From a virus, in the IMG/VR virus record IMGVR_UViG_3300021961_011268, positions 1 to 64,000 of that record: a stretch of DNA of 64,000 nt; one strand, given 5' to 3'. This document shows, piece by piece, positions 1 through 64,000 of this stretch; position 1 is the first letter of the stretch, and each line of letters begins with the position of its first letter. The position numbers and the translations under genes are program-made. Under the pieces are notes generated by a model that did no database searches, was not told the origin of the DNA, and worked only from the letters and a program-made list of their open reading frames with translations.

Positions 1-1
1 T

Positions 2-505
2 GGTAAACCCCTTGGTAAAACAACAGCTGAAAATATAGTTGAAAAGGTTGTTGATTATTTCTCATTTGAATCACGTCGTCATTCAAATATGATACAAGAA
101 GCAGGTTATCTTGAACAAATTGATATTATAGGTTATGGTCCTATTCGTGCCAAACTTGATACTGGTAATGGAACAAAAGCTAGCATGTTTGTTGTTGATA
201 AAATTGAACATGATAATAAAACTATTAAATGGGAAAAAGACGGTAAGAAATTTGTTTCTAAACTACAAGGTATGTCTTATCCACAACATGTTGGTAAAAT
301 TGATGAAAGACCAATTGTTCATATTGATATAAGATTTAATAATAAATTATATAAAGATGTTCCAATAGGACTTGCTACAAAAGATTCTAAAAGTACCTTT
401 CTTGTTAATAGAGATTTAATAACTAGATTTAATGTTTCTGTTAATCCTCATCGAAAATTTGTATTAAGTGATTGGATTGAAAGAAGTGATCATACTGATT
501 TATAA
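2..505 (+). CDS. Retropepsin-like ATP-dependent zinc protease family protein (5' partial)
   Basis: The reading frame is open from the window edge (position 2), so the gene starts upstream; an internal ATG at 89 is not a convincing start because the preceding codons (ending ESRRHSN before that Met) read as ordinary protein. The visible part contains the motif IRAKLDTGNGTKAS, the DTGxxxxS signature of the RimK-associated zinc/aspartyl protease family, followed by beta-rich sequence (RPIVHIDIRF, STFLVNRDLI). Members occur in many marine T4-like phages, usually without known function. The Asp of DTG would be the catalytic or ligand residue. The gene is followed 33 bases later by another plus-strand gene, with a late-promoter-like motif over its stop codon. 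The fold assignment is fairly secure; substrate and role are unknown. Confidence 0.7.
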   Translation, partial: GKPLGKTTAENIVEKVVDYFSFESRRHSNMIQEAGYLEQIDIIGYGPIRAKLDTGNGTKASMFVVDKIEHDNKTIKWEKDGKKFVSKLQGMSYPQHVGKIDERPIVHIDIRFNNKLYKDVPIGLATKDSKSTFLVNRDLITRFNVSVNPHRKFVLSDWIERSDHTDL

Positions 506-508
506 ATA
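501..508 (+). promoter_or_regulatory. Late-type promoter TATAAATA
   Basis: Exact match to the T4 late promoter octamer, 31 bases before the ATG at 539 and overlapping the stop codon of the upstream gene. The genome encodes gp33, the late co-activator. In such AT-rich DNA some matches will be chance, so the call rests on position. Confidence 0.45.
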
Positions 509-538
509 TAATTAAGTTTATAAATTATAGGATATATA

Positions 539-913
539 ATGCTTGATGAATTTGATACAATAACAGAAGAAAATATTTTTTTATTTGCAGCTAGAAATTA
601 CTATAATCCTTTAGGTATTGATCCAGAAGAATTTAAAAGCGATTTAAATAAATTTAAATATATTAAAAGACTTCTAAATCGTTATATAATAAATAATGTA
701 TTAAGTGAAAGACTTATATTGAATCATTTAATACAATTAGCAAATGTGTTTGGAATTAAACCAACACTTAAAATACTTGAATTTAAATTAAATAAAAAAG
801 AGTATTGGAGTATATTAAAACCATTTTTAATTTTTTTAAAATATATTAAAAATACAGAATATACTGATATTAAAATGGATGAAAATGTGATAAATCAGTT
901 AAGGAAAATATAA
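539..913 (+). CDS. Conserved-looking hypothetical protein, 124 aa
   Basis: I do not recognise this protein. It is mostly helical, begins with an acidic stretch (LDEFDTITEEN), and has Leu/Ile/Lys-rich helices (YIKRLLNRYIINNVLSERL) with no signal peptide or membrane segment. Its stop codon overlaps the ATG of the next gene (TAATG at 911-915), so the two are translationally coupled. The position after a TATAAATA motif suggests late expression, possibly a virion or assembly protein. An asparagine-ribbon or enzyme motif was looked for and not found. Confidence 0.55.
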   Translation: MLDEFDTITEENIFLFAARNYYNPLGIDPEEFKSDLNKFKYIKRLLNRYIINNVLSERLILNHLIQLANVFGIKPTLKILEFKLNKKEYWSILKPFLIFLKYIKNTEYTDIKMDENVINQLRKI

Positions 914-1542
914 TGGGTATATTTAAAAAAGCAGCTGACCTTGTTTATACACTTCGTTTTTTAAGGCTTCTTACAACGCCTTTTGAAAAAACGAAAGCTT
1001 TTGAACATGGTATTATTGATAAAAATGGTAATGTCAATAAGAATTATGGTACAATTGCTGGTGAACCAGATCCAAATAAAAGAGATAAACAAAAGAGACT
1101 AAAAAAAGAATACTTTACTCCATTTATTCGTCTTGTTTTTAATATTAAAAAATTAATGGCAAAAGTTCCAGGTGGTGGTTCTACTCTTGCGTCATATGTT
1201 GCTGCTCTTTATCTCATTAAAGAAAAATATAATATTTCAGATGATGGACTTGAAAAAGCTCTTAAAGAATGTAATGTTGAGACAATAGATTTATTGCCAG
1301 AAAATTATAATACAATGTGGATATCTGAAAAAAATGAACCAATTCCTGGAGTTTATCGTATTCAATGTTCACAACCTAAAATGATTATTGATACTTTAGA
1401 AGAATATGTTTATAATAATGATCAAGTTCGTATTGAAGAAAATTCTTTTGTTGGAGATGTATTTGGTGTTAACGTTTACAAAGCAATTCATTTGAAAACA
1501 ATGAAAGCAACTTATGTAACAATACCAGAACTGAAGAAGTAA
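913..1542 (+). CDS. Conserved T4-like phage protein of unknown function, 209 aa
   Basis: The N-terminal half (VYTLRFLRLLTTPFEKTKAF, then HGIIDKNG) resembles a protein I recall from marine T4-like phages near head or structural genes. There is a Pro/Gly stretch KVPGGGSTLASYVAALYL in the middle and a mixed alpha/beta C-terminal half (PGVYRIQCSQPKMIIDTLEEY). It is coupled to the upstream gene by a one-base overlap. The C-terminal part is compact and could bind nucleic acid or another protein, but nothing in the sequence shows this. Function unknown; assignment to the phage core is moderate. Confidence 0.6.
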   Translation: MGIFKKAADLVYTLRFLRLLTTPFEKTKAFEHGIIDKNGNVNKNYGTIAGEPDPNKRDKQKRLKKEYFTPFIRLVFNIKKLMAKVPGGGSTLASYVAALYLIKEKYNISDDGLEKALKECNVETIDLLPENYNTMWISEKNEPIPGVYRIQCSQPKMIIDTLEEYVYNNDQVRIEENSFVGDVFGVNVYKAIHLKTMKATYVTIPELKK

Positions 1543-1556
1543 ATAAGATAAATCTA

Positions 1557-1585
1557 TTTACATAGATCCATATCTATAATATAAT
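1557..1585 (+). promoter_or_regulatory. Sigma-70-like promoter, TTTACA-17-TATAAT
   Basis: -35 TTTACA at 1557-1562, exactly 17 bases, then -10 TATAAT at 1580-1585. It drives the small lipoprotein cluster starting at 1610 (SD AGAAAGGA at about 1595-1602). The extended -35 context ATCTATTTACA is shared with the promoters near 9970 and 23918. Confidence 0.8.
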
Positions 1586-1609
1586 TAATATACAAGAAAG
1601 GAATATAAT

Positions 1610-1960
1610 ATGAAAAAAATAATTGGATTAACCTTCGCTATATTAGCATTGTCTGCTTGTAGCCCTGAAGAAGCATTTATTGGCGGTACCCTTGCAGGTA
1701 TTATAGTATCAGATGCCTCAAATGAAAGAGCGCAAAGAAGTGTAACACATAGAGAGACTGTTTTTATCGATCGACATTATCAACCTCGTGGTCATTGGGA
1801 GGGCAATAATTATTATCCTCCATTATATGCTCATCCAAGGCGTGGTTATATATATGGCAATAATTATTATCCTCGTGCTCATCCACGGCGTGGCTATTTA
1901 CGTGGTAATAAATATTGTTATGATCGATTTAATGGTTACTATAAACCAAGATATTGTTAA
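1610..1960 (+). CDS. Small outer-membrane-type lipoprotein with His/Tyr/Gly/Arg repeats
   Basis: The first 17 residues form a lipoprotein signal peptide ending in the lipobox LSAC (Cys17). After a glycine-rich hydrophobic patch (IGGTLAGIIV), the mature C-terminal half is a low-complexity run with repeated units (AHPRRGYIYGNNYYP, then AHPRRGYLRGN) that resemble bacterial glycine/tyrosine-rich surface lipoproteins. Predicted to be exported, lipidated and exposed on the periplasmic or outer-membrane side of the host. It lies just behind a strong sigma-70-like promoter and next to two other exported small proteins, so it may be made early and modify the host envelope, for example in superinfection exclusion. 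That role is inference. Confidence 0.75.
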   Translation: MKKIIGLTFAILALSACSPEEAFIGGTLAGIIVSDASNERAQRSVTHRETVFIDRHYQPRGHWEGNNYYPPLYAHPRRGYIYGNNYYPRAHPRRGYLRGNKYCYDRFNGYYKPRYC

Positions 1961-2085
1961 TGAAAATATCAATTATAATTTATATTATCTTTATTATTAT
2001 ATCTGCAATTACATATGAAATGCCAATCAATAATGATATTTCATATTCATGCTATGACTATAATAATCACATAAGGTTTTGTTAA
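1960..2085 (+). CDS. Tiny exported peptide, 41 aa
   Basis: ATG at 1960 overlaps the stop of the upstream lipoprotein gene (TAATG) and the frame runs to TAA at 2083-2085, directly abutting the next ATG. The first 18 residues are strongly hydrophobic (ISIIIYIIFIIISAIT), either a signal peptide or a single membrane anchor; the remaining 20 or so residues are polar with two cysteines (SCYDY and the C-terminal FC) that could form a disulfide in the periplasm. The perfect packing between two genes supports it as real. Function unknown. Confidence 0.55.
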   Translation: MKISIIIYIIFIIISAITYEMPINNDISYSCYDYNNHIRFC

Positions 2086-2466
2086 ATGAAAAATATATTT
2101 TTACTTTCTTTGATAATTTTTATATCAAGTTGTTCATTTGCTAATATAAGCTTTTGGGACGATAATCAAGCTTATAGATCTGTAGATATAAATGTTGGGG
2201 CTAATAAGTTAAATTGCGATGTAATGCAAGATTTATCATTTCATGTTTCATCATTAGAATATAATGTTTTTTGGTTAGAGCAATATTCAATCAATAAAAA
2301 AACTAAAGATATAATTGAAATGATAAAACCAATTAAAGAAACCCTTAATGACTTTAGAAAACGTATTGATTCAAAAGAATTGAGTGTTGCTTATTGTAGG
2401 TTAAAACAAAAAATATTAATTGAACAAACACATGAATTATCACGTGCAATTATGGTGAGATACTAA
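2086..2466 (+). CDS. Putative exported or lipidated protein, 126 aa
   Basis: Hydrophobic N-terminus ending in ISSC (Cys16) fits a lipobox; a conventional signal peptide cut near SFA is the alternative. The mature part is helical with conserved-looking cysteines (LNCDVMQDL and VAYCRLKQK) and a repeated amphipathic helix pattern. It forms the third gene of a small exported-protein cluster (1610-2466) under one promoter. The family is not recognised. Envelope location is well supported; role unknown. Confidence 0.6.
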   Translation: MKNIFLLSLIIFISSCSFANISFWDDNQAYRSVDINVGANKLNCDVMQDLSFHVSSLEYNVFWLEQYSINKKTKDIIEMIKPIKETLNDFRKRIDSKELSVAYCRLKQKILIEQTHELSRAIMVRY

Positions 2467-2467
2467 T

Positions 2468-2710
2468 ATGACAGAACAAATACCTTCAATCGAAGAATTA
2501 ATGAATAGCGATGATGCTGAAGTGGCAAACAAAGCGTCTATTGTTCAAAACATTTTGGATTCTTATAAGAATGATGAAATTAGCGCAAGTGAATGTAAAG
2601 AATTGCTTGAAGATACTGTAAGACTTGATCAAGTCAAAGCCCAAGCAAATGCAACTACTGCTATGTCATATCTTATTCTTGGTGTATCAATAATTACTGC
2701 AGCTCTTTAG
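2468..2710 (+). CDS. Small acidic protein with C-terminal membrane segment, 80 aa
   Basis: N-terminal 60 residues are acidic and helical (SIEELMNSDDAEVANKAS), and the C-terminus is hydrophobic (MSYLILGVSIITAAL), consistent with a tail-anchored membrane protein. Starts two bases after the preceding stop, with an SD-like purine run (GGTGAG) before it. Similar small acidic proteins occur in marine T4-like genomes without known function. A role in lysis control or virion assembly would be guesswork. Confidence 0.55.
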   Translation: MTEQIPSIEELMNSDDAEVANKASIVQNILDSYKNDEISASECKELLEDTVRLDQVKAQANATTAMSYLILGVSIITAAL

Positions 2711-2712
2711 TT

Positions 2713-3312
2713 ATGCTTCCAAAAGTCTTTTTGATAGGATATAATAAGACTGCAACTTGTGCCTTTCATGAGTTTTTCCTCAATAATCATTATAATAGCA
2801 TTCATTGGAAAAACAATATGGACTTTCTTGCAAAAAGAATGAAAAGTAATTATATAATGAATCTTCCTATGCTTCATGGAATTGATTATTATGATTTTTA
2901 TTCAGATTTTAGTTATTGTGAAAATAATGAATATATAGAAGGAAATGAATACTTTCAAGAATTGGATGAAGATTATCCAAACTCATATTTTATTATGCAA
3001 TATCGACCACTCGATGATTGGATTAATTCAAGATTAAATCATATAAAAAATGGAAAAAAAGATTATCCAATTCGAATTGCTCGATCTTTAGATTTGCCAA
3101 ATATTAATATGGTACTTGATTTATGGGAAGAGCAATGGAATATAACACATAAAGAAATGATTCAATATTTTAATGGATACGATAGATTTTTACCAATTAA
3201 TATTGCTGAAGAAGGTATAGAAACAATAATACATTTTCTTCGAAAAGATTATGAATTAGATAAAAAATATTTTAAAAAAGTAAATATCACAAATGAAAAG
3301 TCTATCAAATAA
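2713..3312 (+). CDS. Sulfotransferase-family protein
   Basis: The N-terminus LIGYNKTATCAFHEFF matches the PAPS 5'-phosphosulfate loop (GxxKTGT/S type), and YRPLDDWINSRLNH at about residues 97-110 matches the 3'-phosphate binding motif (RxPxxWxxSRxxH) of bacterial sulfotransferases. Such enzymes move sulfate from PAPS to hydroxyls of glycans or other metabolites. It overlaps the following FkbM methyltransferase gene by 20 bases, so the two modifying enzymes are coupled. At 199 aa it is a compact member. The substrate is probably a surface glycan or a phage-made small molecule; this is inference. Confidence 0.75.
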   Translation: MLPKVFLIGYNKTATCAFHEFFLNNHYNSIHWKNNMDFLAKRMKSNYIMNLPMLHGIDYYDFYSDFSYCENNEYIEGNEYFQELDEDYPNSYFIMQYRPLDDWINSRLNHIKNGKKDYPIRIARSLDLPNINMVLDLWEEQWNITHKEMIQYFNGYDRFLPINIAEEGIETIIHFLRKDYELDKKYFKKVNITNEKSIK

Positions 3313-3970
3313 TTGGTATTTACCTGATGATGATTGTCATGGCATTTCTACAAAGTCAGAAGAAAAAATGCTTTATGGTCTTGAAAGATTTAATCGACCA
3401 ATATTAGAAGCTTTTAAAAAACTTTGTAAATCAAAAAGAGTTTTTCTTGACATTGGTGCAGCATTTGGGGCTATTTCAAGAGGTGCTATTAACGATTTTG
3501 AAGAAGTACATTCATTTGAAATTAATGAAGAATCAAGACAAGCTTTACTTATGAATATGCAAGATTATAAAAATTCATATGTATATGATTTTGGTTGTGG
3601 ATCACGATATGATTATGTTCAACTTGCGTATAATAATAAATATCGAAATGTTGGTTCAATATTAAATTCACAATTTAAACCACATTTTCTTAATAAAAAA
3701 TGGAAACCAAATAAAATTTCAAAAGTAAAAATTCTACCAATTGATTCTCTTTATTTTAAAAATGTTGATGCAATTAAAATAGATGTAGAAGGATATGAAT
3801 TACAAATCCTTGATGGAATGAAAAACACATTGATATATAATTCACCAATAGTAATAGTTGAATCATATAAACCAGATTTATTAACAAAATATATGGAAGA
3901 TATACATCAATATAAACGTATTGGAAGAATAAATAAATCAGACATCATTTATAAAAAGATAAATATATAA
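3293..3970 (+). CDS. FkbM-family SAM methyltransferase
   Basis: Class I methyltransferase fold: motif I FLDIGAAFGAISRGA (residues about 50-64), acidic end of strand 2 (VHSFEINEESR), and the diagnostic FkbM segment IKIDVEGYELQILDG near residue 160, followed by PIVIVESYKP. FkbM proteins O-methylate sugars and polyketides. The start ATG at 3293 lies inside the sulfotransferase gene, indicating coupled translation. A second FkbM protein is encoded at 17477. The acceptor is unknown; with the neighbouring sulfotransferase it suggests decoration of a glycan. Confidence 0.85.
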   Translation: MKSLSNNWYLPDDDCHGISTKSEEKMLYGLERFNRPILEAFKKLCKSKRVFLDIGAAFGAISRGAINDFEEVHSFEINEESRQALLMNMQDYKNSYVYDFGCGSRYDYVQLAYNNKYRNVGSILNSQFKPHFLNKKWKPNKISKVKILPIDSLYFKNVDAIKIDVEGYELQILDGMKNTLIYNSPIVIVESYKPDLLTKYMEDIHQYKRIGRINKSDIIYKKINI

Positions 3971-3973
3971 ATA
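3966..3973 (+). promoter_or_regulatory. Late-type promoter TATAAATA
   Basis: Exact late octamer, overlapping the FkbM stop codon and 36 bases before the ATG at 4009. It would serve the 4009-5219 group that ends with the spanin-like pair, which is expected to be expressed late. Confidence 0.45.
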
Positions 3974-4008
3974 ATATATTAGATAATTTTATTAAAAGGC
4001 TTATTGTT

Positions 4009-4320
4009 ATGGTTGATAGATTTAAAGAATTTACAGGAACTACTTCAGTTGCCGGTGCTGGTGATGATGGTATTGTTCCAGTTAATCCAAAAAAGAAAAG
4101 AAAAGTTTTTGATGTTCCTGATCATATCTTTAAAAGACTTGCTCCAGGTAAAATGAAATATGAACGTTGGGCAAAATATCTATCTACGTTTGAAGAATAC
4201 GAACGCCAGATATTTGAATATATAAAATCAAATAGAAACCATGAAGTTATATTGAGAAATCAAGTATCTGGTGAAGCAAAATTAGTATCAATAATTACAA
4301 AGGAAAAAATAGATGATTAA
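4009..4320 (+). CDS. Conserved T4-like phage hypothetical, 103 aa
   Basis: A soluble, Lys/Arg-rich protein with a short basic patch NPKKKRKVFDVPDHIF and the segment KMKYERWAKYLSTFEEYERQ that I recall from marine T4-like phages. No known catalytic motif. Its last codons overlap the start of the next small membrane protein gene (ATG at 4313), and the group leads into the spanin pair. Expected to be late; role unknown. Confidence 0.55.
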   Translation: MVDRFKEFTGTTSVAGAGDDGIVPVNPKKKRKVFDVPDHIFKRLAPGKMKYERWAKYLSTFEEYERQIFEYIKSNRNHEVILRNQVSGEAKLVSIITKEKIDD

Positions 4321-4495
4321 AACAGCATACAATTGGGTAAAAAACCGTCTAAAAGAAAGAACATCATACGATGGTGTTGCTCTAATTGGAGTTGGCGTTG
4401 CAATTATCATAGCTGGTCCATTTACTAAAATAGCAGCTTATGCAGCAATTGTATATGGTGCATGGACACTTTACAAAGAAGAAAAAGCAAAATAA
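4313..4495 (+). CDS. Small membrane protein, holin-like candidate (60 aa)
   Basis: After a short basic amphipathic start (WVKNRLKER) there are two closely spaced hydrophobic stretches (VALIGVGVAIIIAGPF and IAAYAAIVYGAW) and a charged tail (KEEKAK). Size, topology and the place immediately upstream of the Rz/Rz1-like pair make a holin possible. The paralogous membrane proteins at 29431 and 29725 are competing candidates for that role. It is called on gene context and topology only. Confidence 0.5.
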   Translation: MIKTAYNWVKNRLKERTSYDGVALIGVGVAIIIAGPFTKIAAYAAIVYGAWTLYKEEKAK

Positions 4496-4501
4496 AATAA
4501 T

Positions 4502-4876
4502 ATGCCTTATATTATTCTTATTATATTGATTAGTGGATTTTGCGGCGGCGGATATTTTTATTACAAAGATACTCAAGCAAGACTTGAAGCCGCTGCCGCA
4601 AATATCGCTACTCTCAAATCAATTACTGAAACACAAGAAGCAACAATTAAACAACAAATAGAAGATCAAGAAAAAAATCAAGAACTACTATCAAATCTTC
4701 AAACATCGATGACAGAAAATGAACAATATCTTGATGAACTTCGTAGAAAACTAAATAAGCATAATTTGACTCTATTAGCGTTGAGAAAACCTGCTCAAAT
4801 AGAAAAAAGAATAAACGATGGAACTGCCCAAGTTTTTAAAGATATTGAATCTGATACTGCTATCCCTAATAATTAG
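4502..4876 (+). CDS. Putative i-spanin (Rz-like)
   Basis: N-terminal membrane anchor (IILIILISGFCGGGYFYY) followed by a long predicted coiled coil (ARLEAAAANIATLKS through EQYLDELRRKL), the architecture of inner-membrane spanins, which span the periplasm and fuse inner and outer membranes in the last lysis step. The 3' end overlaps, in another frame, a lipoprotein gene starting at 4818, the classic embedded Rz/Rz1 layout. The family itself is very divergent, so the call depends on topology plus the overlap. Confidence 0.7.
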   Translation: MPYIILIILISGFCGGGYFYYKDTQARLEAAAANIATLKSITETQEATIKQQIEDQEKNQELLSNLQTSMTENEQYLDELRRKLNKHNLTLLALRKPAQIEKRINDGTAQVFKDIESDTAIPNN

Positions 4877-5219
4877 TGGATGTAGCATATTTAAATCACC
4901 AAAGCCTATTGAAACAATAGTCACTAAAACTGTGATACAAAAACAGAATGTGCCTATTATGAATAGACCTAAGCCAATTGTATTGAATCCCGTTGAATTT
5001 TATGTTGTCACTGAAGAAAATCTTGAAGAGTTTATTGAACGTTTTAAAGGTGGAAATGGCGAATTTGTTATTGTTGCAATGTCAATTCCAAGTTATGAAA
5101 ATCTTTCTCTTAATGTTGCAGATCTTAGAAGATATATCAATCAACAAAAAAGCATAATTGTGTATTATGAAGATTCAGTAAAACCAAAAGACGAAACTCC
5201 TACTACTCTAGAAAAATAA
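4818..5219 (+). CDS. Putative o-spanin (Rz1-like lipoprotein)
   Basis: Starts with ATG inside the upstream Rz-like gene, in a different frame. Its N-terminus is a lipoprotein signal with lipobox ISGC (Cys22), and the mature start is Pro-rich (KSPKPIETIV, NRPKPIVLNP), as in outer-membrane spanins. At 133 aa it is longer than typical Rz1 and carries an additional folded C-terminal part (EENLEEFIERFKGGNGEFVI). Together with the upstream gene it would complete lysis after the endolysin at 12361. No terminator hairpin is obvious after it; the nrdA promoter follows. Confidence 0.7.
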   Translation: MELPKFLKILNLILLSLIISGCSIFKSPKPIETIVTKTVIQKQNVPIMNRPKPIVLNPVEFYVVTEENLEEFIERFKGGNGEFVIVAMSIPSYENLSLNVADLRRYINQQKSIIVYYEDSVKPKDETPTTLEK

Positions 5220-5230
5220 AATTTTAAATT

Positions 5231-5263
5231 TCTATATACTTTTTTATAAGTTCGTTGTATTAT
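5231..5263 (+). promoter_or_regulatory. Promoter before nrdA (TCTATATACT-17-TATTAT)
   Basis: The -35 region TCTATATACT at 5231-5240 resembles the TCTATTTACA context of the other phage promoters, and TATTAT at 5258-5263 follows after the same 17-base gap. Less perfect than the others. Confidence 0.55.
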
Positions 5264-5297
5264 ATATAATTACATCAAATATAGAAGGAGAAAAGTA

Positions 5298-7052
5298 TTG
5301 GTAAAAATAGCATTCAAGCGAGATAAACATCTTTCTGAACAAGCACAAACATTAATTAAAGATTATTATTGTCTTCCTGATGAGTCATCACCACAAGAGG
5401 CTTTTGCTCGTGCTGCTCAATGCTATTCAAATGGCGACGATGAATTTGCCCAAAGAATATATGACTATGCCTCAAAAGGTTGGTTCATGTTTTCTTCTCC
5501 TGTACTAAGTAATGCTCCAAAACAAGGTGAAAAACCAAGAGCTCTTCCAATTTCTTGTTTCTTGACATATGTTGATGATACTCTTGAAGGACTTATTGAC
5601 CATACAACAGAATTACGATGGCTATCTGTAAAAGGTGGAGGAGTTGGAGGTCATTGGTCTTCAATTCGTTCAAATTCAGATAAAGCTCCTGGCCCAATTC
5701 CTTTTATACATACAGTAGATGCTGATATGACTGCATATAAACAAGGTCGTACACGTAAAGGTTCCTATGCGGCTTATTTAGATATATCACATCCTGATAT
5801 TGTTGAGTTTATCCAAATGAGAATACCTCAAGGTGATATTAATCGAAAAAATCTTAATCTACATCATGGCGTCAATATTACAGATTTGTTTATGCATGCA
5901 GTTGAAGCAAATGGTACTTGGGATTTAATTGACCCGCATACAAAAGAAATTACAGAAACATTATCTGCACGTAAATTATGGGAACAATTACTTGAGGCAA
6001 GATATCGTACTGGTGAACCTTATATTCATTTTATTGATACTGCAATTCGTGCATTACCTCAAGAACAAAAAGATTTAGGGTTAACTCTTCATGGTTCAAA
6101 TCTTTGTTCTGAGATAGAACTTGCTACAAATAATGAAAGAACAGCCGTTTGTTGTCTGTCATCAGTAAATATTGAACAATATGATAAATGGTCTAAAACA
6201 AATATGATCCAAGACCTTATTCGTTTTCTTGATAATGTGCTCGAATATTTTATTAAATATTGTCCAGATACTTTATCAAAAGCAAAGTATTCTGCTTATC
6301 GTGAACGTTCACTTGGTCTTGGTGCAATGGGTTATCATTCATATTTGCAATCAAAAAATATAGCATTTGAATCAGAAGAAGCATTAAATAAAAATATTGA
6401 AATATTTAAACATATTAAAGAAGAAGCATTAAAGCAAACATATATTCTTGGTAAAGAACGTGGTGAAGCTCCAGATATGGTTGGTTCAGGTAAACGCAAT
6501 GCCCATCTTCTTGCAATTGCACCAAACGCAAATTCAAGTATCATTATTGGTACAAGTCCGAGTATTGAACCACTTAAAGCAAATGCTTATACGCATCGCA
6601 CAAGAGTAGGATCTCATCTCATTAAAAATAAAAATCTTGAAAATCATCTTGAAAAACTTGGTATGAATACAGAAAAAGTATGGAGTTCAATTATTACTAC
6701 AAATGGTTCTGTTCAACATCTTGATTTTCTTGACGACCATACAAAAGAAGTATATAAAACTGCAAGTGAAATTAATCAAAATAATGTTGTATTACAAGCT
6801 GGTGTAAGACAAGAATATTTATGTCAATCTCAATCATTAAATATTTTTTTTGCTGCTGGTGCAAATCGTAAATATCTTCATGAAGTCCATTTTAATGCTT
6901 GGAAAAATGGATGTAAAGGTCTTTATTATCTTCGTACAGAAGCTGGTTCAAGAGCTGAAAATGTTTCATTAAAAGTAAAGAGAGATGCACTACAAGATTA
7001 TCAATCGGAAAATTTAGAAAAACAAGACGATTGTGTGAACTGTCAAGGATAA
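5298..7052 (+). CDS. nrdA: Class I ribonucleotide reductase alpha subunit, lacking the ATP cone
   Basis: Catalytic subunit reducing ribonucleotides to deoxyribonucleotides for phage DNA synthesis. The redox and radical residues are visible: Cys87 (LPISCFL), Asn268/Cys270/Glu272 in GSNLCSEIE, Cys285 (TAVCCLSS), the radical-transfer pair in GLYYLRTEAGS, and the C-terminal CVNC tail that is re-reduced by glutaredoxin. At 584 aa it lacks the roughly 100-residue N-terminal ATP cone of the E. coli enzyme, so overall activity may escape dATP shut-off. The start is TTG at 5298, chosen because AGAAGGAG ends 7 bases upstream. It is followed after 4 bases by the fused glutaredoxin-NrdB gene. Confidence 0.95.
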   Translation: MVKIAFKRDKHLSEQAQTLIKDYYCLPDESSPQEAFARAAQCYSNGDDEFAQRIYDYASKGWFMFSSPVLSNAPKQGEKPRALPISCFLTYVDDTLEGLIDHTTELRWLSVKGGGVGGHWSSIRSNSDKAPGPIPFIHTVDADMTAYKQGRTRKGSYAAYLDISHPDIVEFIQMRIPQGDINRKNLNLHHGVNITDLFMHAVEANGTWDLIDPHTKEITETLSARKLWEQLLEARYRTGEPYIHFIDTAIRALPQEQKDLGLTLHGSNLCSEIELATNNERTAVCCLSSVNIEQYDKWSKTNMIQDLIRFLDNVLEYFIKYCPDTLSKAKYSAYRERSLGLGAMGYHSYLQSKNIAFESEEALNKNIEIFKHIKEEALKQTYILGKERGEAPDMVGSGKRNAHLLAIAPNANSSIIIGTSPSIEPLKANAYTHRTRVGSHLIKNKNLENHLEKLGMNTEKVWSSIITTNGSVQHLDFLDDHTKEVYKTASEINQNNVVLQAGVRQEYLCQSQSLNIFFAAGANRKYLHEVHFNAWKNGCKGLYYLRTEAGSRAENVSLKVKRDALQDYQSENLEKQDDCVNCQG

Positions 7053-7056
7053 TAAA

Positions 7057-8256
7057 ATGAAAGTAGAAATCTATTCAAAAAGTGATTGCCCATTTTGTGA
7101 AAAAGCAAAACAATGGTTTAAATCTCATGGTTATTCATATATTGAGCATAAGCTTGAGACAAATGAGGAAAGGGCTGCTTTATATCAAAAAATTCCTGGT
7201 GCTCGTTCTGTTCCGCAAATTTTTATTAATGATAAATTAATTGGTACATATGATCAATTTATGGAAATATCAGATTCATTGATTAAAAAAGAATCTGGTG
7301 GAATGATGCAATTCTCTGAAACATATAAACCGTTTTATTATCCTTGGGCTGTTGAACTTACTCGAAAACATGAAGCAATCCATTGGGTTGAGGATGAAGT
7401 TGATTTGTCTGAAGATATGAGTGATTGGAAAACTGGTAAACTCACTCCTGTTGAAAAAGATTATATTACAAATATCTTACGATTATTTACTCAATCAGAT
7501 GTAGCTGTTGGTCAAAACTATTATGACTACTATATTCCAAGATTAAAAAATAATGAAATACGTAATATGCTTGGATCTTTTGCTTGTCGTGAAGGTGTAC
7601 ATCAAAGAGCATACGCACTTCTAAATGAAACTCTTGGATTATCAGATTCAGAATACCATGCATTTCTTGAATATAAAGAGATGGTTGAAAAACTCGAATT
7701 TATGATTGATAATGATGTTAATTCAATTCGTGGTCTTGCCCTTTCAATGGCACGATCTGTTTTCAATGAAGGTGTTGCACTCTTTGCTTCATTTGTAATG
7801 TTACTTAATTTCCAACGTTTTGGCAAAATGAAAGGAATGGGTAAAGTTGTTGAATGGTCAATACGTGATGAAACAATGCACGTTGAAGGAAATGCTCGTA
7901 TTTTCAAAACGCTTTGTTTAGAAAATCCACGTATTGTCAATGATGAGTTCAAAGCAGAAATTTATGAAATGTCTCGTACTGCAGTAAAACTTGAAGATAA
8001 ATTTATTAGCTTAGCATATAAGATGGGTGAAATTGAAGGTCTTACTTCTGATGAAGTAAAAAAATATATAAGATATATTACTGATCGAAGATTAATACAA
8101 CTTGGCCTAAAACCAAATTTTAAAGTAAAAGAAAATCCTTTACCATGGCTAGAATGGATTCTAAATGGTGCAGATTTTACAAACTTTTTTGAAGGAAGAG
8201 TTACTGAATATGAAGTAGCTGGTTTAACAGGAAAATGGGAAAGCGCTTATGAGTAA
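7057..8256 (+). CDS. nrdB: Glutaredoxin-NrdB fusion, ribonucleotide reductase beta subunit
   Basis: Residues 1-80 form a glutaredoxin with active site CPFC (Cys11, Cys14) and the SVPQIFIND loop; residues from about 90 form the ferritin-like radical subunit. Metal ligands line up with the E. coli enzyme: Asp116, Glu179, His182, Glu238, Glu272, His275, and the radical Tyr186 is present (EGVHQRAY). The fusion brings the electron donor to the same holoenzyme as NrdA, whose CVNC tail it can reduce. The stop codon overlaps the ATG of a small zinc-ribbon-like gene. Function is confident; whether both metals are iron cannot be read from sequence. Confidence 0.95.
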   Translation: MKVEIYSKSDCPFCEKAKQWFKSHGYSYIEHKLETNEERAALYQKIPGARSVPQIFINDKLIGTYDQFMEISDSLIKKESGGMMQFSETYKPFYYPWAVELTRKHEAIHWVEDEVDLSEDMSDWKTGKLTPVEKDYITNILRLFTQSDVAVGQNYYDYYIPRLKNNEIRNMLGSFACREGVHQRAYALLNETLGLSDSEYHAFLEYKEMVEKLEFMIDNDVNSIRGLALSMARSVFNEGVALFASFVMLLNFQRFGKMKGMGKVVEWSIRDETMHVEGNARIFKTLCLENPRIVNDEFKAEIYEMSRTAVKLEDKFISLAYKMGEIEGLTSDEVKKYIRYITDRRLIQLGLKPNFKVKENPLPWLEWILNGADFTNFFEGRVTEYEVAGLTGKWESAYE

Positions 8257-8428
8257 ATATATTATTGAATGCGATGAATGTTTATCAACATATATCGTAA
8301 TAGTAGAAGATAACGACAATGAAGATGGTTTAACACCTGAAAATTGTTGTATGTGCAACTCATTAATTTCTGCTGAATTGCTTGATGATCTTGATACAGA
8401 AGAATCTCTTTATTGGGCCCCTGTGTGA
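8249..8428 (+). CDS. Small acidic zinc-ribbon-like protein, 59 aa
   Basis: ATG at 8249 overlaps the nrdB stop; TGA at 8426-8428. Two cysteine pairs (ECDEC near the N-terminus and CCMC about 24 residues later) could bind one zinc in a rubredoxin-like knuckle pair; the remainder is strongly acidic (EDNDNED, LLDDLDTEES). Translational coupling to nrdB suggests co-expression with nucleotide metabolism. The family is not recognised and function is unknown. Confidence 0.6.
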   Translation: MSKYIIECDECLSTYIVIVEDNDNEDGLTPENCCMCNSLISAELLDDLDTEESLYWAPV

Positions 8429-8584
8429 TCAAGAGCATTTAATGTTATATATCTATACAATTAACATCATCTGAAAACCCATATAGATTTTCTTATAATA
8501 ATATTACAAAAATATTTTTATATATATAATAATGTTACAAAAATCAATATATAATTATAATATTATTATAAGAAATGACTCAAG

Positions 8585-9025
8585 ATGACCTGGTTTTATA
8601 AAAATAAGCCTTTTACTTCAGATATGATTAAAGATTATCAAGGGTTTGTATATGTAATTACAAATATTGCTGATAATAATAAAAAATATATTGGTAAAAA
8701 GAATTTTATTAGTAAAATTACAAAACAACCTCTTAAAGGATTCAAACGTAAAAGAAAAATCCTTAAAGAATCTGATTGGCAAGATTATTATGGCTCGTCA
8801 GATAAAGTCAATCAATTATTACTAGAACATGGCCCAGAAGTATTTCATCGAGAAATAATTCATCTCTGTAAAACAAAAGGCGAAATGTCATATGTAGAAC
8901 TTTGGTACCAAATGATCACTCACGCTTTGATATCAGACGAATATTATAATGGTATTATAGGTTGCCGTATAAATCATCGATCTGTTACAACTCTAGATCC
9001 AAAGACGCTCAAAACTGAACTGTAA
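8585..9025 (+). CDS. GIY-YIG-like nuclease family protein
   Basis: The N-terminal region has the paired strands typical of GIY-YIG domains: FVYVITNIAD (GIY position) and KKYIGKKNF (YIG position), then WQDYYGSS and a helix with a candidate metal-binding Glu in SYVELWYQM. Proteins of this shape in T4-like phages are nucleases or free-standing homing-endonuclease relatives. The basic stretch GFKRKRKILK could contact DNA. The 155 bases upstream (8429-8584) are AT-rich with several TATAAT-like boxes but no clear TTTACA partner. A hairpin terminator overlaps the stop codon. Substrate unknown. Confidence 0.6.
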   Translation: MTWFYKNKPFTSDMIKDYQGFVYVITNIADNNKKYIGKKNFISKITKQPLKGFKRKRKILKESDWQDYYGSSDKVNQLLLEHGPEVFHREIIHLCKTKGEMSYVELWYQMITHALISDEYYNGIIGCRINHRSVTTLDPKTLKTEL

Positions 9026-9045
9026 CAAAAATGTTACAGTTTTTA
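9020..9045 (+). terminator. Rho-independent terminator overlapping the GIY-YIG gene stop
   Basis: Perfect inverted repeat CTGTAAC / GTTACAG (9020-9039) around AAAAAT, followed by TTTTTATAAAA. The stop codon TAA (9023-9025) lies in the 5' arm. Confidence 0.75.
9021..9038. repeat. 18-nt intergenic element, copy 1 (reverse orientation)
   Basis: Reads as the near reverse complement of the TGTTACATTTTTGTTACA element seen at 19491, 27325 and 36013, each time directly after a stop codon and upstream of a hairpin plus promoter. Here it is a perfect inverted repeat. Confidence 0.55.
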
Positions 9046-9053
9046 TAAAAATT

Positions 9054-9083
9054 AAAAAAAGTGCATACGATGTGCATTTTTTT
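9054..9083 (+). terminator. A-tract/T-tract hairpin of the repeated intergenic cassette
   Basis: A7, then TGCAT pairing with ATGTGCA through one bulged base, then T7. Equivalent hairpins stand at 19513, 27348 and 36035; those at 19513 and 36035 have perfect ATGCAC/GTGCAT stems. The symmetric A and T tracts make it potentially bidirectional. Confidence 0.65.
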
Positions 9084-9084
9084 G

Positions 9085-9113
9085 TTTACAACATCTAAAT
9101 AATATAATATAAT
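9085..9113 (+). promoter_or_regulatory. Sigma-70-like promoter, TTTACA-17-TATAAT
   Basis: TTTACA 9085-9090 starts within the T-tract edge of the hairpin; TATAAT at 9108-9113. The downstream leader TCAAAACAACAAAAGGACA (9121-9139) carrying the SD is shared with the 19591 and 27414 leaders. Confidence 0.85.
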
Positions 9114-9146
9114 GAATCTATCAAAACAACAAAAGGACACTATATT

Positions 9147-9536
9147 ATGAATACCGAATTAAAAAACATTAGAGAGCAAATTGAACAAGAACGTCTGGAT
9201 CGTATTGCTGAAGCCAAAAAGATAAAATCATATATTAATTATCATGGTTATTCAGACGTAACGCCATACGAAGTGGTTGAAGTTATTTCTGATCAAACAG
9301 TTGTTGTCCGTGAAATGGATGCTGAACTTGATCCAAACTGGAAAATGGATATTCGTGAAGGTGGATTTGTAGGTCACGTTGTAAATAACGGTGGCGAGTG
9401 GATAATCACTTCAAATCCTAAAAATCCAACTTATCGCGCTCGTTGGTCAAAAGCAAAAGGTCAATGGCAAATAAGAAATGGACAGCGTATGCGTATGGCT
9501 GATCAACCTCGCAAATTTTATGATTATAACTTCTAA
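9147..9536 (+). CDS. Hypothetical phage protein, 129 aa
   Basis: First gene of a transcription unit with a strong promoter and leader. The N-terminal 30 residues are a charged helix (REQIEQERLDRIAEAKK); the rest is beta-rich with SH3/KOW-like character (YEVVEVISDQTVVVREMD, EGGFVGHVVNNGGEW) and a basic C-terminal segment (RARWSKAKGQWQIRNGQR) likely to contact nucleic acid or ribosome. The family is known to me only as conserved phage protein. An early host-takeover role is inferred from promoter type. The stop overlaps the next ATG by one base. Confidence 0.6.
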   Translation: MNTELKNIREQIEQERLDRIAEAKKIKSYINYHGYSDVTPYEVVEVISDQTVVVREMDAELDPNWKMDIREGGFVGHVVNNGGEWIITSNPKNPTYRARWSKAKGQWQIRNGQRMRMADQPRKFYDYNF

Positions 9537-9964
9537 TGGGTAATATGCATCTCGTCAAGGGTCTTTATAATATAGACTCGCGTAAACCAAAAAATGGCAA
9601 AGTTCCGCAAGATCGTCTTGCGGCGCTTCGCATTGAGTGGAAAAAATATAATAAACTAATGAAGCAATCACGATTGCATTCAAAGGTAATTAAAAAGTTT
9701 GATGATTTTGTTTTATATACTCAAGGTAAATATAGGCCAGAAGAAGCAAAACGTAAACGTCAAATAATTACAGAAAGGTTTGATCAAACAAAGCATATTG
9801 CCAAATCGCATGGTGATCAAATCGGTGGTATGGGTGCAGCAAAAGAAAAGAATATGTATACCGGCGATCTCATTGTAGGTATTGCTACTATGCACAAATC
9901 AAATCTTGTTCCAGTGATGCGTGGAACAAAGCAAGCTGAAGAGTTTGCAAAAATGCGTCGATAA
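9536..9964 (+). CDS. Conserved phage hypothetical, basic, 142 aa
   Basis: A lysine/arginine-rich, mostly helical protein (LRIEWKKYNKLMKQSRLHSK, YRPEEAKRKRQIITERF) ending in a conserved-looking module LIVGIATMHKSNLVPVMRG and a basic tail. ATG at 9536 shares its A with the stop of the upstream gene. Likely DNA or RNA binding by composition. I recall relatives in marine T4-like phages but no function. Confidence 0.55.
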   Translation: MGNMHLVKGLYNIDSRKPKNGKVPQDRLAALRIEWKKYNKLMKQSRLHSKVIKKFDDFVLYTQGKYRPEEAKRKRQIITERFDQTKHIAKSHGDQIGGMGAAKEKNMYTGDLIVGIATMHKSNLVPVMRGTKQAEEFAKMRR

Positions 9965-9969
9965 ATCTA

Positions 9970-9998
9970 TTTACAAATAGGTTTGAATGATATATAAT
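9970..9998 (+). promoter_or_regulatory. Sigma-70-like promoter, TTTACA-17-TATAAT
   Basis: TTTACA 9970-9975, 17-base spacer, TATAAT 9993-9998, embedded in the AAATCTATTTACA context also found at 1557 and 23918. It serves 10031 and probably the RNase H gene. Confidence 0.8.
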
Positions 9999-10030
9999 GG
10001 ATATATTAATAATTGAAAAAGGAATATAAT

Positions 10031-10225
10031 ATGAAAAAATTTATGAATAGCTTTTTGAAAGCAAGAGAAATTGATAAATTTGAATTTTTGATCGGAATAA
10101 TAATTTATGGCTTCTGCTTTTTTGAATTCTTCTATTCATATCCAGATAATTATTTAGATTTTTTTGGTTGCTTTGTTGGTCTATTCTTTATGTGGGATGG
10201 ACTGCTTAAAATAAAGGAATATTAA
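10031..10225 (+). CDS. Small membrane protein, 64 aa
   Basis: The ATG at 10031 is preferred over an in-frame TTG at 10013 because AAAAGGA sits at 10016-10022, the right distance upstream. After a charged 20-residue start (FLKAREIDKFEF) come two hydrophobic segments (LIGIIIYGFCFFEFF and FFGCFVGLFFMWDGL) separated by a short polar loop, ending KIKEY. It precedes the replication nuclease by 3 bases. Early expression of a two-pass membrane peptide suggests host membrane modification; function unknown. Confidence 0.6.
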   Translation: MKKFMNSFLKAREIDKFEFLIGIIIYGFCFFEFFYSYPDNYLDFFGCFVGLFFMWDGLLKIKEY

Positions 10226-10228
10226 TAG

Positions 10229-11092
10229 ATGATTATCATTGATTATTCAGCAATTTCTATATCAAATATTGCAATCCAAAAGTTACAACCTGACGAAGAT
10301 CTCTTTCGCCATATGGTTCTCAATTCCATACGTATGTATCGTAAAAAGTATGGTCGCGATTATGGCGAAATTGTTCTTGCTTGTGATGCCGGAGGTAATT
10401 GGCGTAAAGACATATATCCAGAATATAAGTATGCACGTAGTCAAGGTCGTAAAGATTCAGATCTAGATTGGACTCGCATATATGAAATATTAAATAAAAT
10501 TGTTGATGAAATTAAAACATCATTTCCATATGTAGTTCTTCGTAAAGAAGGTATGGAAGCTGATGATATTATTAATTCTCTTGTTGAATACACACAAGAG
10601 TTTGGTAATTACGAAAAAGTTATGATTATTTCTGGTGACAAAGACTTTGCACAATTACAAAAATATTCAAATGTTGATCAATATTCTCCAATTACAAAAA
10701 AGCTTATCAAAGTTGATGACCCACACGCTGTTTTAAAAACACAAATATTAAAAGGAGATGGTTCTGATGGAGTTCCAAATATATTATCGCCTGATGATGT
10801 TTTTGTTCAAGAAAGTGTACGGCAAACTCCTTTAAGAAAAAAACTAATTGAAACTTTTATTTCAGCAAAAGATGTTCGTGATGTAATGACTGATGATCAA
10901 TATCGTAATTATATTCGTAATAAAAAAATGATTGATCTATCAGAATGTCCAATTGAATTAAAAGAATATATAATTAAACAATATGATTTACAATATGGTT
11001 CTCAACATCTTAATCGTTGTAAAGTGATGCCATATTTTATACAACATAACTGTCGTAACTTATTAGAAAATATAACGGATTTTATACAATGA
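10229..11092 (+). CDS. rnh: T4-type RNase H, 5'-3' FEN-like exonuclease
   Basis: Removes RNA primers and 5' flaps during lagging-strand synthesis. PIN/FEN features are visible: the N-terminal Asp (MIIIDYSA), LACDAGGNWRKDIYPEYK, the acidic site EGMEADDIINSL near residue 113, and IISGDKDFAQLQ near 140, followed by the DGVPNILSPDD helix-hairpin region that coordinates K+ and DNA. Length 287 aa is close to T4 RNase H (305 aa). It overlaps the next gene by 4 bases (ATGA). Assignment is strong. Confidence 0.9.
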   Translation: MIIIDYSAISISNIAIQKLQPDEDLFRHMVLNSIRMYRKKYGRDYGEIVLACDAGGNWRKDIYPEYKYARSQGRKDSDLDWTRIYEILNKIVDEIKTSFPYVVLRKEGMEADDIINSLVEYTQEFGNYEKVMIISGDKDFAQLQKYSNVDQYSPITKKLIKVDDPHAVLKTQILKGDGSDGVPNILSPDDVFVQESVRQTPLRKKLIETFISAKDVRDVMTDDQYRNYIRNKKMIDLSECPIELKEYIIKQYDLQYGSQHLNRCKVMPYFIQHNCRNLLENITDFIQ

Positions 11093-11520
11093 AATTAAAA
11101 AAATATAGTTTAGTTCATGAAATATTTGAGGCTGCATCAAAAGGTCGTCTTAAATCAGATAAAGTAGAAATACTTAAATATAACGATTGTGTTCAAATAC
11201 GTGATTATCTACGTTGCTTTTATGATGATCGTGTACAATTTGCATTACCTGAGGGTAAACCCCCGTATACACCCGCGGGTGAGCATACTGCTCCTACAAA
11301 TTTAATGCGAAAAAATAAGGAATTACAATATCTTGTAAAAGGTATACCTGCATGTGATCGTATGGCAAAAATGAAAAGAGAACAAAAATTTATTGAATTG
11401 CTTGAAGGTGTACACCCAAAAGATGCAGAACTTCTTATTGATATGGTAAACAAAAATACTCCAAAGGGAATTAGTAAAGAAGTAGTAAAAGAAGCATTTC
11501 CTGGATTATTGCCTGATTAA
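11089..11520 (+). CDS. DUF6433-like T4-phage protein
   Basis: Begins SLVHEIFEAASKGRLKSDKV and contains the conserved stretch LPEGKPPYTPAGEHTAPTNL, then helical C-terminus KREQKFIELLEGVHPKDAEL, which I recall as a family restricted to T4-like phages (DUF6433). It is generally found beside replication genes. It is translationally coupled to RNase H through an ATGA overlap, which suggests a role near replication or DNA repair. The Pro-rich conserved segment explains the locally GC-rich DNA at 11255-11285. Confidence 0.65.
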   Translation: MKLKKYSLVHEIFEAASKGRLKSDKVEILKYNDCVQIRDYLRCFYDDRVQFALPEGKPPYTPAGEHTAPTNLMRKNKELQYLVKGIPACDRMAKMKREQKFIELLEGVHPKDAELLIDMVNKNTPKGISKEVVKEAFPGLLPD

Positions 11521-11537
11521 TCCTTAAGAGATATATA

Positions 11538-12092
11538 ATGAATATTTTTATACTTGATAAAGATCCAATAATTGCAGCTCAATTGCAATGTAATAAACAC
11601 GTTCCAAAAATGATAGTCGAAAGTGCACAAATGCTTTCGACTGTTCATCGTATGTTGGATGGCATTGAAGAACGTCGACCTTCAAAGTCTGGTAAGACTA
11701 TGTCAAAGTATTGGATTCTACCTGATGCTCGTGAAGATATATTATATAAAGCTGTGCATATGCATCATCCTTGTACTATATGGACCGCACAATCAAATAA
11801 CAATTATAACTGGCATTGGGTTCACTTTGCAGCTCTTTGTGATGAATATAAGTATCGTTATGGTAAAGTCCATTCGACTGATAGATTGCTTCGTAAAGCA
11901 TTGAAAGAATTGCCAAGTAATATTTCATTTGGTGATCTGACTCCGCAACCACTTGCAATGAAGTCTAATCCAGAATGTATAGCACTTAAAGATCCTGTTA
12001 AAGCTTATAGAGCTTTTTATCAAACAAAACAAGATCGTTTTAAGATGGTATGGTCCAAACGTCCAGTGCCAGAATGGTTTGTATATAAATAA
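11538..12092 (+). CDS. Conserved phage/bacterial protein with DKxP and RYGKVH motifs, 184 aa
   Basis: N-terminus IFILDKDPIIAAQLQCNKHV, then KMIVESAQMLSTVHRM, HPCTIWTAQSNNNYNW and YKYRYGKVHSTD form a well-conserved pattern I recall from many phages and some bacteria, sometimes loosely annotated as pyrimidine-dimer glycosylase-like. The pattern of His, Lys, Glu and Trp residues suggests an enzyme or nucleotide-binding protein, but no assay-based function is known to me. It lies between replication genes and the lysozyme operon. Annotated as unknown; glycosylase relation is only a possibility. Confidence 0.6.
   Translation: MNIFILDKDPIIAAQLQCNKHVPKMIVESAQMLSTVHRMLDGIEERRPSKSGKTMSKYWILPDAREDILYKAVHMHHPCTIWTAQSNNNYNWHWVHFAALCDEYKYRYGKVHSTDRLLRKALKELPSNISFGDLTPQPLAMKSNPECIALKDPVKAYRAFYQTKQDRFKMVWSKRPVPEWFVYK
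12084..12091 (+). promoter_or_regulatory. Late-type promoter TATAAATA before the lysozyme operon
   Basis: Exact octamer over the stop codon of the previous gene, 24 bases before the ATG at 12115. Late control fits the lysozyme gene two positions downstream. Confidence 0.55.
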
Positions 12093-12114
12093 ATCATATT
12101 AGTAAGGAAATACA

Positions 12115-12360
12115 ATGCCTCTCTATTCAATGAAAAACCTGAAAACTGGTGAAATATCTGATATGCATCTGAGTTTTGCTGAACGTGAAGCTCTACTTGA
12201 AACTGGTGAATATCAACAACAAATAACAAGTATACATATTGTGTCTGGTGTAAAAAGTTTACACTCAAGAACGCCAGATGGATTTAAAGATTTATTAAAA
12301 AATATGAAAAAGAAACGTGGCCGTCCAGCCAAAAATATGTCTATCACAGGAGATAAATAA
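12115..12360 (+). CDS. Small T4-like phage protein (FmdB-like N-terminus), 81 aa
   Basis: PLYSMKNLKTGEISDMHLSF resembles the start of FmdB-type regulatory proteins, but the CxxC zinc knuckles of that family are missing; HSRTPDGFKDLLKNMKKKRG is the conserved C-terminal piece in phage relatives, with an AT-hook-like GRPAKN end (RGRPAK). The AT-hook would favour binding to the AT-rich DNA here. It abuts the lysozyme gene directly (stop at 12360, ATG at 12361). Function unproven. Confidence 0.55.
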   Translation: MPLYSMKNLKTGEISDMHLSFAEREALLETGEYQQQITSIHIVSGVKSLHSRTPDGFKDLLKNMKKKRGRPAKNMSITGDK

Positions 12361-12801
12361 ATGGACCTTAAAAAATTACAAAAAGACCTTGAAACTGACG
12401 AAGGTGTTGTGTATAAAGTTTATAAAGATCATCTTGACTATCCAACATTTGGAATAGGTCATTTGATTCTTAAATCAGATCCTGAGTATGGTCAAGACGA
12501 AGGTACTCCTGTTTCTGAAGAGCGAGTTGCAGAAGCATTTGAAAAAGATTGTCAAAGTGTATTATCTGATTGTACAATTCTTTATGATTCTTTTTATACG
12601 TTTCCAGAAGAAGTACAACTTATATTAGCAAATCAAATGTTTAATATGGGTCTTACACGCTTAAGTAAATTTAAAAACTATAATAAAGCAATCAATGCTG
12701 GTGACTGGAAACAAGCAGCGATTGAAGGTCGCGATTCATTATGGTATCGTCAAGTAACTAATCGTGCTGAACGTCTTATGAGAAGATTAGAAGAAGTTTA
12801 A
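12361..12801 (+). CDS. e: T4-type lysozyme (GH24 endolysin)
   Basis: Cleaves the glycan strand of peptidoglycan at lysis. The catalytic triad of T4 lysozyme is conserved in position: Glu14 (TDEG), Asp23 (YKDH) and Thr29 (YPTFGIGHL), followed by the helical lobe ending SLWYRQVTNRAERLMRR, comparable to the SRWYNQTPNRAKRV of T4. Length 146 aa versus 164 aa in T4. No signal peptide, so release needs a holin. SD AGGAG at about 12350. Confidence 0.93.
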   Translation: MDLKKLQKDLETDEGVVYKVYKDHLDYPTFGIGHLILKSDPEYGQDEGTPVSEERVAEAFEKDCQSVLSDCTILYDSFYTFPEEVQLILANQMFNMGLTRLSKFKNYNKAINAGDWKQAAIEGRDSLWYRQVTNRAERLMRRLEEV

Positions 12802-12816
12802 AATGAAAGATAGATT

Positions 12817-13488
12817 ATGTTTGAACATGAAAAAGTTACTTTGGGATATAAAGATTTACGCTGTGAAACTACCGATATTGGAAGGCGTTATTATACTCCT
12901 ACTGGCGAGCATTATCCAAGTATCACAACTGTTCTAGGTGAACTTTCAAAAGACTCAATAATGAAATGGCGAGCTCGAGTTGGTGAAGAAGAAGCTAATA
13001 AAATCTCAACTCGAGCAGCTAATCGTGGTACTGCTGTTCATAACATACTTGAAAAATATGTCAATAATGAAGAAATATCAAAAGATACTTTACCTCATAT
13101 TTACAATTCATATCTTAAAATAAAACCAATTCTTGATCAAAGTTTATCATTAGTATATTCTCAAGAAGCTCCTCTTTATTCAGATTATTTAAAGATTGCA
13201 GGAAGAGTAGATCTTGTCGGTGTATGGGATGGTGTACCTTCTATTATTGACTATAAGACAAGTCGTAAAGAAAAGAAAAAGGAATGGTGTGAAGGTTATT
13301 TTATGCAATGTGCCTTTTATTCTCTTGCATGGGAAGAACGTACTGGAATGGGCATACCAAATATTGTAGTTGTAATGGATGTTGATAATTCAGATCCAAT
13401 TATATTTAAAGAGCATCGAGATAATTGGATAGATAAACTAAAAAATGCAATTGAATTTTATAATTTTCGTAAGAATGGAACAGTATAA
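12817..13488 (+). CDS. PD-(D/E)XK exonuclease (RecB/Cas4-like)
   Basis: The RecB-type nuclease motifs are visible: AANRGTAVHNILEKY (His), AGRVDLVGVW (first Asp) and PSIIDYKTSRK (Asp-x-Lys), then QCAFYSLAWEERTG (Gln/Tyr motif). The N-terminal YPSITTVLGELS segment is typical of phage-encoded exonucleases of this type. It probably processes DNA ends during recombination or degrades host DNA. It stands alone between the lysozyme and the glycan module, its stop 3 bases before kdsA. Confidence 0.85.
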   Translation: MFEHEKVTLGYKDLRCETTDIGRRYYTPTGEHYPSITTVLGELSKDSIMKWRARVGEEEANKISTRAANRGTAVHNILEKYVNNEEISKDTLPHIYNSYLKIKPILDQSLSLVYSQEAPLYSDYLKIAGRVDLVGVWDGVPSIIDYKTSRKEKKKEWCEGYFMQCAFYSLAWEERTGMGIPNIVVVMDVDNSDPIIFKEHRDNWIDKLKNAIEFYNFRKNGTV

Positions 13489-13491
13489 GAA

Positions 13492-14268
13492 ATGATAAGA
13501 CGACTAATAGCAGGTCCATGTCAGGCAGAAGACTATGATCTATCATATCAAATTGCAAAACACATGAAAGATATTTGTGACAAATATTCAATTGAATATT
13601 ATTTTAAAGCAAGTTTTGATAAGGCAAATCGTAGTCATATTGATGGTAAGCGTGGTCCTGGTCTTCACGAAACTCTTCATCAATTCAAGAAGCTGAAAAA
13701 AGATATACCAAATCTTAAGATATGTACAGACATTCATGAGTCTTGGCAAGCAAAAGAAGTTTGTGGATTTGTTGATATTATTCAGATACCAGCATTCCTT
13801 TGCCGTCAAACAGATTTAATTCAAGCAGCTTGTGACATTGGTGTTATTGTAAATATTAAAAAAGGACAATTCCTTTCACCAACCGATGTTCCAAATATTT
13901 TATCAAAGACTCGTGGCGAAGTCTGGATTACAGAACGTGGTACATGTTTTGGATATAATAATTTAGTAGTAGATTTTAATGGTATGCAATGGATGCTTAA
14001 GAATGTGAAAGCACCGCTTGTCTTTGATGTAACCCATTCAACACAAAAACCTGGTGGTAATGGTCAATCATCAGGTGGTAATCGAGAATATACACCAGGT
14101 TTATTCAAAGCAGCTCATGCAATCGGTGTTGAAAACTTTTTCCTTGAAGTACACCCAGATCCAGACAATGCACCAAGTGATGGACAAAATATGATGTATT
14201 TAAAAGATGTAGAACCATTATTAAATAACTTACAAGGTCAACTTCCTTGGCCTATGTGGATTGATTGA
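13492..14268 (+). CDS. kdsA: KDO-8-phosphate synthase, metal-dependent type
   Basis: Condenses arabinose 5-phosphate with PEP to KDO-8-phosphate, the first committed step to the inner-core LPS sugar KDO. Conserved segments include IAGPCQAE, YYFKASFDKANRS, TDIHESWQA, QIPAFLCRQTDL, KKGQFLSPTDV, FDVTHSTQ and EVHPDPDNAPSDG. Cys10 in AGPC stands where metal-dependent enzymes (Aquifex type) have their metal-binding Cys; the E. coli metal-free enzyme has Asn. Full length at 258 aa. First gene of a long chain of overlapping glycan genes. No phosphatase (kdsC) or isomerase (kdsD) is seen beside it, so these must come from the host. Confidence 0.93.
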   Translation: MIRRLIAGPCQAEDYDLSYQIAKHMKDICDKYSIEYYFKASFDKANRSHIDGKRGPGLHETLHQFKKLKKDIPNLKICTDIHESWQAKEVCGFVDIIQIPAFLCRQTDLIQAACDIGVIVNIKKGQFLSPTDVPNILSKTRGEVWITERGTCFGYNNLVVDFNGMQWMLKNVKAPLVFDVTHSTQKPGGNGQSSGGNREYTPGLFKAAHAIGVENFFLEVHPDPDNAPSDGQNMMYLKDVEPLLNNLQGQLPWPMWID

Positions 14269-15023
14269 TGAAAGACCGTATTAATTCTCTTTTTGCTATT
14301 TGTATTCCAGCTCGTTATGGATCAACACGATTTCCAGGTAAACCACTAGAAGATCTTGGTAATGGTAAAAATTTGATTCAGCACGTATATGATATTTGTG
14401 CCTCGACTGGTATCGATACTTATGTCTTGACTGATTCAATTGATATTATTAAATCTCTTGGTTCTAAACGTCGTACTATGATGACTATTAATAAACACGA
14501 AAATGGTACAAGTCGTTGTGCTGAATTTATGTATCGCCATCGTTATAATTCATATCGATATATTATTAATGTTCAAGGTGATATGGTTGATATAAGGCCT
14601 GATATGATTCAACAAATCGTTAATTATATTAGTAATCTTTACCTATTAAATGTTAGTGGTCAAATACCAGATGTTCTTAGCCTTTATACTGAAATGAAAC
14701 AAGAAGACCGTGAGAATCCTCACGTTGTTAAATGTATACATAACAATAATATATTAGCAAAAGCAATATGGTTCTTGAGAGCTCCGCTAGAGTATGGCAG
14801 TCAACATTTAGGAATCTACGGCTATACAAAGGATGCTCTATTAAACTATAATGAGCTTGATCGTACTGAGCACGAACAGATCGAATCGTTAGAGCAATTA
14901 AGATGGTGTGTTAATGATATAGATTTTAGGTTATTAAAAACAGATTATGATGGCCAAGAAATCAATACGCCTGAAGACTTAGAAAAATGGAAAGACATAA
15001 ATATTAAAGGTTATAATAAATGA
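14268..15023 (+). CDS. kdsB: CMP-KDO synthetase (3-deoxy-manno-octulosonate cytidylyltransferase)
   Basis: Activates KDO with CTP. The nucleotide-binding loop IPARYGSTRFPGKPL, the metal site region INVQGDMVDI, HLGIYGYTKDALL and the C-terminal ESLEQLRWCVN match KdsB; length 251 aa is typical. Start is ATG at 14268, sharing its A with the kdsA stop codon. Overlaps the cupin gene by 4 bases. With KdsA it lets the phage supply an activated KDO-like sugar for one of the glycosyltransferases downstream. A related ketosugar acid is possible. Confidence 0.9.
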   Translation: MKDRINSLFAICIPARYGSTRFPGKPLEDLGNGKNLIQHVYDICASTGIDTYVLTDSIDIIKSLGSKRRTMMTINKHENGTSRCAEFMYRHRYNSYRYIINVQGDMVDIRPDMIQQIVNYISNLYLLNVSGQIPDVLSLYTEMKQEDRENPHVVKCIHNNNILAKAIWFLRAPLEYGSQHLGIYGYTKDALLNYNELDRTEHEQIESLEQLRWCVNDIDFRLLKTDYDGQEINTPEDLEKWKDINIKGYNK

Positions 15024-15373
15024 TTGCTGGAAAAATATGGGGTACCACTGAGTTAATAGAACAAAATCATGCCTTGGAGTTTCATAGAATAACTATCAAA
15101 AAACGTGGCATTTGTTCTAAACATAAACATGAGGCAAAAACAAATGGCTTCTTTGTTGAATCAGGCAAGTTGCTCATAAGAGTATGGCAAAATGATTATG
15201 ACCTTGTTGATGAGACTATCCTTTATTCTGGAGATTATACAACTGTAAAGCCAGGAGTTTATCATCAATTTGAAGCATTAACAGATGTCATTGCATATGA
15301 ATTATATTGGGCTCCTCCTTTACAACACAACGACATACAACGAGAAACAGTAGGATATATTAAAAATGACTAA
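15020..15373 (+). CDS. Cupin-domain protein (sugar isomerase-like)
   Basis: Single cupin barrel: motif 1 CSKHKHEAKTNGFFVESGKL (two His and one Glu ligands) and motif 2 YSGDYTTVKPGVYHQFEAL (final His). Closest in shape to the type II mannose-6-phosphate isomerase C-terminal domain or sugar-nucleotide tautomerases, which work in surface sugar synthesis. The place right after kdsB suggests sugar metabolism. At 117 aa it is a stand-alone barrel. Reaction not determined. Confidence 0.75.
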   Translation: MIAGKIWGTTELIEQNHALEFHRITIKKRGICSKHKHEAKTNGFFVESGKLLIRVWQNDYDLVDETILYSGDYTTVKPGVYHQFEALTDVIAYELYWAPPLQHNDIQRETVGYIKND

Positions 15374-15662
15374 TGAACTCAATGATTTCGGTTTTTGTTT
15401 TGTTGATGATGAAGAGTTTGAAGCACCAAAACTTGAACTTGAAAATGTTAAAGAAGCAACAACCGCAGAAATAGAATTAATTAAAACACAAGCGTTTGAT
15501 ACAATACAATCGATGCAAAGTCTTATATTACCACTTCTTCTGAATTTGAAAAAGAATCCAGAAAAGACTGTAATTAAATGGCCGAATCGTGGTCCAATTA
15601 TTCAAGCACAAATTGATAAGATTGAGAAACTCATTGACGATTGGCAATCGCAAATATTATGA
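15366..15662 (+). CDS. Conserved small T4-like phage protein, 98 aa
   Basis: Acidic N-terminus (FCFVDDEEFEAPKLELE) followed by a helical part with SLILPLLLNLKKNPEKTVIKWPNRG. I recall this as a conserved small protein in marine T4-like phages, so its presence within the glycan module marks either a core gene interrupted by accessory insertions or a shared insertion site. Overlaps the genes on both sides. Function unknown. Confidence 0.6.
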   Translation: MTNELNDFGFCFVDDEEFEAPKLELENVKEATTAEIELIKTQAFDTIQSMQSLILPLLLNLKKNPEKTVIKWPNRGPIIQAQIDKIEKLIDDWQSQIL

Positions 15663-16473
15663 TAATCGTAAAGATATTCAAAAGATATGGAATGATTCAA
15701 AGCATAATATAATCAAAGCAAAGGGAACCATTGGTCTCGGCGATTGTATGTCTGCTTTGAATATAGCTCATTTTCGTTCTTTTATATTTGAAAAAAAGAT
15801 CACTCTTGAGAATCATTGGTATCATGATGAAGATTATCAATATCACTTTGAAGATCCAGAAACAATTATCGAAAAATTTGATTATTTTGCAAAATATTAT
15901 CAACCAGCAGATGTTGAAATAAAGCACATATTCAATTCAACAAATGAAGGTCTTTATAAACAACGTTATCAACACCATCGTGGTATTATTAAAAATAATG
16001 ATTATCGTGCATGGTCATTTAATGCGTCAATTGTAAATACTCCAATTGTAAAAAATAAAATTGTGATGTGGAGACAAACATTTAATGCTGATATACCAAA
16101 GAATTATAAAAGAATATTTGATAATGATGGTTGGAATTATATTGTTCAATCTTTACAAAAACAAGGATATAGTGTAGCTCAAATTGATTATCGAACTTCA
16201 ATTAGAGAAGTGATGTACCATATATCAACTTGTGAAGCTACAATTGGATATGAAGGAATGTTTCATTATGTTGCTAAAAATTTTTGGAAGCCAATGATTA
16301 TTTTTACACGAGATAATATTAGTAAATTACATACACCACACGCACTTCTTTTTTGTCGTTCAATTAAAAGACCATTTGATATGACATGTCTTGATAATTT
16401 TCCACCAATACTTGATATTGCTAAAAGTATGATAAATACAGCATATAAGAATATGATATTGGAAACAAAATGA
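15589..16473 (+). CDS. Putative GT-B glycosyltransferase (heptosyltransferase-like)
   Basis: N-terminal loop KAKGTIGLGDCMSALNIAHF resembles the GxGD start of GT9 enzymes, and the C-terminal CEATIGYEGMFHYVAKNFW then KPMIIF resembles the GT9 acceptor/donor site where a Gly-rich loop precedes a His. The start is uncertain: GTG at 15589 gives a 74-base overlap with the previous gene, but no in-frame ATG exists before 15748, which would cut the conserved loop; TTG 15631 is an alternative. It ends 4 bases into the radical SAM gene. Likely transfers a sugar onto a surface or core glycan. Confidence 0.6.
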   Translation: MVQLFKHKLIRLRNSLTIGNRKYYDNRKDIQKIWNDSKHNIIKAKGTIGLGDCMSALNIAHFRSFIFEKKITLENHWYHDEDYQYHFEDPETIIEKFDYFAKYYQPADVEIKHIFNSTNEGLYKQRYQHHRGIIKNNDYRAWSFNASIVNTPIVKNKIVMWRQTFNADIPKNYKRIFDNDGWNYIVQSLQKQGYSVAQIDYRTSIREVMYHISTCEATIGYEGMFHYVAKNFWKPMIIFTRDNISKLHTPHALLFCRSIKRPFDMTCLDNFPPILDIAKSMINTAYKNMILETK

Positions 16474-17459
16474 AAATAGATAGAGCAGTAATTGAAATAG
16501 CCGGTGGATGTAATTATAGTTGTGATATGTGTCCACAATCAAATCCAGGTCGTGATTCACGCTTCTTGAGAAATATGGGACTCGAAGAATTTGAAAAGAA
16601 TGTGGCTGATTGTGCTCAACATGGATTAAGAGTCGTCAATCTTGATGGTTCTGGTGAAGCAACACTTCTTCATAACTTACCAGATTATATTCGAATTGTA
16701 AAGAAATATGGAGCAAAAGCATTTATCTTTTCAAATGGTTTACGTATGCGTGGAAAATTCATGCAAGAATGTGTTGATGCTGGTCTTGACTTCTATCGAT
16801 TCTCTGTGATTGGTTCAACACCAAAAGAATATAGTAAATGGATGAATCGTAGTGAACGTACTTATGATATTATATGGAATAATATAAAAGAAATGCAAAG
16901 ATATATTCATCTTTCAGATTCGCAATGTATTGTTTCAACGTATCATCTTATTTGTAATAATAATGATCCAGAAGAACTCAATCGATATAAAGCAAAGCAT
17001 GCAGAAATCAATCGGATTGTTCCAGGAATTAAAACAGAAATATGGAAAATGCATAATTGGAGTGGTGTATATGATAATGAACAAAAAAGAAGTGGTACTA
17101 TCAAGACGTGCGGAAGACCTTTTAGCCCAGACGTCGTTATCAGAGCAGGAGGCCTTGATGGAAAAACTGGAGCAGTTGCACCTTGTTGCCAAGTCCTTGG
17201 ACAAGACGAAAAAGCAGTCTTAGGTCATACATCTGAAAATACAATTGAAGAAATATGGAATGGTCTAGAATACACTCAATTAAGAGAAGACCATATTAAT
17301 GGAGAATATCCAGATTATTGTAAAGGATGTGACTTTTTGATCGATGATCCTGAAGTTCTTGTTTATACTAATTTTGATAGATCTCAATATCATATGCATG
17401 GTACAGAATTTAATTTAAATGATTATCGTGATGTTAGACAATATTTACCACCGCTTTAA
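16470..17459 (+). CDS. Radical SAM enzyme with SPASM-type C-terminal cluster
   Basis: The [4Fe-4S] SAM motif is CNYSCDMC (Cys14, Cys18, Cys21), followed by GSGEATLLHNL (SAM glycine motif), IFSNGLRM and YRFSVIGST strands of the partial TIM barrel. The C-terminal 110 residues carry further cysteines (TCGRPF, APCCQVLG, YCKGCDF) as in SPASM/Twitch domains that hold auxiliary clusters. SPASM enzymes modify peptides or sugars by radical chemistry. It is embedded between glycosyltransferases with a 4-base overlap upstream, so sugar modification such as epimerisation or dehydration is the likely role. Substrate unknown. Confidence 0.85.
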   Translation: MKIDRAVIEIAGGCNYSCDMCPQSNPGRDSRFLRNMGLEEFEKNVADCAQHGLRVVNLDGSGEATLLHNLPDYIRIVKKYGAKAFIFSNGLRMRGKFMQECVDAGLDFYRFSVIGSTPKEYSKWMNRSERTYDIIWNNIKEMQRYIHLSDSQCIVSTYHLICNNNDPEELNRYKAKHAEINRIVPGIKTEIWKMHNWSGVYDNEQKRSGTIKTCGRPFSPDVVIRAGGLDGKTGAVAPCCQVLGQDEKAVLGHTSENTIEEIWNGLEYTQLREDHINGEYPDYCKGCDFLIDDPEVLVYTNFDRSQYHMHGTEFNLNDYRDVRQYLPPL

Positions 17460-17476
17460 TTTGGACGACTATCGCA

Positions 17477-18109
17477 ATGTATGAGATTAGATATAGTGAA
17501 CTCTGGGATCACGGATATTTGTGGCCAAAAAAGGATGTACATCTTTGGCGTCATTGCAATAAAAATAAGTTTGGCCCAAAGATGCTAGATATTGTGATCG
17601 AAAAAGCGAGTGGCAACAAAACTATAGTACAAGCCGGCGGAGCGACCGGGGTTTATGCAAAGTATTATGCTGACTTTTTTGATAACGTAATAGTCTTCGA
17701 ACCTGATAGTACAAACTTCCATTGCTTAGAAAATAATACAGGTTCACATAAAAATATACATATCAATAATTTTGCTCTATCACACAATTGCCAAGAAGTA
17801 CCAATGCGAAATGTCATTATCAACGCTGGCGCAACTCACGTCACTCGTAATCCAAAGGCAACAAAATACAAAGCAAAGGCAGTCACAATCGATAGCCTCA
17901 ATCTTGATTCTTGTGATGTGATTCATCTTGATATTGAAGGATACGAAACAAATGCTCTTCGTGGTGCAATGAAGACAATTCAAAAATATAAACCGCTCAT
18001 TGTTCTTGAAACTTGGGATAACGATTTGATGGCATCGATCGGCTATACTTCATATGGCTTTGCTGGTAACGATAAGGTATTTGTCTCTTATGACTTACTC
18101 GTATCTTAA
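17477..18109 (+). CDS. FkbM-family SAM methyltransferase
   Basis: Motif I IVQAGGATGVYAKYYADFF, strand 2 end VIVFEPDSTNF, and the FkbM signature IHLDIEGYETNALRGAM followed by PLIVLETW. Probably O-methylates a sugar in the glycan assembled by the neighbouring transferases. The DNA of this gene is visibly less AT-rich at its start (near 17630-17655) than its neighbours, hinting at a separate origin. Its 3' end overlaps the next gene by 20 bases. Confidence 0.85.
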   Translation: MYEIRYSELWDHGYLWPKKDVHLWRHCNKNKFGPKMLDIVIEKASGNKTIVQAGGATGVYAKYYADFFDNVIVFEPDSTNFHCLENNTGSHKNIHINNFALSHNCQEVPMRNVIINAGATHVTRNPKATKYKAKAVTIDSLNLDSCDVIHLDIEGYETNALRGAMKTIQKYKPLIVLETWDNDLMASIGYTSYGFAGNDKVFVSYDLLVS

Positions 18110-18695
18110 TAAAAATATACCAATTCATATTATCACACTTCTCGGTAATCCAATTTCTGAATATTATTTGAATGAAATTGAACCAACGTGGCATCTCTTT
18201 GGTTATGAGAACACTCGATTATTCAATGGTATTACGCCTGAAACAATCGAAGAAAGATGTCCAATCAAACTTAATTTCATATACAAAAGAAAACAAGATC
18301 GTAAACCAAAGTATTTTACGCCAACAGAAAAAGCGTGTTGGTATAGTCATTATTATCTATGGAGAAAAATTCGTAGGGAAGGCGTACCGGCCATTGTAGC
18401 CGAACACGATTGTAAATTATTACAGCAATTGCCAGTTAGTCTTGAACAATATGACATTCGATCATTTGCATCACATCATATAAAGAAATGTCTAATGGCT
18501 GCGAGCGCATATTATATTACGCCAAAAGGTGCTGATCAACTGATTGAGAATCTTGGACGAGTCATTCAAAATGTTGACGGATATATACTCAATCAACCCA
18601 ATCAAACTAATTTTAAAAAGCAAATATATATTAATACATACGCTCAAGTGATATATAACAAGAAAATTGGAGCCACCATAAACCATGACAAATAA
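18090..18695 (+). CDS. GT25-like glycosyltransferase
   Basis: IPIHIITLLGNP start, FTPTEKACWYSHYYLWRKI and VPAIVAEHDCKL match the pattern of family 25 LPS glycosyltransferases (conserved His in SHxxLW and an acidic xExD metal site). Start set at ATG 18090, within the FkbM gene, because upstream residues do not match the family. Two further GT25-like proteins are encoded at 24639 and 25383. Donor and acceptor are unknown. Confidence 0.7.
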   Translation: MTYSYLNKNIPIHIITLLGNPISEYYLNEIEPTWHLFGYENTRLFNGITPETIEERCPIKLNFIYKRKQDRKPKYFTPTEKACWYSHYYLWRKIRREGVPAIVAEHDCKLLQQLPVSLEQYDIRSFASHHIKKCLMAASAYYITPKGADQLIENLGRVIQNVDGYILNQPNQTNFKKQIYINTYAQVIYNKKIGATINHDK

Positions 18696-19473
18696 GCGAC
18701 TCATATTTCAAGTAGCAGTTGGAAGACCTTCAAAACTCTATGAGCATTGTATTAAATCAGTCAGTCAATATTGTAAAAAATATAATATTGATCATATTGT
18801 TCTTCGTCAACCAAAATTAAGAATTGGTGTTGATCCATTTAATACAAATAGGTCAACAGAAGCTGTTGCACGTCTTGGTTATTTACCAATCTTTGAAAAA
18901 GAAAACGCATTTGAATATCTGGATCAATATGACCAAGTTGCAATCATTGATTCAGATATATACATTCGTGACACTGCACCAAACATCTTTGATGAAGTCA
19001 CAGATGAATACGATTTTGGTGCTGTTGTAGAACGTCAAATGCCTATCACAGAAGCATATAAAGCAAAGATTCGTAATTATTCAAGAATGCAATATTCATC
19101 ATTAAATCAAATCGATTGGAAATGGAATCATGATGGCGCTGAGTTTTATAATATGGGTATGATGGTATTAAATCAATCATTCAAAAAATATCTCAATGGC
19201 GAATCGCCAAAAGAATTCATTCAACGAATCGAGTTTAAAAACTTTGTTGATGGCAAAGGTGCATGGAAATGGAGTACTGACCAAACATTATTGAACTACT
19301 TTGTCAAAAAATATAAAATCAAAACAAAACAGCTCGAATATAAATGGAATTCATTGTACACTGCAGTGACACCTAAGGCACAGAAAGAATCTCATTTTGT
19401 ACACTTCTTTTTGAAAGATCATTTGCCAAATCGTGGTGAGGATGTTGATCAACTCATCAAGGATATCGACTAA
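18685..19473 (+). CDS. GT8-like nucleotide-sugar glycosyltransferase
   Basis: A GT-A fold is supported by the DxD motif QVAIIDSDIYIRD at about residue 95, an upstream nucleotide-binding region with conserved Asp (HIVLRQPKLRIGVDPF), a conserved NMGMMVLNQSFKKYL block and WSTDQTLLNYF (ST-DQ motif) near residue 200, typical of GT8-like enzymes. It closes the first part of the glycan operon; a terminator hairpin follows within 40 bases of the stop. Confidence 0.75.
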   Translation: MTNKRLIFQVAVGRPSKLYEHCIKSVSQYCKKYNIDHIVLRQPKLRIGVDPFNTNRSTEAVARLGYLPIFEKENAFEYLDQYDQVAIIDSDIYIRDTAPNIFDEVTDEYDFGAVVERQMPITEAYKAKIRNYSRMQYSSLNQIDWKWNHDGAEFYNMGMMVLNQSFKKYLNGESPKEFIQRIEFKNFVDGKGAWKWSTDQTLLNYFVKKYKIKTKQLEYKWNSLYTAVTPKAQKESHFVHFFLKDHLPNRGEDVDQLIKDID

Positions 19474-19490
19474 AGGTAAAGCACTAATAC

Positions 19491-19508
19491 TGTTACATTT
19501 TTGTTACA
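19491..19508. repeat. 18-nt intergenic element, copy 2
   Basis: TGTTACATTTTTGTTACA, a direct repeat of TGTTACA, just after the stop of the GT8-like gene. The same element is at 27325 and, with two changes, at 36013. Confidence 0.55.
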
Positions 19509-19512
19509 CTTT

Positions 19513-19553
19513 GAAAAAAAATGCACACTAAATGTATAAATGTGCATTTTTTT
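19513..19553 (+). terminator. Hairpin terminator of the repeated cassette
   Basis: Stem ATGCACA (19521-19527) with TGTGCAT (19541-19547), 13-base loop, extended by A7 before and T-tract after. Likely terminates the glycan operon and, being symmetric, could act in both directions. Confidence 0.75.
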
Positions 19554-19554
19554 G

Positions 19555-19583
19555 TTTACATACTATTAAAACTAGTATAGAAT
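19555..19583 (+). promoter_or_regulatory. Sigma-70-like promoter, TTTACA-17-TAGAAT
   Basis: TTTACA 19555-19560, -10 TAGAAT 19578-19583 at the same 17-base spacing. The leader TCAAAACAACAAAAGGACA (19591-19609) follows. Confidence 0.75.
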
Positions 19584-19616
19584 AGATATATCAAAACAAC
19601 AAAAGGACATTATATT

Positions 19617-19898
19617 ATGGATAATACAAATTTAAAATTCAGTGGTTTCAAAGTAGGTCAAACGATCAAAGCATTTGATTTTATGCCAATGGCCGATCGC
19701 CCGGATAGATTCGTTCAAGGTAAAATCGTATCAATACCAGAAGATCGTGGTTATGCTTGTTATGAAGTAAAGTCTGATGCATTTCTTGGTAATTACGATG
19801 AAGGTGTATCGGTTTTTGTTCCGATGGAATTGGATTTCATGGAGTATGACCAGCGAGTCACATTGATCATGGACGAAAACGGAAGGGAGAGAGTGTAA
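19617..19898 (+). CDS. Hypothetical early protein, 93 aa
   Basis: A beta-rich small protein (FKVGQTIKAFDFMPM, FVQGKIVSIPEDRGYACYEV, GVSVFVPMELDF) with an SH3-like or KOW-like appearance similar in style to the 9147 gene product. First gene behind a strong promoter with the conserved leader, so probably expressed early. Not recognised otherwise. Confidence 0.55.
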   Translation: MDNTNLKFSGFKVGQTIKAFDFMPMADRPDRFVQGKIVSIPEDRGYACYEVKSDAFLGNYDEGVSVFVPMELDFMEYDQRVTLIMDENGRERV

Positions 19899-19899
19899 T

Positions 19900-20568
19900 A
19901 TGAGACACGCTGCTCGGCACCTTCAAGATCATCAGATTTTGATATACGGACAAGGTGGTAAACTTGCTATAAAAGCAGATTTGCCATTAGAACTCATCAT
20001 GAAATATGATCGTTATTATGATAAGAAAGTTCATCTTATTGAAAAAGGTCGTACGACACGATTCAATGATAGTAAGATGAATAAAGTTTATGCTGCTGAA
20101 AATCATTCAGCACAAAAGTTCAAAGATCAACTACCGCCTTTGTCTGACAAAGAAATGAATAAAGCTTTCAAACGTATTGTCAAGTCAAAGACGTACCAAA
20201 AACTTGTTGAAGCGAAAAGCCAAGCCAAAGGTCATTCTCAGCCAAGTCTTGTCATCAAAGACAGACTTAATGGTAATTGTCAAGGTTGGGCTCATCCGAA
20301 TGGTATTATTGAATTACGAACAAATCGAAATCTTTATATTCTATTGCACGAGCTTGCTCACACTGCAGGTCACATGCATCATGACGTTGGTTTCATTCAA
20401 GCAGTATTGAAACTATCAAGTCGTTTCATATCACGTGAGTTTGCAAAAGAACTGAAAAAGACATTTAAGAAATTAAAGATCAAGACAACGATTTCAACTC
20501 ACATCAAAACTCCACAAGAATGGTTGAAAGATTATGAAAGACTTTCAGGCGCAAGAAAAAAGTTATAA
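19900..20568 (+). CDS. Zincin metallopeptidase-like protein (HELAH)
   Basis: Residues 149-165 read LHELAHTAGHMHHDVGF, an HExxH zinc site (His150, Glu151, His154) with a third ligand candidate at His160 or His161, followed by a C-terminal basic helix. The N-terminal 100 residues are Lys-rich and without known domain; a WAHPNGIIELR strand precedes the active site as in WLM/SprT-like peptidases. A protease acting on host or DNA-crosslinked proteins is possible. Starts 2 bases after the previous gene. Confidence 0.7.
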   Translation: MRHAARHLQDHQILIYGQGGKLAIKADLPLELIMKYDRYYDKKVHLIEKGRTTRFNDSKMNKVYAAENHSAQKFKDQLPPLSDKEMNKAFKRIVKSKTYQKLVEAKSQAKGHSQPSLVIKDRLNGNCQGWAHPNGIIELRTNRNLYILLHELAHTAGHMHHDVGFIQAVLKLSSRFISREFAKELKKTFKKLKIKTTISTHIKTPQEWLKDYERLSGARKKL

Positions 20569-20597
20569 AAATCTATACATCAAAAGGACAATATATT

Positions 20598-20951
20598 ATG
20601 ATTATAAAACAAAACATCAACGAATATACAGTAGAAGAATTAATAACTATTAAAGAAGAAGCTTTAAAAAATGCTAGAGAAACAGTCGAAAAGCATCTCT
20701 TACAAAATGGTGAATACGGTTATTGTGGCTTTGCTTGGACTAATATATATGATATTAAAGGTAGTACGAAACTAGGACGTAATATGAAAAAAGCAGGTTT
20801 TGAAAAGGATTATTCTGGAAATTTTAGTTTATGGAACCCAAGTCAATCATATACACAATGTATGTATACAAAAGAAATAGGTGCAGAGGCTGCAGCTGCA
20901 ATATTTAGAAAAGCTGGTTTTGACAGTTATGCACATTCAAGAGCAGATTAA
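20598..20951 (+). CDS. Conserved phage hypothetical, 117 aa
   Basis: Helical N-terminus (YTVEELITIKEEALKNAR) then a Gly/aromatic segment CGFAWTNIYDIKGSTKLGR, FSLWNPSQSYTQ and a C-terminal helix AAAAIFRKAGFDSYAHSR. The GFAWTNIY-KGSTKLG pattern recurs in many unrelated phages as a small conserved protein of unknown role. Own SD AAAAGGA at 20581-20587. Confidence 0.6.
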   Translation: MIIKQNINEYTVEELITIKEEALKNARETVEKHLLQNGEYGYCGFAWTNIYDIKGSTKLGRNMKKAGFEKDYSGNFSLWNPSQSYTQCMYTKEIGAEAAAAIFRKAGFDSYAHSRAD

Positions 20952-20964
20952 AGGATAATATCAA

Positions 20965-21423
20965 ATGATTAAATATATTAGTCATCGTGGTAATTTAACT
21001 GGGCCTGAACCAGAAAAAGAAAATAGAATTTCTACAGTTGAAAACGTTTTACATCTAGGATTTGATTGTGAGATTGATGTTCGATTTATTGATAATAAAT
21101 TTTATCTAGGTCATGATGAAGCACAAGAAGAAGTATCAATTAAATGGTTAAATCAAAGAGGTCTATGGATCCATTGTAAAAATATTGAAGCTTTGATTGA
21201 ACTTCAGCAATATAAATATATTAATAGTTTTTGGCATCAAGAAGATCAATATACACTTACAAGTAATGGATATATATGGGTTTATCCAACTGAATATATA
21301 CCTATGAATAGCGGTAATCGTATTATTGCAAATTGTGCAAATGTAATGGTTAATGATGGTCGATATGCAGGTTACTGTTCTGATTATATACAACATTTAA
21401 AGGAAGAATTTAGTGCATTATAG
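20965..21423 (+). CDS. Glycerophosphodiester phosphodiesterase-like protein, short form
   Basis: The GDPD catalytic signature is present: SHRGN (His7, Arg8), KENRIS, CEIDVR (Glu36, Asp38) and LGHD (His50). At 152 aa it is far shorter than typical GDPD barrels (about 240 aa), so the second half of the barrel is reduced, yet the metal and acid/base residues remain. It overlaps the RuBisCO-like gene by 11 bases, indicating coupled production. It may cleave a phosphodiester or serve as a sugar-phosphate lyase/isomerase in the same pathway; this is inference. Confidence 0.7.
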   Translation: MIKYISHRGNLTGPEPEKENRISTVENVLHLGFDCEIDVRFIDNKFYLGHDEAQEEVSIKWLNQRGLWIHCKNIEALIELQQYKYINSFWHQEDQYTLTSNGYIWVYPTEYIPMNSGNRIIANCANVMVNDGRYAGYCSDYIQHLKEEFSAL

Positions 21424-22477
21424 AGTAACGTACGAAATTGAAAGTGATGATATACCTTTAGCAGCTCATAATATTGCTATTGGTCAAAGTATTGGTAATC
21501 CAAATGTTCGTTCAGAAATTGAGATGGCTGACAACATTAAAGAAATGGAAGCAATCGTCGAAAAGATTGAAGGTAATAAAGTAATAATTGCCTTTCCTTT
21601 GAAAGCGTGGGATTGGCCAAACATATCGCAACTTTTATGTACGATACAAGGTGGTCAGTCAGATATTGAACTTGTTCATCGATGTCGAGTGATTGATATT
21701 GAAGGTTTAGATTATATGAATCAACCAGTTCTTGGTATGAAGGCAATGAAAGAAAGATGCGATGCAACAGATCGTCCTCTCTTTGGTAGTATTGTAAAGC
21801 CAAAATCAGGTCTCACTGAATTACAACTTATCAAAATTGTTGAACAAATGGTTGATGGTGGTACGGATTTCATTAAAGAAGATGAGATCATGGCAAACAA
21901 TTCTTATTTACCTCTTCAAAAACGTGTTGATATTATTAGTGAAATGTTAGATAAGAAAAACTCAAATGTTGTTTATTCTTATTGCGTGAATGCTGATCCA
22001 CTTGAATTGATTGAAAATCTTGATATTGTCAAGCAAGGCGGTGGTGATTGCGTTCATATTAACTTCTGGTCTGGACTTGGTGCATATACAACAAGCAATC
22101 AAAAAGGACTTATTACTCACTATCAAAGGTCGGGCATTCGTATTCTAACCGACCCGGATAATCGATTTAGTGTTTCTTGGCCAGTTGTAGTCAAACTTGG
22201 TATTATGGCAGGTATCGATACGATGCACATTGGAATGCTTGGTGGTTATTATCCAGAAGGAGAATCAGAAGAAGAAACACTTGAGGCATTATCACTTTGT
22301 CAAAAGTATGATCGTGTTGCAGCCCTCTCATGTGGTATGAATCCAGATTTTGCACGAGAAATACGTGGTAATATTGGAAATAATTGGATGGCTAATATAG
22401 GTGGATGGCTACATACAGGTGATAGTATATATCAAAAAGTTTATGAAATGAGAAAAAGTCTAGAGGAAACAATATGA
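21413..22477 (+). CDS. RuBisCO-like protein (form IV-type, large-subunit fold)
   Basis: A complete RuBisCO large-subunit fold can be followed: N-terminal VTYEIESDDIPLAAHNIAIG, SIVKPKSGLT (Lys129, Lys131), TDFIKEDEIM with Lys155, Asp157 and Glu158 equal to the carbamylated Lys201, Asp203 and Glu204 of RuBisCO, then HINFWSGLGAY, MHIGMLGGYYPEG, ALSCGMNP and NIGGWLH phosphate loop. The loop-6 Lys334 and His294 positions appear replaced (Tyr279; TDPDNR region), so CO2 fixation is unlikely while metal-dependent enolisation stays possible. 354 aa, shorter than usual (400 or more). Start is GTG at 21413 with AGGAAG upstream; it overlaps the GDPD-like gene and, by 4 bases, the nucleotidyltransferase gene. 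Likely acts on a phosphorylated sugar or sugar acid for glycan synthesis. Confidence 0.9.
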   Translation: MHYRVTYEIESDDIPLAAHNIAIGQSIGNPNVRSEIEMADNIKEMEAIVEKIEGNKVIIAFPLKAWDWPNISQLLCTIQGGQSDIELVHRCRVIDIEGLDYMNQPVLGMKAMKERCDATDRPLFGSIVKPKSGLTELQLIKIVEQMVDGGTDFIKEDEIMANNSYLPLQKRVDIISEMLDKKNSNVVYSYCVNADPLELIENLDIVKQGGGDCVHINFWSGLGAYTTSNQKGLITHYQRSGIRILTDPDNRFSVSWPVVVKLGIMAGIDTMHIGMLGGYYPEGESEEETLEALSLCQKYDRVAALSCGMNPDFAREIRGNIGNNWMANIGGWLHTGDSIYQKVYEMRKSLEETI

Positions 22478-23181
22478 AAATAATTTTGCCAATGGCGGGA
22501 AATGGTAGTCGATTTTTTGATGCCGGATATTCTCTACCAAAACCTTTGATTGATGTCAAAGGAAAACCGATGTTTTCTCGTGTTCTTGATAATTTAAATA
22601 TTACAAAGGATGATGATATTCATTTCATTGTTCGTATGGAACATGTACTTAATTATCAAATACAAAATCAGATTCATGACTATTATCCAGATGCTCATAT
22701 CCATGCATTAAGTGAAATGAATGAAGGGGCTTGTCAAACTGTTTTGACAGCAATCGATCAATATAGTGAATTAGATTTTATGGTAGCAAATTGTGACCAA
22801 ATTATGATATGGGAAAGGCCTGATTTTAATTTTAAAATTGGTGGTACTATCATGACGTTTACACCCGATCATGATAAACCAATACATTCATACGTAAAAT
22901 GCAATGATAAAGGGCATGTGATTGAACTTGCTGAAAAACGTATGATTAGTAATATTGCAACAACTGGTGTTTACCATTTTGGATCTCAAAAAGATTTCTA
23001 TATTGCAGCACATCAAATGATGGAAGCAAATGATCGTACAAATGGTGAATTCTATCTTGCTCCTGTATATAATTATTTAAATAAACCAATTGAAATATAT
23101 CATTGCGAAAAATTCATTGGAATGGGTACACCTCAAGAATTAGAAGAATTGAAACAAACTGATTATTATAAGAACTTATGA
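22474..23181 (+). CDS. Sugar nucleotidyltransferase
   Basis: N-terminal PMAGNGSRFFDAGYSLPKPL is the NTP-binding loop of the nucleotidyl transferase family, followed by DFMVANCDQIM (metal Asp) and TTGVYHFGSQKDF, FIGMGTPQELEE. It activates a sugar or polyol phosphate with CTP, UTP or dTTP. Starts 4 bases inside the RuBisCO-like gene, so the product of that enzyme (or of the GDPD-like protein) is a candidate substrate. 235 aa, typical. Nucleotide specificity cannot be read. Confidence 0.85.
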   Translation: MKIILPMAGNGSRFFDAGYSLPKPLIDVKGKPMFSRVLDNLNITKDDDIHFIVRMEHVLNYQIQNQIHDYYPDAHIHALSEMNEGACQTVLTAIDQYSELDFMVANCDQIMIWERPDFNFKIGGTIMTFTPDHDKPIHSYVKCNDKGHVIELAEKRMISNIATTGVYHFGSQKDFYIAAHQMMEANDRTNGEFYLAPVYNYLNKPIEIYHCEKFIGMGTPQELEELKQTDYYKNL

Positions 23182-23912
23182 AACTTGCTATTTGTGTAAC
23201 TGGACAATATAGACCAACTGTAAGAAATCCATCAGACGCAAAATTTAATTTAGATCGCTTTCAACAGATCTTTTATGATGCTGATGTATATTATCACACA
23301 TACGATAAAAATGTAGATTCATTACCAAATTGGATAAATCGCAATCAAGTTTATTCATGGCCTGAACCAGAAAATCATTACCATCCAGTAAATGATACGC
23401 CTTTTTTGTGTCCACATAAAAAATTTCATGATTATCGAAAAAGAAATATTTTAACACATAAGACTGCTCATGCCCATAAGCAAATACTTTCTTATGCAAA
23501 TTTAATTGAACAAATGACATTACCTCAATATCATAGTTATGATATATTGATTCGTATACGTTGGGATACCGCAATCAATATGACTCGTCAAGATATTGAA
23601 AAGTATTTTGAATATGTAATGAATGAAGGTCCTGTTGGATTTATGACAAGGGCAAATCGTGGACCAAAATATGAAAATGGAAATACCGTTATATTGCCAA
23701 AAGATAGTACCGCTATAGATGATGATTGGTATTGTTATTTACCTGATACAATGATACTTCATAGTCCAAAACATTTTGATCCAAAATATGTTCAAGAACT
23801 TTTTTCAAAACGACAATTATGGCCAGCAGAATGGGGATGGTGGCAAACAATGTCAGAACCTTATAATAATAATCATTTATCTGTCCATGGTGGTGTTATT
23901 ATTGCAAGATAA
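23178..23912 (+). CDS. Putative glycan-synthesis protein (xGQYR family), 244 aa
   Basis: Begins LAICVTGQYRPTVRNPSD, a pattern seen in capsule-synthesis proteins of GT-A type that start ISGQxR, with IRIRWDTAINMTRQDIEKYF in the middle as acidic donor site, and a C-terminal HSPKHFDPKYVQELF region. It overlaps the nucleotidyltransferase by 4 bases and ends the second glycan operon block. Assignment as glycosyltransferase is plausible but not proven. Confidence 0.5.
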   Translation: MKLAICVTGQYRPTVRNPSDAKFNLDRFQQIFYDADVYYHTYDKNVDSLPNWINRNQVYSWPEPENHYHPVNDTPFLCPHKKFHDYRKRNILTHKTAHAHKQILSYANLIEQMTLPQYHSYDILIRIRWDTAINMTRQDIEKYFEYVMNEGPVGFMTRANRGPKYENGNTVILPKDSTAIDDDWYCYLPDTMILHSPKHFDPKYVQELFSKRQLWPAEWGWWQTMSEPYNNNHLSVHGGVIIAR

Positions 23913-23917
23913 ATCTA

Positions 23918-23946
23918 TTTACATATTTAAAAGTATAATATATAAT
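23918..23946 (+). promoter_or_regulatory. Sigma-70-like promoter, TTTACA-17-TATAAT
   Basis: TTTACA 23918-23923 starts 5 bases after the stop codon of the previous gene, then 17 bases and TATAAT 23941-23946, in the AAATCTATTTACA context. Confidence 0.8.
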
Positions 23947-24010
23947 TATAATTATATTTTTAGAAGTATAATATATAATTATAATTATATTTTTAGAAGT
24001 ATAATATTAA
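23931..24010 (+). repeat. 33-bp tandem repeat with embedded -10-like boxes, 2.4 copies
   Basis: Unit AAGTATAATATATAATTATA plus 13 more AT bases, starting at 23931, 23964 and 23997 (third copy truncated at GAGG, the SD). Each full copy repeats TATAAT-type boxes, so the promoter -10 region is duplicated downstream. Nothing else is present in 23913-24024. Confidence 0.8.
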
Positions 24011-24024
24011 GAGGAAAGTAAAAC

Positions 24025-24639
24025 ATGAGTGAGTTAAGAAAATCATTTGATAGAGCTGGATCTGATAAAGGCTGGAAACATGGTTATGAAAGGGCTTATG
24101 AAGAAACCTTTGAACCAATTCGAAATGAACCATTGAATATACTTGAAATTGGTATTTTACATGGTGAATCACTTGCTGCTTGGGTTGACTACTTTCCGAA
24201 TGCACAAATTTATGGCATTGATACATTCGAAAGAGTTGCACCAAAAGATATTAATATATTGAATCATGAACGTGTACATTGGTTAAAAGGTATGAGCCAA
24301 ACAATTAATACAAAAGAATTAATAAAAAAAACTTGGCCTGATGTTCAATTTGATATTATTATTGATGATGGCCTACATACGCCAATTGCGAATGGTGCCA
24401 CATTTGAAAATCTGATTGAATTTTTAAAAGATGACGGATATTATTTTATTGAAGACATATATCCACTTGATATTCTTACTGAAAAAGAATGGCAAAATCG
24501 TTGGATCACAACACACCAAAAAGATTTTACGATGATAAATTGGGTAAGATTTACAAATGCATTATTTGGATATAAAGAAAAACATTATGATCTTCGAGAT
24601 CGATATGCTGATTCTTATATTATAAGGATATCGAAATAA
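24025..24639 (+). CDS. Class I SAM methyltransferase (macrocin-type/MycE-like)
   Basis: Characteristic LNILEIGILHGESLAAWVDY then NAQIYGIDTFERV (motifs I and II) and FDIIIDDGLHTPIANGATF, the metal-binding DDG-H pattern of sugar O-methyltransferases such as MycE and TylF. 204 aa. SD GAGG at 24011-24014, fitting the ATG at 24025. It is the first gene of a run of glycosyltransferases and very likely methylates a sugar hydroxyl. Confidence 0.8.
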   Translation: MSELRKSFDRAGSDKGWKHGYERAYEETFEPIRNEPLNILEIGILHGESLAAWVDYFPNAQIYGIDTFERVAPKDINILNHERVHWLKGMSQTINTKELIKKTWPDVQFDIIIDDGLHTPIANGATFENLIEFLKDDGYYFIEDIYPLDILTEKEWQNRWITTHQKDFTMINWVRFTNALFGYKEKHYDLRDRYADSYIIRISK

Positions 24640-25373
24640 TGAAAGCTTTTATTATTACAATGAAGGATAATTCTGAATCTGTTGCACTGTCCAATCGTTG
24701 TGTTGAATCAATAAAAAATTCGAATACACTACTTGATGTTTATATATCAAATGGAGTTGTACCAGAAACACTTTCAGAAACACTTCATTCGTATTTTCGA
24801 AATTCATCTATACCAAATATATATTATACATATCCAAAAACTCCTGATGAAAATCGTCATGATATTAAATCAGGTTTAAAACTTTCAGCCTATCAAACAG
24901 TTGATTTGGATAAAAGAGTTTCTTGCCTAATGTCTCATTATGTATTATGGCATTATGCAATTAAAAATAATGAGACAATTATGATACTTGAACATGATGC
25001 GTGTTTTTATCCAAAGAAATTCAATGTTAATATAAAATTTTCTGGTTCTATTCTTGGTCTTAATGATCCAAGAGGAGCAACAAGAAAAGCAAATGTATAT
25101 CATGAGAAGCTTGCAATTGGCAATCCAGAATCAAAACCAATTCCAAGAGAGATCCCTTGGATTGATGATCATATGGTACCTCAAGGTCTTGCTGGAAATT
25201 CAGCTTATATTATTAAACCAAAAGGTGCTCAAATATTATGTGAATTAATTGCTGAACATGGATTATGGCCGAATGATAGTATCATGTGTAAACAATTAAT
25301 GCCAGGTGAATTGCAAACAGTTTATCCATATGTCACATATGTAAAACAAACTAAGTCATTTACATCATCTTAA
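24639..25373 (+). CDS. GT25-like glycosyltransferase
   Basis: AFIITMKDNSESVALSNRCVES start, KLSAYQTVDLDKRVSCLMSHY then VLWHYAIKN and IMILEHDACFYP match family 25 (SHxxLW, acidic EHD site), with GNSAYIIKPKGAQIL near the C-terminus. A related protein follows at 25383 and another is at 18090, so the phage has three members for different linkages. Overlaps the methyltransferase stop by one base. Confidence 0.75.
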   Translation: MKAFIITMKDNSESVALSNRCVESIKNSNTLLDVYISNGVVPETLSETLHSYFRNSSIPNIYYTYPKTPDENRHDIKSGLKLSAYQTVDLDKRVSCLMSHYVLWHYAIKNNETIMILEHDACFYPKKFNVNIKFSGSILGLNDPRGATRKANVYHEKLAIGNPESKPIPREIPWIDDHMVPQGLAGNSAYIIKPKGAQILCELIAEHGLWPNDSIMCKQLMPGELQTVYPYVTYVKQTKSFTSS

Positions 25374-25382
25374 GGAAATATT

Positions 25383-26081
25383 ATGAAAGCATATGTTATT
25401 ACAATTGAGAATCATAAAGGTTCAAATGATTGCGCAGATCGATTAATTAAATCTGGTAATGCAGATCGTTTTGGTAGTGGTCTATGGATTCATAAATTTA
25501 AGGCAACAACACCTACTAATATCCATCAGATATTTGAAAATGAAGGTTTAAATCCTTCTGCTTTTCAGGATAAATATTCAATTCAAGAGAATGCAATGGC
25601 TTGTTTTTATTCTCATTATTCCTTATGGAAAAAGACGGTTGAAGAAGATGAGCCTCATATGATCTTTGAGCATGATGCAGTTATTGTGGGTGATATTCCA
25701 AATATATTCACACTACCTGATAAAGGATGTATATCATTTGGTAAACCTTCATATGGCAAATATAATATTCCAACACAAATTGGTATTAATCCATTACAGA
25801 GTAAGCAATACTTTCCAGGCGCGCATGCGTATCTAGTCAGACCTCATTGTGCAAAACAATTAATTCAAAAGGCTAAGACACACGCAGCTCCAACAGATCT
25901 TTTTTTAACAAATGCTAATTTCAATTTCCTTGAAGAATATTATCCATGGCCTGTTGAAGTAAAAGATACCTTTACAACAATACAACAAGAAAATGGATGT
26001 ATTGCAAAACATAATTATAATAAGAATTATCGTATTGATACAAATTGGGATAATCCTAATGCGGGACAAGATTTTAAATGA
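25383..26081 (+). CDS. GT25-like glycosyltransferase, second copy
   Basis: AYVITIENHKGSNDCADRL, KYSIQENAMACFYSHYSLW and PHMIFEHDAVIVGD carry the same family pattern as its upstream neighbour, followed by FPGAHAYLVRPHCAKQLI. Divergent enough from the 24639 product to have another acceptor, but probably from an old duplication. Own SD AAGGAA at about 25372. Overlaps the next gene by 4 bases. Confidence 0.75.
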   Translation: MKAYVITIENHKGSNDCADRLIKSGNADRFGSGLWIHKFKATTPTNIHQIFENEGLNPSAFQDKYSIQENAMACFYSHYSLWKKTVEEDEPHMIFEHDAVIVGDIPNIFTLPDKGCISFGKPSYGKYNIPTQIGINPLQSKQYFPGAHAYLVRPHCAKQLIQKAKTHAAPTDLFLTNANFNFLEEYYPWPVEVKDTFTTIQQENGCIAKHNYNKNYRIDTNWDNPNAGQDFK

Positions 26082-26719
26082 ATGTATTCTTAACAGGTTG
26101 TGATAAAAATACTGAATGGATGCTACAATGGTGGTATCACGAATATTCAAAATATAATACAACACCTGTTATTTTTGCAAACTTTGGTGTAAGTCATACA
26201 ACGCTTGAGTGGGCAAAGGATAATTTTCATGATATTATTGATATGACTAATCAAAAACAAAGTGGCTGGTTTTTAAAACCTCTTGCCATGAGAGAAGCTG
26301 GAAAGGTCTATTCGAAAGTTTGTTGGATTGATACTGATTGTCATGTACTAGATAATATTTCTGAAATCTTTTCATTTTCGAAAAAAGAAAAACTTGGCAT
26401 GGTACAAGATAGACCTTGGACAAAAAGAACTGGAGAGATATGGCATAATAGTGGTATTGTTTTATTTGAAAATAATCCAAAGATATTAAATGATTGGATC
26501 AATGAGATTCAATCAAATCCAAGAAAAGGTGATCAAGAAACATTGCATTATATGCTTAAGACACCATTAAATGTTTTAATATTTATTGAAGATTTACCAT
26601 TTATATATAATACACTTCGACTCGATTTTGTTGATGGTGTAGCACAAAAAAATGCAAAGGTCCATCATTGGACAGGAGCTAAAGGAAAAGAAAAAATAAA
26701 AGAGATAATGAACAAATGA
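26078..26719 (+). CDS. GT8-like glycosyltransferase
   Basis: DxD motif KVCWIDTDCHVLDNISEIF, then EIWHNSGIVLFENN and RKGDQETLHYML and C-terminal KVHHWTGAKGKEK (final His) follow the GT8-type order DxD, NSG, D-Q, H-x-G-xK. 213 aa compact form. ATGA overlaps on both sides within the operon. Confidence 0.75.
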   Translation: MNVFLTGCDKNTEWMLQWWYHEYSKYNTTPVIFANFGVSHTTLEWAKDNFHDIIDMTNQKQSGWFLKPLAMREAGKVYSKVCWIDTDCHVLDNISEIFSFSKKEKLGMVQDRPWTKRTGEIWHNSGIVLFENNPKILNDWINEIQSNPRKGDQETLHYMLKTPLNVLIFIEDLPFIYNTLRLDFVDGVAQKNAKVHHWTGAKGKEKIKEIMNK

Positions 26720-27321
26720 ATAAGGTAATACATGTCATAGGTAATGGGCCAAAAGGTGCACCTCTTTTTAATAAAGAAGAACGTAAAGGTCTTAAAATCG
26801 GATGTAATATACTTCCATTTGCAATACCTAATATTTATGGTACAGTAATTGCTGATTTTAAAATGATGAAAGCGATTACCGAAGGATCTGTTACTGTACC
26901 TGGCGATTGGATCCTTGGCTTTCGGCCGAAGGTATGGAGTGAAAAAACACCTGGTTTTCTTATGAAATTTGGTCATCAAATTAAAGAATTCTATTTGAAT
27001 AAACCTGATTATGCTGAAACATATACTGATTTCAATTGTGGCCATATGGCTGTTCATTATAGTGCACATAAATTGAAAGGTACAGAGATCCATCTTTATG
27101 GATTTGATTCTCTCTTTGAGTTTGACATTCGATCTACGACCGACTTTGTATTACCGAGTGATCGTGGTACAGGCAATACTCACAAGCTATCAGAAAAATG
27201 GCGTCATATCTTTAATGAAATGTTCAAAGAATTCAGTGATACAAAGTTTATACTTCATCACAACCATGGTGATCTTAAAATTAATAAATCTAATAATATT
27301 GAAATTATTATAGGCAAATAA
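26716..27321 (+). CDS. Putative glycan-synthesis protein with N-terminal GNGPxG motif
   Basis: Starts IHVIGNGPKGAPLF, like the VIGNGPS motif of MptE-like/DUF115 proteins and some sialyltransferase-type enzymes, followed by IYGTVIADFKMMKAI and IHLYGFDSLFEFDIRS, alpha/beta Rossmann-like. Last gene of the operon; terminator element and hairpin follow. May transfer or assemble glycan components; exact role unknown. Confidence 0.5.
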   Translation: MNKVIHVIGNGPKGAPLFNKEERKGLKIGCNILPFAIPNIYGTVIADFKMMKAITEGSVTVPGDWILGFRPKVWSEKTPGFLMKFGHQIKEFYLNKPDYAETYTDFNCGHMAVHYSAHKLKGTEIHLYGFDSLFEFDIRSTTDFVLPSDRGTGNTHKLSEKWRHIFNEMFKEFSDTKFILHHNHGDLKINKSNNIEIIIGK

Positions 27322-27324
27322 TAC

Positions 27325-27342
27325 TGTTACATTTTTGTTACA
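27325..27342. repeat. 18-nt intergenic element, copy 3
   Basis: TGTTACATTTTTGTTACA, identical to the copy at 19491, directly after the stop at 27321. Confidence 0.55.
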
Positions 27343-27347
27343 GCTAT

Positions 27348-27376
27348 AAAAAAGTGCATATGATGTGCATTTTTTT
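27348..27376 (+). terminator. Hairpin terminator of the repeated cassette
   Basis: A6 tract, TGCATA/TGTGCA stem with a bulged G, then T-tract; the arrangement matches the hairpin at 9054. Confidence 0.65.
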
Positions 27377-27377
27377 G

Positions 27378-27406
27378 TTTACATATAGTTTAAACTATGG
27401 TATAAT
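27378..27406 (+). promoter_or_regulatory. Sigma-70-like promoter, TTTACA-17-TATAAT
   Basis: TTTACA 27378-27383, 17-base spacer, TATAAT 27401-27406; leader TCAAAACAACAAAAGGACA at 27414-27432, SD AAAAGGA 7-8 bases before ATG 27439. Confidence 0.88.
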
Positions 27407-27438
27407 GAATATATCAAAACAACAAAAGGACAGATAAA

Positions 27439-27927
27439 ATGACAAATGAAATTAGAAATAAAGAAAATCAAGTAATTTTCACTTATGAAGAAAAATGCTT
27501 AAATCAAGCTAACTTAGTTGGTGCTAACTTAGTTTGGGCTAACTTAGTTGATGCTGACTTATCTGGTGCTAACTTATCTGGGGCTAACTTACATGGTGCT
27601 AGCTTATTTAGGGCTGACTTATCTGGGGCTGACTTATCTGAAGCTGACTTAGTTTACGCTAATTTAGCTGGGGCTAATTTATCTGGCGCTAATTTATCTG
27701 GGGCTAACTTAGTTGGTGCTAACTTATTTATGGCTGACTTATCTGGGGCTGACATATCTGGGGCTGACATATCTGGTGCTGACTTATTTATGGCTAATAT
27801 AGGTGGTATTACGGCAAATGCCGATCAATTAGTAGCATCATTTAAAATTCCAATTGATTTGATTTTAGATATTCAGCCTGATATTCGTATTGTTGAAGAA
27901 GAATATCGTGATACTGAGGAAAAATAA
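27439..27927 (+). CDS. Pentapeptide-repeat protein
   Basis: Residues about 22-125 consist of some 20 consecutive A(N/D)LxG-type pentapeptides (for example [19 protein letters not shown]), which fold as a right-handed quadrilateral beta-helix. Such proteins can mimic B-DNA (Qnr, MfpA bind gyrase) or serve as scaffolds. The C-terminal 35 residues are an acidic non-repeat tail ([14 protein letters not shown]). The coding DNA is itself a tandem repeat, prone to copy-number change. Behind a strong early-type promoter, so a host topoisomerase or takeover target is conceivable. Confidence 0.92.
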
Positions 27928-27928
27928 A

Positions 27929-28537
27929 ATGTTAAAAAATCAGAATATAATACTTACCGATGCTGATGGTGTACTTCTTAATTGGGAATATGGTTTTCAT
28001 CAATTCATTCAAAGATATAAAGACGTACCAGAAGATAAAATTGTTTATGGTACATATTCTATTTCTGAAAGATATGACATAAGTGATAGACTTGCAATGC
28101 ATCTTGTTCGAACATATAATGCTTCTGCTCATATGTTATATTGTAAACCATTGAGAGATAGTGTTAAATATGTTCGTAAGCTTTATGAAGAACATGGTTA
28201 CAAATTCCACGTTATTACATCTCAAACAGACGACAAGTATGCTGCAGATTTACGCAAAAAAAACTTATGTAATATATTTGGTGAAGACGTCTTTGACGGT
28301 TTCACGATCTTAGGATGTGGTGCTGATAAAGATGATGCTTTAATGCCATATGCTGGAAGTGAATGTTATTGGATTGAAGATAAAACAAAGAATGCAAATC
28401 TTTCTGAAGTTTTTGGCTTAAAAGGTATATTAATGGATCATATGTATAATACTAAAGATAAAATAGCTGATAGTGTTATTAGACTTCCAAATTGGAAAGC
28501 AATATATAATTATATTACTGGAGAAATTCATGTTTGA
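27929..28537 (+). CDS. HAD-superfamily hydrolase
   Basis: Start ATG 27929 follows the previous stop by one base; an upstream in-frame start at 27890 would overlap and adds non-family residues. HAD motif I is NIILTDADGVLLNW (Asp11, Asp13); HVITSQTDD supplies the motif II Ser/Thr and CYWIEDKTKNANL the acidic motif. Phage members act as 5'-nucleotidases or sugar phosphatases. Because the phage has kdsA and kdsB but no kdsC, this enzyme might act on KDO-8-phosphate, but its sequence looks more nucleotidase-like. Confidence 0.8.
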   Translation: MLKNQNIILTDADGVLLNWEYGFHQFIQRYKDVPEDKIVYGTYSISERYDISDRLAMHLVRTYNASAHMLYCKPLRDSVKYVRKLYEEHGYKFHVITSQTDDKYAADLRKKNLCNIFGEDVFDGFTILGCGADKDDALMPYAGSECYWIEDKTKNANLSEVFGLKGILMDHMYNTKDKIADSVIRLPNWKAIYNYITGEIHV

Positions 28538-28808
28538 TTATAAATTTAATGAAGATGTAAATATTGTTGAACTTCAAGAATATGTTGATGCTACTTATTC
28601 TCAGCATTATTCAACAAACAAATATCAAGCCGGTGAATTCATTATTGATGCTGGTCATGGTATGGGTTTTGCAATCGGTAATATCATGAAATACGCTCAG
28701 CGTTATGGCAAAAAAGATGGTTGCAATCGTAAAGATTTAATGAAAATATTACATTATGCTTTGATTGCTTTATACGTACACGATAAAGAAAATAGTAATG
28801 AATTATAA
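28530..28808 (+). CDS. DUF3310-type protein (nucleotide kinase-like small protein)
   Basis: Start ATG 28530 overlaps the HAD gene by 8 bases. The core (IDAGHGMGFAIGNIMKYAQR, KDGCNRKDLMKILHYALIAL) matches the DUF3310 helical pattern with conserved GxGxxxGNxxKYxxRxxxK. The domain is common in phages beside nucleotide metabolism genes; biochemical function is not established. 92 aa. Confidence 0.75.
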   Translation: MFDYKFNEDVNIVELQEYVDATYSQHYSTNKYQAGEFIIDAGHGMGFAIGNIMKYAQRYGKKDGCNRKDLMKILHYALIALYVHDKENSNEL

Positions 28809-29403
28809 AGACCTTTTAGGCAAAGTTGCCCACCAACAATTTGTATATGGTCCTGATGTAGACTTTCTCAAGTCATTCCGGTCGAACCAAATAATAAGCA
28901 AAGAGTGGTTGGTGGACAACATTCAAAAAAGTGTCAGTGTTGACTCCTACAATAATGTAGCAGTCCTTGGATCATGGAGTTCTGTCCTTCTCTATGAACT
29001 CATGTCAATTGGAAGTGATGCCCCAATTGAGCACTGGCACTTTTTTGATATCGATCCACATGTTCATATTCAACGTGATCGTTATTTTGAAGCAAATAAT
29101 ATGAATAAGAACTATACATCATACACAAAAGATGTAGATATACTTTTCCGTGATCACGGATTTCATAAACAATTTGATCTCATAATCAATCCAAGTTGCG
29201 AACATATGATGGATCTTCGAACAACAAATGGGCCAATCTATGCTCTTTGCAGTAATAATATGAATAATATAGATCAACATATTAATTGCGTACAATCAAG
29301 CCAACAATTACGCGAAAAGAACAATCTCAGTACTGTTTTATATAAGGGAACAAAGCAATTGTCAACAGGATATAATCGCTTTTGTGTGATTGGATTGCAT
29401 TAA
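28798..29403 (+). CDS. Rossmann-type protein, methyltransferase-like, 201 aa
   Basis: ATG 28798 lies in the end of the DUF3310 gene. VAVLGSWSSVLLYELMSIGS is a Rossmann glycine-rich loop, WHFFDIDPHVHIQRDRYF the acidic strand 2, and FDLIINPSCEHMMDLRT a motif IV-like end, so a degenerate SAM-dependent methyltransferase is the best guess. I recall similar 200-residue proteins in cyanophage-like genomes. DNA at 28800-28960 is less AT-rich than its surroundings. Closes the module before the curli operon. Confidence 0.55.
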   Translation: MNYKDLLGKVAHQQFVYGPDVDFLKSFRSNQIISKEWLVDNIQKSVSVDSYNNVAVLGSWSSVLLYELMSIGSDAPIEHWHFFDIDPHVHIQRDRYFEANNMNKNYTSYTKDVDILFRDHGFHKQFDLIINPSCEHMMDLRTTNGPIYALCSNNMNNIDQHINCVQSSQQLREKNNLSTVLYKGTKQLSTGYNRFCVIGLH

Positions 29404-29417
29404 AAATACATCTTTTG

Positions 29418-29425
29418 TATAAATA
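29418..29425 (+). promoter_or_regulatory. TATAAATA motif before the curli-type operon
   Basis: Exact late octamer, but only 5 bases before the ATG at 29431, so transcription would start at or inside the coding region. It may serve a leaderless transcript or the second gene; it may also be chance. Confidence 0.3.
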
Positions 29426-29430
29426 TATCT

Positions 29431-29724
29431 ATGGATATATTTGGACTTATCTCTGAAGTTGGAGCTCCCATAGCTGCAATGATAGCAATGGGGTTTTTTA
29501 TATTTCTCGTTATTCGACAAATGCTTGAGGGTATTATCGAACGAGTGAATACTCTTACTATGTTTTGTAATAGTCTAGAAAACCGTGCAAGAACAATGTC
29601 AAATGAAATGATTAAGATTGATCTACTTGTTTCAAGTGCTCTTGATCTAAGACCTGATATTGATAGAATTGCACGAGCAGAAAACTTTGTAGAAGATAAA
29701 AAAGTGGATGTAAGAAGAGATTAG
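29431..29724 (+). CDS. Holin-like membrane protein with cytoplasmic coiled coil, copy 1
   Basis: N-terminal transmembrane segment (ISEVGAPIAAMIAMGFFIFLV) followed by a polar helix (SLENRARTMSNEMIKIDLLV) and a basic/acidic tail. It is clearly related to the next gene product (ISEYGFPVVAMVGLGYFIYF): same ISExGxP start, same segment length and a shared downstream helix with Met/Asp pattern. The BhlA/UviB-type holin-like family has this build. Being the first genes of the CsgF/CsgG operon, the pair could form or regulate an inner-membrane channel. Function is inferred. Confidence 0.6.
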   Translation: MDIFGLISEVGAPIAAMIAMGFFIFLVIRQMLEGIIERVNTLTMFCNSLENRARTMSNEMIKIDLLVSSALDLRPDIDRIARAENFVEDKKVDVRRD

Positions 29725-30012
29725 ATGGAAGAAAGTTTTAATATTATTAATTTGATTAGTGAATATGGTTTTCCTGTTGTTGCAATGGTTGGTCTTGGAT
29801 ATTTTATTTATTTTATATGGAATTTTGTTAATAAAAATGTTGATCCTGAAATGCATAAAATGCATCTTGCTCTTATTCGAGTAATTGATCAAACAAGAAT
29901 GCTCGATCAAGATATGATAAGATTGCAGCAAAAAGTCAATGTTGTATTAGAATATAGAGAAATATATGGAAGAGCACATCAAAAAACTAAAAAGAAAAAA
30001 GAGGATGAATAA
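29725..30012 (+). CDS. Holin-like membrane protein with coiled coil, copy 2
   Basis: Directly adjoins the previous stop codon. One membrane segment (YGFPVVAMVGLGYFIYFIW), then a coiled-coil-like helix (LIRVIDQTRMLDQDMIRLQQ) and a highly charged Lys/Glu end (KTKKKKEDE). Paralog of the 29431 product. It overlaps the CsgF gene start by 8 bases, tying it to the secretion genes. Whether the two form hetero-oligomers is unknown. Confidence 0.6.
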   Translation: MEESFNIINLISEYGFPVVAMVGLGYFIYFIWNFVNKNVDPEMHKMHLALIRVIDQTRMLDQDMIRLQQKVNVVLEYREIYGRAHQKTKKKKEDE

Positions 30013-30508
30013 ACTTATCGATAAATTTATCATATTAATTATGGTATCTTTTTGGATTTTTATTATTTGCATTTCAATAGCAAATTCAACTGAGTTGAAT
30101 CATAAATTTAAATCACCATCATTTAATGGTATTAATACGAGTGCTCATTATTTGACAATTGAGAATCAAATGAAATCTCGTAAAGATAAGATTCAATCAG
30201 ATATTGAAGCTGAATTGTTGGCAAAACAAAGAGAAGAAGAAAATACTTTATTGTCAAAATTTATTCGTAATTTTGAATCAAGAGTATATTCACAGTTAAG
30301 TAAACAATTAGTTGATCAATTATTTGATGGAACTGGATCCTCATTTGGATCATTTGTTCTTGAAGGAAGTACAATTACATATCAAATACAACCTTGTGAT
30401 GATATGATAAGATGCAATATTGGCGATGAAGTAATTGTTATGGATATTGTTGATGAAGCCGGCTCGAGCACTAATATAACAATACCGATAGGTGCTGGAA
30501 CTTTTTAA
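30005..30508 (+). CDS. csgF: CsgF-like curli assembly protein
   Basis: Start ATG 30005 gives a signal peptide (LIDKFIILIMVSFWIFIICI, cut near ANS). The mature start TELNHKFKSPSFNGIN matches the CsgF N-terminal sequence that in E. coli inserts into the CsgG pore (pattern YxFxNPSFGGNP). The C-terminal half is beta-rich (GSTITYQIQPCDDMIRCNIG with two cysteines). In bacteria CsgF links CsgG to the growing curli fibre. Here it precedes csgG by 9 bases, whereas bacterial order varies. 167 aa versus 138 in E. coli. Confidence 0.8.
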   Translation: MNKLIDKFIILIMVSFWIFIICISIANSTELNHKFKSPSFNGINTSAHYLTIENQMKSRKDKIQSDIEAELLAKQREEENTLLSKFIRNFESRVYSQLSKQLVDQLFDGTGSSFGSFVLEGSTITYQIQPCDDMIRCNIGDEVIVMDIVDEAGSSTNITIPIGAGTF

Positions 30509-30517
30509 GGTAGTAAA

Positions 30518-31333
30518 ATGCGTATATTCTTAAAAATTGTATTGTATACAATTATATTATCAATTATTTCAGGATGCGCATTGAATAACTTTAAATATGA
30601 TAAGATGCGACAAGATATGCCTATTGAGGAAATATTACCTACGCATGATGCGTTAAAGTCAATAAATCCTCCTGATAGAATGCCAGTTGTCGCGGTATAT
30701 CAATTTGATGATAAAACGGGTCAAAGAAAACAGGTTGATTCGTCTGCTTTATTTAGCACAGCAGTTTCACAAGGAGCTGAAACAATGTTGATTGATGCAT
30801 TGAAAACTGCTGGAAATGGACAATGGTTTCGAGTTGTTGAAAGAATAGGAATAGATCATTTAGTAAGAGAAAGACAAATAGTAAGAAGCACAAGACAAGC
30901 TTATAATGATAATGAAGAATTGGCACCAATGCTTTTTGCGGGTATGATACTTGAAGGTGGTATTATTGGATATGATACAAATATAGAAACAGGTGGAGCA
31001 GGAGCAAGGTATTTAGGAATAGGTGGACAAACACAATATCGTAAGGATTTTATTACTGTTTCTTTAAGAGGAATAAGCACACTAACTGGAGAAGTATTAT
31101 TAAATGTCCAAACGTCAAAAACAGTATTATCGGTGTCAAATGGATTTGATGTTTTTAAATTTGTTGATTTAGATACAAAACTAATAGAAGTAGAAAACGG
31201 CATGACGGAAAATGAAAGTATAACTCGATCGACAAGATCATGCATTGAAGCAGCTGTTTTAGCACTTATTAAACAAGGTGATTCTCGTAACCTTTGGAAA
31301 ATACGAGATAAAAAGGATAAAAGTAATGAATAA
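30518..31333 (+). CDS. csgG: CsgG-like curli secretion channel lipoprotein
   Basis: Outer-membrane nonameric export pore. Lipobox ISGC with Cys20; body matches CsgG: PVVAVYQFDDKTGQRKQ, LFSTAVSQGAETMLIDALK, WFRVVERIGIDHLVRERQI, EGGIIGYDTNIETGGAGARY, GIGGQTQYRKDFITVSLRG, GEVLLNVQTSKTVLS and the C-terminal LWKIRDK. 271 aa versus 277 in E. coli. In the constriction loop Phe56 is kept (ALFSTAV), whereas the Tyr51 and Asn55 positions appear to be changed to Asp and Leu, so gating may differ. CsgE, the usual adaptor, is not encoded nearby. The next gene starts 8 bases before the stop. Confidence 0.95.
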   Translation: MRIFLKIVLYTIILSIISGCALNNFKYDKMRQDMPIEEILPTHDALKSINPPDRMPVVAVYQFDDKTGQRKQVDSSALFSTAVSQGAETMLIDALKTAGNGQWFRVVERIGIDHLVRERQIVRSTRQAYNDNEELAPMLFAGMILEGGIIGYDTNIETGGAGARYLGIGGQTQYRKDFITVSLRGISTLTGEVLLNVQTSKTVLSVSNGFDVFKFVDLDTKLIEVENGMTENESITRSTRSCIEAAVLALIKQGDSRNLWKIRDKKDKSNE

Positions 31334-32090
31334 CATATTAGAACTAATAACGTTTATTATATGGTTTATTATCTCTATTGTTATTATGACATTTATTTTG
31401 GGATATGCAAGTGCGCATGCGCAAACTTCATCAGATAATGAGATATATTTAAATCAAAGTGGAGATACAATCACTTTAAATATAAATCAAATAGGATATG
31501 GAAATAAATTTGGTGGAAGTGTTTCATCAGGTGTTGTAGCAACAGATCTAACTTTGACTGGTTCATCACTTGATATTGATTTGACTCAAGATGGTAATAG
31601 TAACCAATTTCTAGGTAGTATTATTTTTGATAATAGTTTCCTTGATTTTACGACTACTGGTGATACCAATATTCTTACATTAGATATTGGAAGCACTGGA
31701 TCTGCAGATGATTCAAATCTTTTCTTGGATTTTACGGGAGATAATAATACACTTGATCTGAATATTGGAAGTGTAGCATCTGCCGAAAGATTAGATTTTG
31801 ATTTAAACGTAATTGGTGGATCAAATATCTTTGATGTTGATATTGAAGCTGATGATGTGACATGGCAAGTTGATATTACTGGTTCAGGAAATGATTTCCT
31901 TTCAAATATCAAGGATGGTGCATATAACTCATTGACTATTGATTTTACTGGGGATAATGGTGATATTGATATTAATCAATGGTCAGGTTCATGTCCACAA
32001 GGTGTAACATCTTGCTTTGGAGTAATTGATGCAACGATTAATTCAGATAATGCAATTATACAAATTAACCAAAAAGATACTGTCGAATAG
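31326..32090 (+). CDS. Curlin-repeat-like exported protein, 254 aa
   Basis: ATG 31326 overlaps the csgG stop. Signal sequence with a long hydrophobic stretch (IIWFIISIVIMTFILGY) cut near SAHAQ. The mature chain is Gly/Asn/Asp/Ser-rich beta sequence with curlin-type Gln-Gly-Asn spacing at the start (YLNQSGDTITLNINQIG, then NKF) and looser repeats afterwards (TQDGNSNQFLGS, TGDNNTLDLNIGS, TGSGNDFLSN). No aromatic-rich globular domain. A likely secretion substrate of the CsgG pore, analogous to CsgA/CsgB, but with fewer ideal repeats. Two Cys near the C-terminus (SCPQGVTSCFG). Confidence 0.7.
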   Translation: MNNILELITFIIWFIISIVIMTFILGYASAHAQTSSDNEIYLNQSGDTITLNINQIGYGNKFGGSVSSGVVATDLTLTGSSLDIDLTQDGNSNQFLGSIIFDNSFLDFTTTGDTNILTLDIGSTGSADDSNLFLDFTGDNNTLDLNIGSVASAERLDFDLNVIGGSNIFDVDIEADDVTWQVDITGSGNDFLSNIKDGAYNSLTIDFTGDNGDIDINQWSGSCPQGVTSCFGVIDATINSDNAIIQINQKDTVE

Positions 32091-33201
32091 TCTTATATAT
32101 TTTTTAATATTCTTTTCTCAAGGTTATGCCGCTGTTGAAAAGAATATTGGAAATATTATTGAAGTATCTGGAACAAATGGTATTACATCAATTGATGGTG
32201 TAACTAAGGTTGGCACTAAAGATTTAGATATCTATTTTCGTGATACTATTGAAACAGTTCAAGGTAAAATGAAAATTGATTTTGTTGATGAAACAAAATT
32301 GTCATTAACAGAGCATTCTAAAGTCCTTATTGATGAATACTATTTTGATCCAAATCCATCAAAATCAAAAATGACTATGAGTTTTATTCAAGGAACGGCA
32401 AGATTTGCAACTGGTAAATTAGGTCTTGTTCCAAAGGAGAATATTATTATTAATACACCAACAGCAGTTGTTGGCGTTCGTGGTACAGATTTCACAACAA
32501 CAGTAGATGAACTTGGTCGATCATTAATTATTCTATTGCCAGATGAGGAATGTACAATTGATGGTGATTGCAATCCATCAGGAGAAATTACTGTTACAAA
32601 TGCAGGAGGCGTTGTCACATTGACTGAAGCATATTCAGCAACAATGGTTACATCCTTTGATAATGCTCCAATGCAACCAGTAATACTTGAAAATATTACC
32701 ATTAACATTATTGATAATATGTTTATTGTGACACCACCAAACGAAATAGAACAATCAATAGAGGAAGAAGAATCTAATAATCGGCCATCATATGATTTAC
32801 TCGACTTTAATGATTTGGATATAAATTTATTAAGTGAAGATTGGGATGAAGAAGATCTTTCGATAAATGAAGTGGATATTAATTATCTTGATGGTGATTT
32901 TTTACAAAATATTCTTGATGATTTGCTATTACAACAAGATTATTTAAAAGAATCAAGTCAATCAACAAGTTATGATATACAAGGCACAAATATTGGTTTT
33001 GATTCACAAACAAACTATTATACCTTTATTGACATTGGTGAGGGTACAATTCGATTTTATCGAATCGTTGGTGGTATAATAAATATAGTAACAAAAATAG
33101 ATAGTAACATAACATTGGATACTGAAAATGATGGTAAAAAGAACTTTATTACTAATGGTGATGGTCAATCTGTTGTTCTTACAATCCGCCAAGGCAATTG
33201 A
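32029..33201 (+). CDS. Exported FecR-domain protein
   Basis: N-terminal hydrophobic segment (SNSLIYFLIFFSQGYA) as signal peptide, then GNIIEVSGTNGITSIDG and a FecR barrel with the diagnostic NTPTAVVGVRGTDFTT motif; the C-terminal 150 residues are very acidic (EEEESNN, DLLDFNDLDINLL). FecR domains in the periplasm pass signals or scaffold surface assemblies. Start at ATG 32029 is uncertain, as it overlaps the previous gene by 62 bases; TTG 32026 is just upstream. It overlaps the next curlin-like gene by 74 bases. In bacteria FecR domain proteins are often next to CHASE2 cyclases, as here. Confidence 0.8.
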   Translation: MQRLIQIMQLYKLTKKILSNSLIYFLIFFSQGYAAVEKNIGNIIEVSGTNGITSIDGVTKVGTKDLDIYFRDTIETVQGKMKIDFVDETKLSLTEHSKVLIDEYYFDPNPSKSKMTMSFIQGTARFATGKLGLVPKENIIINTPTAVVGVRGTDFTTTVDELGRSLIILLPDEECTIDGDCNPSGEITVTNAGGVVTLTEAYSATMVTSFDNAPMQPVILENITINIIDNMFIVTPPNEIEQSIEEEESNNRPSYDLLDFNDLDINLLSEDWDEEDLSINEVDINYLDGDFLQNILDDLLLQQDYLKESSQSTSYDIQGTNIGFDSQTNYYTFIDIGEGTIRFYRIVGGIINIVTKIDSNITLDTENDGKKNFITNGDGQSVVLTIRQGN

Positions 33202-33484
33202 TCAAGATCAGAATAGTGTTTTTATTAATCAAATAGGTGATGATCTTAATTTGAATCTTAATCAAACTGGATATAATAATAATATTGAGATTGACACAGA
33301 TACGAATAGTAATAACATTTCAGTAGATCAAACAGGTTCTGGCCATGATGTAATATTAAATTTATATGGAACACAACCAAATAATGTTTCTGTTTCACAA
33401 TCAAGTACCACACCTCAAAGTTATTCAATTGAAACATATTGTATTACTATCGGAGGCTGCTCTATTTCAGTAGATCAACAATGA
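33128..33484 (+). CDS. Short curlin-repeat-like exported protein, 118 aa
   Basis: Starts with ATG ATG at 33128/33131 inside the FecR gene. Signal peptide RTLLLMVMVNLLFLQSAKA, then VFINQIGDDLNLNLNQTGYN, NNISVDQTGSGHDVILNL and NNVSVSQSS, which are good curlin-type repeats (N-Q-x-G-x4-5-N). It is shorter than the 31326 product and ends with a C-x7-C pair (CITIGGCSISVDQQ). By analogy with CsgB it could be a nucleator. It overlaps the cyclase start by 4 bases. Confidence 0.7.
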   Translation: MMVKRTLLLMVMVNLLFLQSAKAIDQDQNSVFINQIGDDLNLNLNQTGYNNNIEIDTDTNSNNISVDQTGSGHDVILNLYGTQPNNVSVSQSSTTPQSYSIETYCITIGGCSISVDQQ

Positions 33485-35331
33485 AATATATCACATCAAT
33501 ATTCTCTTGCATTGCAGTCCTTATACTAGGATTATTTTTAAAAGTCACAGATCCATATATTATTGAAAGACTTCGTTTAATTAATTTTGACCAATATCAA
33601 CAATTAATACCACAACATAATAATAAAGATATAACACTTATTAATATTGGTGAGGAATCATTAAATCAATATGGTCAATGGCCTTGGCCTCGTTCTATTT
33701 TTGCTCAAGTCATTTCTGATTTAAGATCAGCAAATGCTGGAATTATTGTATTTAATATTATGTTTCCTGAGAGCGATAGATTTGGACAAGATGAAATTTT
33801 AAAATCATGGATAGATGGTAATGGTATTATTCTATCACAAACTGGTTCGCCAAAAGGAAGATCAGATTCAGCACCGTTTGTTGGCACTGTTGTTCTTGGA
33901 AGTGGTGATCCATATCAGTTTGTAGATGAATATCCAGGTATTGTTACAAATATAGAAGAATTTGAATCTTCTGCTTGGGGTGTTGGTGTATTAAACTCAA
34001 AACAAGAAATTGATAATGTAACAAGAAGAATGCCATTATTGATTCAATCAAATAATCAATTATATCCATCATTAAGTATGGAAATACTGAGAGCAACGGT
34101 TGAAGAAAAGTCATATACAATAAAAGTAGAACCAACTGGTATTGAAAATTTTAGAATACCTCCATATGAACCAATACAAACTGACGCGTCTGGTTCAATA
34201 TGGATTAATTGGTCAAATAAATTTAAATCATACGAATATGGTAAAGACACTCTGCCAGATCTAAATGGTAATACGGTGATTGTTGGTCTTACTGCAGAAG
34301 GTCTTGTTCCATTAGTACCTACACCTCGTGGAGCTCTTTATCCACACGAGTTACAAGCTTCAGTATTAGCGGATCTAATGGACTCAAGCACATCAATTAC
34401 TCGACCAAATTGGATGCCTATTGCTGAGATTTTATTAATTACAATTACAAGTATACTACTTCTTCTTTCTGTATATTATTTACCAATAGTATATTCGCTT
34501 GTATGTTCATTGTTTTTATTATCAATAAACATGTTAATACCGACATATCTATGGATGGAATCATTTTATTTGATGGATATGTCATTTGGTATAATCTTAA
34601 CAGTTATTCTTTTTGCACATTCAAGTTTTAATAATTTCTATAAGCAATTTAAATTACGACAACAAATTAAGAAACAATTTGAACACTATCTAGATCCAAG
34701 ACAGGTGAAGATACTACAGAAAAATCCTGGGTTATTGAAACTTGGTGGTGAACGAAAAGAAATGACTTATTTGTTTATGGATATTATTGGCTTTACACCA
34801 ATATCAGAATTCTATAAGAACAAGAATGACCCTGAAGGTTTAGTTGAATTAGTGAATGAATTCCTTGATGAGATGACAAACATTATATTGAAGAATGGTG
34901 GCATGATCGATAAGTTCATGGGAGACTGTATCATGGCAATATTCAATGCACCGATCGATATGCCTAATCATGCTGAGATGGCTATTAAGTCTTGTATCGA
35001 AATCGAAGACAAAGTCAAAGAACTGAAAGCCAAATATAAAGAACGTGGTTTACCTGATATCAATGTCGGAACAGGAGTCAATACCGGTACGGCAATCATC
35101 GGTAATATGGGATCAACAACAAGATTCGACTTTAGTGTGATAGGCGATGCGGTGAACTTGGCAGCAAGACTTGAAGCAACTGCTGGACGTGGCGATTACA
35201 AGAAATATCCTACAATATATTCTTCTATGACAAAAGAACAATTGCCTGATTCAATCAAGAGTAAACATATCGGTGATATCAAAGTGAAGGGAAAAGAAGA
35301 CGTAATTGAAATATATACTATTTCTTCTTAA
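33481..35331 (+). CDS. CHASE2-domain class III adenylate/guanylate cyclase
   Basis: Start ATG 33481 (ATGA overlap). Residues 1-21 are a membrane anchor; about 30-310 form a periplasmic CHASE2 sensor (QWPWPRSIFAQVISDL, FNIMFPESDRFG); about 313-380 hold three membrane helices; from 420 is the cyclase: GGERKEMTYLFMDIIGFT (Asp434), KFMGDCIMAIF (Asp482), FDFSVIGDAVNLAARLE (Asn559, Arg563). The Lys426/Asp550 pair fits ATP rather than GTP. All catalytic metal and transition-state residues are present, so it should make cAMP. The catalytic part is less AT-rich than the sensor part. Ends 14 bases into the convergent minus-strand gene. Confidence 0.93.
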   Translation: MKYITSIFSCIAVLILGLFLKVTDPYIIERLRLINFDQYQQLIPQHNNKDITLINIGEESLNQYGQWPWPRSIFAQVISDLRSANAGIIVFNIMFPESDRFGQDEILKSWIDGNGIILSQTGSPKGRSDSAPFVGTVVLGSGDPYQFVDEYPGIVTNIEEFESSAWGVGVLNSKQEIDNVTRRMPLLIQSNNQLYPSLSMEILRATVEEKSYTIKVEPTGIENFRIPPYEPIQTDASGSIWINWSNKFKSYEYGKDTLPDLNGNTVIVGLTAEGLVPLVPTPRGALYPHELQASVLADLMDSSTSITRPNWMPIAEILLITITSILLLLSVYYLPIVYSLVCSLFLLSINMLIPTYLWMESFYLMDMSFGIILTVILFAHSSFNNFYKQFKLRQQIKKQFEHYLDPRQVKILQKNPGLLKLGGERKEMTYLFMDIIGFTPISEFYKNKNDPEGLVELVNEFLDEMTNIILKNGGMIDKFMGDCIMAIFNAPIDMPNHAEMAIKSCIEIEDKVKELKAKYKERGLPDINVGTGVNTGTAIIGNMGSTTRFDFSVIGDAVNLAARLEATAGRGDYKKYPTIYSSMTKEQLPDSIKSKHIGDIKVKGKEDVIEIYTISS

Positions 35332-35620
35332 TAGCGTCAGCACCAAAGAATGCAGACACAAGAACTGCAATTGACGCAAAATATGTTGGTGCAATATCGG
35401 CAATAAGTTCAGCTGCTTTTTCCATTCCCATTAATGAAGTTAAAGCAATACCTATTGGATATACTAATAGTCCAATCAATGAGAACCATGCCATTTTACG
35501 AATAGCATCACGTTGAGCGTCTTGATCTTCAAGTTCTTTACGTTTAAACTCAAGATGCATTTGTACTTCTTCTTCAGATATGTGACCATCGCCATTTAAA
35601 TCTACTGGTTTATCAGACAT
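35318..35620 (-). CDS. EF-hand membrane protein, 100 aa
   Basis: N-terminal EF-hand loop DLNGDGHISEEE (Asp7, Asn9, Asp11, His13, Ser15, Glu18) followed by a helix and two hydrophobic segments (FSLIGLLVYPIGIALTSL and PTYFASIAVLVSAFFG), ending in KKK. One calcium site in a two-pass membrane protein. I recall related proteins in marine T4-like phages. Its stop lies 14 bases inside the end of the cyclase gene on the opposite strand. A calcium-responsive holin or sensor is conceivable but unproven. Confidence 0.7.
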   Translation of the reverse strand: MSDKPVDLNGDGHISEEEVQMHLEFKRKELEDQDAQRDAIRKMAWFSLIGLLVYPIGIALTSLMGMEKAAELIADIAPTYFASIAVLVSAFFGADAIKKK

Positions 35621-35647
35621 AGAAAATCCTTTTACTAATTAATAATA

Positions 35648-35655
35648 TATTTATA
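35648..35655 (-). promoter_or_regulatory. Late-type promoter TATAAATA (minus strand)
   Basis: TATTTATA on the plus strand, 28 bases upstream of the EF-hand gene start, and divergent from the sigma-70-like promoter at 35665. Confidence 0.5.
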
Positions 35656-35664
35656 AAAAAACTA

Positions 35665-35693
35665 TTTACAACATTATTATTATATGGTATAAT
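35665..35693 (+). promoter_or_regulatory. Sigma-70-like promoter, TTTACA-17-TATAAT
   Basis: TTTACA 35665-35670, 17 bases, TATAAT 35688-35693, before ATG 35728. SD AAAGGA at 35715-35720. Confidence 0.85.
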
Positions 35694-35727
35694 AAATTAT
35701 TATTAACAAAATTACAAAGGATCTATT

Positions 35728-36009
35728 ATGAATACGTTTACAAAAGATGAAATTATCAATATGTTGAGGAATAATACCTGTTATATTAACTTTACTAAAA
35801 AAGATGGTACAATAAGAAAAATGAATGCTACTCTTAATGAACAGTTTATACCTGAAGATATGAAACCAAAATCAAATACAACAATGAAAGAAAATGATAA
35901 TGTTGTTCGTTGTTTTGATGTTGATGTTCAAGATTGGAGATCATTTCGAGTCGATTCAATTAATTCATTTAAAGATGCATATATTGCTTTCATTGAATCA
36001 GTAGAATAA
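35728..36009 (+). CDS. DUF2693-like SH3-type phage protein
   Basis: MLRNNTCYINFTKKDGTIRK, MNATLNEQFIPEDM and VVRCFDVDVQDWRSFRVDSI follow the DUF2693 pattern (beta barrel ending in WRSFR). Small early protein found in T4-like phages. Alone in its transcription unit, between a strong promoter and the fourth copy of the terminator cassette. Function unknown. Confidence 0.7.
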   Translation: MNTFTKDEIINMLRNNTCYINFTKKDGTIRKMNATLNEQFIPEDMKPKSNTTMKENDNVVRCFDVDVQDWRSFRVDSINSFKDAYIAFIESVE

Positions 36010-36012
36010 TAC

Positions 36013-36030
36013 TGTTACATTTTTATCACA
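36013..36030. repeat. 18-nt intergenic element, copy 4 (variant)
   Basis: TGTTACATTTTTATCACA, two differences from the copies at 19491 and 27325, again just after a stop codon. Confidence 0.5.
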
Positions 36031-36034
36031 GCTA

Positions 36035-36064
36035 TAAAAAAAATGCACGCAATGTGCATTTTTC
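36035..36064 (+). terminator. Hairpin terminator of the repeated cassette
   Basis: Perfect stem ATGCAC (36043-36048) with GTGCAT (36054-36059), loop GCAAT, A-tract before and T-tract after. Confidence 0.78.
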
Positions 36065-36066
36065 TA

Positions 36067-36095
36067 TTTACATATTGTTATAACTGGTATATAAT
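36067..36095 (+). promoter_or_regulatory. Sigma-70-like promoter, TTTACA-17-TATAAT
   Basis: TTTACA 36067-36072, 17 bases, TATAAT 36090-36095; leader TCGAAACAATAAAAGGACA (36103-36121) is a variant of the shared leader. Confidence 0.88.
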
Positions 36096-36126
36096 GATTC
36101 TATCGAAACAATAAAAGGACATATAT

Positions 36127-36357
36127 ATGAATACAGAAATTTTTTCAATTGGTTATGATAGTGAATTTCAAAGTGATAAATTTGTAGCAACTGATATTGA
36201 AGGTGTTGACTTCGTTCGTGACATTCCTTGTGAAAGTTGTGAATTCAGTAAAGAATGCGAAATGAAAGCTGTTGATTGTGTAGCTACTCGTGCCTGGTAT
36301 TATATTGGCGATTATTTAGATGCTGATGTTGGTCGTCTTCGCCGTGCTTGTAAATAA
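36127..36357 (+). CDS. Small cysteine-rich early protein, 76 aa
   Basis: Four clustered cysteines, CESCEFSKECEMKAVDC, may bind zinc or an iron-sulfur cluster in a WhiB-like spacing, followed by ATRAWYYIGDYLDADVGRLR, which I recall from cyanophage-type small proteins. The metal site and strong early promoter suggest a regulator acting on host transcription, but this is inference. Confidence 0.65.
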   Translation: MNTEIFSIGYDSEFQSDKFVATDIEGVDFVRDIPCESCEFSKECEMKAVDCVATRAWYYIGDYLDADVGRLRRACK

Positions 36358-36374
36358 TGATTGAGGATTAAATT

Positions 36375-37511
36375 ATGAGATTAAAAAGAAAAAAGAAGAT
36401 TGTGCGCAAAGTTAAAACTGGTATTGCTGGCGCGCCAGTTGATCATGGCTTTATGTGGTATAATCATTATTTCAGAACTGAAGTTGAAAAGAAAGAACTT
36501 GCAGGCGTTATTCGTAATTATATTCGTAAATCATTTTCAAAGGAAGAAGCAGCATTAATGTTAAGTGCTCCTGATTGGCTCTTTTATGCTTATCAACATA
36601 TTGCAGCAATTATAAGTTGGAATGAATTGAATTTAAAATTTCCAGATCATTATAATATTAATAGAGCATTAACTAATTATTTTGCTAATGTTAGGAAATC
36701 TGCAATCAATAAAATTGAATTAAAATCTTTTTTAGAAGACACATCTCCTGCTATTAAAACTAAATCTCCAATGGAAATTTTGAAAATTAAAACTTCTGAT
36801 ATGCTTGCTTATATTGATGAAGTAATTGATGCTCATATAGAACAAGAAACAAATAATGCAAATACTGCATTTGATGGGATTGACATATATTCACTTTTCC
36901 AAAAAGATAATGTTGCTTATAATACAGCAAAACAATGCTTTGATCATATTGAAAATATATATGAAGAGATTAAAGAATTAGTTGAGACAAAAGATCCAGA
37001 TCTTGTTGAAGCCTATTCATACATGAAATTAAAAAGACAAAAAATCTTTTTACAATTCCTTCAAGATATAAAAGATAATATCCAAAAATATATTCTAAAT
37101 AAAAAAGCTGTTCGTAAAACAAAAGCTCCAAAGATTATAACTGCTGATAAACAAATTAAAAGACTTAAATATAATAAAGAGTCAAAAGAATATAAAATGG
37201 TTTCAATTCCTCCAATTCAAATTATTGGAGCATCCCGTCTTTTTGTTTTTAATACAAAATATCGATCATTGATTGAATATGTAACTAATTCACCAAAAGG
37301 TTTTAGTGTGAAAGGTACTACATTGCAAAATATAGATGATGATAAATCAAGATCTATTCGTCTTCGAAAACCTGAAGAAATGCTTACAATCGTTCAAACA
37401 AAGGCAATAAGTAAAATTGATAAAGCATGGAAAGAATTGACTACAAAACAAAGTAAGCCAAATCCAAGAATAAACGAATATTGCATTTTAATAAAGGTAT
37501 TTAATCAATGA
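36375..37511 (+). CDS. Conserved T4-like phage protein, 378 aa, unknown function
   Basis: Starts with a strongly basic segment (RLKRKKKIVRKVKTG), followed by a helical domain (HGFMWYNHYFRTEVEKKEL through ALTNYFANVRKS), an acidic helical middle, and a C-terminal basic part. I recall similar large proteins upstream of gp33/gp32 in marine T4-like phages. Binding to DNA or to a replication protein is likely from composition and neighbours. It overlaps the gp33 gene by 4 bases. Confidence 0.6.
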   Translation: MRLKRKKKIVRKVKTGIAGAPVDHGFMWYNHYFRTEVEKKELAGVIRNYIRKSFSKEEAALMLSAPDWLFYAYQHIAAIISWNELNLKFPDHYNINRALTNYFANVRKSAINKIELKSFLEDTSPAIKTKSPMEILKIKTSDMLAYIDEVIDAHIEQETNNANTAFDGIDIYSLFQKDNVAYNTAKQCFDHIENIYEEIKELVETKDPDLVEAYSYMKLKRQKIFLQFLQDIKDNIQKYILNKKAVRKTKAPKIITADKQIKRLKYNKESKEYKMVSIPPIQIIGASRLFVFNTKYRSLIEYVTNSPKGFSVKGTTLQNIDDDKSRSIRLRKPEEMLTIVQTKAISKIDKAWKELTTKQSKPNPRINEYCILIKVFNQ

Positions 37512-37735
37512 CAAAAATTAAAATAATGACAAAAAATAGTGTTTCAGAAATCATACAAAAACAGGTTTTTGAAAATAATATGTCTTACATTGATGCAATC
37601 ATTTATATATGCGAAAAGAATAATATCGAAATTGATGATATTAAAAAATTCATATCTCCTGTTATTAAAGAAAAACTTGAAGCAGAAGCGATGAACCTAA
37701 ATTATTTGCCAAAAGAAAATGCACTTAATTTTTGA
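37508..37735 (+). CDS. 33: Late transcription co-activator gp33
   Basis: Connects the sliding clamp with host RNA polymerase for late transcription. The product shows the gp33 layout: MSYIDAIIYICEKNNIEIDD followed by KKFISPVIKEKLEAEAMNLN and a short hydrophobic end (ENALNF) as in the clamp-contact tail. 75 aa, short relative to T4 gp33 (112 aa). Its neighbour is gp32, the usual T4-group linkage. Its presence supports the TATAAATA motifs being used. Confidence 0.75.
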   Translation: MTKIKIMTKNSVSEIIQKQVFENNMSYIDAIIYICEKNNIEIDDIKKFISPVIKEKLEAEAMNLNYLPKENALNF

Positions 37736-37742
37736 ATTTCTA

Positions 37743-37771
37743 TTTACTAATGATAGAAAAATATATATAAT
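37743..37771 (+). promoter_or_regulatory. Sigma-70-like promoter, TTTACT-17-TATAAT, before gp32
   Basis: TTTACT 37743-37748 in the TTTCTATTTAC context, 17 bases, TATAAT 37766-37771. SD AAAGGA at 37799-37804 before ATG 37816. Confidence 0.78.
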
Positions 37772-37815
37772 ATACATACAAACATACACTGTAATATAAA
37801 GGATATACAAATACA

Positions 37816-38709
37816 ATGTCATTTGAAAATTTAAAACGCAATCGAAATAATATTGCAAAACTTGTTGAAGAAGCAAATAAAGTTGGTGGCACAAATACTC
37901 GTCAAGAAGACGAAAGAATGTGGAAACCGACAGTTGATAAGGCAGGTAATGGTTATGCTGAAATTCGCTTCTTACCTCAAGTTGATGGAGAAGATCTACC
38001 ATGGGTACAATATTGGGACCATGGTTTCAAAGGTCCATCTGGTCTATGGTATATTGAAAAATCACTCACATCAATTGGGCAAAATGATCCTGTATCAGAA
38101 TCAAATAGCGTTCTCTGGAATTCGGGTATTGAGTCCGATAAAGCAATTGCTCGTGATCGTAAACGTAGACTACATTATGTTTCGAATATTATGGTTGTCT
38201 CTGATCCAGGCAATCCACAAAATGAAGGCAAAGTCTTCATGTATATGTATGGTAAAAAGATCTTTGATAAGATTATGGATATTATGCAACCAGCATTCCA
38301 AGATGAAAAACCGGTTAATCCATTTGATCTTTGGGAAGATGTTACATTCAAAGTGAAAATCCGTCAAGTTGAAGGATATCGCAATTATGATAAATCTGAG
38401 TTTGTAAGAAATGACGTATTCCGCGATGATGACCATCGTGAAGAAGTTTATAATCAAGTTCATAAACTTTTTGAATTCGTTGACCCTAATTCATATAAAT
38501 CATATAATGAATTGAAAGCAAAACTCAATCAAGTTCTTGGTGTTGAAAATAATCTTTCAGTTCGTGAAATGGATCAACTTGGTGAAGCAACTCCTCCAAC
38601 TCCACAAGTTGAAAAAGTAGCGAAACCGGTGACTGCTGAAGAATATTCATCAATGGAAGATACTGATGAAGATACATTTCAATATTTTGCAAAACTAGCG
38701 AATAGTTAA
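37816..38709 (+). CDS. 32: Single-stranded DNA-binding protein gp32, cysteine-free
   Basis: Coats single-stranded DNA in replication, recombination and repair. The N-terminal cooperativity region LKRNRNNIAKLVEEA (LAST-like basic stretch), the OB-fold core (YAEIRFLPQVDGEDLPWVQY, VFMYMYGKKIFDKIMD) and the acidic C-terminal tail (SSMEDTDEDTFQYF) are as in T4 gp32 (297 versus 301 aa). No cysteine occurs anywhere, so the zinc ribbon of T4 gp32 (His64, Cys77, Cys87, Cys90) is missing; His at WDHGF remains. Own promoter and strong terminator, as expected for a highly expressed gene. Confidence 0.93.
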   Translation: MSFENLKRNRNNIAKLVEEANKVGGTNTRQEDERMWKPTVDKAGNGYAEIRFLPQVDGEDLPWVQYWDHGFKGPSGLWYIEKSLTSIGQNDPVSESNSVLWNSGIESDKAIARDRKRRLHYVSNIMVVSDPGNPQNEGKVFMYMYGKKIFDKIMDIMQPAFQDEKPVNPFDLWEDVTFKVKIRQVEGYRNYDKSEFVRNDVFRDDDHREEVYNQVHKLFEFVDPNSYKSYNELKAKLNQVLGVENNLSVREMDQLGEATPPTPQVEKVAKPVTAEEYSSMEDTDEDTFQYFAKLANS

Positions 38710-38729
38710 AATTTCTTTCATAGAACTAA

Positions 38730-38755
38730 GGGAGAGCTTCGGCTCTCCCTCTTTT
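38730..38755 (+). terminator. Strong terminator with UUCG tetraloop after gp32
   Basis: GGGAGAGC TTCG GCTCTCCC (38730-38749) then TCTTTTT. Eight GC-rich pairs and an extra-stable tetraloop, in otherwise AT-rich DNA. It separates the plus-strand early block from the convergent minus-strand late genes. Confidence 0.93.
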
Positions 38756-38784
38756 TAACGATTATATTATTATCAATTTTTTAA

Positions 38785-40476
38785 TTAGTAGGCCATTGCT
38801 TCGTCATAACCAAAGGTATTTCGTAAACTTGCAATAGGCATAGAAGCTCCATTTAAATTTGTTGTTTGTTGCGAATTATTAACAACCTGCGTTGATGCAT
38901 CTTGGGGTGCTATTATTACATTATTTCCATTTGCAGATTGCTCAGCGTCTCTATTAGCTTGTGCTAATTGACTTGCTTTATTAACATCTCTTGCTATTAA
39001 CGCTGCTTCAGTGGCAAGACTTAGTGCTGTTCCTACACCGGGGAACGTTGAAGCAATACCTCCACCTAGCTCTAAAGCTGCTCCAACAAAATCACCCTTT
39101 ATAGCTCTTTTGACAGCGAATCCTGAACCCATTATTAAGCCAAGGCCAGGAAGTTTTTTAAAAAAGCCTTTAGCTAATCCTTTTGCGGCTGCTTCACCAG
39201 TTTCCTTTGCAGCTACTACTGCGACTTGTTTACCGGCTGTTTTTGCAGCTACGTTTGTAGCAGTTTGTGCTGCACCTTTAACACCTTTCCCTACTGTTTT
39301 TGCTACACCAATTGCACCTTTCCCTACTGTTTTTGCTACACTAATTGCACCACTTACAATTCCCTTCAATGCTTTAAATCCTTTAAGAAGTTTATATGCA
39401 ATAAAAGTTTCGATCAATAATTCGAGGCCAGTCGATATCACATCGCCATGCTCTTTAAAAAAATCTACGATTCGAGTGAACGTTGATACAATACTTTCTT
39501 TTAAGGATACTAGATCATCTATAAGTTTCCCAGATTTTAAATATTCTATTAAATTTTTAAAAGCATCTGACTTAATAAACGTATTGAATCCTAGTACTAG
39601 TGCTATCAATCCAGCACCTTTAAGAGCAGTCTTAATAAAATCCCAAAGAGTTTCAGCGCCGGCTTTGATTTTTTCACCAACAAATTCCACCCCTTTACCA
39701 GGAGCCTTTTTAACCTTTTCTAGTAAAGATTCTTTATTAGCTAGTTTTTCAATCTTAGCTCTTTTCGCGTCTGCTTTAGCTGCAGCTAGTATTTCTTTTC
39801 TTCGCTCGGCAACTTGTTTTTTAAAATCTTCTTTTTCTTCTTTTCTTTGTTTTATACGGTCTGCTCGCTGTTCCCAAAATTCGAATTTACGCATTTCATG
39901 TGCGACGACCATTTCAGTTAACGTGAATTTGCCTTGTTCATATATACTTTTAAGAGTTCCTAATAAACCTTTTCTTTGCTCTTGAGCTTGCTTTTGAGCT
40001 TGCTCTTGAGCTGCTCGAGCTTTTCGTCCATCCGTTAATAACAGTTGAGGGACATCATTAATAGCAGCTGGTAGAGCTAATAATGCAGGCTTTAGTTGTG
40101 ACACGACTTCATTAGAAAAATCTGTTGTTATTTGAATTAATTTGCCTATATTATCTTGTACGGCTTTATGAGTTAGGCTATCTTTTTCTGTAATTTTTAA
40201 TATATCGCCTATATTATTTTGTACGGCTTTATGAGCTAGGCTATCTTTTTTTACAATTTTTAATATAGTTTTATCATGGTCTTTTATTTCTTTATTATGT
40301 TTTTCTAGCTTTTCGTTATATTCGTTCTGAGTATCAAGTTTAGAGCTAATATCATCATGTCTTTTAGAATCATCTTCATCAGTAGATAACTTCGCAATGG
40401 CTTTATTTAAACCTTTGTTTTCCTCTTGTTTAAATTCTTCTTTCTCTTTACTTCGAAGAGATTTTACGTCTTCCAT
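38785..40476 (-). CDS. Tape-measure-like / hub structural protein (gp29-like position), 563 aa
   Basis: A long helical protein: charged coiled-coil N-terminus (SKEKEEFKQEENKGLNKA), two tandem 21-residue units (KDSLAHKAVQNNIGDILKI, KDSLTHKAVQDNIGKLIQI), Ala/Lys helices, then a hydrophobic Gly/Ala region with GVAKTVGKG repeats and membrane-active segments (ALKGAGLIALVLGFNTFI), ending in Gln/Asn-rich sequence. This is what tape-measure or injected proteins look like, and its size is close to T4 gp29 (590 aa). It is the last gene of the minus-strand hub cluster. Identity as gp29 is by size, composition and position. Confidence 0.55.
   Translation of the reverse strand: MEDVKSLRSKEKEEFKQEENKGLNKAIAKLSTDEDDSKRHDDISSKLDTQNEYNEKLEKHNKEIKDHDKTILKIVKKDSLAHKAVQNNIGDILKITEKDSLTHKAVQDNIGKLIQITTDFSNEVVSQLKPALLALPAAINDVPQLLLTDGRKARAAQEQAQKQAQEQRKGLLGTLKSIYEQGKFTLTEMVVAHEMRKFEFWEQRADRIKQRKEEKEDFKKQVAERRKEILAAAKADAKRAKIEKLANKESLLEKVKKAPGKGVEFVGEKIKAGAETLWDFIKTALKGAGLIALVLGFNTFIKSDAFKNLIEYLKSGKLIDDLVSLKESIVSTFTRIVDFFKEHGDVISTGLELLIETFIAYKLLKGFKALKGIVSGAISVAKTVGKGAIGVAKTVGKGVKGAAQTATNVAAKTAGKQVAVVAAKETGEAAAKGLAKGFFKKLPGLGLIMGSGFAVKRAIKGDFVGAALELGGGIASTFPGVGTALSLATEAALIARDVNKASQLAQANRDAEQSANGNNVIIAPQDASTQVVNNSQQTTNLNGASMPIASLRNTFGYDEAMAY
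40145..40270 (-). repeat. Two tandem 63-bp units within the tape-measure-like gene
   Basis: The units begin near 40145 and 40208, differ at a handful of positions and keep frame (21 codons each). They encode the two KDSL(A/T)HKAVQ(N/D)NIG repeats. Confidence 0.75.
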
Positions 40477-40483
40477 TAGCTAA

Positions 40484-40945
40484 TTACCTCTCTGTTGTCG
40501 ACTCTAGTTGTACAACACCATTATTAATAAGCTTTGCTCTATTCTTCATATGCTGTTCTTTGAGTTCTTCTTTACTTCCCCCAAAATAAGGAACGGCATG
40601 TCCTTCCATAATCATTATTTCTGTCACTGGAATCCAATTATCTGTAACTGGATAATACACAATAAAATCTCCTAGGATACGGCCAAATTTGCCTTTCATA
40701 TCCTCACCTTTTTTATTGATTTGTGTTTTTAATATTGGATTACCTTTAAGCAATTCTTTCAATCTTGCTTTTGCAGCAAGACCAAATTTCTTTTCAACAA
40801 TATCACTTGTACGAGATTCAGGAGTATCAATTCCCATAATACGCACACGTTCACCTTTAATCATGATATTAAAACCAAGATCGATATCAACATCAACAGT
40901 GTCGCCATCAACTACTTTATTTATTTTACAGTTGTATTCGTACAT
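40484..40945 (-). CDS. Thermonuclease-like (SNase-domain) protein
   Basis: SNase motifs in order: KVVDGDTVDVDIDLGF (calcium Asp), GERVRIMGIDTPESR (Arg and catalytic Glu), and KGKFGRILGDFIVYY (second Arg). 153 aa without signal peptide. It lies between gp51-like and tape-measure-like genes on the minus strand and its ATG overlaps the stop of the upstream gp51-like gene. Thermonuclease homologues are common in marine T4-like phages; it may degrade host DNA or be carried in the virion. Confidence 0.88.
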   Translation of the reverse strand: MYEYNCKINKVVDGDTVDVDIDLGFNIMIKGERVRIMGIDTPESRTSDIVEKKFGLAAKARLKELLKGNPILKTQINKKGEDMKGKFGRILGDFIVYYPVTDNWIPVTEIMIMEGHAVPYFGGSKEELKEQHMKNRAKLINNGVVQLESTTER

Positions 40946-41088
40946 TATCTACTTCTCATCTTTCTGGCTTCTTCTTCGTTTAATCGTTTTTCTTCTTCTA
41001 AATGATCTTGTAATAGCGAAATATATACGTCTAGTTCCCAAGGTATTAAATTCTCTATCTCAGTCAAACTATATTTAAAAACATGCAT
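40945..41088 (-). CDS. gp51-like small baseplate hub assembly protein, 47 aa
   Basis: Short frame between gp26 and the nuclease reading MHVFKYSLTEIENLIPWELD then VYISLLQDHLEEEKR, a pattern I recall from hub-associated small proteins in marine T4-like phages (KYSLTELxxMIPWExxVY). The open frame extends further upstream without a conventional start (only ATA or similar codons), so ATG at 41088 is used, which may be too short. The stop shares one base with the nuclease ATG. Probably an assembly factor for the hub. Confidence 0.6.
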   Translation of the reverse strand: MHVFKYSLTEIENLIPWELDVYISLLQDHLEEEKRLNEEEARKMRSR

Positions 41089-41141
41089 TAAAGTAAAACT
41101 CGTCTTATAATAGTTTATAAGATTATTATGAGATAGAGCTA

Positions 41142-41852
41142 CTAAAAAAAATCATTCAGGCCTTTTATATTTACTTCATAATCTTCATTACAAGATGTAC
41201 ACTTTTTTGTTTCATTATATTGCAAATAAGGCATTTCTTCAGCGACAAATGCGGCAATTTTTTCAAACTGGTTTGACGATAATGAATCAATAAATGCATC
41301 TTGATCTTTGGTACTTTCATCAGCAAAAATAATTCTTTCGTCTTCTGTATTTACTGCTAAAATAGACGATTTAATTATTTCAAATGTTTCAGTTGTTTCA
41401 CTTTTATTTGCAGTAGATAAATTTACTAACTCATCATAAGTATAAAATTTCATTTCAAGAGATACATCATTTGTTAGTTTAACAATTTTGTCTACTTTTG
41501 TAGCATCTTTACTCATTACTACATCGTTAATATTCACTTTAATATCGTTTTGAGTATCACAATGAGGGCATTTATATATTAAATCAACGTTTTCGCCGGT
41601 TGATTGAGCTCTCAATTTAACAAAAATATACTCAACATCGAATGATGTAAGCTTTTTTGTATCAACATCTTCTACGCACGCATCAATTAATTTTAAAATT
41701 GATCTCATAATCATTTTATCATCATTTGATTCTTTTGCTTGAAGCAGAATCTTTTCTTCTTTTACCAGGTAAGGTCGATATGAAACAGTTTTTCCTGTAC
41801 TCGGTATAGTCATTTCATGCAAGGTTGCATTATTTAAAATTGGCAAAGCCAT
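41142..41852 (-). CDS. 26: Baseplate hub subunit gp26-like
   Basis: The N-terminus ALPILNNATLHEMTIPSTGK, VSYRPYLVKEEKILLQAKES is the typical start of gp26/gp51 hub proteins of T4-like phages. Two cysteine pairs, CPHC near residue 95 and CTSC near the C-terminus, could bind zinc. 236 aa versus 208 in T4. A late-type promoter motif lies 36 bases upstream. It participates in hub assembly; exact copy number in the virion is unclear. Confidence 0.8.
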   Translation of the reverse strand: MALPILNNATLHEMTIPSTGKTVSYRPYLVKEEKILLQAKESNDDKMIMRSILKLIDACVEDVDTKKLTSFDVEYIFVKLRAQSTGENVDLIYKCPHCDTQNDIKVNINDVVMSKDATKVDKIVKLTNDVSLEMKFYTYDELVNLSTANKSETTETFEIIKSSILAVNTEDERIIFADESTKDQDAFIDSLSSNQFEKIAAFVAEEMPYLQYNETKKCTSCNEDYEVNIKGLNDFF

Positions 41853-41887
41853 AATATATTATCTCCAATAGTTTATATTATAATCAT

Positions 41888-41895
41888 TATTTATA
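41888..41895 (-). promoter_or_regulatory. Late-type promoter TATAAATA (minus strand)
   Basis: TATTTATA on the plus strand, 36 bases before the gp26 start at 41852. Confidence 0.55.
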
Positions 41896-41899
41896 ATCG

Positions 41900-42655
41900 T
41901 TAAAATAGTTGTGCAACTCGTGATATAAGTGAGCCAGCAAGAACTTTACCTAGTTCTTCATCTTTATTTGATATTCCTGGGATTCTTGTTTTAAAATCAT
42001 CATAATTTAATTCTACTGTAAGCTCCGCAATTCCATCGAGTTCATTATTAAATTCAAAACCTGACACAATTTTAGGAAATGCTCTATTTAATATCACTTC
42101 ATATGTTATTTGATCATCAGTTATAAAATCAAGATCAATTTCGCCTTGAGCTAAATCAAATGGTCCAATTTTTGGTAATCTATTTTGTAAGTTTGAAGGA
42201 AGCTTTGGTAAACCCAATGATGTTTGATAAACTGGTAAACCAAAACCTTTTTTAAGAGCTGATATAATTACAGTTTTTTCGTATTCCGATTTATATCTAA
42301 CTTCGTATGTATCTTCATTAAATGCCAAAGCCTGCCAACGATCAAAATAATCTTTGATGCCGAAATCATTTAATACCATAAAGGTCATAGATACATCTCC
42401 ATAAGTAATACCATTTACTTGCTGTACTTGTATCGCCCCAATAGTTTTTTCTGCGCTCACTAAATTTTTGCCTGGTATGTTAACAGCTTTACATAATAAA
42501 TTATGTTCACGACTAGCATTACCATTTGGACTGCCGAGCGATGGAAGCGTGACTTTATATAAATTAGTATGTGCTACACCTCCACCTTTGCCAATCACAG
42601 ATTTTAATTGATCTACTGAATATACCATTAAATCATACTCCTTGAATCTCGCCAT
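41900..42655 (-). CDS. Tail-tube-fold protein, gp54-like baseplate tube initiator
   Basis: Tail-tube fold indicated by LYKVTLPSLGSPN, LLCKAVNIPGKNL, YGDVSMTFMVLNDFGIKDYF, DRWQALAFNEDTYEVRYKSE and a C-terminal GIAELTVELNYDDFKTR. At 251 aa it is longer than the tail tube gp19 (163 aa), and it sits with hub genes, so the tube initiator gp54 (320 aa) is the better match. It overlaps the upstream gene by 28 bases. It would form the first ring on which the tube polymerises. Confidence 0.65.
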   Translation of the reverse strand: MARFKEYDLMVYSVDQLKSVIGKGGGVAHTNLYKVTLPSLGSPNGNASREHNLLCKAVNIPGKNLVSAEKTIGAIQVQQVNGITYGDVSMTFMVLNDFGIKDYFDRWQALAFNEDTYEVRYKSEYEKTVIISALKKGFGLPVYQTSLGLPKLPSNLQNRLPKIGPFDLAQGEIDLDFITDDQITYEVILNRAFPKIVSGFEFNNELDGIAELTVELNYDDFKTRIPGISNKDEELGKVLAGSLISRVAQLF

Positions 42656-43221
42656 ACTTTACCTTGACTTCCTTTCTCCCAATCAGCCGTTGGAAGAAAT
42701 GCAGCAATTTCCCATTCAGGAGGAGAAACAAGAGCAAATCTTGATCTTACATGGTCGGTCAAATAATGTTTGAAAGCAGGTTTAAACCATTTATATTTTG
42801 CTGCAGATTTTAACTTTTGATAGTTAAGTTGCAATCTTGTTGTTTCATCATTTTTTTGATTATTTGTAGGTGTATCATTAATTAAAGAATCAAGAAGTTT
42901 TCCTCTTAAAAGAGGTGGAAGATAATGCATATTTAATCCATAGAATCCACCTGGAGCTTTTTCAATAACAATTGTAAGAGGAAATCTATCATAATATGGC
43001 AATGTGTCTTTCAGCTTTGGATCATAAAAATACATTACCATTTGTCCAGGTAAAAACCCTGATCGAAGAGTGACTTCTTCTTCCTTCATCAGCGCGCTAC
43101 GTTTTGTTATTTTACCGAGTTCTTTGGCTTTTTGAGTAAACCATTCAATCGATTGTTTTGTCTTTGGCGTAATACCAGCTTTAAATGCTTCAGCACTGAG
43201 TTCTTTAAATATTTCAGACAC
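42628..43221 (-). CDS. Conserved T4-like virion or assembly protein, 197 aa
   Basis: The block GQMVMYFYDPKLKDTLPYYD, RFPLTIVIEKAPGGFYGLNM and HYLPPLLRGKLLDSL is strongly conserved in my memory of marine T4-like phages, where it is encoded near hub and head-completion genes, but I cannot name it safely. C-terminal segments KYKWFKPAFKHYL and RFALVSPPEWEIAAFLP follow. Basic overall. It has its own late-type promoter motif 27 bases upstream. Probably structural. Confidence 0.6.
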   Translation of the reverse strand: MSEIFKELSAEAFKAGITPKTKQSIEWFTQKAKELGKITKRSALMKEEEVTLRSGFLPGQMVMYFYDPKLKDTLPYYDRFPLTIVIEKAPGGFYGLNMHYLPPLLRGKLLDSLINDTPTNNQKNDETTRLQLNYQKLKSAAKYKWFKPAFKHYLTDHVRSRFALVSPPEWEIAAFLPTADWEKGSQGKVWRDSRSMI

Positions 43222-43246
43222 AAATTAATTCCTATTTAATATAGAT

Positions 43247-43801
43247 CTATTTATAATCGTATTTAAATAATTCAATATCTTTTTTATACTCGTAAGCCAC
43301 AATATCAATAAGTTCTTGGTTATAATAATCGGTATAATGTGTATGTTCTGAAGTATTTTGCGGTTCTCCTAATGGTTCATATACATTATAAAAATCTTGT
43401 ATTATTTTAAAATCTTTGTCTAAGTTTTCAAATTGAAGTATATGATCAATATTATCATTAATAAATTTATATTGCTCTTTTTTTACACAACCATATCCTT
43501 TTACCCATTGTTTCTTAATAAATCCCGCAAAGTCATGTTTCATGTCAGTTGTTCTTTTGATATAATGATAACCTGAAACCATACGATCCCAAGGATTACG
43601 AACAACTACAAATGTAGTACCAAGATCACCATATGTTTTTTGCAAAAAATTCATATCAGCATGCTTACCCATATAAATGCTTTTATGACCTAATTGCTGA
43701 GTATTTGATATATGTTTTACTAACCAATTTGAAATAGATACTCCAGCAGTTTTTGGAATATGAATAAATGTGCTATATGGTTTTTCAATCAAAACTGTCA
43801 T
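43247..43801 (-). CDS. Sulfotransferase-family protein inside the late cluster
   Basis: FIHIPKTAGVSISNWL is the PAPS 5'-phosphosulfate loop and FVVVRNPWDRMVSGYHYI the 3'-phosphate motif of the sulfotransferase family 2. 184 aa. It starts within the 3' end of the gp4 gene (17-base overlap) and so is transcribed with late head/baseplate genes. It is unrelated at the motif level to the sulfotransferase at 2713. The acceptor may be a glycan on host or virion. Confidence 0.82.
   Translation of the reverse strand: MTVLIEKPYSTFIHIPKTAGVSISNWLVKHISNTQQLGHKSIYMGKHADMNFLQKTYGDLGTTFVVVRNPWDRMVSGYHYIKRTTDMKHDFAGFIKKQWVKGYGCVKKEQYKFINDNIDHILQFENLDKDFKIIQDFYNVYEPLGEPQNTSEHTHYTDYYNQELIDIVAYEYKKDIELFKYDYK
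43248..43255 (-). promoter_or_regulatory. Late-type promoter TATAAATA (minus strand)
   Basis: TATTTATA on the plus strand, 27 bases upstream of the gene starting at 43221 and overlapping the stop of the sulfotransferase gene. Confidence 0.55.
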
Positions 43802-44297
43802 ATTTAGTTTTCTTTTTTCTGCCTCTACGCATTGTCATCGGTTTTAAAGGCTTTGTTGATTTTGGTTTAATTCCCATTTTTTCTAATTCGTTTTCAGTCC
43901 AAATCAAAAACTTCCAATTACGATCATCACAATATTCTTTTGCAGCTTTCCATTTATTATTATTCTTAATATAATCAAAGCTTTCATTTAAATATCTTTT
44001 TGTCTTTCTACCTGGAAATTTAGGCGGTTTTGTTTGTGAATATGGTTTTATTTCAATAAGAGCAACTTCGCCATTCTTAAATTTAATTTTAAGGTCTGGA
44101 AAATAACGATGGTACTTACGATCCATCTCATAAAAGTATGGAATGATAATTTCTTCTGAACTCCATTTGAGCACATCAGTATTATTATCACACCATTTAA
44201 AACAATAACGTTCCCACATTGATCTCCATATGATTTTTGTTGGATCTCCTTCGTATTTATGTGGATTTTTTAATGTAAATTTACCTGAATACGCCAT
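43785..44297 (-). CDS. 4: Head completion protein gp4 (nuclease-fold)
   Basis: Clear match to T4 gp4: AYSGKFTLKNPHKYEGDPTK, IIWRSMWERYCFKWCDN, IIPYFYEMDRKYHRYFPDLK and VALIEIKPYSQTKPPKFPG; the Asp (YFPD) and E-x-K (IEIKP) residues belong to a restriction-endonuclease-like fold. T4 gp4 acts after DNA packaging when heads join tails. 170 aa versus 150. First gene of the minus-strand late cluster, divergent from gp48. Confidence 0.9.
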   Translation of the reverse strand: MAYSGKFTLKNPHKYEGDPTKIIWRSMWERYCFKWCDNNTDVLKWSSEEIIIPYFYEMDRKYHRYFPDLKIKFKNGEVALIEIKPYSQTKPPKFPGRKTKRYLNESFDYIKNNNKWKAAKEYCDDRNWKFLIWTENELEKMGIKPKSTKPLKPMTMRRGRKKKTKYDSFD

Positions 44298-44307
44298 GAA
44301 TTATCTT

Positions 44308-44315
44308 TATAAATA
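44308..44315 (+). promoter_or_regulatory. Late-type promoter TATAAATA before the baseplate operon
   Basis: Exact octamer in the 51-base divergent gap, 33 bases before the gp48 GTG. No equivalent is visible for the gp4 gene on the other strand. Confidence 0.6.
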
Positions 44316-44348
44316 GAACTATTACTATATATTATATGGAGAAACTTT

Positions 44349-45365
44349 GTGCCAGAAACCCCAGAGATACAACCAGAAAGTGTTGAACCTGAATATAGCC
44401 TAAAAGAAGATTTTGATCTAAGATATCCTATAGATCAAAATTATTATCAGGCTGAAATTCGTTTTTCTGTATACGAAGTCGATAATGATATTGCAGAACT
44501 TGATCTATCATTGCAACTAGGCGATAATAAAGCAGATGATGAAAAAAGTAATAAAGCAAATGGCGAGCAAATATCAAATCTCGGCGTTGATGAATTATTA
44601 AAGGGCAGCACCTCATCAAAATATAAAAAAGTAGAAGGAAGAGATGTATCTTTGTATCTTCCAGCAGGCCTTGCATTTAATGATGGTGTTAGTTACGACC
44701 AAGTCAATATTGGCACTTTGGGAATAATAGCAGAAGGCATGATGGGCAGTAAAAAAGGTAATATGCTTAGTGATTTAGGGAAAAATGCTACAGATATTTT
44801 AGAAAATTTGGGAAAAGGCGCAGGTGGCGGTGGCGATCTCGGAAAATTAATAAACGCAAAAATAGCTAGTTTTGGCGGAGAAGGTATTGGTGGTGCAGTA
44901 TCTGGTGCCTTACGCGTAAAAGAAAATCCTCATACAAGAGTACTTTTTGGATCTGTGCCAATAAGAGAATTTCAGTTTGCATTTCAATTCTTACCGACTA
45001 GCAAAAAAGAAGTAAAGGCTATTCATAAAATAATTCGGGTCTTTCGAGAAGAACTTTATCCAAGAGGTATAGCAAAAGTTGGTAATACTTATAATGGATT
45101 TGACTATCCTAATGTATTTAAAATAGAATTTTTTTATCAAGATAAACCCTTAACTAATGCTCCTAAAATTATTGAATGCTATTTAACCGGTGCTCAAACA
45201 AACTATAACCCAAACATAATGTCATTTTTTGAAGACGGAAAGTTCACAGAAATTACTTTAAATCTAACCTTTATCGAAGAAAGAATTCTTGTAAGGCAAG
45301 ATATTGAGGAACAATATAAGGAACAAGCGGAATTGGATAATCCAAATCTGGAGGTAGAGATTTAA
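44349..45365 (+). CDS. 48: Baseplate tail-tube cap gp48
   Basis: Conserved block NPHTRVLFGSVPIREFQFAF, FLPTSKKEVKAIHKIIRVFR, EELYPRG and C-terminal ITLNLTFIEERIL mark gp48, which sits on the hub under the tube initiator. 338 aa versus 364 in T4. A Gly-rich stretch (GKGAGGGGDLGKL) lies in the middle. Start codon is GTG at 44349 with SD GGAGA upstream. First gene of the long plus-strand baseplate operon. Confidence 0.88.
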   Translation: MPETPEIQPESVEPEYSLKEDFDLRYPIDQNYYQAEIRFSVYEVDNDIAELDLSLQLGDNKADDEKSNKANGEQISNLGVDELLKGSTSSKYKKVEGRDVSLYLPAGLAFNDGVSYDQVNIGTLGIIAEGMMGSKKGNMLSDLGKNATDILENLGKGAGGGGDLGKLINAKIASFGGEGIGGAVSGALRVKENPHTRVLFGSVPIREFQFAFQFLPTSKKEVKAIHKIIRVFREELYPRGIAKVGNTYNGFDYPNVFKIEFFYQDKPLTNAPKIIECYLTGAQTNYNPNIMSFFEDGKFTEITLNLTFIEERILVRQDIEEQYKEQAELDNPNLEVEI

Positions 45366-45367
45366 TA

Positions 45368-46084
45368 ATGTCATCGTATTTTAAAAATTTCGAACAAATT
45401 GACTATCAATTCGGCAATGAAGTAACAACCGCAAAGATTCAAAACTTAACGCAGTCAGTAAGAATTGAAGATATTATACAAGATGATATTTCATTTTATA
45501 ATCTCTATACAATTCTTGATGGTGATCGCCCTGATATATTGTCTTACAAGTTTTATAAAAATTCAAAATATCATTATACATTTTATCTTATGAACTCTAA
45601 GATACTCGAGTCAGGTTGGCCACTCGTATCAGCTGATGTTACTCAACTTGTTCAAACAGTACACCCAAATACAACACTTGTTACCCAAGATAGATTAGAC
45701 GGCAAAATGAATGTAGGACAAACGGTGACTGGATCTTCTTCAGGTGCAAGCGGTAAAATCGTGAGTAAAAGATATGACTTTGGTCAAATTATTATTGAAG
45801 GAACACATTCATTTAGTGGTAGTGAAGTAATCACATCAGATACTGGTGAAACTGTTACTCTTACTGCTGCGACTCCAGAATATTTATCGACTCATCATTA
45901 TGTTGATGGTAACGGAAACTATGTTGATGTTGATCCTTTTTCAGGTGATCCAAGTATCTATACTGTAGTTACATTTCTTGATCAATATAATAATGAAAAT
46001 GATAATTTAAAACAGATACGTATTATAAAACCAAGCGCGATTAATCAAGTACATACTGAATTTATGAGACTTTTGAAAGAATAA
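45368..46084 (+). CDS. 53: Baseplate wedge protein gp53-like, with beta-domain insert
   Basis: VRIEDIIQDDISFYNLYTIL, DGDRPDILSYKFYKNSKYHY and TFYLMNSKI correspond to the LysM-like N-terminal part of gp53 (YGNPQLYWVLLMCN region in T4), and the C-terminal QYNNENDNLKQIRIIKPSAI to its end. Between them is an inserted beta-sandwich-like segment (VTGSSSGASGKIVSKRYDFG) that recurs in marine phage structural proteins. gp53 joins wedges into the baseplate ring. Confidence 0.78.
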   Translation: MSSYFKNFEQIDYQFGNEVTTAKIQNLTQSVRIEDIIQDDISFYNLYTILDGDRPDILSYKFYKNSKYHYTFYLMNSKILESGWPLVSADVTQLVQTVHPNTTLVTQDRLDGKMNVGQTVTGSSSGASGKIVSKRYDFGQIIIEGTHSFSGSEVITSDTGETVTLTAATPEYLSTHHYVDGNGNYVDVDPFSGDPSIYTVVTFLDQYNNENDNLKQIRIIKPSAINQVHTEFMRLLKE

Positions 46085-46087
46085 TAT

Positions 46088-47452
46088 ATGAGTGATATTA
46101 AACTAAAATCGCCATTTGATTATCGGCTTAAAGAAGTAACACTTTCAGCTGATCGGTTTGAAAATGATATTGATATAACATCGGTAATTGCTCAACTTGA
46201 TATTTCAGAAAATATTAATCGGCCATTCCTTATCGGTAATCTCGTTATTGGAGATACGACTGGTTTATTTGAAAGAATTAATTTCGTCGGAACAGAAAAA
46301 GTCAATATTAAACTACATTTAATTGCAGAAGAACCTGTAATCATTAATAAAAATTTTCATATTACTGGTATTAATAACGTTGAACAATCAAATGAATCTT
46401 CTGGGATTTTATCTATTGAACTAATTGAAGATCATGCTTATAGAAATTATTTAGAAAATGTGAATCGGCCTTATGAAGGTAATGCGACAAAAATTATTGA
46501 AGATTGTATTAAGGAATTTCTTGATAAAGAGCTTGAAAAAATAACAGATACAAATACTGAACTTGCTCCATTGAAATGCATCATACCAAATTGGCATCCG
46601 CTTGATGTTGTTAAATGGCTAACAAAATATATGATTCGTGATTTTGGATTTCCATATTTCTTTTATTCAACAATTCATAGTGATAAAATACAAATGAATG
46701 ATTTGTTGAATATATTGAAAGCACCAGTCGTAAATAGTATTCCATTTAATTATTCTATTGCTGCAGCAGCTGAAACAAGGAATACTATTGAAGAACAATC
46801 ATATGTTATTAACGATATTGATTTTAGTTCTAACTTAAACACATTAAATAAAATACGTGAAGGTGTTGTTGGATCAACAAATCAAACAGTTGATATTATT
46901 AAAAACTCTTCATCAAGAGAAATAATACATTTTGACATATATCAAATGTTCAAAGATATTAAAGCAAATGGCGCAATCAAAGCAAATCAAGCTTATATAC
47001 CTTATGATAGTAAGGCAAAAGTTAATGATAAAATATTACACGATTATGATTCAAGACGTATATCAGAACTTGAAGTTAGTTATGTTTATGGTAAAGATAT
47101 TCTTAATTTTACAAATGTAATGGATCTTGATAAACAACTATTGGCGAAATCAATTCTCAGTTGGTTAAATGAAAATAAAGTAACAATTAAAATTCCTGGA
47201 AGAAATTTCTTAGAAACTTCAGATAGAAATGCAATTAAACTTGGCGATCAAATACAAATTAAAATTCTAAAACCAATACGAAACGGTAGTTCACTTGAGA
47301 CAGTTGAGCCCGATGGGGATATATACGATAAGAAAAGATCTGGCGAATATGTGATTCAAGCGATTCGACATATGTTTGTTTTTGATCGTTATAGTGTTGT
47401 GGCTGAATGTACTAAGTTAACCGATATAGAAAACACTTTTGAGAAAATATAA
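46088..47452 (+). CDS. 27: Baseplate hub protein gp27-like
   Basis: 454 aa with a hub-ring build: FDYRLKEVTLSADRFENDID, LDISENINRPFLIGNLVIGD, FHITGINNVEQSNESSGIL and VKWLTKYMIRDFGFPYFFYS in the middle, AIKLGDQIQIKIL and GEYVIQAIRHMFVFDRYS at the C-terminus, as in gp27/T6SS gp27-type barrels that trimerise. The next genes encode the gp5-like components that would seat on it. Similarity is by architecture and position. Confidence 0.72.
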   Translation: MSDIKLKSPFDYRLKEVTLSADRFENDIDITSVIAQLDISENINRPFLIGNLVIGDTTGLFERINFVGTEKVNIKLHLIAEEPVIINKNFHITGINNVEQSNESSGILSIELIEDHAYRNYLENVNRPYEGNATKIIEDCIKEFLDKELEKITDTNTELAPLKCIIPNWHPLDVVKWLTKYMIRDFGFPYFFYSTIHSDKIQMNDLLNILKAPVVNSIPFNYSIAAAAETRNTIEEQSYVINDIDFSSNLNTLNKIREGVVGSTNQTVDIIKNSSSREIIHFDIYQMFKDIKANGAIKANQAYIPYDSKAKVNDKILHDYDSRRISELEVSYVYGKDILNFTNVMDLDKQLLAKSILSWLNENKVTIKIPGRNFLETSDRNAIKLGDQIQIKILKPIRNGSSLETVEPDGDIYDKKRSGEYVIQAIRHMFVFDRYSVVAECTKLTDIENTFEKI

Positions 47453-48282
47453 TGCAAACATTTTATGGAGATAGTACGCGTTGGTTTATCGGTATTGTTA
47501 CGAATAATAACGACCATGAATTAAAACTAGGGCGAGTACAAGTACGTATATATGGTATTCATGATAATACAGTTGATATTGCATATAAAGATTTACCATG
47601 GGCTCAAGTATTAGTACCATCAACGGAAGATGGAACATCAGGACTTGGTTTGAGTCCAAATCTCAAAAACGGTGCTCAAGTATTTGGTATTTTTCTTGAT
47701 GGAAAACAATCACAAGCTCCTCTTATACTTGGTTCAATACCAAAAATAGAAATACCAACAATAACAAATATTGATAAAGCAATTATTAATTCAAAAGTAA
47801 ATGATAAAACTCTTGATATATCAAAAGAGCCTGTTGAGAAAATTAATAACCAAAAAAATATTGTTAAACAAGAAGGTTCTACAAATGCTGAAATAGCTTA
47901 TAATTTCTTTATTGCAAATAGTTTGTCTGCTTATGCAAGTGCAGGAATTGTTGGTTGTCTTATTACAAAGGCTGGTGCTAATTTAGATCCAACACAATTT
48001 ACAAGAAGAAATGTTGTTTATCCTATTAGTCGGCTTTCAAGATATAATAAGTTTTCACGTGAGCATAATCTTGATGCTAATACATTGAATGCAGTTTTAC
48101 AATTTATTATTTATGAAGGAAATAAATATCCAGGGTTAGGTTTCCAACAAACAGTTGAATCGACTGATATTAATAAAATTGCTACTAATTTTGGAAAAAG
48201 GTATCTTTTAATTAATAATACTAATAAACTTAAAGAATGTATTAATAATGCAAAAGATGTATATGAAAGGTTTTCTGGATAA
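47452..48282 (+). CDS. gp5-like OB-fold hub protein with degenerate tail-lysozyme domain
   Basis: N-terminal OB domain of gp5/VgrG type (WFIGIVTNNNDHELKLGRVQ, VRIYGIHD, PWAQVLVPSTEDG). From residue about 145 follows a domain like Phage_lysozyme2 (AEIAYNFFIANSLSAYASAG, IVGCLITKAGANLDPTQF). In active members the helix reads GNLMAESGxNP; here Lys-Ala stands where Glu-Ser is expected, so the catalytic Glu is absent. T4 gp5 instead has a GH24 lysozyme in the same position. 276 aa; the needle is encoded by a separate gene at 49879. Confidence 0.72.
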   Translation: MQTFYGDSTRWFIGIVTNNNDHELKLGRVQVRIYGIHDNTVDIAYKDLPWAQVLVPSTEDGTSGLGLSPNLKNGAQVFGIFLDGKQSQAPLILGSIPKIEIPTITNIDKAIINSKVNDKTLDISKEPVEKINNQKNIVKQEGSTNAEIAYNFFIANSLSAYASAGIVGCLITKAGANLDPTQFTRRNVVYPISRLSRYNKFSREHNLDANTLNAVLQFIIYEGNKYPGLGFQQTVESTDINKIATNFGKRYLLINNTNKLKECINNAKDVYERFSG

Positions 48283-49886
48283 TGGCTATATCTAAAGGTG
48301 TACTTGATACTGCAAAAAATATTGCCATTAAAAAGGCCAACGTTGCAGGATTTAAAGGGCAAGCACTTGATGCTGTATCAAATTTAAATAGTACTGCTGG
48401 CTCAATTCTGAAAGGTGCCAATGCAGTCGGTGCAGTTGAAGGAGGCGTTGCAGCACTGACTGGTAATGTATCACAGCTCACTGATGCCGTACCTGGTCTT
48501 AAAACGGCAATTGGTGGTGGAACAACTGGTGATATTGAAAAGATTACTGGCACTATTGCAGGTGCCGGATTGAATGTTGCAATCGCCGGAGGATCAGGAT
48601 CTGGCGCAATTAGTGAAATGCTGAAGGCTGGAGAAGGAGTAGTCTCTGGATTACTTGGTTCTGTATCGACTGGACTTGGTGGATTTACTGGTATTTTAAG
48701 TAAAGTTTCTGGGCTTGGTGCAGGAAATGTTCTTGGCGACCTGGCAAAAAATGCAGGTGGTATTCTTGGAGGAGCAGCAGCTGCTCTTACTCAAAATTTA
48801 GATCGACTTACAAATGTTGGTATCGGTCAACCAATTAAAGATCTTATCGAAAAAACATCAGGAAATATTGGTAATGTTCTAATTGCAATTACGGCTAACC
48901 AGGGTAAACTATTACCAAATGACGTAAAAGATTTGATTGGTAAAGTAGATAGTGGTAATCTTACCGATGCTTCAAAAATATTAGGTGATAAAATTCAATC
49001 TGGTAGTGAACTCATTAATAATCTTGAAAATTTGGGTGATAAAGATATAAAAAATCTATCAGATGCAGAAAAAGCCGAATTGGCAAAAGAATTAGATAAA
49101 GATCCTGCTCTTAGACAACAATATATTGAAAAGTCATTAAGTAATATTAAAACAAATGCGGCTGATAATGTCGAAAAAGGCAAAAGTAATAATACTGCTG
49201 CTGGTCAAAGTACTTCTCCAGATAAACAAATTGGCGCTAAAGATTCAACTTGGAATGGTGATAATACAAGTGATAATCGTCATTTTGATATTGTAACAAG
49301 TTTTGAAGAACTTGAATCAGAACTCAAAGCCACAGAAAGAGATATTACAGAAGTTATTGTAAATTGGACTGAGAGCTATAATAATGATGGCTTAACTCCA
49401 AATGATATATTTAAAGAAATTAAAAGTCGTGCTTCAAATGGATATTGGCATTTCCTCATCTTTCCAAATGGGACAATAACAAAATTTGCACCAATTGGTG
49501 AAGTAACAAATCATACCTCTTTTGGCGGATGGAAACGTGGAGATACTGCAACACTTTATATTCCAAATAGAGATTCACACAATAAATATAGTATTGGTGT
49601 TGCTTTTGTTGGTGGACTTGATGATGAGAAGAATACTTTTCTCACGCAAAAACATTATGAATCATTTTCTAAATTTATGAGAACATTTTATAAAGTATAT
49701 CCAGGCGGACAGGCCTGGGGCGCGCGGGATCTGATTGGACTTGACCAAGGTTATGAAGCACCTGGCTTTGATGTTCAAGATTATGTTCGAACTATATTTA
49801 ATAAAGTAAATACAACAAAAGAAACTGAAGCAGCCTTAGGTGCAAAAGAATTAATAGCAAAAATGATTGAGAATGCAAATGGCTAA
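48282..49886 (+). CDS. Hub-associated protein with degenerate amidase/PGRP domain
   Basis: Residues 1-200 are Gly/Ala/Ser-rich and helical, with repeated GAISEMLKAGEGVVSGLLGS-type segments, as in membrane-active or tape-like tail proteins. Residues about 345-515 resemble amidase_2/PGRP: ITEVIVNWTES, GYWHFLIFPNGTITK, SIGVAFVGG, WGARDLIGLDQ and EAPGFDVQDYV. Compared with T7 lysozyme, zinc ligands His17, His122 and Cys130 are replaced by Asn, Ala and Ala, so hydrolysis is improbable but peptidoglycan binding may remain. 534 aa, placed between gp5-like and needle genes. Confidence 0.65.
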   Translation: MAISKGVLDTAKNIAIKKANVAGFKGQALDAVSNLNSTAGSILKGANAVGAVEGGVAALTGNVSQLTDAVPGLKTAIGGGTTGDIEKITGTIAGAGLNVAIAGGSGSGAISEMLKAGEGVVSGLLGSVSTGLGGFTGILSKVSGLGAGNVLGDLAKNAGGILGGAAAALTQNLDRLTNVGIGQPIKDLIEKTSGNIGNVLIAITANQGKLLPNDVKDLIGKVDSGNLTDASKILGDKIQSGSELINNLENLGDKDIKNLSDAEKAELAKELDKDPALRQQYIEKSLSNIKTNAADNVEKGKSNNTAAGQSTSPDKQIGAKDSTWNGDNTSDNRHFDIVTSFEELESELKATERDITEVIVNWTESYNNDGLTPNDIFKEIKSRASNGYWHFLIFPNGTITKFAPIGEVTNHTSFGGWKRGDTATLYIPNRDSHNKYSIGVAFVGGLDDEKNTFLTQKHYESFSKFMRTFYKVYPGGQAWGARDLIGLDQGYEAPGFDVQDYVRTIFNKVNTTKETEAALGAKELIAKMIENANG

Positions 49887-51888
49887 AACATTTGAAAATG
49901 ATGGGTTTATTGATCCAACTTTCCAATATCCTACTCAAGAATATTGGCTTAAGCCAAGTACAAATATATCGAATTATGCAGGTAAAAGTCATATATTAAA
50001 TTATGGTGGTTCATATTCTAATATTAATATGAATTTTACTTATAATACAAATTCTGTCTACACTCAATGTAATACAAAAGAAACTGCTTCTGGTCATATA
50101 ATACAATATGATGATACTCTTGGACGTGAACGCGTATTGATTAAGCATCGTTCAGGATCTGGTCTTGAAATGAGACCTGATGGTACCATTCTTGTTTCAA
50201 GTACAAATAAGCATGTACTTACCGTTGCTGCAGATCAAACTATAATTGTTGAAGGTAATGCTAATCTTATTTATAATGGCAATCTCAATGTTGATGTCAT
50301 AGGCGATTATACTATGAATATTGGTGGTAATTATAACATTGACGTGATGGGTAACGTTCAGGAAAAATTAAAAGGCCGAAGAGATACTGAAGTTGAATTA
50401 ACCCAAACTCTTGATCTCAAAGAGAATTATGAATTAACTGTACTTGGTAATCAAACAGCGACAACTCTTGGTAATATGACTTCACTCATCAAAGGTAATG
50501 GCAAAAATCATATTAATGGATCTTCAGAATATTTTGTTGGTGGTGCTCTTCGTATTACGGCAGAAGATTCATGTTCAATGTCTTCAGAAAATATTAATAT
50601 TGGTGCAACTGATATAAGCCTCTTTGGTACGACTGGTACAATTGGCGGTGATGAAGTCATTATGTATACTAAAAATATTTTTGCCCAAAAGAGTGTTCAT
50701 GCCGAAACTATGAAAGCAACCAAAACCATTTATGCAGATAAAAGTGTTCATGCTGAGACGATGCAAGTCACTGATACCTTTATTGGTGATCTCAAAGGAA
50801 CTGCAGAAAAAGCAATCACTGCTGATGTAACGAATTCTCAGGGTTATGCTGAAAATGAGCAAGGAACAGCTGCTGGCTTTAGTATTACTGATACTGCTGC
50901 AGATGAAACTCCAACTGATAGCGATCAGACTGCATTGCCAACAGCAGGAATTATGACCGCTTATCTCAATACTTCTGACAAAGGTATTAAAAGAGTCAAT
51001 ATTGATCCAGGTGATGGATTGAAAAACTCAATAGATCTTTCGGCCGAAACGGATCAGGTGATTCGTAGACAATTGACAACTGGTGAGGTAAGAGCAAGAT
51101 TAAGAAATCCTGCAAATGTCAATGCTTCAAACTTTATAACAAAACAATTGTCTGATGGTGTCTTATCGCAAGATTATGCAATCACAGTTCCACCTGGAGA
51201 AGTTGGAAGAATTGTATCAAAAGATGGTGGAATTATTCGAGGCCAAGATATTGTTACAACTCAAAATGCCGCATATGGTAAATTTGTACCAGGTCCAAAA
51301 CTATTTAAAAATATACCTGATCCACAATATATCATTACTGATTCAAGTATCATTACGCCATCAACAAGATTGTCAGATAAATATACACTTGCTAAATTCC
51401 TTTCAGGGCAAGGTAATAAAGTAACACTCAATCATATTGTTGATAATACTGCAAGGATTTCAATTGCTCGAAATTTACAACAACAAATAAATGCTATTAA
51501 TGTATTTCATGACACTCTACGTTTTATGAATTATCGTCTTGTCATTATAGAATCTCTATATCAAACAGGACCGGGTGAATCAGCTTCTGATATTGCATCA
51601 TTAGCTACAAATGGTCAATCAGTAGTGTATCAAGTAATTAATGATCTTGGACAAGTTGATCTTCCAAAAACATTTGAACTTGCCGAATATTGGAAAAGTT
51701 TTGTTCAATTTGATAAATGTATTCTTGATTATGATAATTATAATCCAGATGGAAGTCTTTCAGCTCAGATTGTTTTAACTATGCCAAACATAAGTACAAC
51801 TTATGAAGCTTCTTATTCAAATAAAATTGAAACAAGATATAATAATAAAACACAATCAAGTTCAGACTTTGTTGAAATAAAGTTATAA
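49879..51888 (+). CDS. gp5 C-terminal-type needle/beta-helix hub protein
   Basis: ATG 49879 chosen over ATG 49873 and TTG 49867 because the SD-like GAG lies at 49869-49871 and the family begins MAKTF. Residues 85-280 form the beta-prism needle (MRPDGTILVSSTNKHVLTVA, GDYTMNIGGNYNIDVMGNVQ, TVLGNQTATTLGNM) as in T4 gp5 C-terminal and VgrG spikes. The C-terminal 300 residues are extra (TAGIMTAYLNTSDKGIKRVN and beyond) and might be a fibre-like or membrane-contacting part. So the T4 gp5 is split into three genes here. Confidence 0.75.
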   Translation: MAKTFENDGFIDPTFQYPTQEYWLKPSTNISNYAGKSHILNYGGSYSNINMNFTYNTNSVYTQCNTKETASGHIIQYDDTLGRERVLIKHRSGSGLEMRPDGTILVSSTNKHVLTVAADQTIIVEGNANLIYNGNLNVDVIGDYTMNIGGNYNIDVMGNVQEKLKGRRDTEVELTQTLDLKENYELTVLGNQTATTLGNMTSLIKGNGKNHINGSSEYFVGGALRITAEDSCSMSSENINIGATDISLFGTTGTIGGDEVIMYTKNIFAQKSVHAETMKATKTIYADKSVHAETMQVTDTFIGDLKGTAEKAITADVTNSQGYAENEQGTAAGFSITDTAADETPTDSDQTALPTAGIMTAYLNTSDKGIKRVNIDPGDGLKNSIDLSAETDQVIRRQLTTGEVRARLRNPANVNASNFITKQLSDGVLSQDYAITVPPGEVGRIVSKDGGIIRGQDIVTTQNAAYGKFVPGPKLFKNIPDPQYIITDSSIITPSTRLSDKYTLAKFLSGQGNKVTLNHIVDNTARISIARNLQQQINAINVFHDTLRFMNYRLVIIESLYQTGPGESASDIASLATNGQSVVYQVINDLGQVDLPKTFELAEYWKSFVQFDKCILDYDNYNPDGSLSAQIVLTMPNISTTYEASYSNKIETRYNNKTQSSSDFVEIKL

Positions 51889-51891
51889 ATA
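51884..51891 (+). promoter_or_regulatory. Late-type promoter TATAAATA before gp25
   Basis: Exact octamer overlapping the upstream stop codon, 20 bases before the ATG at 51912. Confidence 0.5.
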
Positions 51892-51911
51892 GATAAAAAT
51901 AAAGGCAAGAA

Positions 51912-52355
51912 ATGGTTAATAAAGTTTTTAGCGTTGAAGATGGCAATCAGCAGACAACAAGTGCAGTCACTGCTCGTAAACGCCTATATAAAGATATTGA
52001 TTTATCATTCGCAAAAGCTCCATCAAATGATGTATATAAAAAGACCGATCTTGCTTCTATAAAACAAGCAATAAAAAATTTATTATTGACAAACAATTTC
52101 GAAAAGCCGTTTAATCCAAACTTTGGTGCAAATATAAGAGCTTTACTTTTTGATCTTGCTGATGGAAGGCTTGAATCAAAAGCAAGAGAAAAAATTCAAT
52201 TCGCAATTAATAAATATGAACCAAGAGTTGAAATAATGAAAATTAAAGTAGAACCAGAACCAGATCGAAATGACGTGAGAATACAAGTGAATCTCAAAAT
52301 AAGAAATTCAAGTACTACGTTCGATATAAGTACTTCATTAAACAGGTTAAGATAA
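51912..52355 (+). CDS. 25: Baseplate wedge protein gp25
   Basis: RLYKDIDLSFAKAPSNDVYK, KTDLASIKQAIKNLLLTNNF and EKPFNPNFGANIRALLFDLA are the gp25 pattern, which is also shared with T6SS TssE. 147 aa versus 132 in T4. It connects wedges with the sheath; the former lysozyme annotation of this family does not imply activity. Its stop overlaps the gp6 ATG by one base. Confidence 0.92.
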   Translation: MVNKVFSVEDGNQQTTSAVTARKRLYKDIDLSFAKAPSNDVYKKTDLASIKQAIKNLLLTNNFEKPFNPNFGANIRALLFDLADGRLESKAREKIQFAINKYEPRVEIMKIKVEPEPDRNDVRIQVNLKIRNSSTTFDISTSLNRLR

Positions 52356-54160
52356 TGGCAACAAATATTTCATCATCAAGATTAGACTTCAATAATATTA
52401 AGAATCGTCTTAAAACTTTTCTTGCAGCAAAAAGCGAATTTACTGATTATGATTTTGAAGCCTCAGGACTTAATAACATTCTTGATGTGTTGGCATATAA
52501 TACTCATTTCAATGGATTAACTGCAAACTTTGCATTGAATGAATCATTTCTCAACACTGCACAATTAAGAAGTTCAATTGTTTCGCACGCTGAAACTCTT
52601 GGATATACACCAAGATCAATTACAGCTTCTATTGCCTATCTTAATTTATCACTTGATCTTACCGGTGTTGCAAATCGTCCATCTACAATTACAATTCCAA
52701 GATATACAGCATTCACTTCATCAGTTGCTGGTGTATCTTATACCTTTAGAACTATAGCATCTTATACAGCGCCTGATGATGGTACAGGTAGTTATACATT
52801 TGTGACTGCAGAAGGTTCAACATCAATTCCTGTTTATCAAGGTACAGAAAGAACAAAAACATTTTTTGTTGGAGATATTACTGATCGTCAACTTTATGTA
52901 ATACCTGACAACACAATTGATACAACAACACTTGATGTAAAGGTATATGCTTCACCAACATCTTCTTCATACACAACATATACGCTTCTCGATAATGCAA
53001 CTTCAGTTGGTGTTGATAGTACATATTATTCTATACACGAAGCACCAAATGGATTCTATGAAATACATTTTTCTGATGGTATTACCTTTGGTACCGCACC
53101 TATTTCAGGCAATAAAATTGTAATTAATTATTTATCAACAGTTGGCGCAGATGCAAATGGTGGTAGTACCTTTGCGCCAGTCTCTCAAGTGACAGTAAAT
53201 GCTGTAAATTATAATCTTGGAGTCGTAACAGTAGCAAACTCATCGTCAGGCGCATCAAAAGAAGATAGTGAAGCAATTCGGCTAAATGCTCCAATTGCGT
53301 TTGCTGCTCAACAAAGGCTTGTGACAGCTGATGATTATAAAGCATTAATATTGAAAAGATATTCTGTTGCAACGGATGTAAGTTCATGGGGTGGACAAGA
53401 TAATGTCCCTGTTGATTATGGTAAAGTATACATTTCAATTAAATATGTTGATGGAACAGCTGCTGCAACAAAAACCGCAACTGAATCATCAATCACAACA
53501 AATTTGGTGAATAAACTCGGTGTTATGTCAATCACTCCAGTTTATGTTGAGCCAATCAATACATATATTGAAACTAAAACAACTTTCCGTTATGACCCAA
53601 GTGCTACAAATATTACAAGGAATACACTTTCTTCAAATATACAAACAGTGATTAATAATTATTTCACAAATAATTTAAAAAAATTCAATACGACATTTAG
53701 AAAATCAAATCTTCTTACTTTGATTGATGATGTCGATCCAGGTGTGTTAAACTCAAAAATGAGTATTGTAATGAATCAAAGAGTAACACCAACTCTTGGT
53801 GTCAGTCAATCACATACTGTAATTTTTCCAGTTGCGCTTCCTTCACCAGATGATGTCAATTATATTATCACATCATCTTATTTTACAGTAAATTCGCAAT
53901 TATGTAATATTCGTAATTTATTAGGTAGTACTAAATTGCAACTTGTAAACCAATCAAGTCAAGTAGTGATTGATAATCTTGGCTCTTATAATACAAACGG
54001 TACAGTAAATATTGAAGGACTTACTATCAATTCAATGGTAGGTTCAACCTTTAAATTGAAAGCAGTGCCGGCAAATGAAAGTACAATTACTCCATTAAGA
54101 AATTATATTATCGATAATGATATTGATGATTCATATGTAACAGGTGTTACTGAGACATAA
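52355..54160 (+). CDS. 6: Baseplate wedge protein gp6 (baseplate J-like)
   Basis: LDFNNIKNRLKTFLAAKSEF, LNNILDVLAYNTHFNGLTAN, LNESFLNTAQLRSSIVSHAE, TLGYTPRS is the gp6 N-terminal segment; the middle FAAQQRLVTADDYKALILKR is the baseplate-J motif. 601 aa versus 660 in T4. gp6 dimers form the inner baseplate ring with gp7 and gp53. Direct continuation of the gp25 operon. Confidence 0.92.
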   Translation: MATNISSSRLDFNNIKNRLKTFLAAKSEFTDYDFEASGLNNILDVLAYNTHFNGLTANFALNESFLNTAQLRSSIVSHAETLGYTPRSITASIAYLNLSLDLTGVANRPSTITIPRYTAFTSSVAGVSYTFRTIASYTAPDDGTGSYTFVTAEGSTSIPVYQGTERTKTFFVGDITDRQLYVIPDNTIDTTTLDVKVYASPTSSSYTTYTLLDNATSVGVDSTYYSIHEAPNGFYEIHFSDGITFGTAPISGNKIVINYLSTVGADANGGSTFAPVSQVTVNAVNYNLGVVTVANSSSGASKEDSEAIRLNAPIAFAAQQRLVTADDYKALILKRYSVATDVSSWGGQDNVPVDYGKVYISIKYVDGTAAATKTATESSITTNLVNKLGVMSITPVYVEPINTYIETKTTFRYDPSATNITRNTLSSNIQTVINNYFTNNLKKFNTTFRKSNLLTLIDDVDPGVLNSKMSIVMNQRVTPTLGVSQSHTVIFPVALPSPDDVNYIITSSYFTVNSQLCNIRNLLGSTKLQLVNQSSQVVIDNLGSYNTNGTVNIEGLTINSMVGSTFKLKAVPANESTITPLRNYIIDNDIDDSYVTGVTET

Positions 54161-54163
54161 TAT

Positions 54164-55108
54164 ATGAAACAACGTACAAATACATTTTTTAATCGTAAGG
54201 CAATTGACTTTAGAACTAGTCGTGTTGAAGATGTTTTACCGGATTATTTTAAAGAAGATTATCCAAATCTTATTAAATTCCTTGATTATTATTATGACTT
54301 TATGGATTCAGATGGAACTCATGCTTTTAATAGCGAAATCTATGAATTATTTCGTGCAAAAGATATTGAATCAACTTCACTAGCTTTACTTGATAATATA
54401 TTTAAAGAAATTGGTCTCGGTGCAAGTCAAAAATATTTTACAAATCCCAGACAGGTTGCTGCATTTTTAGCAAAATTTTATCGTATCAAAGGTTCACTTT
54501 ATTCAGCTGAAGGTTTCTTTCGAACATTCTTTAATGAACAACCAACTATTTCTTATCCAAAAGAAAATATATTTATTGTTAGTGAATCTCAAATAGGTAC
54601 AGAATCACAACGTTTTATTATTAATAATGACATATATCAAATCTTTTCTATCTTAATCAAGATGTCTAGACCAGTATCACAATGGAAAGATTTGTATAAA
54701 AGATTTGCGCATCCAGCAGGTTGGTATTTTGCTGGAGAAGTACTACTTGAAGGTGTTGGTGATCTTATTGATTCAGATGGAATGCCATTATCAATACCAG
54801 ATGAAGGGGCTAATTTATTCCAAGTAGATAATTCAGCTTCGTTCACTCTATCACCATTTACTTCGATTTCAGCAATCTACCCAGATGGTGCTGATTCTGA
54901 TGCTATTGATGAACGACTTGATTTGAATACAATTATTGACATATATGATTCAGCAACAATCGCAACATTAGATAGAATGTATGACAATATTGAAGATGTA
55001 ATTGATCTCATATCACCGACAATGGACGAAGACTCTGATGGATCAACCAAACCAATTAAAATGTCAAATATATTTGAACGTATGGATAAAGATAATTTTG
55101 ACAATTAA
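54164..55108 (+). CDS. Baseplate wedge-region structural protein, 314 aa
   Basis: The N-terminal part RVEDVLPDYFKEDYPNLIKF, LDYYYDFMDSDG, LLDNIFKEIGLGASQKYF and FLAKFYRIKGSLYSAEGFFR resembles the helical start of a baseplate wedge protein in marine T4-like phages that takes the place of gp7. The C-terminal 100 residues are acidic with repeated Asp/Ser (GDLIDSDGMPLSIPDEG). Position between gp6 and gp8 supports a gp7-type role, but T4 gp7 is three times longer. Confidence 0.62.
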   Translation: MKQRTNTFFNRKAIDFRTSRVEDVLPDYFKEDYPNLIKFLDYYYDFMDSDGTHAFNSEIYELFRAKDIESTSLALLDNIFKEIGLGASQKYFTNPRQVAAFLAKFYRIKGSLYSAEGFFRTFFNEQPTISYPKENIFIVSESQIGTESQRFIINNDIYQIFSILIKMSRPVSQWKDLYKRFAHPAGWYFAGEVLLEGVGDLIDSDGMPLSIPDEGANLFQVDNSASFTLSPFTSISAIYPDGADSDAIDERLDLNTIIDIYDSATIATLDRMYDNIEDVIDLISPTMDEDSDGSTKPIKMSNIFERMDKDNFDN

Positions 55109-55121
55109 TATGAATATTTAT

Positions 55122-55129
55122 TATAAATA
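55122..55129 (+). promoter_or_regulatory. Late-type promoter TATAAATA
   Basis: Exact octamer in the 42-base gap, 21 bases before ATG 55151. Confidence 0.5.
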
Positions 55130-55150
55130 GATGTAATAAAAGGATTACAA

Positions 55151-55555
55151 ATGGCAAGGCAAAATATAGGAATTGGTTCTTCAGCAAATGACGGGACTGG
55201 AGATACGCTTCGAGAAGCAGGAACAAAGTTGAATGCCAACTTTACCGAGCTTTATGAAACTCTTGGCGGTCCTATTGGTGTAAGTACAATTACAGCAAAT
55301 GGTGCAGTTTCAACTACTGCAGGTTATATTATATGTAATAAAGGAAGTGCACTTGCCCTTACTCTTGCCGATGGAATAGTTGTTGGTGAAACAAAAGTAT
55401 TCACAAATAAAGGTGCTGGTGCCGCAACGGTTACCCCAGCAAACTTTGCTCAAGGCACTTCATTTGCTCTTGCTCAATATGATGGTTGTACTGTCATTTG
55501 GGATGGATCAAATTGGTATTTAATTGGTAACCAAGGTGAAATTACAGTAGCTTAA
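55151..55555 (+). CDS. Virion-associated beta protein, 134 aa
   Basis: Begins RQNIGIGSSANDGTGDTLRE, AGTKLNANFTELYETLG, a start typical of fibre/baseplate-associated proteins in marine T4-like phages, followed by a beta-rich domain (AGYIICNKGSALALTLADGI, GCTVIWDGSNWYLIGNQ) like those in trimeric fibre caps. Probably a structural decoration or fibre adaptor. SD AAAGGA at 55138. Confidence 0.65.
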   Translation: MARQNIGIGSSANDGTGDTLREAGTKLNANFTELYETLGGPIGVSTITANGAVSTTAGYIICNKGSALALTLADGIVVGETKVFTNKGAGAATVTPANFAQGTSFALAQYDGCTVIWDGSNWYLIGNQGEITVA

Positions 55556-55567
55556 TAGGAATAAAAA

Positions 55568-56920
55568 ATGACTGCAATATTAACAGATGCATTGAAAAAA
55601 CAAATATTAGTAGATATTTTAAATAATGTCAATGATTCAGCTGGAGCCGGTAATTATTATATTGGTATAGGACGTTCAGAAGATTGGGATTCTGCTGATG
55701 ATGCTCCAACAACTCTTAATAGTTTAAGAGAACAACGGAATTTTAGACTTGGTCTTCAATCTATCAAATCCGCTGAAGATGTATCATTTGTAGTTCCACG
55801 TAATAATTGGGTATCAGGTGCAACTTATTCAGCTTATGATGATAATCAAGTTGGATATCCATCAAATCCATATTATGTTCTCACAGAAGATGATCGTGTA
55901 TATATTTGTTTACAACAAGGTCGTAATACTGGCGGCGTATCAGTTGCTTCGACTGTTAAGCCAAATAATACAACTTCAGCTTCTTTTAAAACAGCTGATG
56001 GTTATATCTGGAAATTCCTCTATACTCTTTCAGCAACAGCAAAAACTAAATATTTGTCAAGTAATTTTATTCCTGTTAAACTTCAAGGTCTAACCGATTC
56101 TAACTCTGTTGCTTCAGAAATACAACAAGAGTTACTTCAAGATTCTGCGATTGTAGGTCAAATTGCAAATATTACAATAACAAATGGTGGAACCGGTTAT
56201 ACTTCTACACCTACAATTGGAATTGTTGGTAATGGTGATTCTGCTACTGCAGTAGCTGTTATATCTGGTGGATCAATTGTAGATATTAAACTTGATTCAA
56301 ATGGTATTGGTAAAATTAATCATGGATATGGATATGATTATGCAAATATAACTATTACTGGCGGTTCTGGTTCTGGTGCTATAGCTCGGGCAAATCTATC
56401 ACCAAAGCTTGGTTTTGCTGGAGATGCAAGAGATGATATGAAATCTTCAAGTCTTATGTTTAATACAAAACCTGCTGGTACAGAATCAGGCAAATTCTTA
56501 ATAGGCCAAGATTTTAGACAAGTTGCTTTGATTAAAAATCCAAAAGTACCAAGTACAGACTCAGATTATACGCAAGCTTCTGGTCTTGGATTACTTAAAA
56601 TGACTTTTTCCGCTGTCACTACGCCATTCACTGCAGATAGAACAATATCTGGTGCATCATCTGGCGCAAAAGCATTTGTTGATACATTTGACTCAGATTA
56701 TTTGTATTATCACCAAACAGAGGAAACAGGATTTACAGCATTTACAAACGGTGAAGCTATAAGCGAAGATGATGGTTCTGGTGCAGGCACTGCAGATTCT
56801 GCTGCTGTTACTCTTGATATAAATAGATTAACAGGTGATATTTTATATATCGAAAATAGAGCAGCAATTGATCGATCAGTTGAACAAACAGAAGATATTA
56901 AAGTAATTATTCAAATTTAA
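55568..56920 (+). CDS. 8: Baseplate wedge protein gp8
   Basis: YYIGIGRSEDWDSADDAP, VSFVVPRNNWVSG, ADGYIWKFLYTLSATAKTKY and the end GDILYIENRAAIDRSVEQTE, DIKVIIQI correspond one by one to T4 gp8 (IFITFGRSEPWSS, VIPRRDWGD, DGYVWEYLFEIP, GEMIYMENRPPI). 450 aa versus 334, because of inserted beta domains (TNGGTGYTSTPTIGIVGNGD; TISGASSGAKAFVDTFDSDY). It forms a dimer linking gp6/gp7 in each wedge. Confidence 0.88.
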   Translation: MTAILTDALKKQILVDILNNVNDSAGAGNYYIGIGRSEDWDSADDAPTTLNSLREQRNFRLGLQSIKSAEDVSFVVPRNNWVSGATYSAYDDNQVGYPSNPYYVLTEDDRVYICLQQGRNTGGVSVASTVKPNNTTSASFKTADGYIWKFLYTLSATAKTKYLSSNFIPVKLQGLTDSNSVASEIQQELLQDSAIVGQIANITITNGGTGYTSTPTIGIVGNGDSATAVAVISGGSIVDIKLDSNGIGKINHGYGYDYANITITGGSGSGAIARANLSPKLGFAGDARDDMKSSSLMFNTKPAGTESGKFLIGQDFRQVALIKNPKVPSTDSDYTQASGLGLLKMTFSAVTTPFTADRTISGASSGAKAFVDTFDSDYLYYHQTEETGFTAFTNGEAISEDDGSGAGTADSAAVTLDINRLTGDILYIENRAAIDRSVEQTEDIKVIIQI

Positions 56921-56933
56921 TTGGTAAAATAAT

Positions 56934-59900
56934 ATGACAACTACTTATACTGAAACCTTATTTGCAAATACGTATAAAGACGATTATGCCGATTCGGATA
57001 ATTATTATCGCATTTTATTTAATTCTGGTAGAGCTCTTCAAGCCCGTGAATTAACTCAAATGCAAACAATAATTCAAGCCGAAATTGAAAGATTTGGTAA
57101 TAACATTTTTAAAGATGGTGCTGCAGTAAATCCTGGTGGTCCTTCAATTAATGCCAAATACGAATTCATTAAATTGAATACGTCTGTAAATGGATTACCA
57201 GCAACAAGTATTGTTGGAAATACATTTACCGGTTCAGGAATTAGCGCAAAGGTTCTTGAAGTAGTTGCTGCAACAGGTAGTGATCCTGCTACTCTTTATG
57301 TTCAATATACGGATACATCTGGTGGAACATCAGGATCAACACCAATTCGTATGACTCCTGGTGATAATATTACCGATGGAACAAATACTCTTACTGTTCA
57401 AACAACAAATACTTTAGCAAATCCGGCAGTTGGTGCTGGCGTTAAACTGAGTGCAGGTCCTGGTGACTTTTTTGTTCAAGGACATTTTGTATTCTTTAAT
57501 GGTGGTTCATTAATTGTATCAAAATATAGTCCAACATATACTGGAACAGTTGGATTTAAAATAGTACAAGATGTTGTAACTGCAGGTGATAATTCTGCTC
57601 TATATGATAATCAAGGAGCAACACCAAATCTTTCAGCTCCAGGTGCTGATCGTTACCGTATTCAACTTGTATTGATCGATCAAGCAGATATTACTGGAAC
57701 TGATAATTTTGTATTCTTTACAAAAATTATTAATTCAGAAATTGTTGATCAAGCAAAAGGTACAGATAATTATAATAAGATTAATGATTTACTTGCTCTT
57801 CGTACAAAAGAAGAATCAGGTAATTATATAGTTGATCAATTCATATTAAAATTCGATGAGGATTCTGCTGCAGGTGATGCAACAATCCTTAAAGCCGATG
57901 TAAGTAATGGTATTGCTTATGTTGATGGTTATCGTTCAGAAATTCCTGCACCAGTTACTATTAATGTCAATAGAGCTCAAACTACAACTACTGAAAATAA
58001 TGAAGTTGTTGGTGCTAATTATGGTAACTATCTTATTGTTGAAGGAGCAGATCCTCAAGGTCTTCCAAATATTTCAACTTTTGAGAAATGGAATTTACAA
58101 GATACCACATCATATGGTGGCGCTACAATAGGTACAGCACGTATTCGCTCAATTGATAATTATGGTACAGATTACAAATATTATCTATTTGACATTCAAA
58201 TGAATTCTGGTCAATCTTTCAGAAATGTGAAAAGTATAGGACTTGATTCTGATAATTGGGCAAATCCAATACTAGAATCTGGTAAAGCAGTACTTAAAGA
58301 GACAAATAAAAATAATCTTTTATTTAGTCTTCCTGTACAACGTCCACAATCATTAAGTGATATATCACTTGAAGTTCAAAGATATCGTACTGCAACAACA
58401 GATGGTTCTGGTAATGCTACAATTACTCTTTCTGCAACAGGTGAAACATTTGCAAATACAAATGATTGGTTAGTCTCAGTTGATTCTTCTGGTGCATTTA
58501 TTTCTCCATCAATTTCTGGTTCTGGTACACAATCATCAACCATTAGTGGAGCTCCACATAATTCAGCAATCCAAATATTGACAAAAGTAAATAAAGCTTC
58601 TGGATCAATAAGAACAAAAACTCTTACAGAAACAACATTTACTGGTACTGTTGATTCAGATGGCAATGGCCTTGAAATTATGAGTCTTGGAAAAGCAGAC
58701 ATATATGAAGTGACAAGAGTTACATCTGTTGATTCTGATGGAATTGACTTAAGTTCACTCTTTACGATTGATAATGGACAAAGAGATAATTTCTATGCTC
58801 CAGGTAAATTGATTGTAAAAGGTAACCAAACACCACCAGCTGGAAACGTATTTGTAAGATTTAAATATTTCCAACATGGCGCGTCAGGTGATTTCTTTGC
58901 TGTAAATTCATATACAGGTCAAGTAAGCTATTCAAATATTCCAAACTATATACTTGCTGATGGTACAATTGTTGAATTAAGAAATGTGCTTGATTTTAGA
59001 CCCCGTCAAGATGATACAGGTGCAAACTTTAGTGGAGCTACTGCAAGAGTAAACGAACTTCCTTCACCAACAGATCTAATTACAACAGATGTTACGTATT
59101 ATCTTGGAAGAAAAGATAAATTGGTTCTTTATCCTCCAACTCAAAGTCGTTTAAGATCTACACTTGATATTATTGAAGGTAAACCAAGTACTGAGCCACA
59201 ATATCCTTCAACGCCAGATGGTGCATTGAATCTTTATCGTATTGAAATGAATCCATATACTATTAATGACTCGGATCTTTCAATTGAAAAAATAGATGCA
59301 ACTCGTTACACAATGGCTGATATTGGTAAAATCGATCGTAAATTAAATAAACTTCAAGAAGTTACATCGCTTTCTCTTCTTGAAGCTGATACTAATAATC
59401 TTACGATTCTTGACTCAGCTGGCACTAATCGTTTGAAATCCGGTTTTCTTGTTGATAATTTTGCAAATCATGTTTATTCTGATACAAATGCAATTGATTA
59501 TCGGGCAAGTATTAATCTTCTTACAAAAACTTTACATCCTGAGATTCGAGAAGATAATAATAGATTGATTTATGACTCTGATCTAAGTACTAATACAATT
59601 AAAAAAGGCGATAATGTTTATATTAATTATACTGAAACTGAAGCAATAGGGCAAGATAAAGTTTCAACTACACAGAATCTTAATCCATTTAATGTTATTG
59701 CATATAACACTGAGATTGTACTTTCTCCTGCAAGTGATGAATGGAAAAGTCGTGAAAACGAAGTTCCAGCACTTGATATTGGAACACCAATAACAACGCC
59801 AAAACAAAAATTTAATTATGATAATGTGACCGTTAACTGGTTAGGAATGTCTGACGGTCAGCTTGAATATCATTTCCCTAATGGAATACCTGATTGGGCA

Positions 59901-62000
59901 TTTGATCAAAATGTAACTGTATCAAAATCAAGTATTCCAAAAAATGTTCTTGGTGTTAATTATAATGTTAATAGCGCAATAACTTCTGTGATCAACGAAC
60001 GTACTATTAGTAAAACAATCGTTCCGTTTATGAGATCAAGAAAAATATACTTTAAAACATCTGGACTGATACCAAATTCAACATATTTTGCATTCTTTGA
60101 TGGTATTTCTGTTGCTAATTGGGTAAGAGAAGAAACATTTAGCTTCTTAGCTGATGATGTTGATGATTATGGAGATAAATATGCAAATGCGACTGCACAT
60201 CCAGAAGGATCTACAGCGCTTATCGCAGATGCAAGTGGTACTATCGAAGGTTCATTCTTTATACCAAATATTTCATCGATAAAATTTAGAACTGGAGCTC
60301 GAGAATTTGCACTATTAGATATTAATGTCTATAATAAATCTAATGCACTTTCATATGCAACTGCTCTCTATACTTCAGCAGGAGCATTACCACCTGGTGA
60401 AGTACTAAACACTAAACCGCAAATAAAAACAATTGGTTATTACGATCCAATTGCGCAATCAATATTAATTAATGAAGATAAAGGATTCTTTATTACGAAG
60501 GTAAGAATCTATTTTGCAAGTAAAGATAGTACACTTCCTGTAAAAGTAACAATACGTCCAATGGTAAATGGACGTCCTTCATCTTATGACATTATTCCTG
60601 GATCAATTGTTTATAAAAATCCATCAGCTGTAAATATTGTTGGAACACAAACAACTGCTGGTGTTCTTGCAGCCGGTACTGATTTTGAATTTGATGAACC
60701 AATATACTTAGAACCTCAAACAGAATATGCAATTTGTGTATCTGCGGAGTCATCTGATTATTCGGTTTATGTTTCTGAAGTAGGTCAATTTGAACTTGGA
60801 TCAACAGAAAAAAGAATTACAAGACAACCGAATCTTGGTTCACTTTTCCTTTCTCAAAATGGTACTACTTGGGAATCAAAACAAATGCGAGATCTTACTT
60901 TTAAAGTATATCGTGCAGATTTTGATACTGCAGGTGGAAATATTATTCTTGAAAATGCTGCATTACCGACTGATCAACTTACTCTAAATCCTTTCTCTGT
61001 TGATTCTGGTGATGCAACAATTACAGTATATCATCCTGGTCATGGTCATGATTCTGGTGAAAGTGTTGTAATTTCAGGTTTAGATTCTGCAACCGCATAT
61101 GCAGGTATTCTTGGATCTTCATTAAATGGTACTCGAACAATTACCGGATATGATTATGATTATTATACCTTTGAAGCGGATTCGGCTGCAACTTCTTCTG
61201 CAGATATTGGTTCTACTCTTATCTCCGCATCAAAGAATATTAAATTTGATGTTGTAAATCCAATTATTGAAACACTTGAACCTATTGGAACAAAATTATC
61301 AATTGAGGGTAAATTTACAACTGGTACATCAATTGCTGGAACTGAAACAAAGTATCAAAAAGATACATCATTTTCTCCTCTTGCATTTAAAGATAATAAA
61401 ATATTTAAAGCTCCATCATTAATTGCAAATAGTACAAATGAAACTGTCGAACTTGGATCTGGCATTAAATCAACAACCATCCAAATACCAATGACAACAA
61501 CATCTTCATTGGTATCACCAGTAGTTGATATGTCAAGAGCTTCACTTGCTACAGTATCTCATCGTATTGATAAACAAGCAAGTGTTGCAACAACTGGATT
61601 TAATGTTCCATTAAATTATGCTGCTGAAACTGTAGCTGAAAATGGTTCTCATCTGGCTAAACATATTACCACACCTATTATACTCAATGAAGATGCTGTT
61701 GGATTAAAATTGCTTATTTCAGCAAATCGACCTTCAGTTGCTGATTTCCTTGTTTATTATAGAGTAGCAGGTGATGGCGATATATTGAAAGATCAAGCTT
61801 GGACACTTGTTGATAAAGAAAACGAAATTGCTTCAGACGATAATCCAAAAATCTTCCGTGAATATACTTATCTTGTTGGTGGTGATGGTGGAGATCTAGA
61901 TGCATTTAGCGAATTCCAATTGAAGATCGTAATGAGATCAACGAATAGTTCAAAAGTTCCTACGATTGGAAACTTAAGAGCAATTGCGATGGCAGTATAA
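56934..62000 (+). CDS. Giant DUF4815 baseplate/tail structural protein, 1688 aa
   Basis: The N-terminus YYRILFNSGRALQARELTQM, QTIIQAEIERFGNNIFKDGA is the DUF4815 signature of marine T4-like phages. The remainder is a string of beta domains: Ig-like stretches (ALDIGTPITTPKQKFNYDNV), jelly-roll candidates (IKFRTGAREFALLDINVYNK; YLEPQTEYAICVSAESSDYS) and a C-terminal module (HLAKHITTPIILNEDAVGLK, LLISANRPSVADFLVYYRVA). Probably the peripheral baseplate protein that carries the fibres, like gp10 or gp7 of T4. Largest gene in the window. Confidence 0.8.
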   Translation: MTTTYTETLFANTYKDDYADSDNYYRILFNSGRALQARELTQMQTIIQAEIERFGNNIFKDGAAVNPGGPSINAKYEFIKLNTSVNGLPATSIVGNTFTGSGISAKVLEVVAATGSDPATLYVQYTDTSGGTSGSTPIRMTPGDNITDGTNTLTVQTTNTLANPAVGAGVKLSAGPGDFFVQGHFVFFNGGSLIVSKYSPTYTGTVGFKIVQDVVTAGDNSALYDNQGATPNLSAPGADRYRIQLVLIDQADITGTDNFVFFTKIINSEIVDQAKGTDNYNKINDLLALRTKEESGNYIVDQFILKFDEDSAAGDATILKADVSNGIAYVDGYRSEIPAPVTINVNRAQTTTTENNEVVGANYGNYLIVEGADPQGLPNISTFEKWNLQDTTSYGGATIGTARIRSIDNYGTDYKYYLFDIQMNSGQSFRNVKSIGLDSDNWANPILESGKAVLKETNKNNLLFSLPVQRPQSLSDISLEVQRYRTATTDGSGNATITLSATGETFANTNDWLVSVDSSGAFISPSISGSGTQSSTISGAPHNSAIQILTKVNKASGSIRTKTLTETTFTGTVDSDGNGLEIMSLGKADIYEVTRVTSVDSDGIDLSSLFTIDNGQRDNFYAPGKLIVKGNQTPPAGNVFVRFKYFQHGASGDFFAVNSYTGQVSYSNIPNYILADGTIVELRNVLDFRPRQDDTGANFSGATARVNELPSPTDLITTDVTYYLGRKDKLVLYPPTQSRLRSTLDIIEGKPSTEPQYPSTPDGALNLYRIEMNPYTINDSDLSIEKIDATRYTMADIGKIDRKLNKLQEVTSLSLLEADTNNLTILDSAGTNRLKSGFLVDNFANHVYSDTNAIDYRASINLLTKTLHPEIREDNNRLIYDSDLSTNTIKKGDNVYINYTETEAIGQDKVSTTQNLNPFNVIAYNTEIVLSPASDEWKSRENEVPALDIGTPITTPKQKFNYDNVTVNWLGMSDGQLEYHFPNGIPDWAFDQNVTVSKSSIPKNVLGVNYNVNSAITSVINERTISKTIVPFMRSRKIYFKTSGLIPNSTYFAFFDGISVANWVREETFSFLADDVDDYGDKYANATAHPEGSTALIADASGTIEGSFFIPNISSIKFRTGAREFALLDINVYNKSNALSYATALYTSAGALPPGEVLNTKPQIKTIGYYDPIAQSILINEDKGFFITKVRIYFASKDSTLPVKVTIRPMVNGRPSSYDIIPGSIVYKNPSAVNIVGTQTTAGVLAAGTDFEFDEPIYLEPQTEYAICVSAESSDYSVYVSEVGQFELGSTEKRITRQPNLGSLFLSQNGTTWESKQMRDLTFKVYRADFDTAGGNIILENAALPTDQLTLNPFSVDSGDATITVYHPGHGHDSGESVVISGLDSATAYAGILGSSLNGTRTITGYDYDYYTFEADSAATSSADIGSTLISASKNIKFDVVNPIIETLEPIGTKLSIEGKFTTGTSIAGTETKYQKDTSFSPLAFKDNKIFKAPSLIANSTNETVELGSGIKSTTIQIPMTTTSSLVSPVVDMSRASLATVSHRIDKQASVATTGFNVPLNYAAETVAENGSHLAKHITTPIILNEDAVGLKLLISANRPSVADFLVYYRVAGDGDILKDQAWTLVDKENEIASDDNPKIFREYTYLVGGDGGDLDAFSEFQLKIVMRSTNSSKVPTIGNLRAIAMAV

Positions 62001-62001
62001 T

Positions 62002-62229
62002 ATGAGTGATTATGTACAAGTTGAAGGACATTCTGGTCTTGTAAGAGATAAAAGGTCAGGTGCTATTTTGAATATAAATAGCACTGATATTGAAAAAGCA
62101 AGAAAAGCAAAGGCCTTAAAAAGAAAAAACATATTAAAGAATGAACTATTAGAAACACAAGTACATGATTTACAAAATGAAATTGTTGAAATAAAAGGTC
62201 TACTTAATAAAATTTTAGAGAAACTATAA
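62002..62229 (+). CDS. Conserved small T4-like protein with coiled-coil tail, 75 aa
   Basis: Start ATG 62002 directly follows the stop of the giant gene. YVQVEGHSGLVRDKRSGAIL, NINSTDIEKARKAKALKR is a conserved pattern of marine T4-like phages, then a coiled coil (LLETQVHDLQNEIVEIKGLL). Always found with baseplate/fibre genes as far as I recall; function unknown. The stop overlaps the next ATG by one base. Confidence 0.65.
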   Translation: MSDYVQVEGHSGLVRDKRSGAILNINSTDIEKARKAKALKRKNILKNELLETQVHDLQNEIVEIKGLLNKILEKL

Positions 62230-62594
62230 TGGCAAAAACATTTGTAAACTTAAATGATACCATAGCTACTTGGAGAACACAACATAATGATGTCGTTAAT
62301 CTAATTGGTGATCTTGCTAGTCTTACAACAACCCAAGATTCAGATCTTGTTGGTGCAATTAATGAATTACAAGGTTTTCGTTCAGGTATTGATTCAGATG
62401 TTGGAACAAGAACATCTCTTACAACAACAGATAAATCATCTTTAGTTGCAGCAATTAATGAAATTGATTCAGATCTTGGTACGATTAGTTCTTTATCAAC
62501 AACAGATAAAGCATCTTTAGTTGCAGCAATTAATGAGTTAGAAGGAAGAATTGTAAACGTATATAATAGTTCTGGAACGCTCCTAAATACTTAA
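62229..62594 (+). CDS. Fibre-like short protein with repeated helical unit, 121 aa
   Basis: Contains repeats of SLTTTDKSSLVAAINEID and SLSTTDKASLVAAINELEG, a unit known from tail fibres and needle-like proteins (LxxxxxxxLVxAINEL), preceded by RTQHNDVVNLIGDLASLTTT. Likely a trimeric coiled-coil connector of the fibre. The DNA repeats (TTAGTTGCAGCAATTAATGA) are nearly identical at 62443 and 62518. Confidence 0.7.
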   Translation: MAKTFVNLNDTIATWRTQHNDVVNLIGDLASLTTTQDSDLVGAINELQGFRSGIDSDVGTRTSLTTTDKSSLVAAINEIDSDLGTISSLSTTDKASLVAAINELEGRIVNVYNSSGTLLNT

Positions 62595-62602
62595 GGATAT
62601 GA

Positions 62603-64000
62603 ATGAGTACGCCAATAAAATTAACTGGTACGGGCGGAGATCTAGAACAATTCACTGTTGCAGAGCAAAATTATCTAGCATATCAAGCGGCGATACATTT
62701 ATCCTTATCTGATTCAGATGATGTAGGAGCTTTAGATACTAAAATTGGTGGAAATTTAGTAGGTACATATACTGATACTATATATGACCAACCAGTTGGT
62801 ACTCATCCTGGTGCATCTCTTACTCAATCAACTGCAAATACATCTCTTTACCAAAATACTGGAACTGCACTTGAAAATGGTGGCGACTTTCATCGTCCTC
62901 TTGAATGGAATAATATTGATGTAAGTCCAGCTGGGTTAAAAGAAGTAAACGATACAAATCTTAATACTTTGGTTGATAGACTACTTAGTACCGTTTTTAC
63001 AAATGATTATCCTGGAACTTATCAACTTGGAACATCAGCTCCTTCCGGTGATTATACAAGTTATTTAACAAACATATTTACTGATACACGAACAGATGGT
63101 ACAAATGTAAATTATTCAATATTTAAAAGAACAAGTATGACACCACCTACTCAATATAAAGCTGTAAGGGCAAAAAGAGTAGGTGGCAATTTTGCTGGCG
63201 TACAAGTAATGTCTGAAGCTGAAAGTAGATATACTTTTGGCCAAAGAGCAAAAACAAGAATACTTGCTTCTGGGATTGGCACATATCAATTAAGAAGTTC
63301 AGCACAAGGTGCTCCTACAGACCCGGGCACATGGGTATCAAAAGGTATTGCAACTGATACATTACAAGATGTTGCTGATGATGATTTTACTCGTACAAGT
63401 TTAACTGAATATGCTGTTGATTATACTGGAGATTATACAGGTAACTATATTTCATCCGTTGACTCTACAATAAATAGTACAAGTGATTTTATTGGTGACT
63501 TTACAGGCAATTATGTAGGTAATTATATTGCCTCTGTTGATAGTACAAGTGATAGTACAACTGAATTTGTTGGTGACTTTACTGGAAACTATGTTGGTAA
63601 TTATATTGCTTCTGTCAATTATGCAAGCAATTCAACCGTAGATTATGCTGGAGATTATATTGGAAATTATATTACTTCTGTTAATTATATTAGTAATAGC
63701 ACGCAAGATTTTATTGCGGATTATACTGGTAACTATATTTCTTCTGTTGATTATTCAAGTAATAGCACCAGTATTTTTACCGCTAATTATATTGGTAACT
63801 ATATTTCTTCTGTAGACTATACATCTACACGTGCTACTGATTTTATTGGTGACTTTACTGGTAATTATATAGGTAACTATATTTCTTCTGTTGATTATGC
63901 ATCTATACGTGCTACAGATTTTATTGCGGATTATACTGGTAACTATATTGGTAATTATATAGCATCAGTTGATTATGCATCCACACGTGCTACAGATTTT
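62603..64000 (+). CDS. Tail structural/fibre protein with NYxGNY repeats (3' partial)
   Basis: ATG 62603 follows SD AAGGAT; the frame remains open to the window end (466 codons seen). The N-terminal part STPIKLTGTGGDLEQFTVAE, QNYLAYQAAIHLSLSD is a conserved start in marine T4-like fibres; the middle is a beta domain; from about 63410 the protein becomes repeats of the type DFTGNYVGNYIASVDYxSxS. The true length cannot be read. Such proteins are usually several thousand residues in marine T4-like phages. Confidence 0.75.
   Translation, partial: MSTPIKLTGTGGDLEQFTVAEQNYLAYQAAIHLSLSDSDDVGALDTKIGGNLVGTYTDTIYDQPVGTHPGASLTQSTANTSLYQNTGTALENGGDFHRPLEWNNIDVSPAGLKEVNDTNLNTLVDRLLSTVFTNDYPGTYQLGTSAPSGDYTSYLTNIFTDTRTDGTNVNYSIFKRTSMTPPTQYKAVRAKRVGGNFAGVQVMSEAESRYTFGQRAKTRILASGIGTYQLRSSAQGAPTDPGTWVSKGIATDTLQDVADDDFTRTSLTEYAVDYTGDYTGNYISSVDSTINSTSDFIGDFTGNYVGNYIASVDSTSDSTTEFVGDFTGNYVGNYIASVNYASNSTVDYAGDYIGNYITSVNYISNSTQDFIADYTGNYISSVDYSSNSTSIFTANYIGNYISSVDYTSTRATDFIGDFTGNYIGNYISSVDYASIRATDFIADYTGNYIGNYIASVDYASTRATDF
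63415..64000 (+). repeat. Degenerate protein-level repeat array (TGNYxGNYIxSVDY)
   Basis: Seven or more units of about 24-28 codons, each with GDFTGNY/IGNYI/SSVDY and a short Ser/Thr linker, running to the window end. Spacing varies between units, and some units lack the first GNY. It encodes a repetitive fibre shaft. Confidence 0.85.

Follow-up and report, generated by a model that had tools for sequence, protein, structure and literature searches.

What does a RuBisCO-like protein (RLP) do in a phage, among genes for glycan synthesis? The question is raised by a gene at 21413-22477 on the plus strand of the 64,000-nucleotide stretch of DNA analysed here (hereafter the window), which covers most of an IMG/VR record of 66,084 bases with a GC content of 32%. 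The record also encodes a ribonucleotide reductase, a gp32-like ssDNA-binding protein and T4-type baseplate genes, and the nearest isolates by baseplate protein are phage C48C1 (41.6%) and Pelagibacter phage HTVC008M (38.5%). The T4-type genes, the HTVC008M-like baseplate and the low GC content together indicate a T4-like myophage which, judged by its genes, is related to the pelagiphage HTVC008M; it is probably marine, perhaps with a SAR11-like host. Elsewhere in the window, curli-type secretion genes at 29966-33201 encode CsgF (PF10614, E = 1e-11) and CsgG (PF03783, E = 3e-50), followed by a curlin-like repeat protein that matches no Pfam family and a FecR-domain protein. A 630-residue protein combining CHASE2 and adenylate/guanylate cyclase domains is encoded at 33439-35331 (phrog_35576, of unknown function, E = 2e-196), and a sulfotransferase-family gene lies between tail genes at 43247-43801 on the minus strand (PF03567, E = 5e-8).

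The RLP gene is a single open frame of 354 codons with a GTG start, and its 354-residue product is a confirmed member of the RuBisCO large-chain superfamily, with the whole fold present. The protein matches PF00016 (RuBisCO_large) with an E-value of 4.9e-26, scoring 92.1 bits where the cut-off is 30.1. In the PDB, 98 distinct sequences match it at E ≤ 1e-3, and all 60 of the PDB matches listed are RuBisCOs or RLPs, headed by the RLP 3nwr and then archaeal RuBisCOs; a profile built from 29 aligned relatives (A1) reaches 9e-45 against the PDB. The AlphaFold model (pLDDT 91.1, pTM 0.90) contains an N-terminal domain, at approximately residues 1-100, and a (beta/alpha)8 barrel at 123-351 with all eight strands, from beta1 (123-128) to beta8 (326-329), so the full large-subunit fold that the initial annotation had read from the sequence is borne out by Pfam, PDB and model alike. 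The chain ends directly after helix 8, as a compact version of the fold. Structural alignments with form I, II and III RuBisCOs and with RLPs are all alike, with Z-scores of 37.6-39.9 and rmsd values of 2.0-2.8 over 336-351 residues, the top match having a Z-score of 39.9 over 350 residues. Among the viral structures of BFVD, where absence is uninformative, only general barrels are found (best query TM-score approximately 0.44).

The window RLP belongs to a family encoded by at least 165 IMG/VR stretches, and among these are relatives that share 70-79% identity with it along the whole length. The best 80 IMG/VR relatives split into a short clade of window-like proteins (approximately 58-79% identity) and a long clade (approximately 38-43%), most members of which are some 40 residues longer than the window RLP. 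Neither the window RLP nor a long-clade relative has a match among INPHARED phages. In one scan of GTDB-level genomes we identified 23 cellular loci, in SAR11/Pelagibacteraceae, Azospirillum oleiclasticum, Legionella nautarum, L. drozanskii, L. maceachernii, Elusimicrobia, Verrucomicrobia, Patescibacteria, DPANN archaea and Crocinitomicaceae; in a Legionella genus set, 4 of the 22 species carry a member of the family. One cellular locus, from a Sphingobacteriales metagenome-assembled genome, resembles a phage contig.

Aligned over 46 family members (29 from viruses, 17 from cells), the active site is both strictly conserved and strictly altered (spinach numbering, with window residues in brackets). 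K175 (K129), K177 (K131), K201 (K155), D203 (D157), E204 (E158), S379 (S306), G381 (G308) and G403 (G330) are invariant in all 46, and G404 (G331) is kept in 44. Six other positions are replaced in every member, each by one residue: H294 by Q (Q238), K334 by Y (Y279), N123 by G (G81), T65 by N (N29), E60 by G (G24) and G380 by C (C307). The carbamate lysine, the two metal acids and both KPK lysines are thus retained and the loop-6 lysine and His294 lost, just as first proposed from the window sequence, and the metal triad is intact across the alignment. Neither of the two outcomes named there as refuting the proposal, a model without the N-terminal domain and barrel or a lost triad, was observed. 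The phosphate-site residues are partly kept, R295 being R, K or S and H327 being H or Q. The difference between phosphate site P1, where G381, G403 and G404 are kept, and phosphate site P2, where R295 and H327 vary and S379 is kept, hints at a monophosphate substrate, too weakly to rest on. In established RuBisCO enzymology, the loop-6 lysine K334, H294, N123 and E60 are required for carboxylation; none of the 46 members has the residues of a carboxylating RuBisCO of forms I-III at these positions, which speaks against carboxylation, and the phage protein almost certainly cannot fix CO2. The coding sequences are under purifying selection, with a median dN/dS of 0.07 (range 0.02-0.23) in 101 pairs of RLP relatives. 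An invariant triad, invariant replacements and this low ratio argue for a refitted, working enzyme, as opposed to a decaying one.

In a maximum-likelihood tree, the same 29 viral and 17 cellular members form one clade with support of 100/100, separate from forms I, II and III, from MtnW and from OiaX and the other non-photo RLPs; the tree was built without IV-Photo, IV-DeepYkr and IV-GOS references and without the R. rubrum RLP. With the A1 profile, family members score 315-582 bits and the other RuBisCOs and RLPs tested score at most 154, and the window RLP stays far below the cut-offs for MtnW (TIGR03332, 41.5 against 513.6 bits), OiaX (NF042437, 91.5 against 700) and form III (TIGR03326, 101.6 against 497). 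It had been assigned to form IV at the outset. That assignment holds in the broad sense of a RuBisCO fold with substituted catalytic residues, as read from the altered site, but not in the narrow one, given that the protein falls in no form IV group of the tree. With midpoint rooting, cellular sequences form the deepest branches of the family, and viral and cellular members are mixed in the tree, switching from one to the other three or more times.

In the window, the RLP gene is the second of four frames on the plus strand that overlap end to start. The frame upstream (20965-21423, 152 residues) overlaps it by 11 bases. Its product has no Pfam match, and judged by a predicted structure with a pLDDT of 90 it has the fold of a glycerophosphodiester phosphodiesterase-like (GDPD) protein: the top Foldseek matches are the GDPDs 3qvq and 1o1z, with a probability of 0.97-1.00 and a TM-score of 0.5-0.6 by query length, although with E-values of only 0.006-0.02. 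Residues H7-R8-G9, E19-N20, E36-x-D38, H50-D51 (in a G-H-D motif) and K72 of this mini-GDPD are invariant in 15 sequences, and we take the HRG, EN, ExD, GHD and K elements to be the GDPD catalytic motifs. Downstream, overlapping the RLP stop by 4 bases, is a sugar-phosphate nucleotidyltransferase of a single domain (22474-23181, 235 residues; PF00483, E = 1.9e-7), hereafter NTP-transferase, which also matches the HddC model over residues 2-227 with an E-value of 2.3e-6, far below the HddC cut-off. Both overlaps had been noted in the initial annotation. The fourth frame (23178-23912) belongs to a neighbour cluster whose members follow the NTP-transferase gene directly in most short-clade loci; it has no Pfam match, and its product is probably a glycosyltransferase, a role taken from context.

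Further plus-strand genes extend this glycan block. Two frames of another neighbour cluster lie at 24639-25373 and 25383-26081, the latter encoding a glycosyltransferase of family 25 (PF01755, E = 2.2e-13). Upstream, a KdsA-like enzyme of the DAHP-synthetase-I family (13492-14268; PF00793, E = 2.8e-51) and a KdsB-like cytidylyltransferase (14265-15023; PF02348, E = 4e-23) form a pair whose sequences make KDO synthesis and activation a probable function within the block of the RLP. A radical SAM/SPASM protein is encoded at 16470-17459 in the same block, and four short-clade loci share both it and its neighbour.

The association with sugar activation extends well beyond the window. When viral loci are dereplicated at 90% RLP identity, 34 of the 37 clusters have an NTP-transferase near the RLP, 22 have a cupin of approximately 107 residues, which the window cassette lacks, and 20 have a GDPD. 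The cupin is immediately upstream of the RLP in 30 of 40 long-clade loci, and the NTP-transferase is immediately downstream in 32 of 41 short-clade loci. Nearly every cellular locus also has an NTP-transferase near the RLP. The Azospirillum and Elusimicrobia loci contain GDPD, RLP, cupin and NTP-transferase, Crocinitomicaceae have NTP-transferase, cupin, RLP and GDPD, and in Patescibacteria a divergent NTP-transferase accompanies the GDPD, the cupin and the RLP. SAR11 loci carry GDPD and NTP-transferase beside the RLP, and Legionella loci keep only the RLP and NTP-transferase of the cassette. In three Legionella species the gene order is the same (L102, L103 and L101:7636-10865), with a divergently transcribed LicD-family gene (PF04991, E = 1e-42, checked in L101) adjoining the pair; its product is possibly a phosphosugar transferase that uses the cassette product. 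With these partners recurring in unrelated viruses and cells, the sugar-activation setting first proposed for the window RLP is upheld, and the literature search returned no characterised RLP in such a setting, as had been supposed.

Individual loci show further arrangements. Two different NTP-transferases flank the RLP, one on each side, in five SAR11 loci (L088, L089, L091, L092 and L095), and in L004 a frame adjoining the RLP (9049-9873) appears by eye to encode a glycerol-3-phosphate-cytidylyltransferase-like domain fused to a cupin. An apparent 706-residue fusion in the Azospirillum locus is a wrong-frame artefact of GC-rich DNA; tblastn resolves separate GDPD, RLP, cupin and NTP-transferase genes.

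Cassettes also occur without the RLP. When IMG/VR was scanned with the cupin as the starting point, 56 of the 80 loci obtained had an RLP; the other 24 lacked one, and all 24 still carry NTP-transferase, GDPD or both; a scan starting from the GDPD gave 80 loci, 7 of them with an RLP. In three RLP-less loci (L233-L235), a PMM-type HAD occupies the same slot, and in other variants the NTP-transferase is fused to a C-terminal HAD (360-374 residues) or an N-terminal HAD (approximately 450-480 residues), the latter order, HAD::NTP-transferase, being that of the S-CAM9 cassette. In another variant, an NTP-transferase::RpiB fusion (PF02502, E = 8e-36 for the RpiB part in L254) accompanies a HAD phosphatase and a PfkB-type kinase. 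Of 49 RLP-less records, 6 contain RpiB, and the frames, 387-393 codons long, have a size that fits the NTP-transferase fusion; any RpiB at all is present in only one of 49 RLP records, itself 306 kb long. In the cultured Synechococcus phage Bellamy the cassette takes the RpiB form, with four genes in a row: gp204 (HAD phosphatase), gp205 (PfkB-type protein, just under the Pfam cut-off), gp206 (NTP-transferase::RpiB, E = 3.9e-32) and gp207 (cupin, E = 3.8e-40 to the family profile). A single-domain NTP-transferase is present in 36 of the 42 dereplicated cupin cassettes that include an RLP and in 5 of the 18 that do not (Fisher P = 2e-5, a value that ignores shared ancestry).

The alternation of RpiB with RLP rests on few independent loci, and in most RLP-less cassettes anchored on the GDPD there is a HAD fusion but no isomerase to be seen, which means that the cassette does not require one. 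The PfkB-type kinase and HAD phosphatase of the RpiB cassettes further imply that the products of the RpiB and RLP pathways may differ. On the gene content of these loci, the constant member of the cassette is the enzyme of nucleotide activation, and the variable members are enzymes that shape the sugar phosphate.

From the fold, the active site and the cassettes we infer a catalytic role, a substrate, a product and an order of steps. With a probability of roughly 0.55, the RLP isomerises or epimerises a sugar phosphate before its activation with a nucleotide for glycan synthesis. The protein would act as an enolising enzyme dependent on Mg2+ and a carbamylated lysine. Carbamylated K155, together with D157 and E158, would position Mg2+ at the substrate's carbonyl and hydroxyl groups, abstraction of a proton would give an enediolate, and reprotonation on the other carbon or the other face would yield an isomer or epimer. 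The small cupin, where present, and a mutase or phosphatase may help to turn this product into the sugar phosphate accepted by the neighbouring NTP-transferase, which would convert it to an NDP-sugar, and glycosyltransferases would then place the sugar on the surface glycan of the infected cell or on the virion. RpiB is a sugar-phosphate isomerase that converts aldose phosphates to ketose phosphates and back by way of an enediol, and the first step of RuBisCO is the enolisation of a ketose phosphate. In R. rubrum, the Deep-Ykr RLP Rru_A1998 is an MTRu-1P isomerase, and its gene adjoins that of the cupin Rru_A2000 (PMC4958253). The enediol chemistry of RpiB, the enolisation step of RuBisCO and an RLP isomerase with a cupin neighbour are what favour isomerisation or epimerisation here. 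The broader proposal, that this branch is an anabolic isomerase or epimerase for nucleotide sugars, interchangeable with RpiB in a modular cassette of phages, SAR11, Legionella, Patescibacteria and archaea, is more tentative, and we hold it at a little under even odds.

The main rivals are a decarboxylation-type chemistry and a non-catalytic role. In the former, the RLP would serve the same cassette as a decarboxylase, as in OiaX, or as a retro-aldol enzyme or dehydratase, and would form an unusual short-chain or deoxy sugar phosphate. OiaX, the 3-oxo-isoapionate-4-phosphate decarboxylase, is likewise an RLP that uses a sugar-derived phosphate; it is a common annotated plasmid relative, its NCBIfam score against the window RLP is close to that of form III (91.5 and 101.6 bits), and the metal triad is equally suited to its chemistry. 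OiaX is, however, catabolic and falls with its relatives in a separate supported clade; in this group K177 is replaced by A, as in OiaX, or by S but H294 and K334 are kept, the reverse of the family, and the cassettes showed no gene of the apionate pathway. We therefore regard this chemistry as unlikely, though deserving of attention. Considerably less probable is an RLP of methionine salvage, either an MtnW enolase or an MTRu-1P isomerase, that lies among glycan genes by chance. MtnW, the DK-MTP-1P enolase of Bacillus, shares with the family the RuBisCO fold, the Mg/carbamate triad, a glycine at E60 and, as predicted for the family, a lack of carboxylation, NCBIfam gives weak matches to it, and Rru_A1998, which itself isomerises a sugar phosphate, has a cupin partner as the family does (PMC4958253). 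Yet MtnW belongs to a different clade and keeps H294, with K177 replaced by V and K334 by S, the surroundings of the family showed no other gene of methionine salvage, and whereas the partners of Rru_A1998 serve the recycling of MTA to DXP, this family is paired with NTP-transferase and GDPD in different phyla.

A catalytically dead or regulatory RLP, kept for a complex with the NTP-transferase, could account for the loss of the catalytic residues H294, K334 and N123 and for the 4-base overlap of the two genes in the window. It fits poorly with a triad and KPK lysines that are unchanged in viruses, bacteria and archaea, and with strong purifying selection. Moreover, the replacements Q238, Y279, C307 and N29 are themselves invariant, which suggests a refitted site and not decay, and we consider a non-catalytic role quite improbable. 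For a CO2-fixing RuBisCO serving phage carbon metabolism, only the fold and the metal triad speak; with K334, H294, N123 and E60 replaced throughout, and no small subunit or phosphoribulokinase noticed in the neighbourhoods inspected, its likelihood is close to negligible.

For the preferred reading, an isomerase or epimerase ahead of nucleotide activation, the nearest parallel in pathway logic is the synthesis of GDP- and ADP-heptose, in which an isomerase, a kinase, a phosphatase and a nucleotidyltransferase act (GmhA, HddA/HldE, GmhB and HddC). The likeness extends to the HddC match of the window NTP-transferase and to one RLP-less cassette that holds a PfkB-type, HldE-like kinase and a cytidylyltransferase. 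We know of no RuBisCO-fold enzyme in the heptose pathways.

The sequence branch itself is perhaps not new. The 2007 GOS ocean survey describes marine RuBisCO homologues outside all known forms (PMC1821046), and IV-GOS is a named subgroup of ocean RLPs (PMC10173188); our family may overlap with either. The sections of these two papers that concern the IV-GOS and unclustered GOS homologues assign them no function, viral origin or cassette. In the literature searched, which excluded subscription papers, no work turned up on this cassette or on a phage RLP placed in this way, and none described the viral origin, the uniformity of the active site, the sharing of the cassette across phyla or the alternation with RpiB.

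The functions of the RuBisCO superfamily known to us are CO2 fixation, the recycling of nucleotides or methylthioadenosine and the breakdown of sugar acids. If the proposed role is correct, a large viral and cellular branch in nucleotide-sugar synthesis would add a biosynthetic role to the superfamily and point to an unknown activated sugar in the glycans of marine phages and SAR11, and part of the ocean RuBisCO homologues orphaned since 2007 could be explained. The RpiB alternative occurs in the cultured phage Bellamy, which makes the question directly testable. For such genes in viruses and metagenomes, 'RuBisCO, carbon fixation' would be the wrong annotation. The position of the RLP beside activated-sugar genes in many viruses and some bacteria and archaea indicates that here the RuBisCO fold has probably been turned to the making of surface-coat sugars.

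Follow-up and report, generated by a model that had tools for sequence, protein, structure and literature searches.

The window analysed here, 64,000 nucleotides long, takes up the greater part of a virus record of 66,084 bases. It contains a chain of overlapping genes that includes a gene for a RuBisCO-like protein (RLP) and one for a sugar-phosphate nucleotidyltransferase (NTPT). The genes, their sequence signals and two neighbours are as follows.

20950..20955, + strand: Shine-Dalgarno-like AAAGGA of the GDPD-like gene (sequence)
20965..21423, + strand: GDPD-like gene, 152 amino acids, a compact barrel (open reading frame, alignment, AlphaFold, PHROG 34507)
21400..21404, + strand: Shine-Dalgarno-like AAGGA of the RLP gene, lying within the GDPD-like gene (sequence)
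21413..22477, + strand: RLP gene, 354 amino acids, GTG start (Pfam, NCBIfam, residue map, tree)
22463..22467, + strand: Shine-Dalgarno-like GAGGA of the NTPT gene (sequence)
22474..23181, + strand: NTPT gene, 235 amino acids, lone-domain form (Pfam NTP_transferase, PHROG 3980, 4evw)
23178..23912, + strand: GTa, a putative GT-A-fold glycosyltransferase, 244 amino acids, the fourth overlapping gene (overlap, AlphaFold, VIA-align)
24025..24639, + strand: methyltransferase of the glycan island (Methyltransf_24, Pfam)
24639..25373, + strand: glycosyltransferase of family 25 of the glycan island (Pfam)

An earlier note on this DNA had described a three-gene cassette at 20965-23181 in which neighbouring genes overlap by 11 and 4 bases. 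The open reading frames lie precisely there: the GDPD-like and RLP genes share 11 bases, and the RLP and NTPT genes share 4 in an overlap of the ATGA type. Since GTa overlaps the NTPT gene by a further 4 bases, the overlapping chain consists of four genes. The GTG start of the RLP gene is consistent with the starts of its relatives. The overlaps make co-transcription likely, and they suggest that the cassette genes are co-translated. Promoter and terminator scans of the window stayed at chance level, as did the occurrence of the T4 late motif TATAAATA. PADLOC returned no match for the four cassette proteins.

The cassette lies within a glycan island, where Pfam recognises GT8-like, GT25, FkbM and other methyltransferase genes. 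The island also encodes a radical SAM-SPASM protein (16470-17459). A second set of overlapping sugar genes is found at 13492-15373, with a KdsA/DAHP-synthase-like protein (DAHP_synth_1), a KdsB-like cytidylyltransferase (CTP_transf_3) and a cupin; it probably serves a CMP-linked ulosonic acid. At 27439-27927, a pentapeptide-repeat protein (106 bits) adjoins a gene resembling a 5'-nucleotidase-like HAD.

T4-like structural genes can be read by eye in the window, and Pfam places curli genes beside this structural module. The curli stretch (30518-35331) comprises CsgG (170.8 bits), FecR and curlin repeats, and is immediately followed by a gene for a CHASE2-guanylate cyclase. A curli operon has been described in pelagimyophages, the T4-like phages of SAR11, whose glycosyltransferases have been proposed to alter the O-chain of the host; RuBisCO is unmentioned in that work (PMC7029224). 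By gene content, the contig resembles the genome of a marine pelagimyophage of the T4-like kind.

The RLP matches the Pfam family RuBisCO_large with an E-value of 4.9e-26. It is a RuBisCO-like protein in the broad sense (form IV), that is, a sequence of the superfamily in which catalytic residues are exchanged, as judged from Pfam and a residue map. The alignment behind this map combined 37 RLPs of the same clade, 17 bona fide RuBisCOs and 15 further RLPs. All 37 clade members keep K175, K177, K201, D203, E204, S379, G381, G403 and G404 (RuBisCO numbering). All 37 also carry the exchanges E60 to G, T65 to N, N123 to G, H294 to Q and K334 to Y, while R295 is K, R or S and H327 is H or Q. In the RLP of the window the retained residues include K129/K131 and K155/D157/E158, and Y279 stands where RuBisCO has K334. 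The 15 other RLPs compared retain K334, unlike the viral clade.

In RuBisCO, K201, D203 and E204 are the carbamate and metal ligands. Residues of the retained set bind the metal and form the enediolate, and K334, the loop-6 lysine required for carboxylation, handles CO2. Because the former are kept and the latter is lost, enolisation is a plausible activity for the protein and carboxylation an implausible one. The RLP is thus probably an enolase or isomerase of sugar phosphates, and no carboxylase. The joint loss of K334 and T65 points to a changed P1 phosphate site and to a possible monophosphate substrate. The gene is under constraint: dN/dS values of about 0.03-0.22, with dS saturated for most pairs, show purifying selection.

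Automatic annotation of viral rbcL implies a true, CO2-fixing RuBisCO. In landfill viruses, for instance, rbcL-like genes that cluster with "RbcL-like" proteins have been placed under CO2 fixation (PMC12607003), and the highest NCBIfam scores of the RLP here do come from form III RuBisCO models. These scores reach at most one quarter of the RuBisCO cut-offs, however, and with five catalytic positions exchanged in every clade member, carbon fixation is extremely improbable as the function of this protein.

A clade profile separates the group from other members of the superfamily. Members score at least 525 bits (557 for the RLP of the SAR11 genome G175), and the best RuBisCO or RLP outside the clade reaches 147 bits among 299 Pseudomonadota and 176 bits in Patescibacteria. 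In a tree made by a quick method, without bootstrap and without a named deep-Ykr reference, the 37 clade members are split from 32 cellular RuBisCO and RLP sequences by a branch with SH-aLRT 100. The RLP also falls far below every named RuBisCO, MtnW and OiaX cut-off of NCBIfam. By sequence, then, it belongs to one separate, virus-dominated clade. A tblastn search with two queries found no relatives in named phage records.

Another model for the RLP is that of OiaX (3-oxo-isoapionate-4-phosphate decarboxylase). An OiaX-like decarboxylase or carboxyl-transfer enzyme could shorten or branch a sugar acid ahead of its activation. Among the matches listed for a plasmid collection, only OiaX-like proteins were found, with annotated OiaX the best at about 30% identity, and the metal-binding triad is common to both. 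Three differences make this model improbable: the RLP reaches 91.5 bits against an OiaX cut-off of 700, OiaX and its relatives lie on the other side of the fully supported branch, and the lysine at position 334 is replaced by tyrosine in the viral clade.

A third candidate is an enolase or isomerase of methionine salvage, carried as a metabolic gene with unrelated neighbours. The models of MtnW, the DK-MTP-1P enolase, do give real scores, and the RLP of R. rubrum is partnered with a cupin (PMC4958253), a gene that often lies beside the viral RLP as well. These scores, 56.5 and 41.5 bits, are far under the respective cut-offs of 409 and 513.6, and the RLP neighbourhoods examined contain no recognised salvage genes. 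Cupins are also found in NTPT loci that lack an RLP. A salvage role is very improbable.

The NTPT matches Pfam NTP_transferase with 31.3 bits (cut-off 21.2), and its nearest solved relative in the PDB is 4evw (E 2.8e-16). The AlphaFold model of GTa has a pLDDT of 89.7 and aligns in VIA-align to 5ggf with Z 12.6, among GT-A glycosyltransferases and nucleotidyltransferases. Since the GT-A fold is common to both kinds of enzyme, GTa is a candidate glycosyltransferase.

The GDPD-like protein matches no Pfam family at E of 0.1 or less, and the copies in two other loci (L095 and L096) have no Pfam match at 0.05. A PDB sequence search gave matches at chance level only. The earlier note had pointed out that His7, Glu36, Asp38 and His50 are retained; these residues are invariant across 21 relatives, along with R8, G9, E19 and N20. 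The AlphaFold model has a pLDDT of 91. Foldseek gave no match for it at E of 0.001 or less (the best was 7e0v, at 8.3e-3), so a second look by VIA-align was needed. This aligned 142 of the 152 residues to 1o1z with Z 12.2 and an rmsd of 2.9, and most of the top rows were GDPDs. The predicted structure thus indicates a GDPD barrel reduced to about 150 residues. Like full-length GDPDs such as T. maritima TM1621 (1o1z), the protein has the fold, the HRG, E-x-D and H motifs and the C-terminal G-x-C-[TS]-D motif. It differs from them in length, as they have 218 residues or more, in being unmatched by the Pfam GDPD models, and in its tie to NTPT genes.

Evidence that these genes work together can be sought in their recurrence. 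A scan of viral contigs gave 165 stretches encoding RLP relatives, from which 80 loci (38-79% identical) were kept, and bacterial genomes gave three RLP loci. In the nearer half of the loci, gene maps show an RLP-NTPT-GTa layout. In the more distant half the layout is NTPT-cupin-RLP, with the GDPD nearby. Most viral cassettes, like that of the window, are located among glycosyltransferases, which fits the surface-glycan pathway that the earlier note had suggested as possible.

The island is mosaic and the order of genes differs from locus to locus, as would be expected if the genes had come together by chance in a rapidly changing part of a phage genome. Adjacency was compared with 2000 permutations of gene order in 64 distinct RLP loci; the counts, which start from window-like peptides, rest on simple ORF calling and on clustering by single linkage, with two kinds of cupin lumped and many loci cut by contig ends. 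An NTPT gene is found no more than three genes from the RLP in 53 of 59 NTPT-bearing loci (permutation mean 21.4, maximum 35). The same holds for the cupin in 31 of 35 loci (mean 13.7, maximum 24) and for the GDPD in 23 of 26 (mean 10.0, maximum 19). GT25 genes near the RLP showed no enrichment over shuffled gene orders. With NTPT and cupin adjacency above every permutation, and with the trio found again in SAR11 and Patescibacteria, chance association is highly improbable.

In the SAR11 genome G175, a 232-kb contig carries the genes in the order GDPD-NTPT-RLP in the midst of polysaccharide genes. By eye, the surroundings of the trio include flippase/polymerase-like and sugar epimerase genes, and Pfam confirms the epimerase. 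A metagenome-assembled genome of Patescibacteria has GDPD-cupin-RLP, with the NTPT gene divergent and adjoining. The RLP clade is rare in bacteria: it occurs in two of 197 Pelagibacterales and, at a clade-level score, in one of 286 genomes of the phylum of the Patescibacteria seed. Beyond the seeds it was absent from samples of 398 Pseudomonadota and of 247 genomes of the phylum of the Bacteroidota seed. A phage-type cassette with phage-like neighbours was also seen on a 142-kb contig binned as Sphingobacteriales (JAAXIF010000028.1), which may be a misbinned phage contig.

The three genes are thus grouped in other viruses and in two bacterial lineages, and the possibility raised earlier, that they are never found together elsewhere, falls away. 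The trio proposed earlier does not hold as a unit, however. RLP, NTPT and GDPD are all present in 25 of the 64 distinct RLP loci, and 32 RLP loci have no GDPD within the fetched flanks. A scan seeded with the GDPD gave at least 485 confirmed relatives, and 86 GDPD loci were read (80 viral, the remainder reference loci). An NTPT was found in 75 of the 86 and an RLP in 10. The GDPD gene tracks the NTPT, not the RLP, and the steadier associations are the NTPT-GDPD pair and an NTPT-RLP pair often joined by the cupin.

Three versions of the NTPT occur, one on its own, one with a fused HAD_2 domain and one with a fused RpiB. In a comparison of loci whose NTPTs are distinct, the lone form is present in 64 of 64 RLP loci and a fused form in none, while RLP-less loci mostly have HAD-NTPT or NTPT-RpiB. 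Fisher's exact test on rounded counts, ignoring relatedness, gives p of 4e-26. Mapped on the tree of NTPTs, the presence of the RLP requires five changes, at least two of them forced by starred branches, so the pattern reflects few independent events.

In the NTPT-RpiB fusions (L139:5530-6687, L159:5534-6694 and L171:4549-5706), the RpiB domain scores 118.7 bits in Pfam, and genes for a KdsC-like HAD and a PfkB-like kinase lie upstream. Such loci possibly represent a complete viral pathway of sugar activation. Cupins are present in the RpiB and HAD variants too, and the idea that the cupin depends on the RLP was dropped for this reason.

A simple exchange of the RLP for a phosphomutase was also considered. 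Five distinct loci (of the L040-L046 and L056 type) hold an RLP together with a HAD of the PMM type, and the fused HAD domain matches the phosphatase TM_1254 and beta-phosphoglucomutases alike. Both observations weaken the idea that the RLP merely takes the place of a mutase. In the lineage of these loci, which also includes L058, the RLP, cupin and NTPT genes are accompanied by a HAD of the eukaryotic phosphomannomutase type (Pfam PMM) and by SGNH-like and radical-SAM-like genes; the lineage includes a contig of 306 kb.

In Pelagibacterales, the GDPD occurs in 10 of 197 genomes: eight with HAD-NTPT, one with NTPT and RLP, and one with neither. The alternation can thus be observed within a single bacterial order. 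The eight (L219-L226) are SAR11 genomes with a compact pair of GDPD and HAD-NTPT. In L222 and L224 the pair lies between gyrB-like and lepA-like genes. Because several of these pairs are situated among housekeeping genes, that setting does not indicate glycans.

In an alternative explanation, the cassette acts on phospholipid head groups or another small phosphodiester. The GDPD would be central, and the NTPT, with the RLP or a HAD, would process the released product. Known GDPDs free glycerol 3-phosphate from glycerophosphodiesters, GDPD-NTPT is the most widespread of the pairs, and in three SAR11 genomes (L222, L223 and L224) it stands alone among housekeeping genes, by eye far from polysaccharide genes. 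Against this stand the glycosyltransferases around the window cassette and most viral ones, and the flippase/polymerase-like and epimerase genes around the trio of G175. On balance the phosphodiester alternative is unlikely, although it is the strongest of the competing explanations.

The preferred explanation, to which we give somewhat better than even credence, is a sugar-activation cassette of a T4-like phage, in which a non-carboxylating RLP, an NTPT and glycosyltransferases serve the surface glycan of the host. Our reading is that the cassette has interchangeable front ends, the RLP being one of them, and takes part in the remodelling of surface glycans. The shared core would be the NTPT, the GDPD and often the cupin, and the sugar phosphate would be supplied by an RLP, a HAD or RpiB (with kinase and HAD). 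The RLP, metal-dependent and non-carboxylating, would convert a sugar phosphate via an enediolate to an isomer or epimer. The NTPT would then couple the phosphorylated product to a nucleotide, and the GT-A protein and adjacent glycosyltransferases would add the residue to the host glycan. The GDPD-like protein would carry out a step common to every NTPT variant, either cleavage or transfer of a phosphodiester. What the sequences themselves show is the gene order with its conservation and recurrence, the kept catalytic lysines and metal ligands, the lost carboxylation residues, and the alternation of the RLP with the HAD and RpiB fusions. The reaction and its direction, the connection of the RLP through the NTPT with a glycosyltransferase, and a glycan as the final product are inferred. 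The activated building block suggested by the earlier note fares well in one respect, since an NTPT beside sugar-phosphate chemistry fits a nucleotide-linked compound; its other part, the trio as the natural unit that makes it, does not stand.

RpiB acts via an enediol. As RpiB and the RLP would both proceed through enediols, the most likely task of the RLP is to provide the NTPT with a sugar phosphate by isomerisation or epimerisation.

A more specific proposal can be drawn from the deep-Ykr RLP of R. rubrum, which has a cupin partner and converts 5-methylthioribulose 1-phosphate to 1-methylthioxylulose 5-phosphate by a carbonyl shift (PMC4958253). If that reaction were reversed on an ordinary ketose 5-phosphate, the phosphate would come to lie at C1, ready for activation. 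The viral RLP would thus shift the carbonyl of a ketose phosphate, turning a 5-phosphate into a 1-phosphate with the phosphate itself unmoved, and the NTPT would produce a nucleotide-linked ketose or unusual sugar in a pathway spread mainly by viruses. This proposal is tentative, and we hold it to be possible rather than probable. By description, the two proteins are alike in being non-carboxylating members of the superfamily with likely enediolate chemistry on a ketose phosphate. They differ in their company: the viral RLP occurs with a nucleotidyltransferase and glycosyltransferases, and the R. rubrum protein in sulfur salvage. The cupin often adjoins the viral RLP, but also occurs without it.

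Related arrangements can be found in the capsule-type sugar clusters of cyanophages (Kyanoviridae). As in the cassette, a short GDPD adjoins genes for a nucleotidyltransferase, a HAD, a kinase or an isomerase, and the glycan clusters of Synechococcus phages hold the same GDPD. Unlike the cassette, no RLP was found in these clusters, and the one NTPT checked with Pfam (L085) is an NTPT-HAD fusion. Another likeness is to activation of the NDP-heptose type, which uses an isomerase, a C1 kinase, a phosphatase and a nucleotidyltransferase. The RpiB variant is alike, with an isomerase, a PfkB kinase, a KdsC-like HAD and the NTPT, whereas the RLP variant has neither kinase nor phosphatase.

A literature search, largely without subscription papers, found no report of an RLP with nucleotidyltransferase or nucleotide-sugar genes in viruses. 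The GOS study listed 65 RuBisCO homologues outside all known groups (PMC1821046), and the viral RLP clade is, by description only, a candidate source of such unplaced sequences from ocean surveys. Viral "rbcL" calls may not signify viral carbon fixation. Because RLP, HAD and RpiB alternate next to one nucleotidyltransferase, a few sugar phosphates would be enough for a direct test of the function. The recurring cassette suggests a new route to building blocks of cell-surface sugars, and if this is true, the RuBisCO superfamily would gain a role in the synthesis of sugar nucleotides.

Follow-up and report, generated by a model that had tools for sequence, protein, structure and literature searches.

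A predicted curli-type secretion cassette with a FecR-domain protein and a CHASE2 cyclase in a T4-like marine phage and its relatives

Gene content and layout of the cassette

The window analysed here (bases 1-64000 of a viral record of 66,084 bases) comes from a T4-like marine phage, whose baseplate gp6-type protein is closest to that of phage C48C1, followed by those of HTVC008M (a SAR11 phage), Mosig and Melnitz. The initial annotation had described an overlapping eight-gene operon at 29431-35331, and we found all eight ORFs there on the + strand with overlapping ends (Table 1). From 5' to 3' they encode two small proteins (h1 and h2), CsgF, CsgG, a first curlin-like protein, a FecR-domain protein, a second curlin-like protein and a class III cyclase with a CHASE2 domain. 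Pfam searches with the window proteins returned CsgF, CsgG, FecR, Curlin_rpt, CHASE2 and the class III cyclase domain, all above cut-off. Every product except the two curlins also had a good match to a PHROG of unknown function, meaning that these families were present in phage databases beforehand. The start codons of csgF (30005), curlin 1 (31326), fecR (32050) and the cyclase gene (33481) were revised to the likely starts, namely downstream ATGs behind overlapping stops.

Table 1. Coordinates of the cassette features in the 64,000-nt window
Feature	Position	Strand	Description
Late promoter box TATAAATA	29418..29425	+	T4-type; ends 5 nt before h1 ATG
h1	29431..29724	+	97 aa; N-terminal membrane segment and coiled region; phrog_18771
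h2	29725..30012	+	95-aa h1 paralogue, ~22% identity, same PHROG
csgF	30005..30508	+	ORF from 29966; signal peptide, CsgF domain (PF10614, 1.1e-11)
csgG	30518..31333	+	Outer-membrane secretion pore lipoprotein; PF03783, 3.2e-50
Curlin-like substrate 1	31326..32090	+	Signal peptide, beta-rich repeats, C-terminal Cys pair, tail IQINQ
FecR-domain protein	32050..33201	+	Signal peptide, FecR domain (PF04773, 1.9e-10), acidic linker, C-terminal beta domain
Curlin-like substrate 2	33128..33484	+	118 aa; PF07012, 2.4e-4; C-terminal Cys pair, tail ISVDQQ
CHASE2-transmembrane-class III nucleotide cyclase	33481..35331	+	CHASE2 2.6e-41, Guanylate_cyc 3.1e-18

The complete gene set, whose novelty the initial annotation implied, had already been described in pelagiphages (Wittmers 2022, PMC9599517). 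Specifically, SAR11 podo- and myophages were reported to carry, in this order, a 'histidine kinase', CsgF, CsgG, CsgA/B, FecR, CsgA/B and an adenylate cyclase; expression of the module was seen in metatranscriptomes, and the cassette occurred at all 65 GOV2.0 stations (PMC9599517), which makes its phage carriers widespread in the ocean. Our locus has the same genes in the same order as this pelagiphage type VIII module (HTVC008M gp11-gp19: small protein(s), CsgF, CsgG, curlin, FecR, curlin, cyclase), and as the curli operon of Melnitz, a phage of OM43 methylotrophs. The CsgGF part was described by Zaragoza-Solas 2020 (PMC7029224) and by Buchholz 2022 (PMC9004378), the latter focusing on CsgGF as a lysis-timing pore. 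The pelagiphage account labels the small proteins as histidine kinases and FecR as an iron regulator, and does not mention CHASE2 (PMC9599517). Several results given below were not found in those papers: a bacterial six-gene block, the FecR tail, the curlin Cys pairs, the late promoter box and the lack of support for the histidine-kinase label.

The pore, CsgF and curlin-repeat substrates by which type VIII (curli) secretion is recognised are all present. The csgG product matched CsgG in the PDB (3x2r, E 4e-47 over 255 aa), has an IISGC lipobox (identified by eye) and retains Phe56 of the constriction, with Tyr51 and Asn55 substituted; a PDB search with CsgF gave no match. CsgE (PF10627), a periplasmic gate that is typical of type VIII secretion without being essential to it, was absent from the 8 phage records and both bacterial genomes searched, while the E. 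coli control was positive; the gated channel of the initial annotation is thus not supported. Neither csgD nor csgC was recognised among the operon genes. The cassette resembles E. coli csgBAC/csgDEFG in its CsgG and CsgF homologues, its curlin repeats and a CsgB-type terminal strand, but differs from it in having no recognised CsgE, csgD or csgC and in having FecR, a CHASE2 cyclase and curlin Cys pairs.

Curlin-like protein 1 of the window had no Pfam match by itself; 14 of 26 members of its family matched Curlin_rpt (best 1.3e-5), as did 9 of 10 members of the curlin 2 family, and the two families are homologous (hhalign 99.6%). As to the structural match to curlin that figured in the refuting condition of the initial annotation, the best PDB match of the curlin 1 family profile was the CsgA fibril of E. 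coli (8enq, E 0.0039). For the AF2 model of curlin 1 (all-beta, mean pLDDT 87) Foldseek found nothing significant (best E 0.25, CsgA fibril E 4.2), and the curlin identity therefore rests on sequence. Curlin 2 is short in the window (118 aa vs a family median of ~244 aa). A Cys pair lies within the final 45 residues in both families (108/116 and 102/106 curlins) and in only 7/76 ordinary alphaproteobacterial curlins; in 210 of 222 sequences over both families the number of cysteines close to the C terminus is exactly two. A search for additional curlin genes between FecR and the cyclase found a single one per locus in 109/112.

FecR was the only Pfam domain detected in the FecR-domain family, in 26/26 members scanned. 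The FecR-domain model matched PupR (6ovk, E 9e-4) and, with 31% identity over 62 columns, 5ix9, a 'cell surface anchoring domain' that is the retention part of the Marinomonas ice-binding adhesin. The protein shares the FecR-domain fold, and a predicted periplasmic placement of that domain, with FecR/PupR signalling proteins; unlike them, it has a signal-peptide-like N terminus in place of an anti-sigma domain, and ECF-type sigma region 4 (PF08281) was absent from 8 phage records; the output would be a cyclase and not a sigma factor. Downstream of the FecR domain, the window protein has an acidic low-confidence linker and a small beta domain (residues 323-381) whose last strand, VVLTIRQGN, is of the IxIxQ type. 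Both curlins close with a similar strand, as does CsgB of E. coli (AIRVTQR). The likeness to curlin is confined to this strand: as a full curlin domain, the C-terminal domain was rejected (hhalign probability 0.6%). An IxIxQ-type end was present in 115/116 distinct phage FecRs vs 115/2,923 other ORFs of these loci (some unflagged curlins remain in this background), and in only 1/25 FecRs unlinked to curli, where it is probably due to chance. Because this tail is nearly universal in phage FecRs and rare in FecRs unlinked to curli, the short motif suggests that FecR is probably a partner of the fibre or the pore rather than an iron anti-sigma factor.

The last gene encodes a CHASE2 domain and a cyclase domain with the two metal-binding Asp residues, Lys, Asn and Arg of class III adenylate cyclases. 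Residues D434, K478, D482, S552, N559 and R563 correspond to the catalytic positions of CyaB, and by this comparison Lys478 and Ser552 appear compatible with adenine recognition. These residues are intact in the window cyclase and in 103/109 homologues (allowing S/T/D at 552), while the remaining 6/109, including that of Melnitz, have D-K-D-D-S-R, with the catalytic Asn replaced by Ser. No cNMP-binding domain was recognised in 8 phage records, meaning that any cAMP produced would have to act on a host receptor.

Proteins h1 and h2 are ~97 residues long and consist of a single membrane segment at the N terminus followed by a coiled region. The published histidine-kinase label is not supported for proteins of this size, as HisKA/HATPase domains were found in 0/28 members at E<=1. 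Similarity to holins is weak (h2 matched the holin family phrog_4898 at E 0.0077, and 4/28 members gave weak YvrJ matches), and a holin-like role is possible on the basis of size, the membrane segment and this PHROG match. Within the annotated phage collection h1/h2 occurred only in cassette-bearing phages, and csgF came next in every locus found by h1 whose contig continues.

Conservation, transcription and mobility

The initial annotation had reasoned that the genes would be separate acquisitions if the curlin-like proteins showed no likeness to curlin and the FecR/cyclase pair were missing beside csgGF in related phages. We found the opposite. Among 80 viral loci located by CsgG, FecR was present wherever the contig reached and the curlins and cyclase nearly always. 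The order h-h-csgF-csgG-curlin-fecR-curlin-cyclase was repeated, where the contig was long enough, with few exceptions: the second curlin was missing in L297 and L298, the h pair of L297 was inverted elsewhere, and the cyclase was not within the flank in three further loci. Among the loci found by the cyclase, one had this gene inverted relative to the other cassette genes, and some (L069 and L074) had no csg genes inside their flanks. Isolates HTVC008M and Melnitz have the same order, and its repetition in these and in dozens of IMG/VR contigs means that it is not due to chance. Every cassette gene, both substrates included, is under purifying selection, with median pairwise dN/dS of 0.07 (h, the most strongly constrained family), 0.10 (csgF), 0.12 (csgG), 0.12 (curlin 1), 0.11 (fecR), 0.15 (curlin 2) and 0.12 (cyclase).

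The promoter box lies just 5' of the first gene and not inside the operon, as in a T4-type late transcription unit. Specifically, TATAAATA was found within 60 nt upstream of h1 in 47/107 distinct upstream regions vs 1.3% of random 60-mers, with a peak at -13 (28/47), and upstream of csgF, csgG, fecR or the cyclase gene in 0-4 of ~110 loci. Baseplate and other late genes of the window are also preceded by the box. Over the whole window its count is at chance level (14 seen vs 14.2 expected), so that only its position upstream of h1 is informative. From T4 spacing with the box at -13, the transcript is predicted to start at or near the h1 ATG and to be near-leaderless. Late timing agrees better with a role at the envelope or in release than with metabolic support early in infection.

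A genome scan with the cyclase located bacterial copies of the cassette, and the search for the same order in marine phage and bacterial genomes that had been proposed at the outset was in this way answered by IMG/VR contigs, isolates and two Caulobacteraceae MAGs. The two MAG contigs (L085 and L150) carry csgF-csgG-curlin-curlin-fecR-cyclase in a common block of 5.9 kb (5094-11048 in L085) with 87% nucleotide identity, and both FecR copies have the IxIxQ tail. The block is flanked by bacterial genes that are unrelated between the two contigs (TonB receptor, S9 peptidase and glycosyltransferases in one; acyl-CoA dehydrogenase, amidohydrolase and phosphoesterase in the other), and it is present in just 2/7 genomes of the carrier genus. 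As h1/h2 are missing from these copies, the mobile core comprises six genes and can do without them. In the CsgG tree L085/L150 fell within the phage clade, next to phages L297/L298/L300 (100/99) and joined to the larger phage group at 100/98, and they grouped in the cyclase tree with L297/L298 (100/99) in a phage-plus-Caulobacteraceae clade (100/100). These placements are compatible with phage-to-bacterium transfer as well as with multiple transfers between phages and a bacterial lineage not yet sampled; both carriers are MAGs.

Ordinary alphaproteobacterial curli operons share the csgF-csgG-curlin order, form a separate CsgG clade and differ in having no FecR or CHASE2 cyclase nearby (0/36 loci sampled, within 8 kb). 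A CsgG match in 'Salmonella phage S.Kent' was rejected as a phage module, since this unverified record of 1.5 kb resembles csg DNA of the host.

Candidate functions and alternative readings

Conserved order, purifying selection, the six-gene mobile block and the cyclase residues (103/109) bear out the earlier proposal of one system with its own substrates and sensor. With moderate confidence, and judging from sequence, we propose that the locus encodes a curli-type secretion system made late in infection, whose FecR-CHASE2 branch reports the state of the envelope or fibre as cAMP. In this scheme, the phage type VIII cassette would be transcribed late from its T4-type promoter, with h1 and h2 made as phage-specific small membrane proteins from the same transcript. 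CsgG and CsgF would form the outer-membrane pore, and the two curlin-like proteins would be its cargo and may assemble into a fibre or coat at the surface of the infected cell. FecR would be exported to the periplasm, where its curlin-type strand most likely contacts fibre subunits or the pore, and would relay their state to the cyclase in the inner membrane through its CHASE2 domain; the cAMP made in response would then act on a host receptor. A more specific and more tentative version treats FecR as a tethered reporter, with its C-terminal strand held in the fibre or the CsgGF pore and its retention-like FecR domain in the periplasm, so that CHASE2 might read fibre secretion or fibre contact and convert it into cAMP.

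Candidate purposes include a surface coat, aggregation, a superinfection block and lysis timing. OM43 cells infected with Melnitz showed no clumping (Buchholz 2022, PMC9004378), which is weak evidence against aggregation; Melnitz-like cyclases are those without the catalytic Asn.

The main rival to the secretion-sensing reading, which we regard as unlikely, is close to that of Buchholz 2022 (PMC9004378): a late CsgGF channel in the outer membrane, with h1/h2 as holin-like partners in the inner membrane, would leak or depolarise the envelope and time lysis, the fibre proteins being secondary plugs or leftovers. The late promoter upstream of h1, the two small membrane proteins that always lead the phage operon, the missing CsgE gate and the synteny argument of PMC9004378 all agree with such a device. 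However, both curlins are retained, under purifying selection and with a conserved Cys pair; the holin assignment is weak; and the bacterial copies have curlins, FecR and cyclase without h1/h2, which argues that the core works without lysis genes.

It is less probable still that FecR and the cyclase are a separate signalling pair riding along, whose cAMP would reprogramme the host on envelope stress independently of any fibre. In its favour, fecR lies directly upstream of CHASE2 cyclases in several genomes of curli-free bacteria (seven loci). Against this, the curlin-type terminal strand is confined to curli-linked FecRs (with the one unlinked exception), the place of fecR between the two curlin genes is fixed, and FecR and cyclase move with csgFG in the bacterial block. 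We consider very unlikely the idea put forward in PMC7029224 and PMC9599517 that an ungated CsgG pore admits large nutrients or cofactors during infection; the missing CsgE agrees with it, but it leaves the curlins, CsgF and the FecR tail unexplained, and a late promoter is late for nutrient supply. Finally, an order fixed in nearly all loci, purifying selection on every gene and joint mobility led us to reject separate acquisitions and make it barely conceivable that these are passenger or decaying genes with no joint function, even though not every related phage has the module (neither CsgG nor h1 was matched in Mosig or C48C1).

These results argue against two published labels (histidine kinase and iron regulator), and the Caulobacteraceae block against the view that bacterial T8SS operons lack FecR and cyclase (PMC9599517). 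With the late promoter, the FecR tail and the mobile copy in bacteria, the gene list gives rise to testable claims about partners, timing and use outside the lytic cycle. If the tethered-reporter version of the secretion-sensing reading is true, the cassette would represent cell-surface signalling in which a cyclase replaces the sigma factor, late in infection and also traded among bacteria. It would supply streamlined hosts with a surface fibre and a second-messenger input that they otherwise lack.

Flanks of the cassette

Coordinates of the features at both ends of the cassette, and of the stretch collinear with a cassette-free relative, are collected in the table. The late-promoter box lies so near the start codon of h1, the first cassette gene, that its transcript should be leaderless or almost so; the same -13 spacing between box and h1 is common to 28 of 47 related loci. 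At the other end, the cyclase stop overlaps by 14 nt a convergent ORF for a 100-aa protein, a candidate holin or calcium-linked membrane protein. This gene has its own TATAAATA box; among 115 related loci, none showed such a minus-strand box downstream of the cyclase.

Features around the cassette in the window
Feature	Position	Strand	Remarks
ORF just upstream of operon	27439-27927		Abundant A-D/N-L-x-x pentapeptide repeats (by eye)
Late-promoter box and h1 ATG	29418-29431	+
ORF, 100-aa protein	35318-35620	-	EF-hand-like loop; two likely membrane segments
TATAAATA box of 100-aa protein gene	35648-35655	-
Stretch around ssDNA-binding protein and baseplate hub genes	37816-40476		Collinear with C48C1, OQ984149.1 112190-114915

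Occurrence among viral records

C48C1, the phage closest by its baseplate gp6-type protein, carries no cassette at the region collinear with the window, and is a natural empty-site relative. The cassette was also found on very large viral contigs (L245, 250,519 bp; L247, 216,820 bp; L248, 339,794 bp), and in L247 and L248 several kb of additional genes lie ahead of the cyclase. A csgG gene is present in OR851715.1 (L084), an unverified record titled Salmonella phage S.Kent, where it looks like bacterial chromosomal DNA.

Cyclase variants and bacterial relatives

Six cyclases, that of the OM43 methylophage isolate Melnitz included, have the catalytic Asn replaced by Ser and the catalytic Ser by Asp (loci L083, L241, L242, L247, L264 and L269), and these substitutions suggest that the enzyme may be inactive or altered in some phages.

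The G316 family of small, low-GC alphaproteobacterial genomes (0.9-2.0 Mb) encodes 1-9 cNMP-binding proteins per genome, a high number given genome size. In bacteria without curli, CHASE2 cyclases were found with fecR immediately upstream (bacterial loci L087-L164; notably L104, L122, L126 and L143), which suggests that FecR and the CHASE2 cyclase form an ancient bacterial signalling pair.
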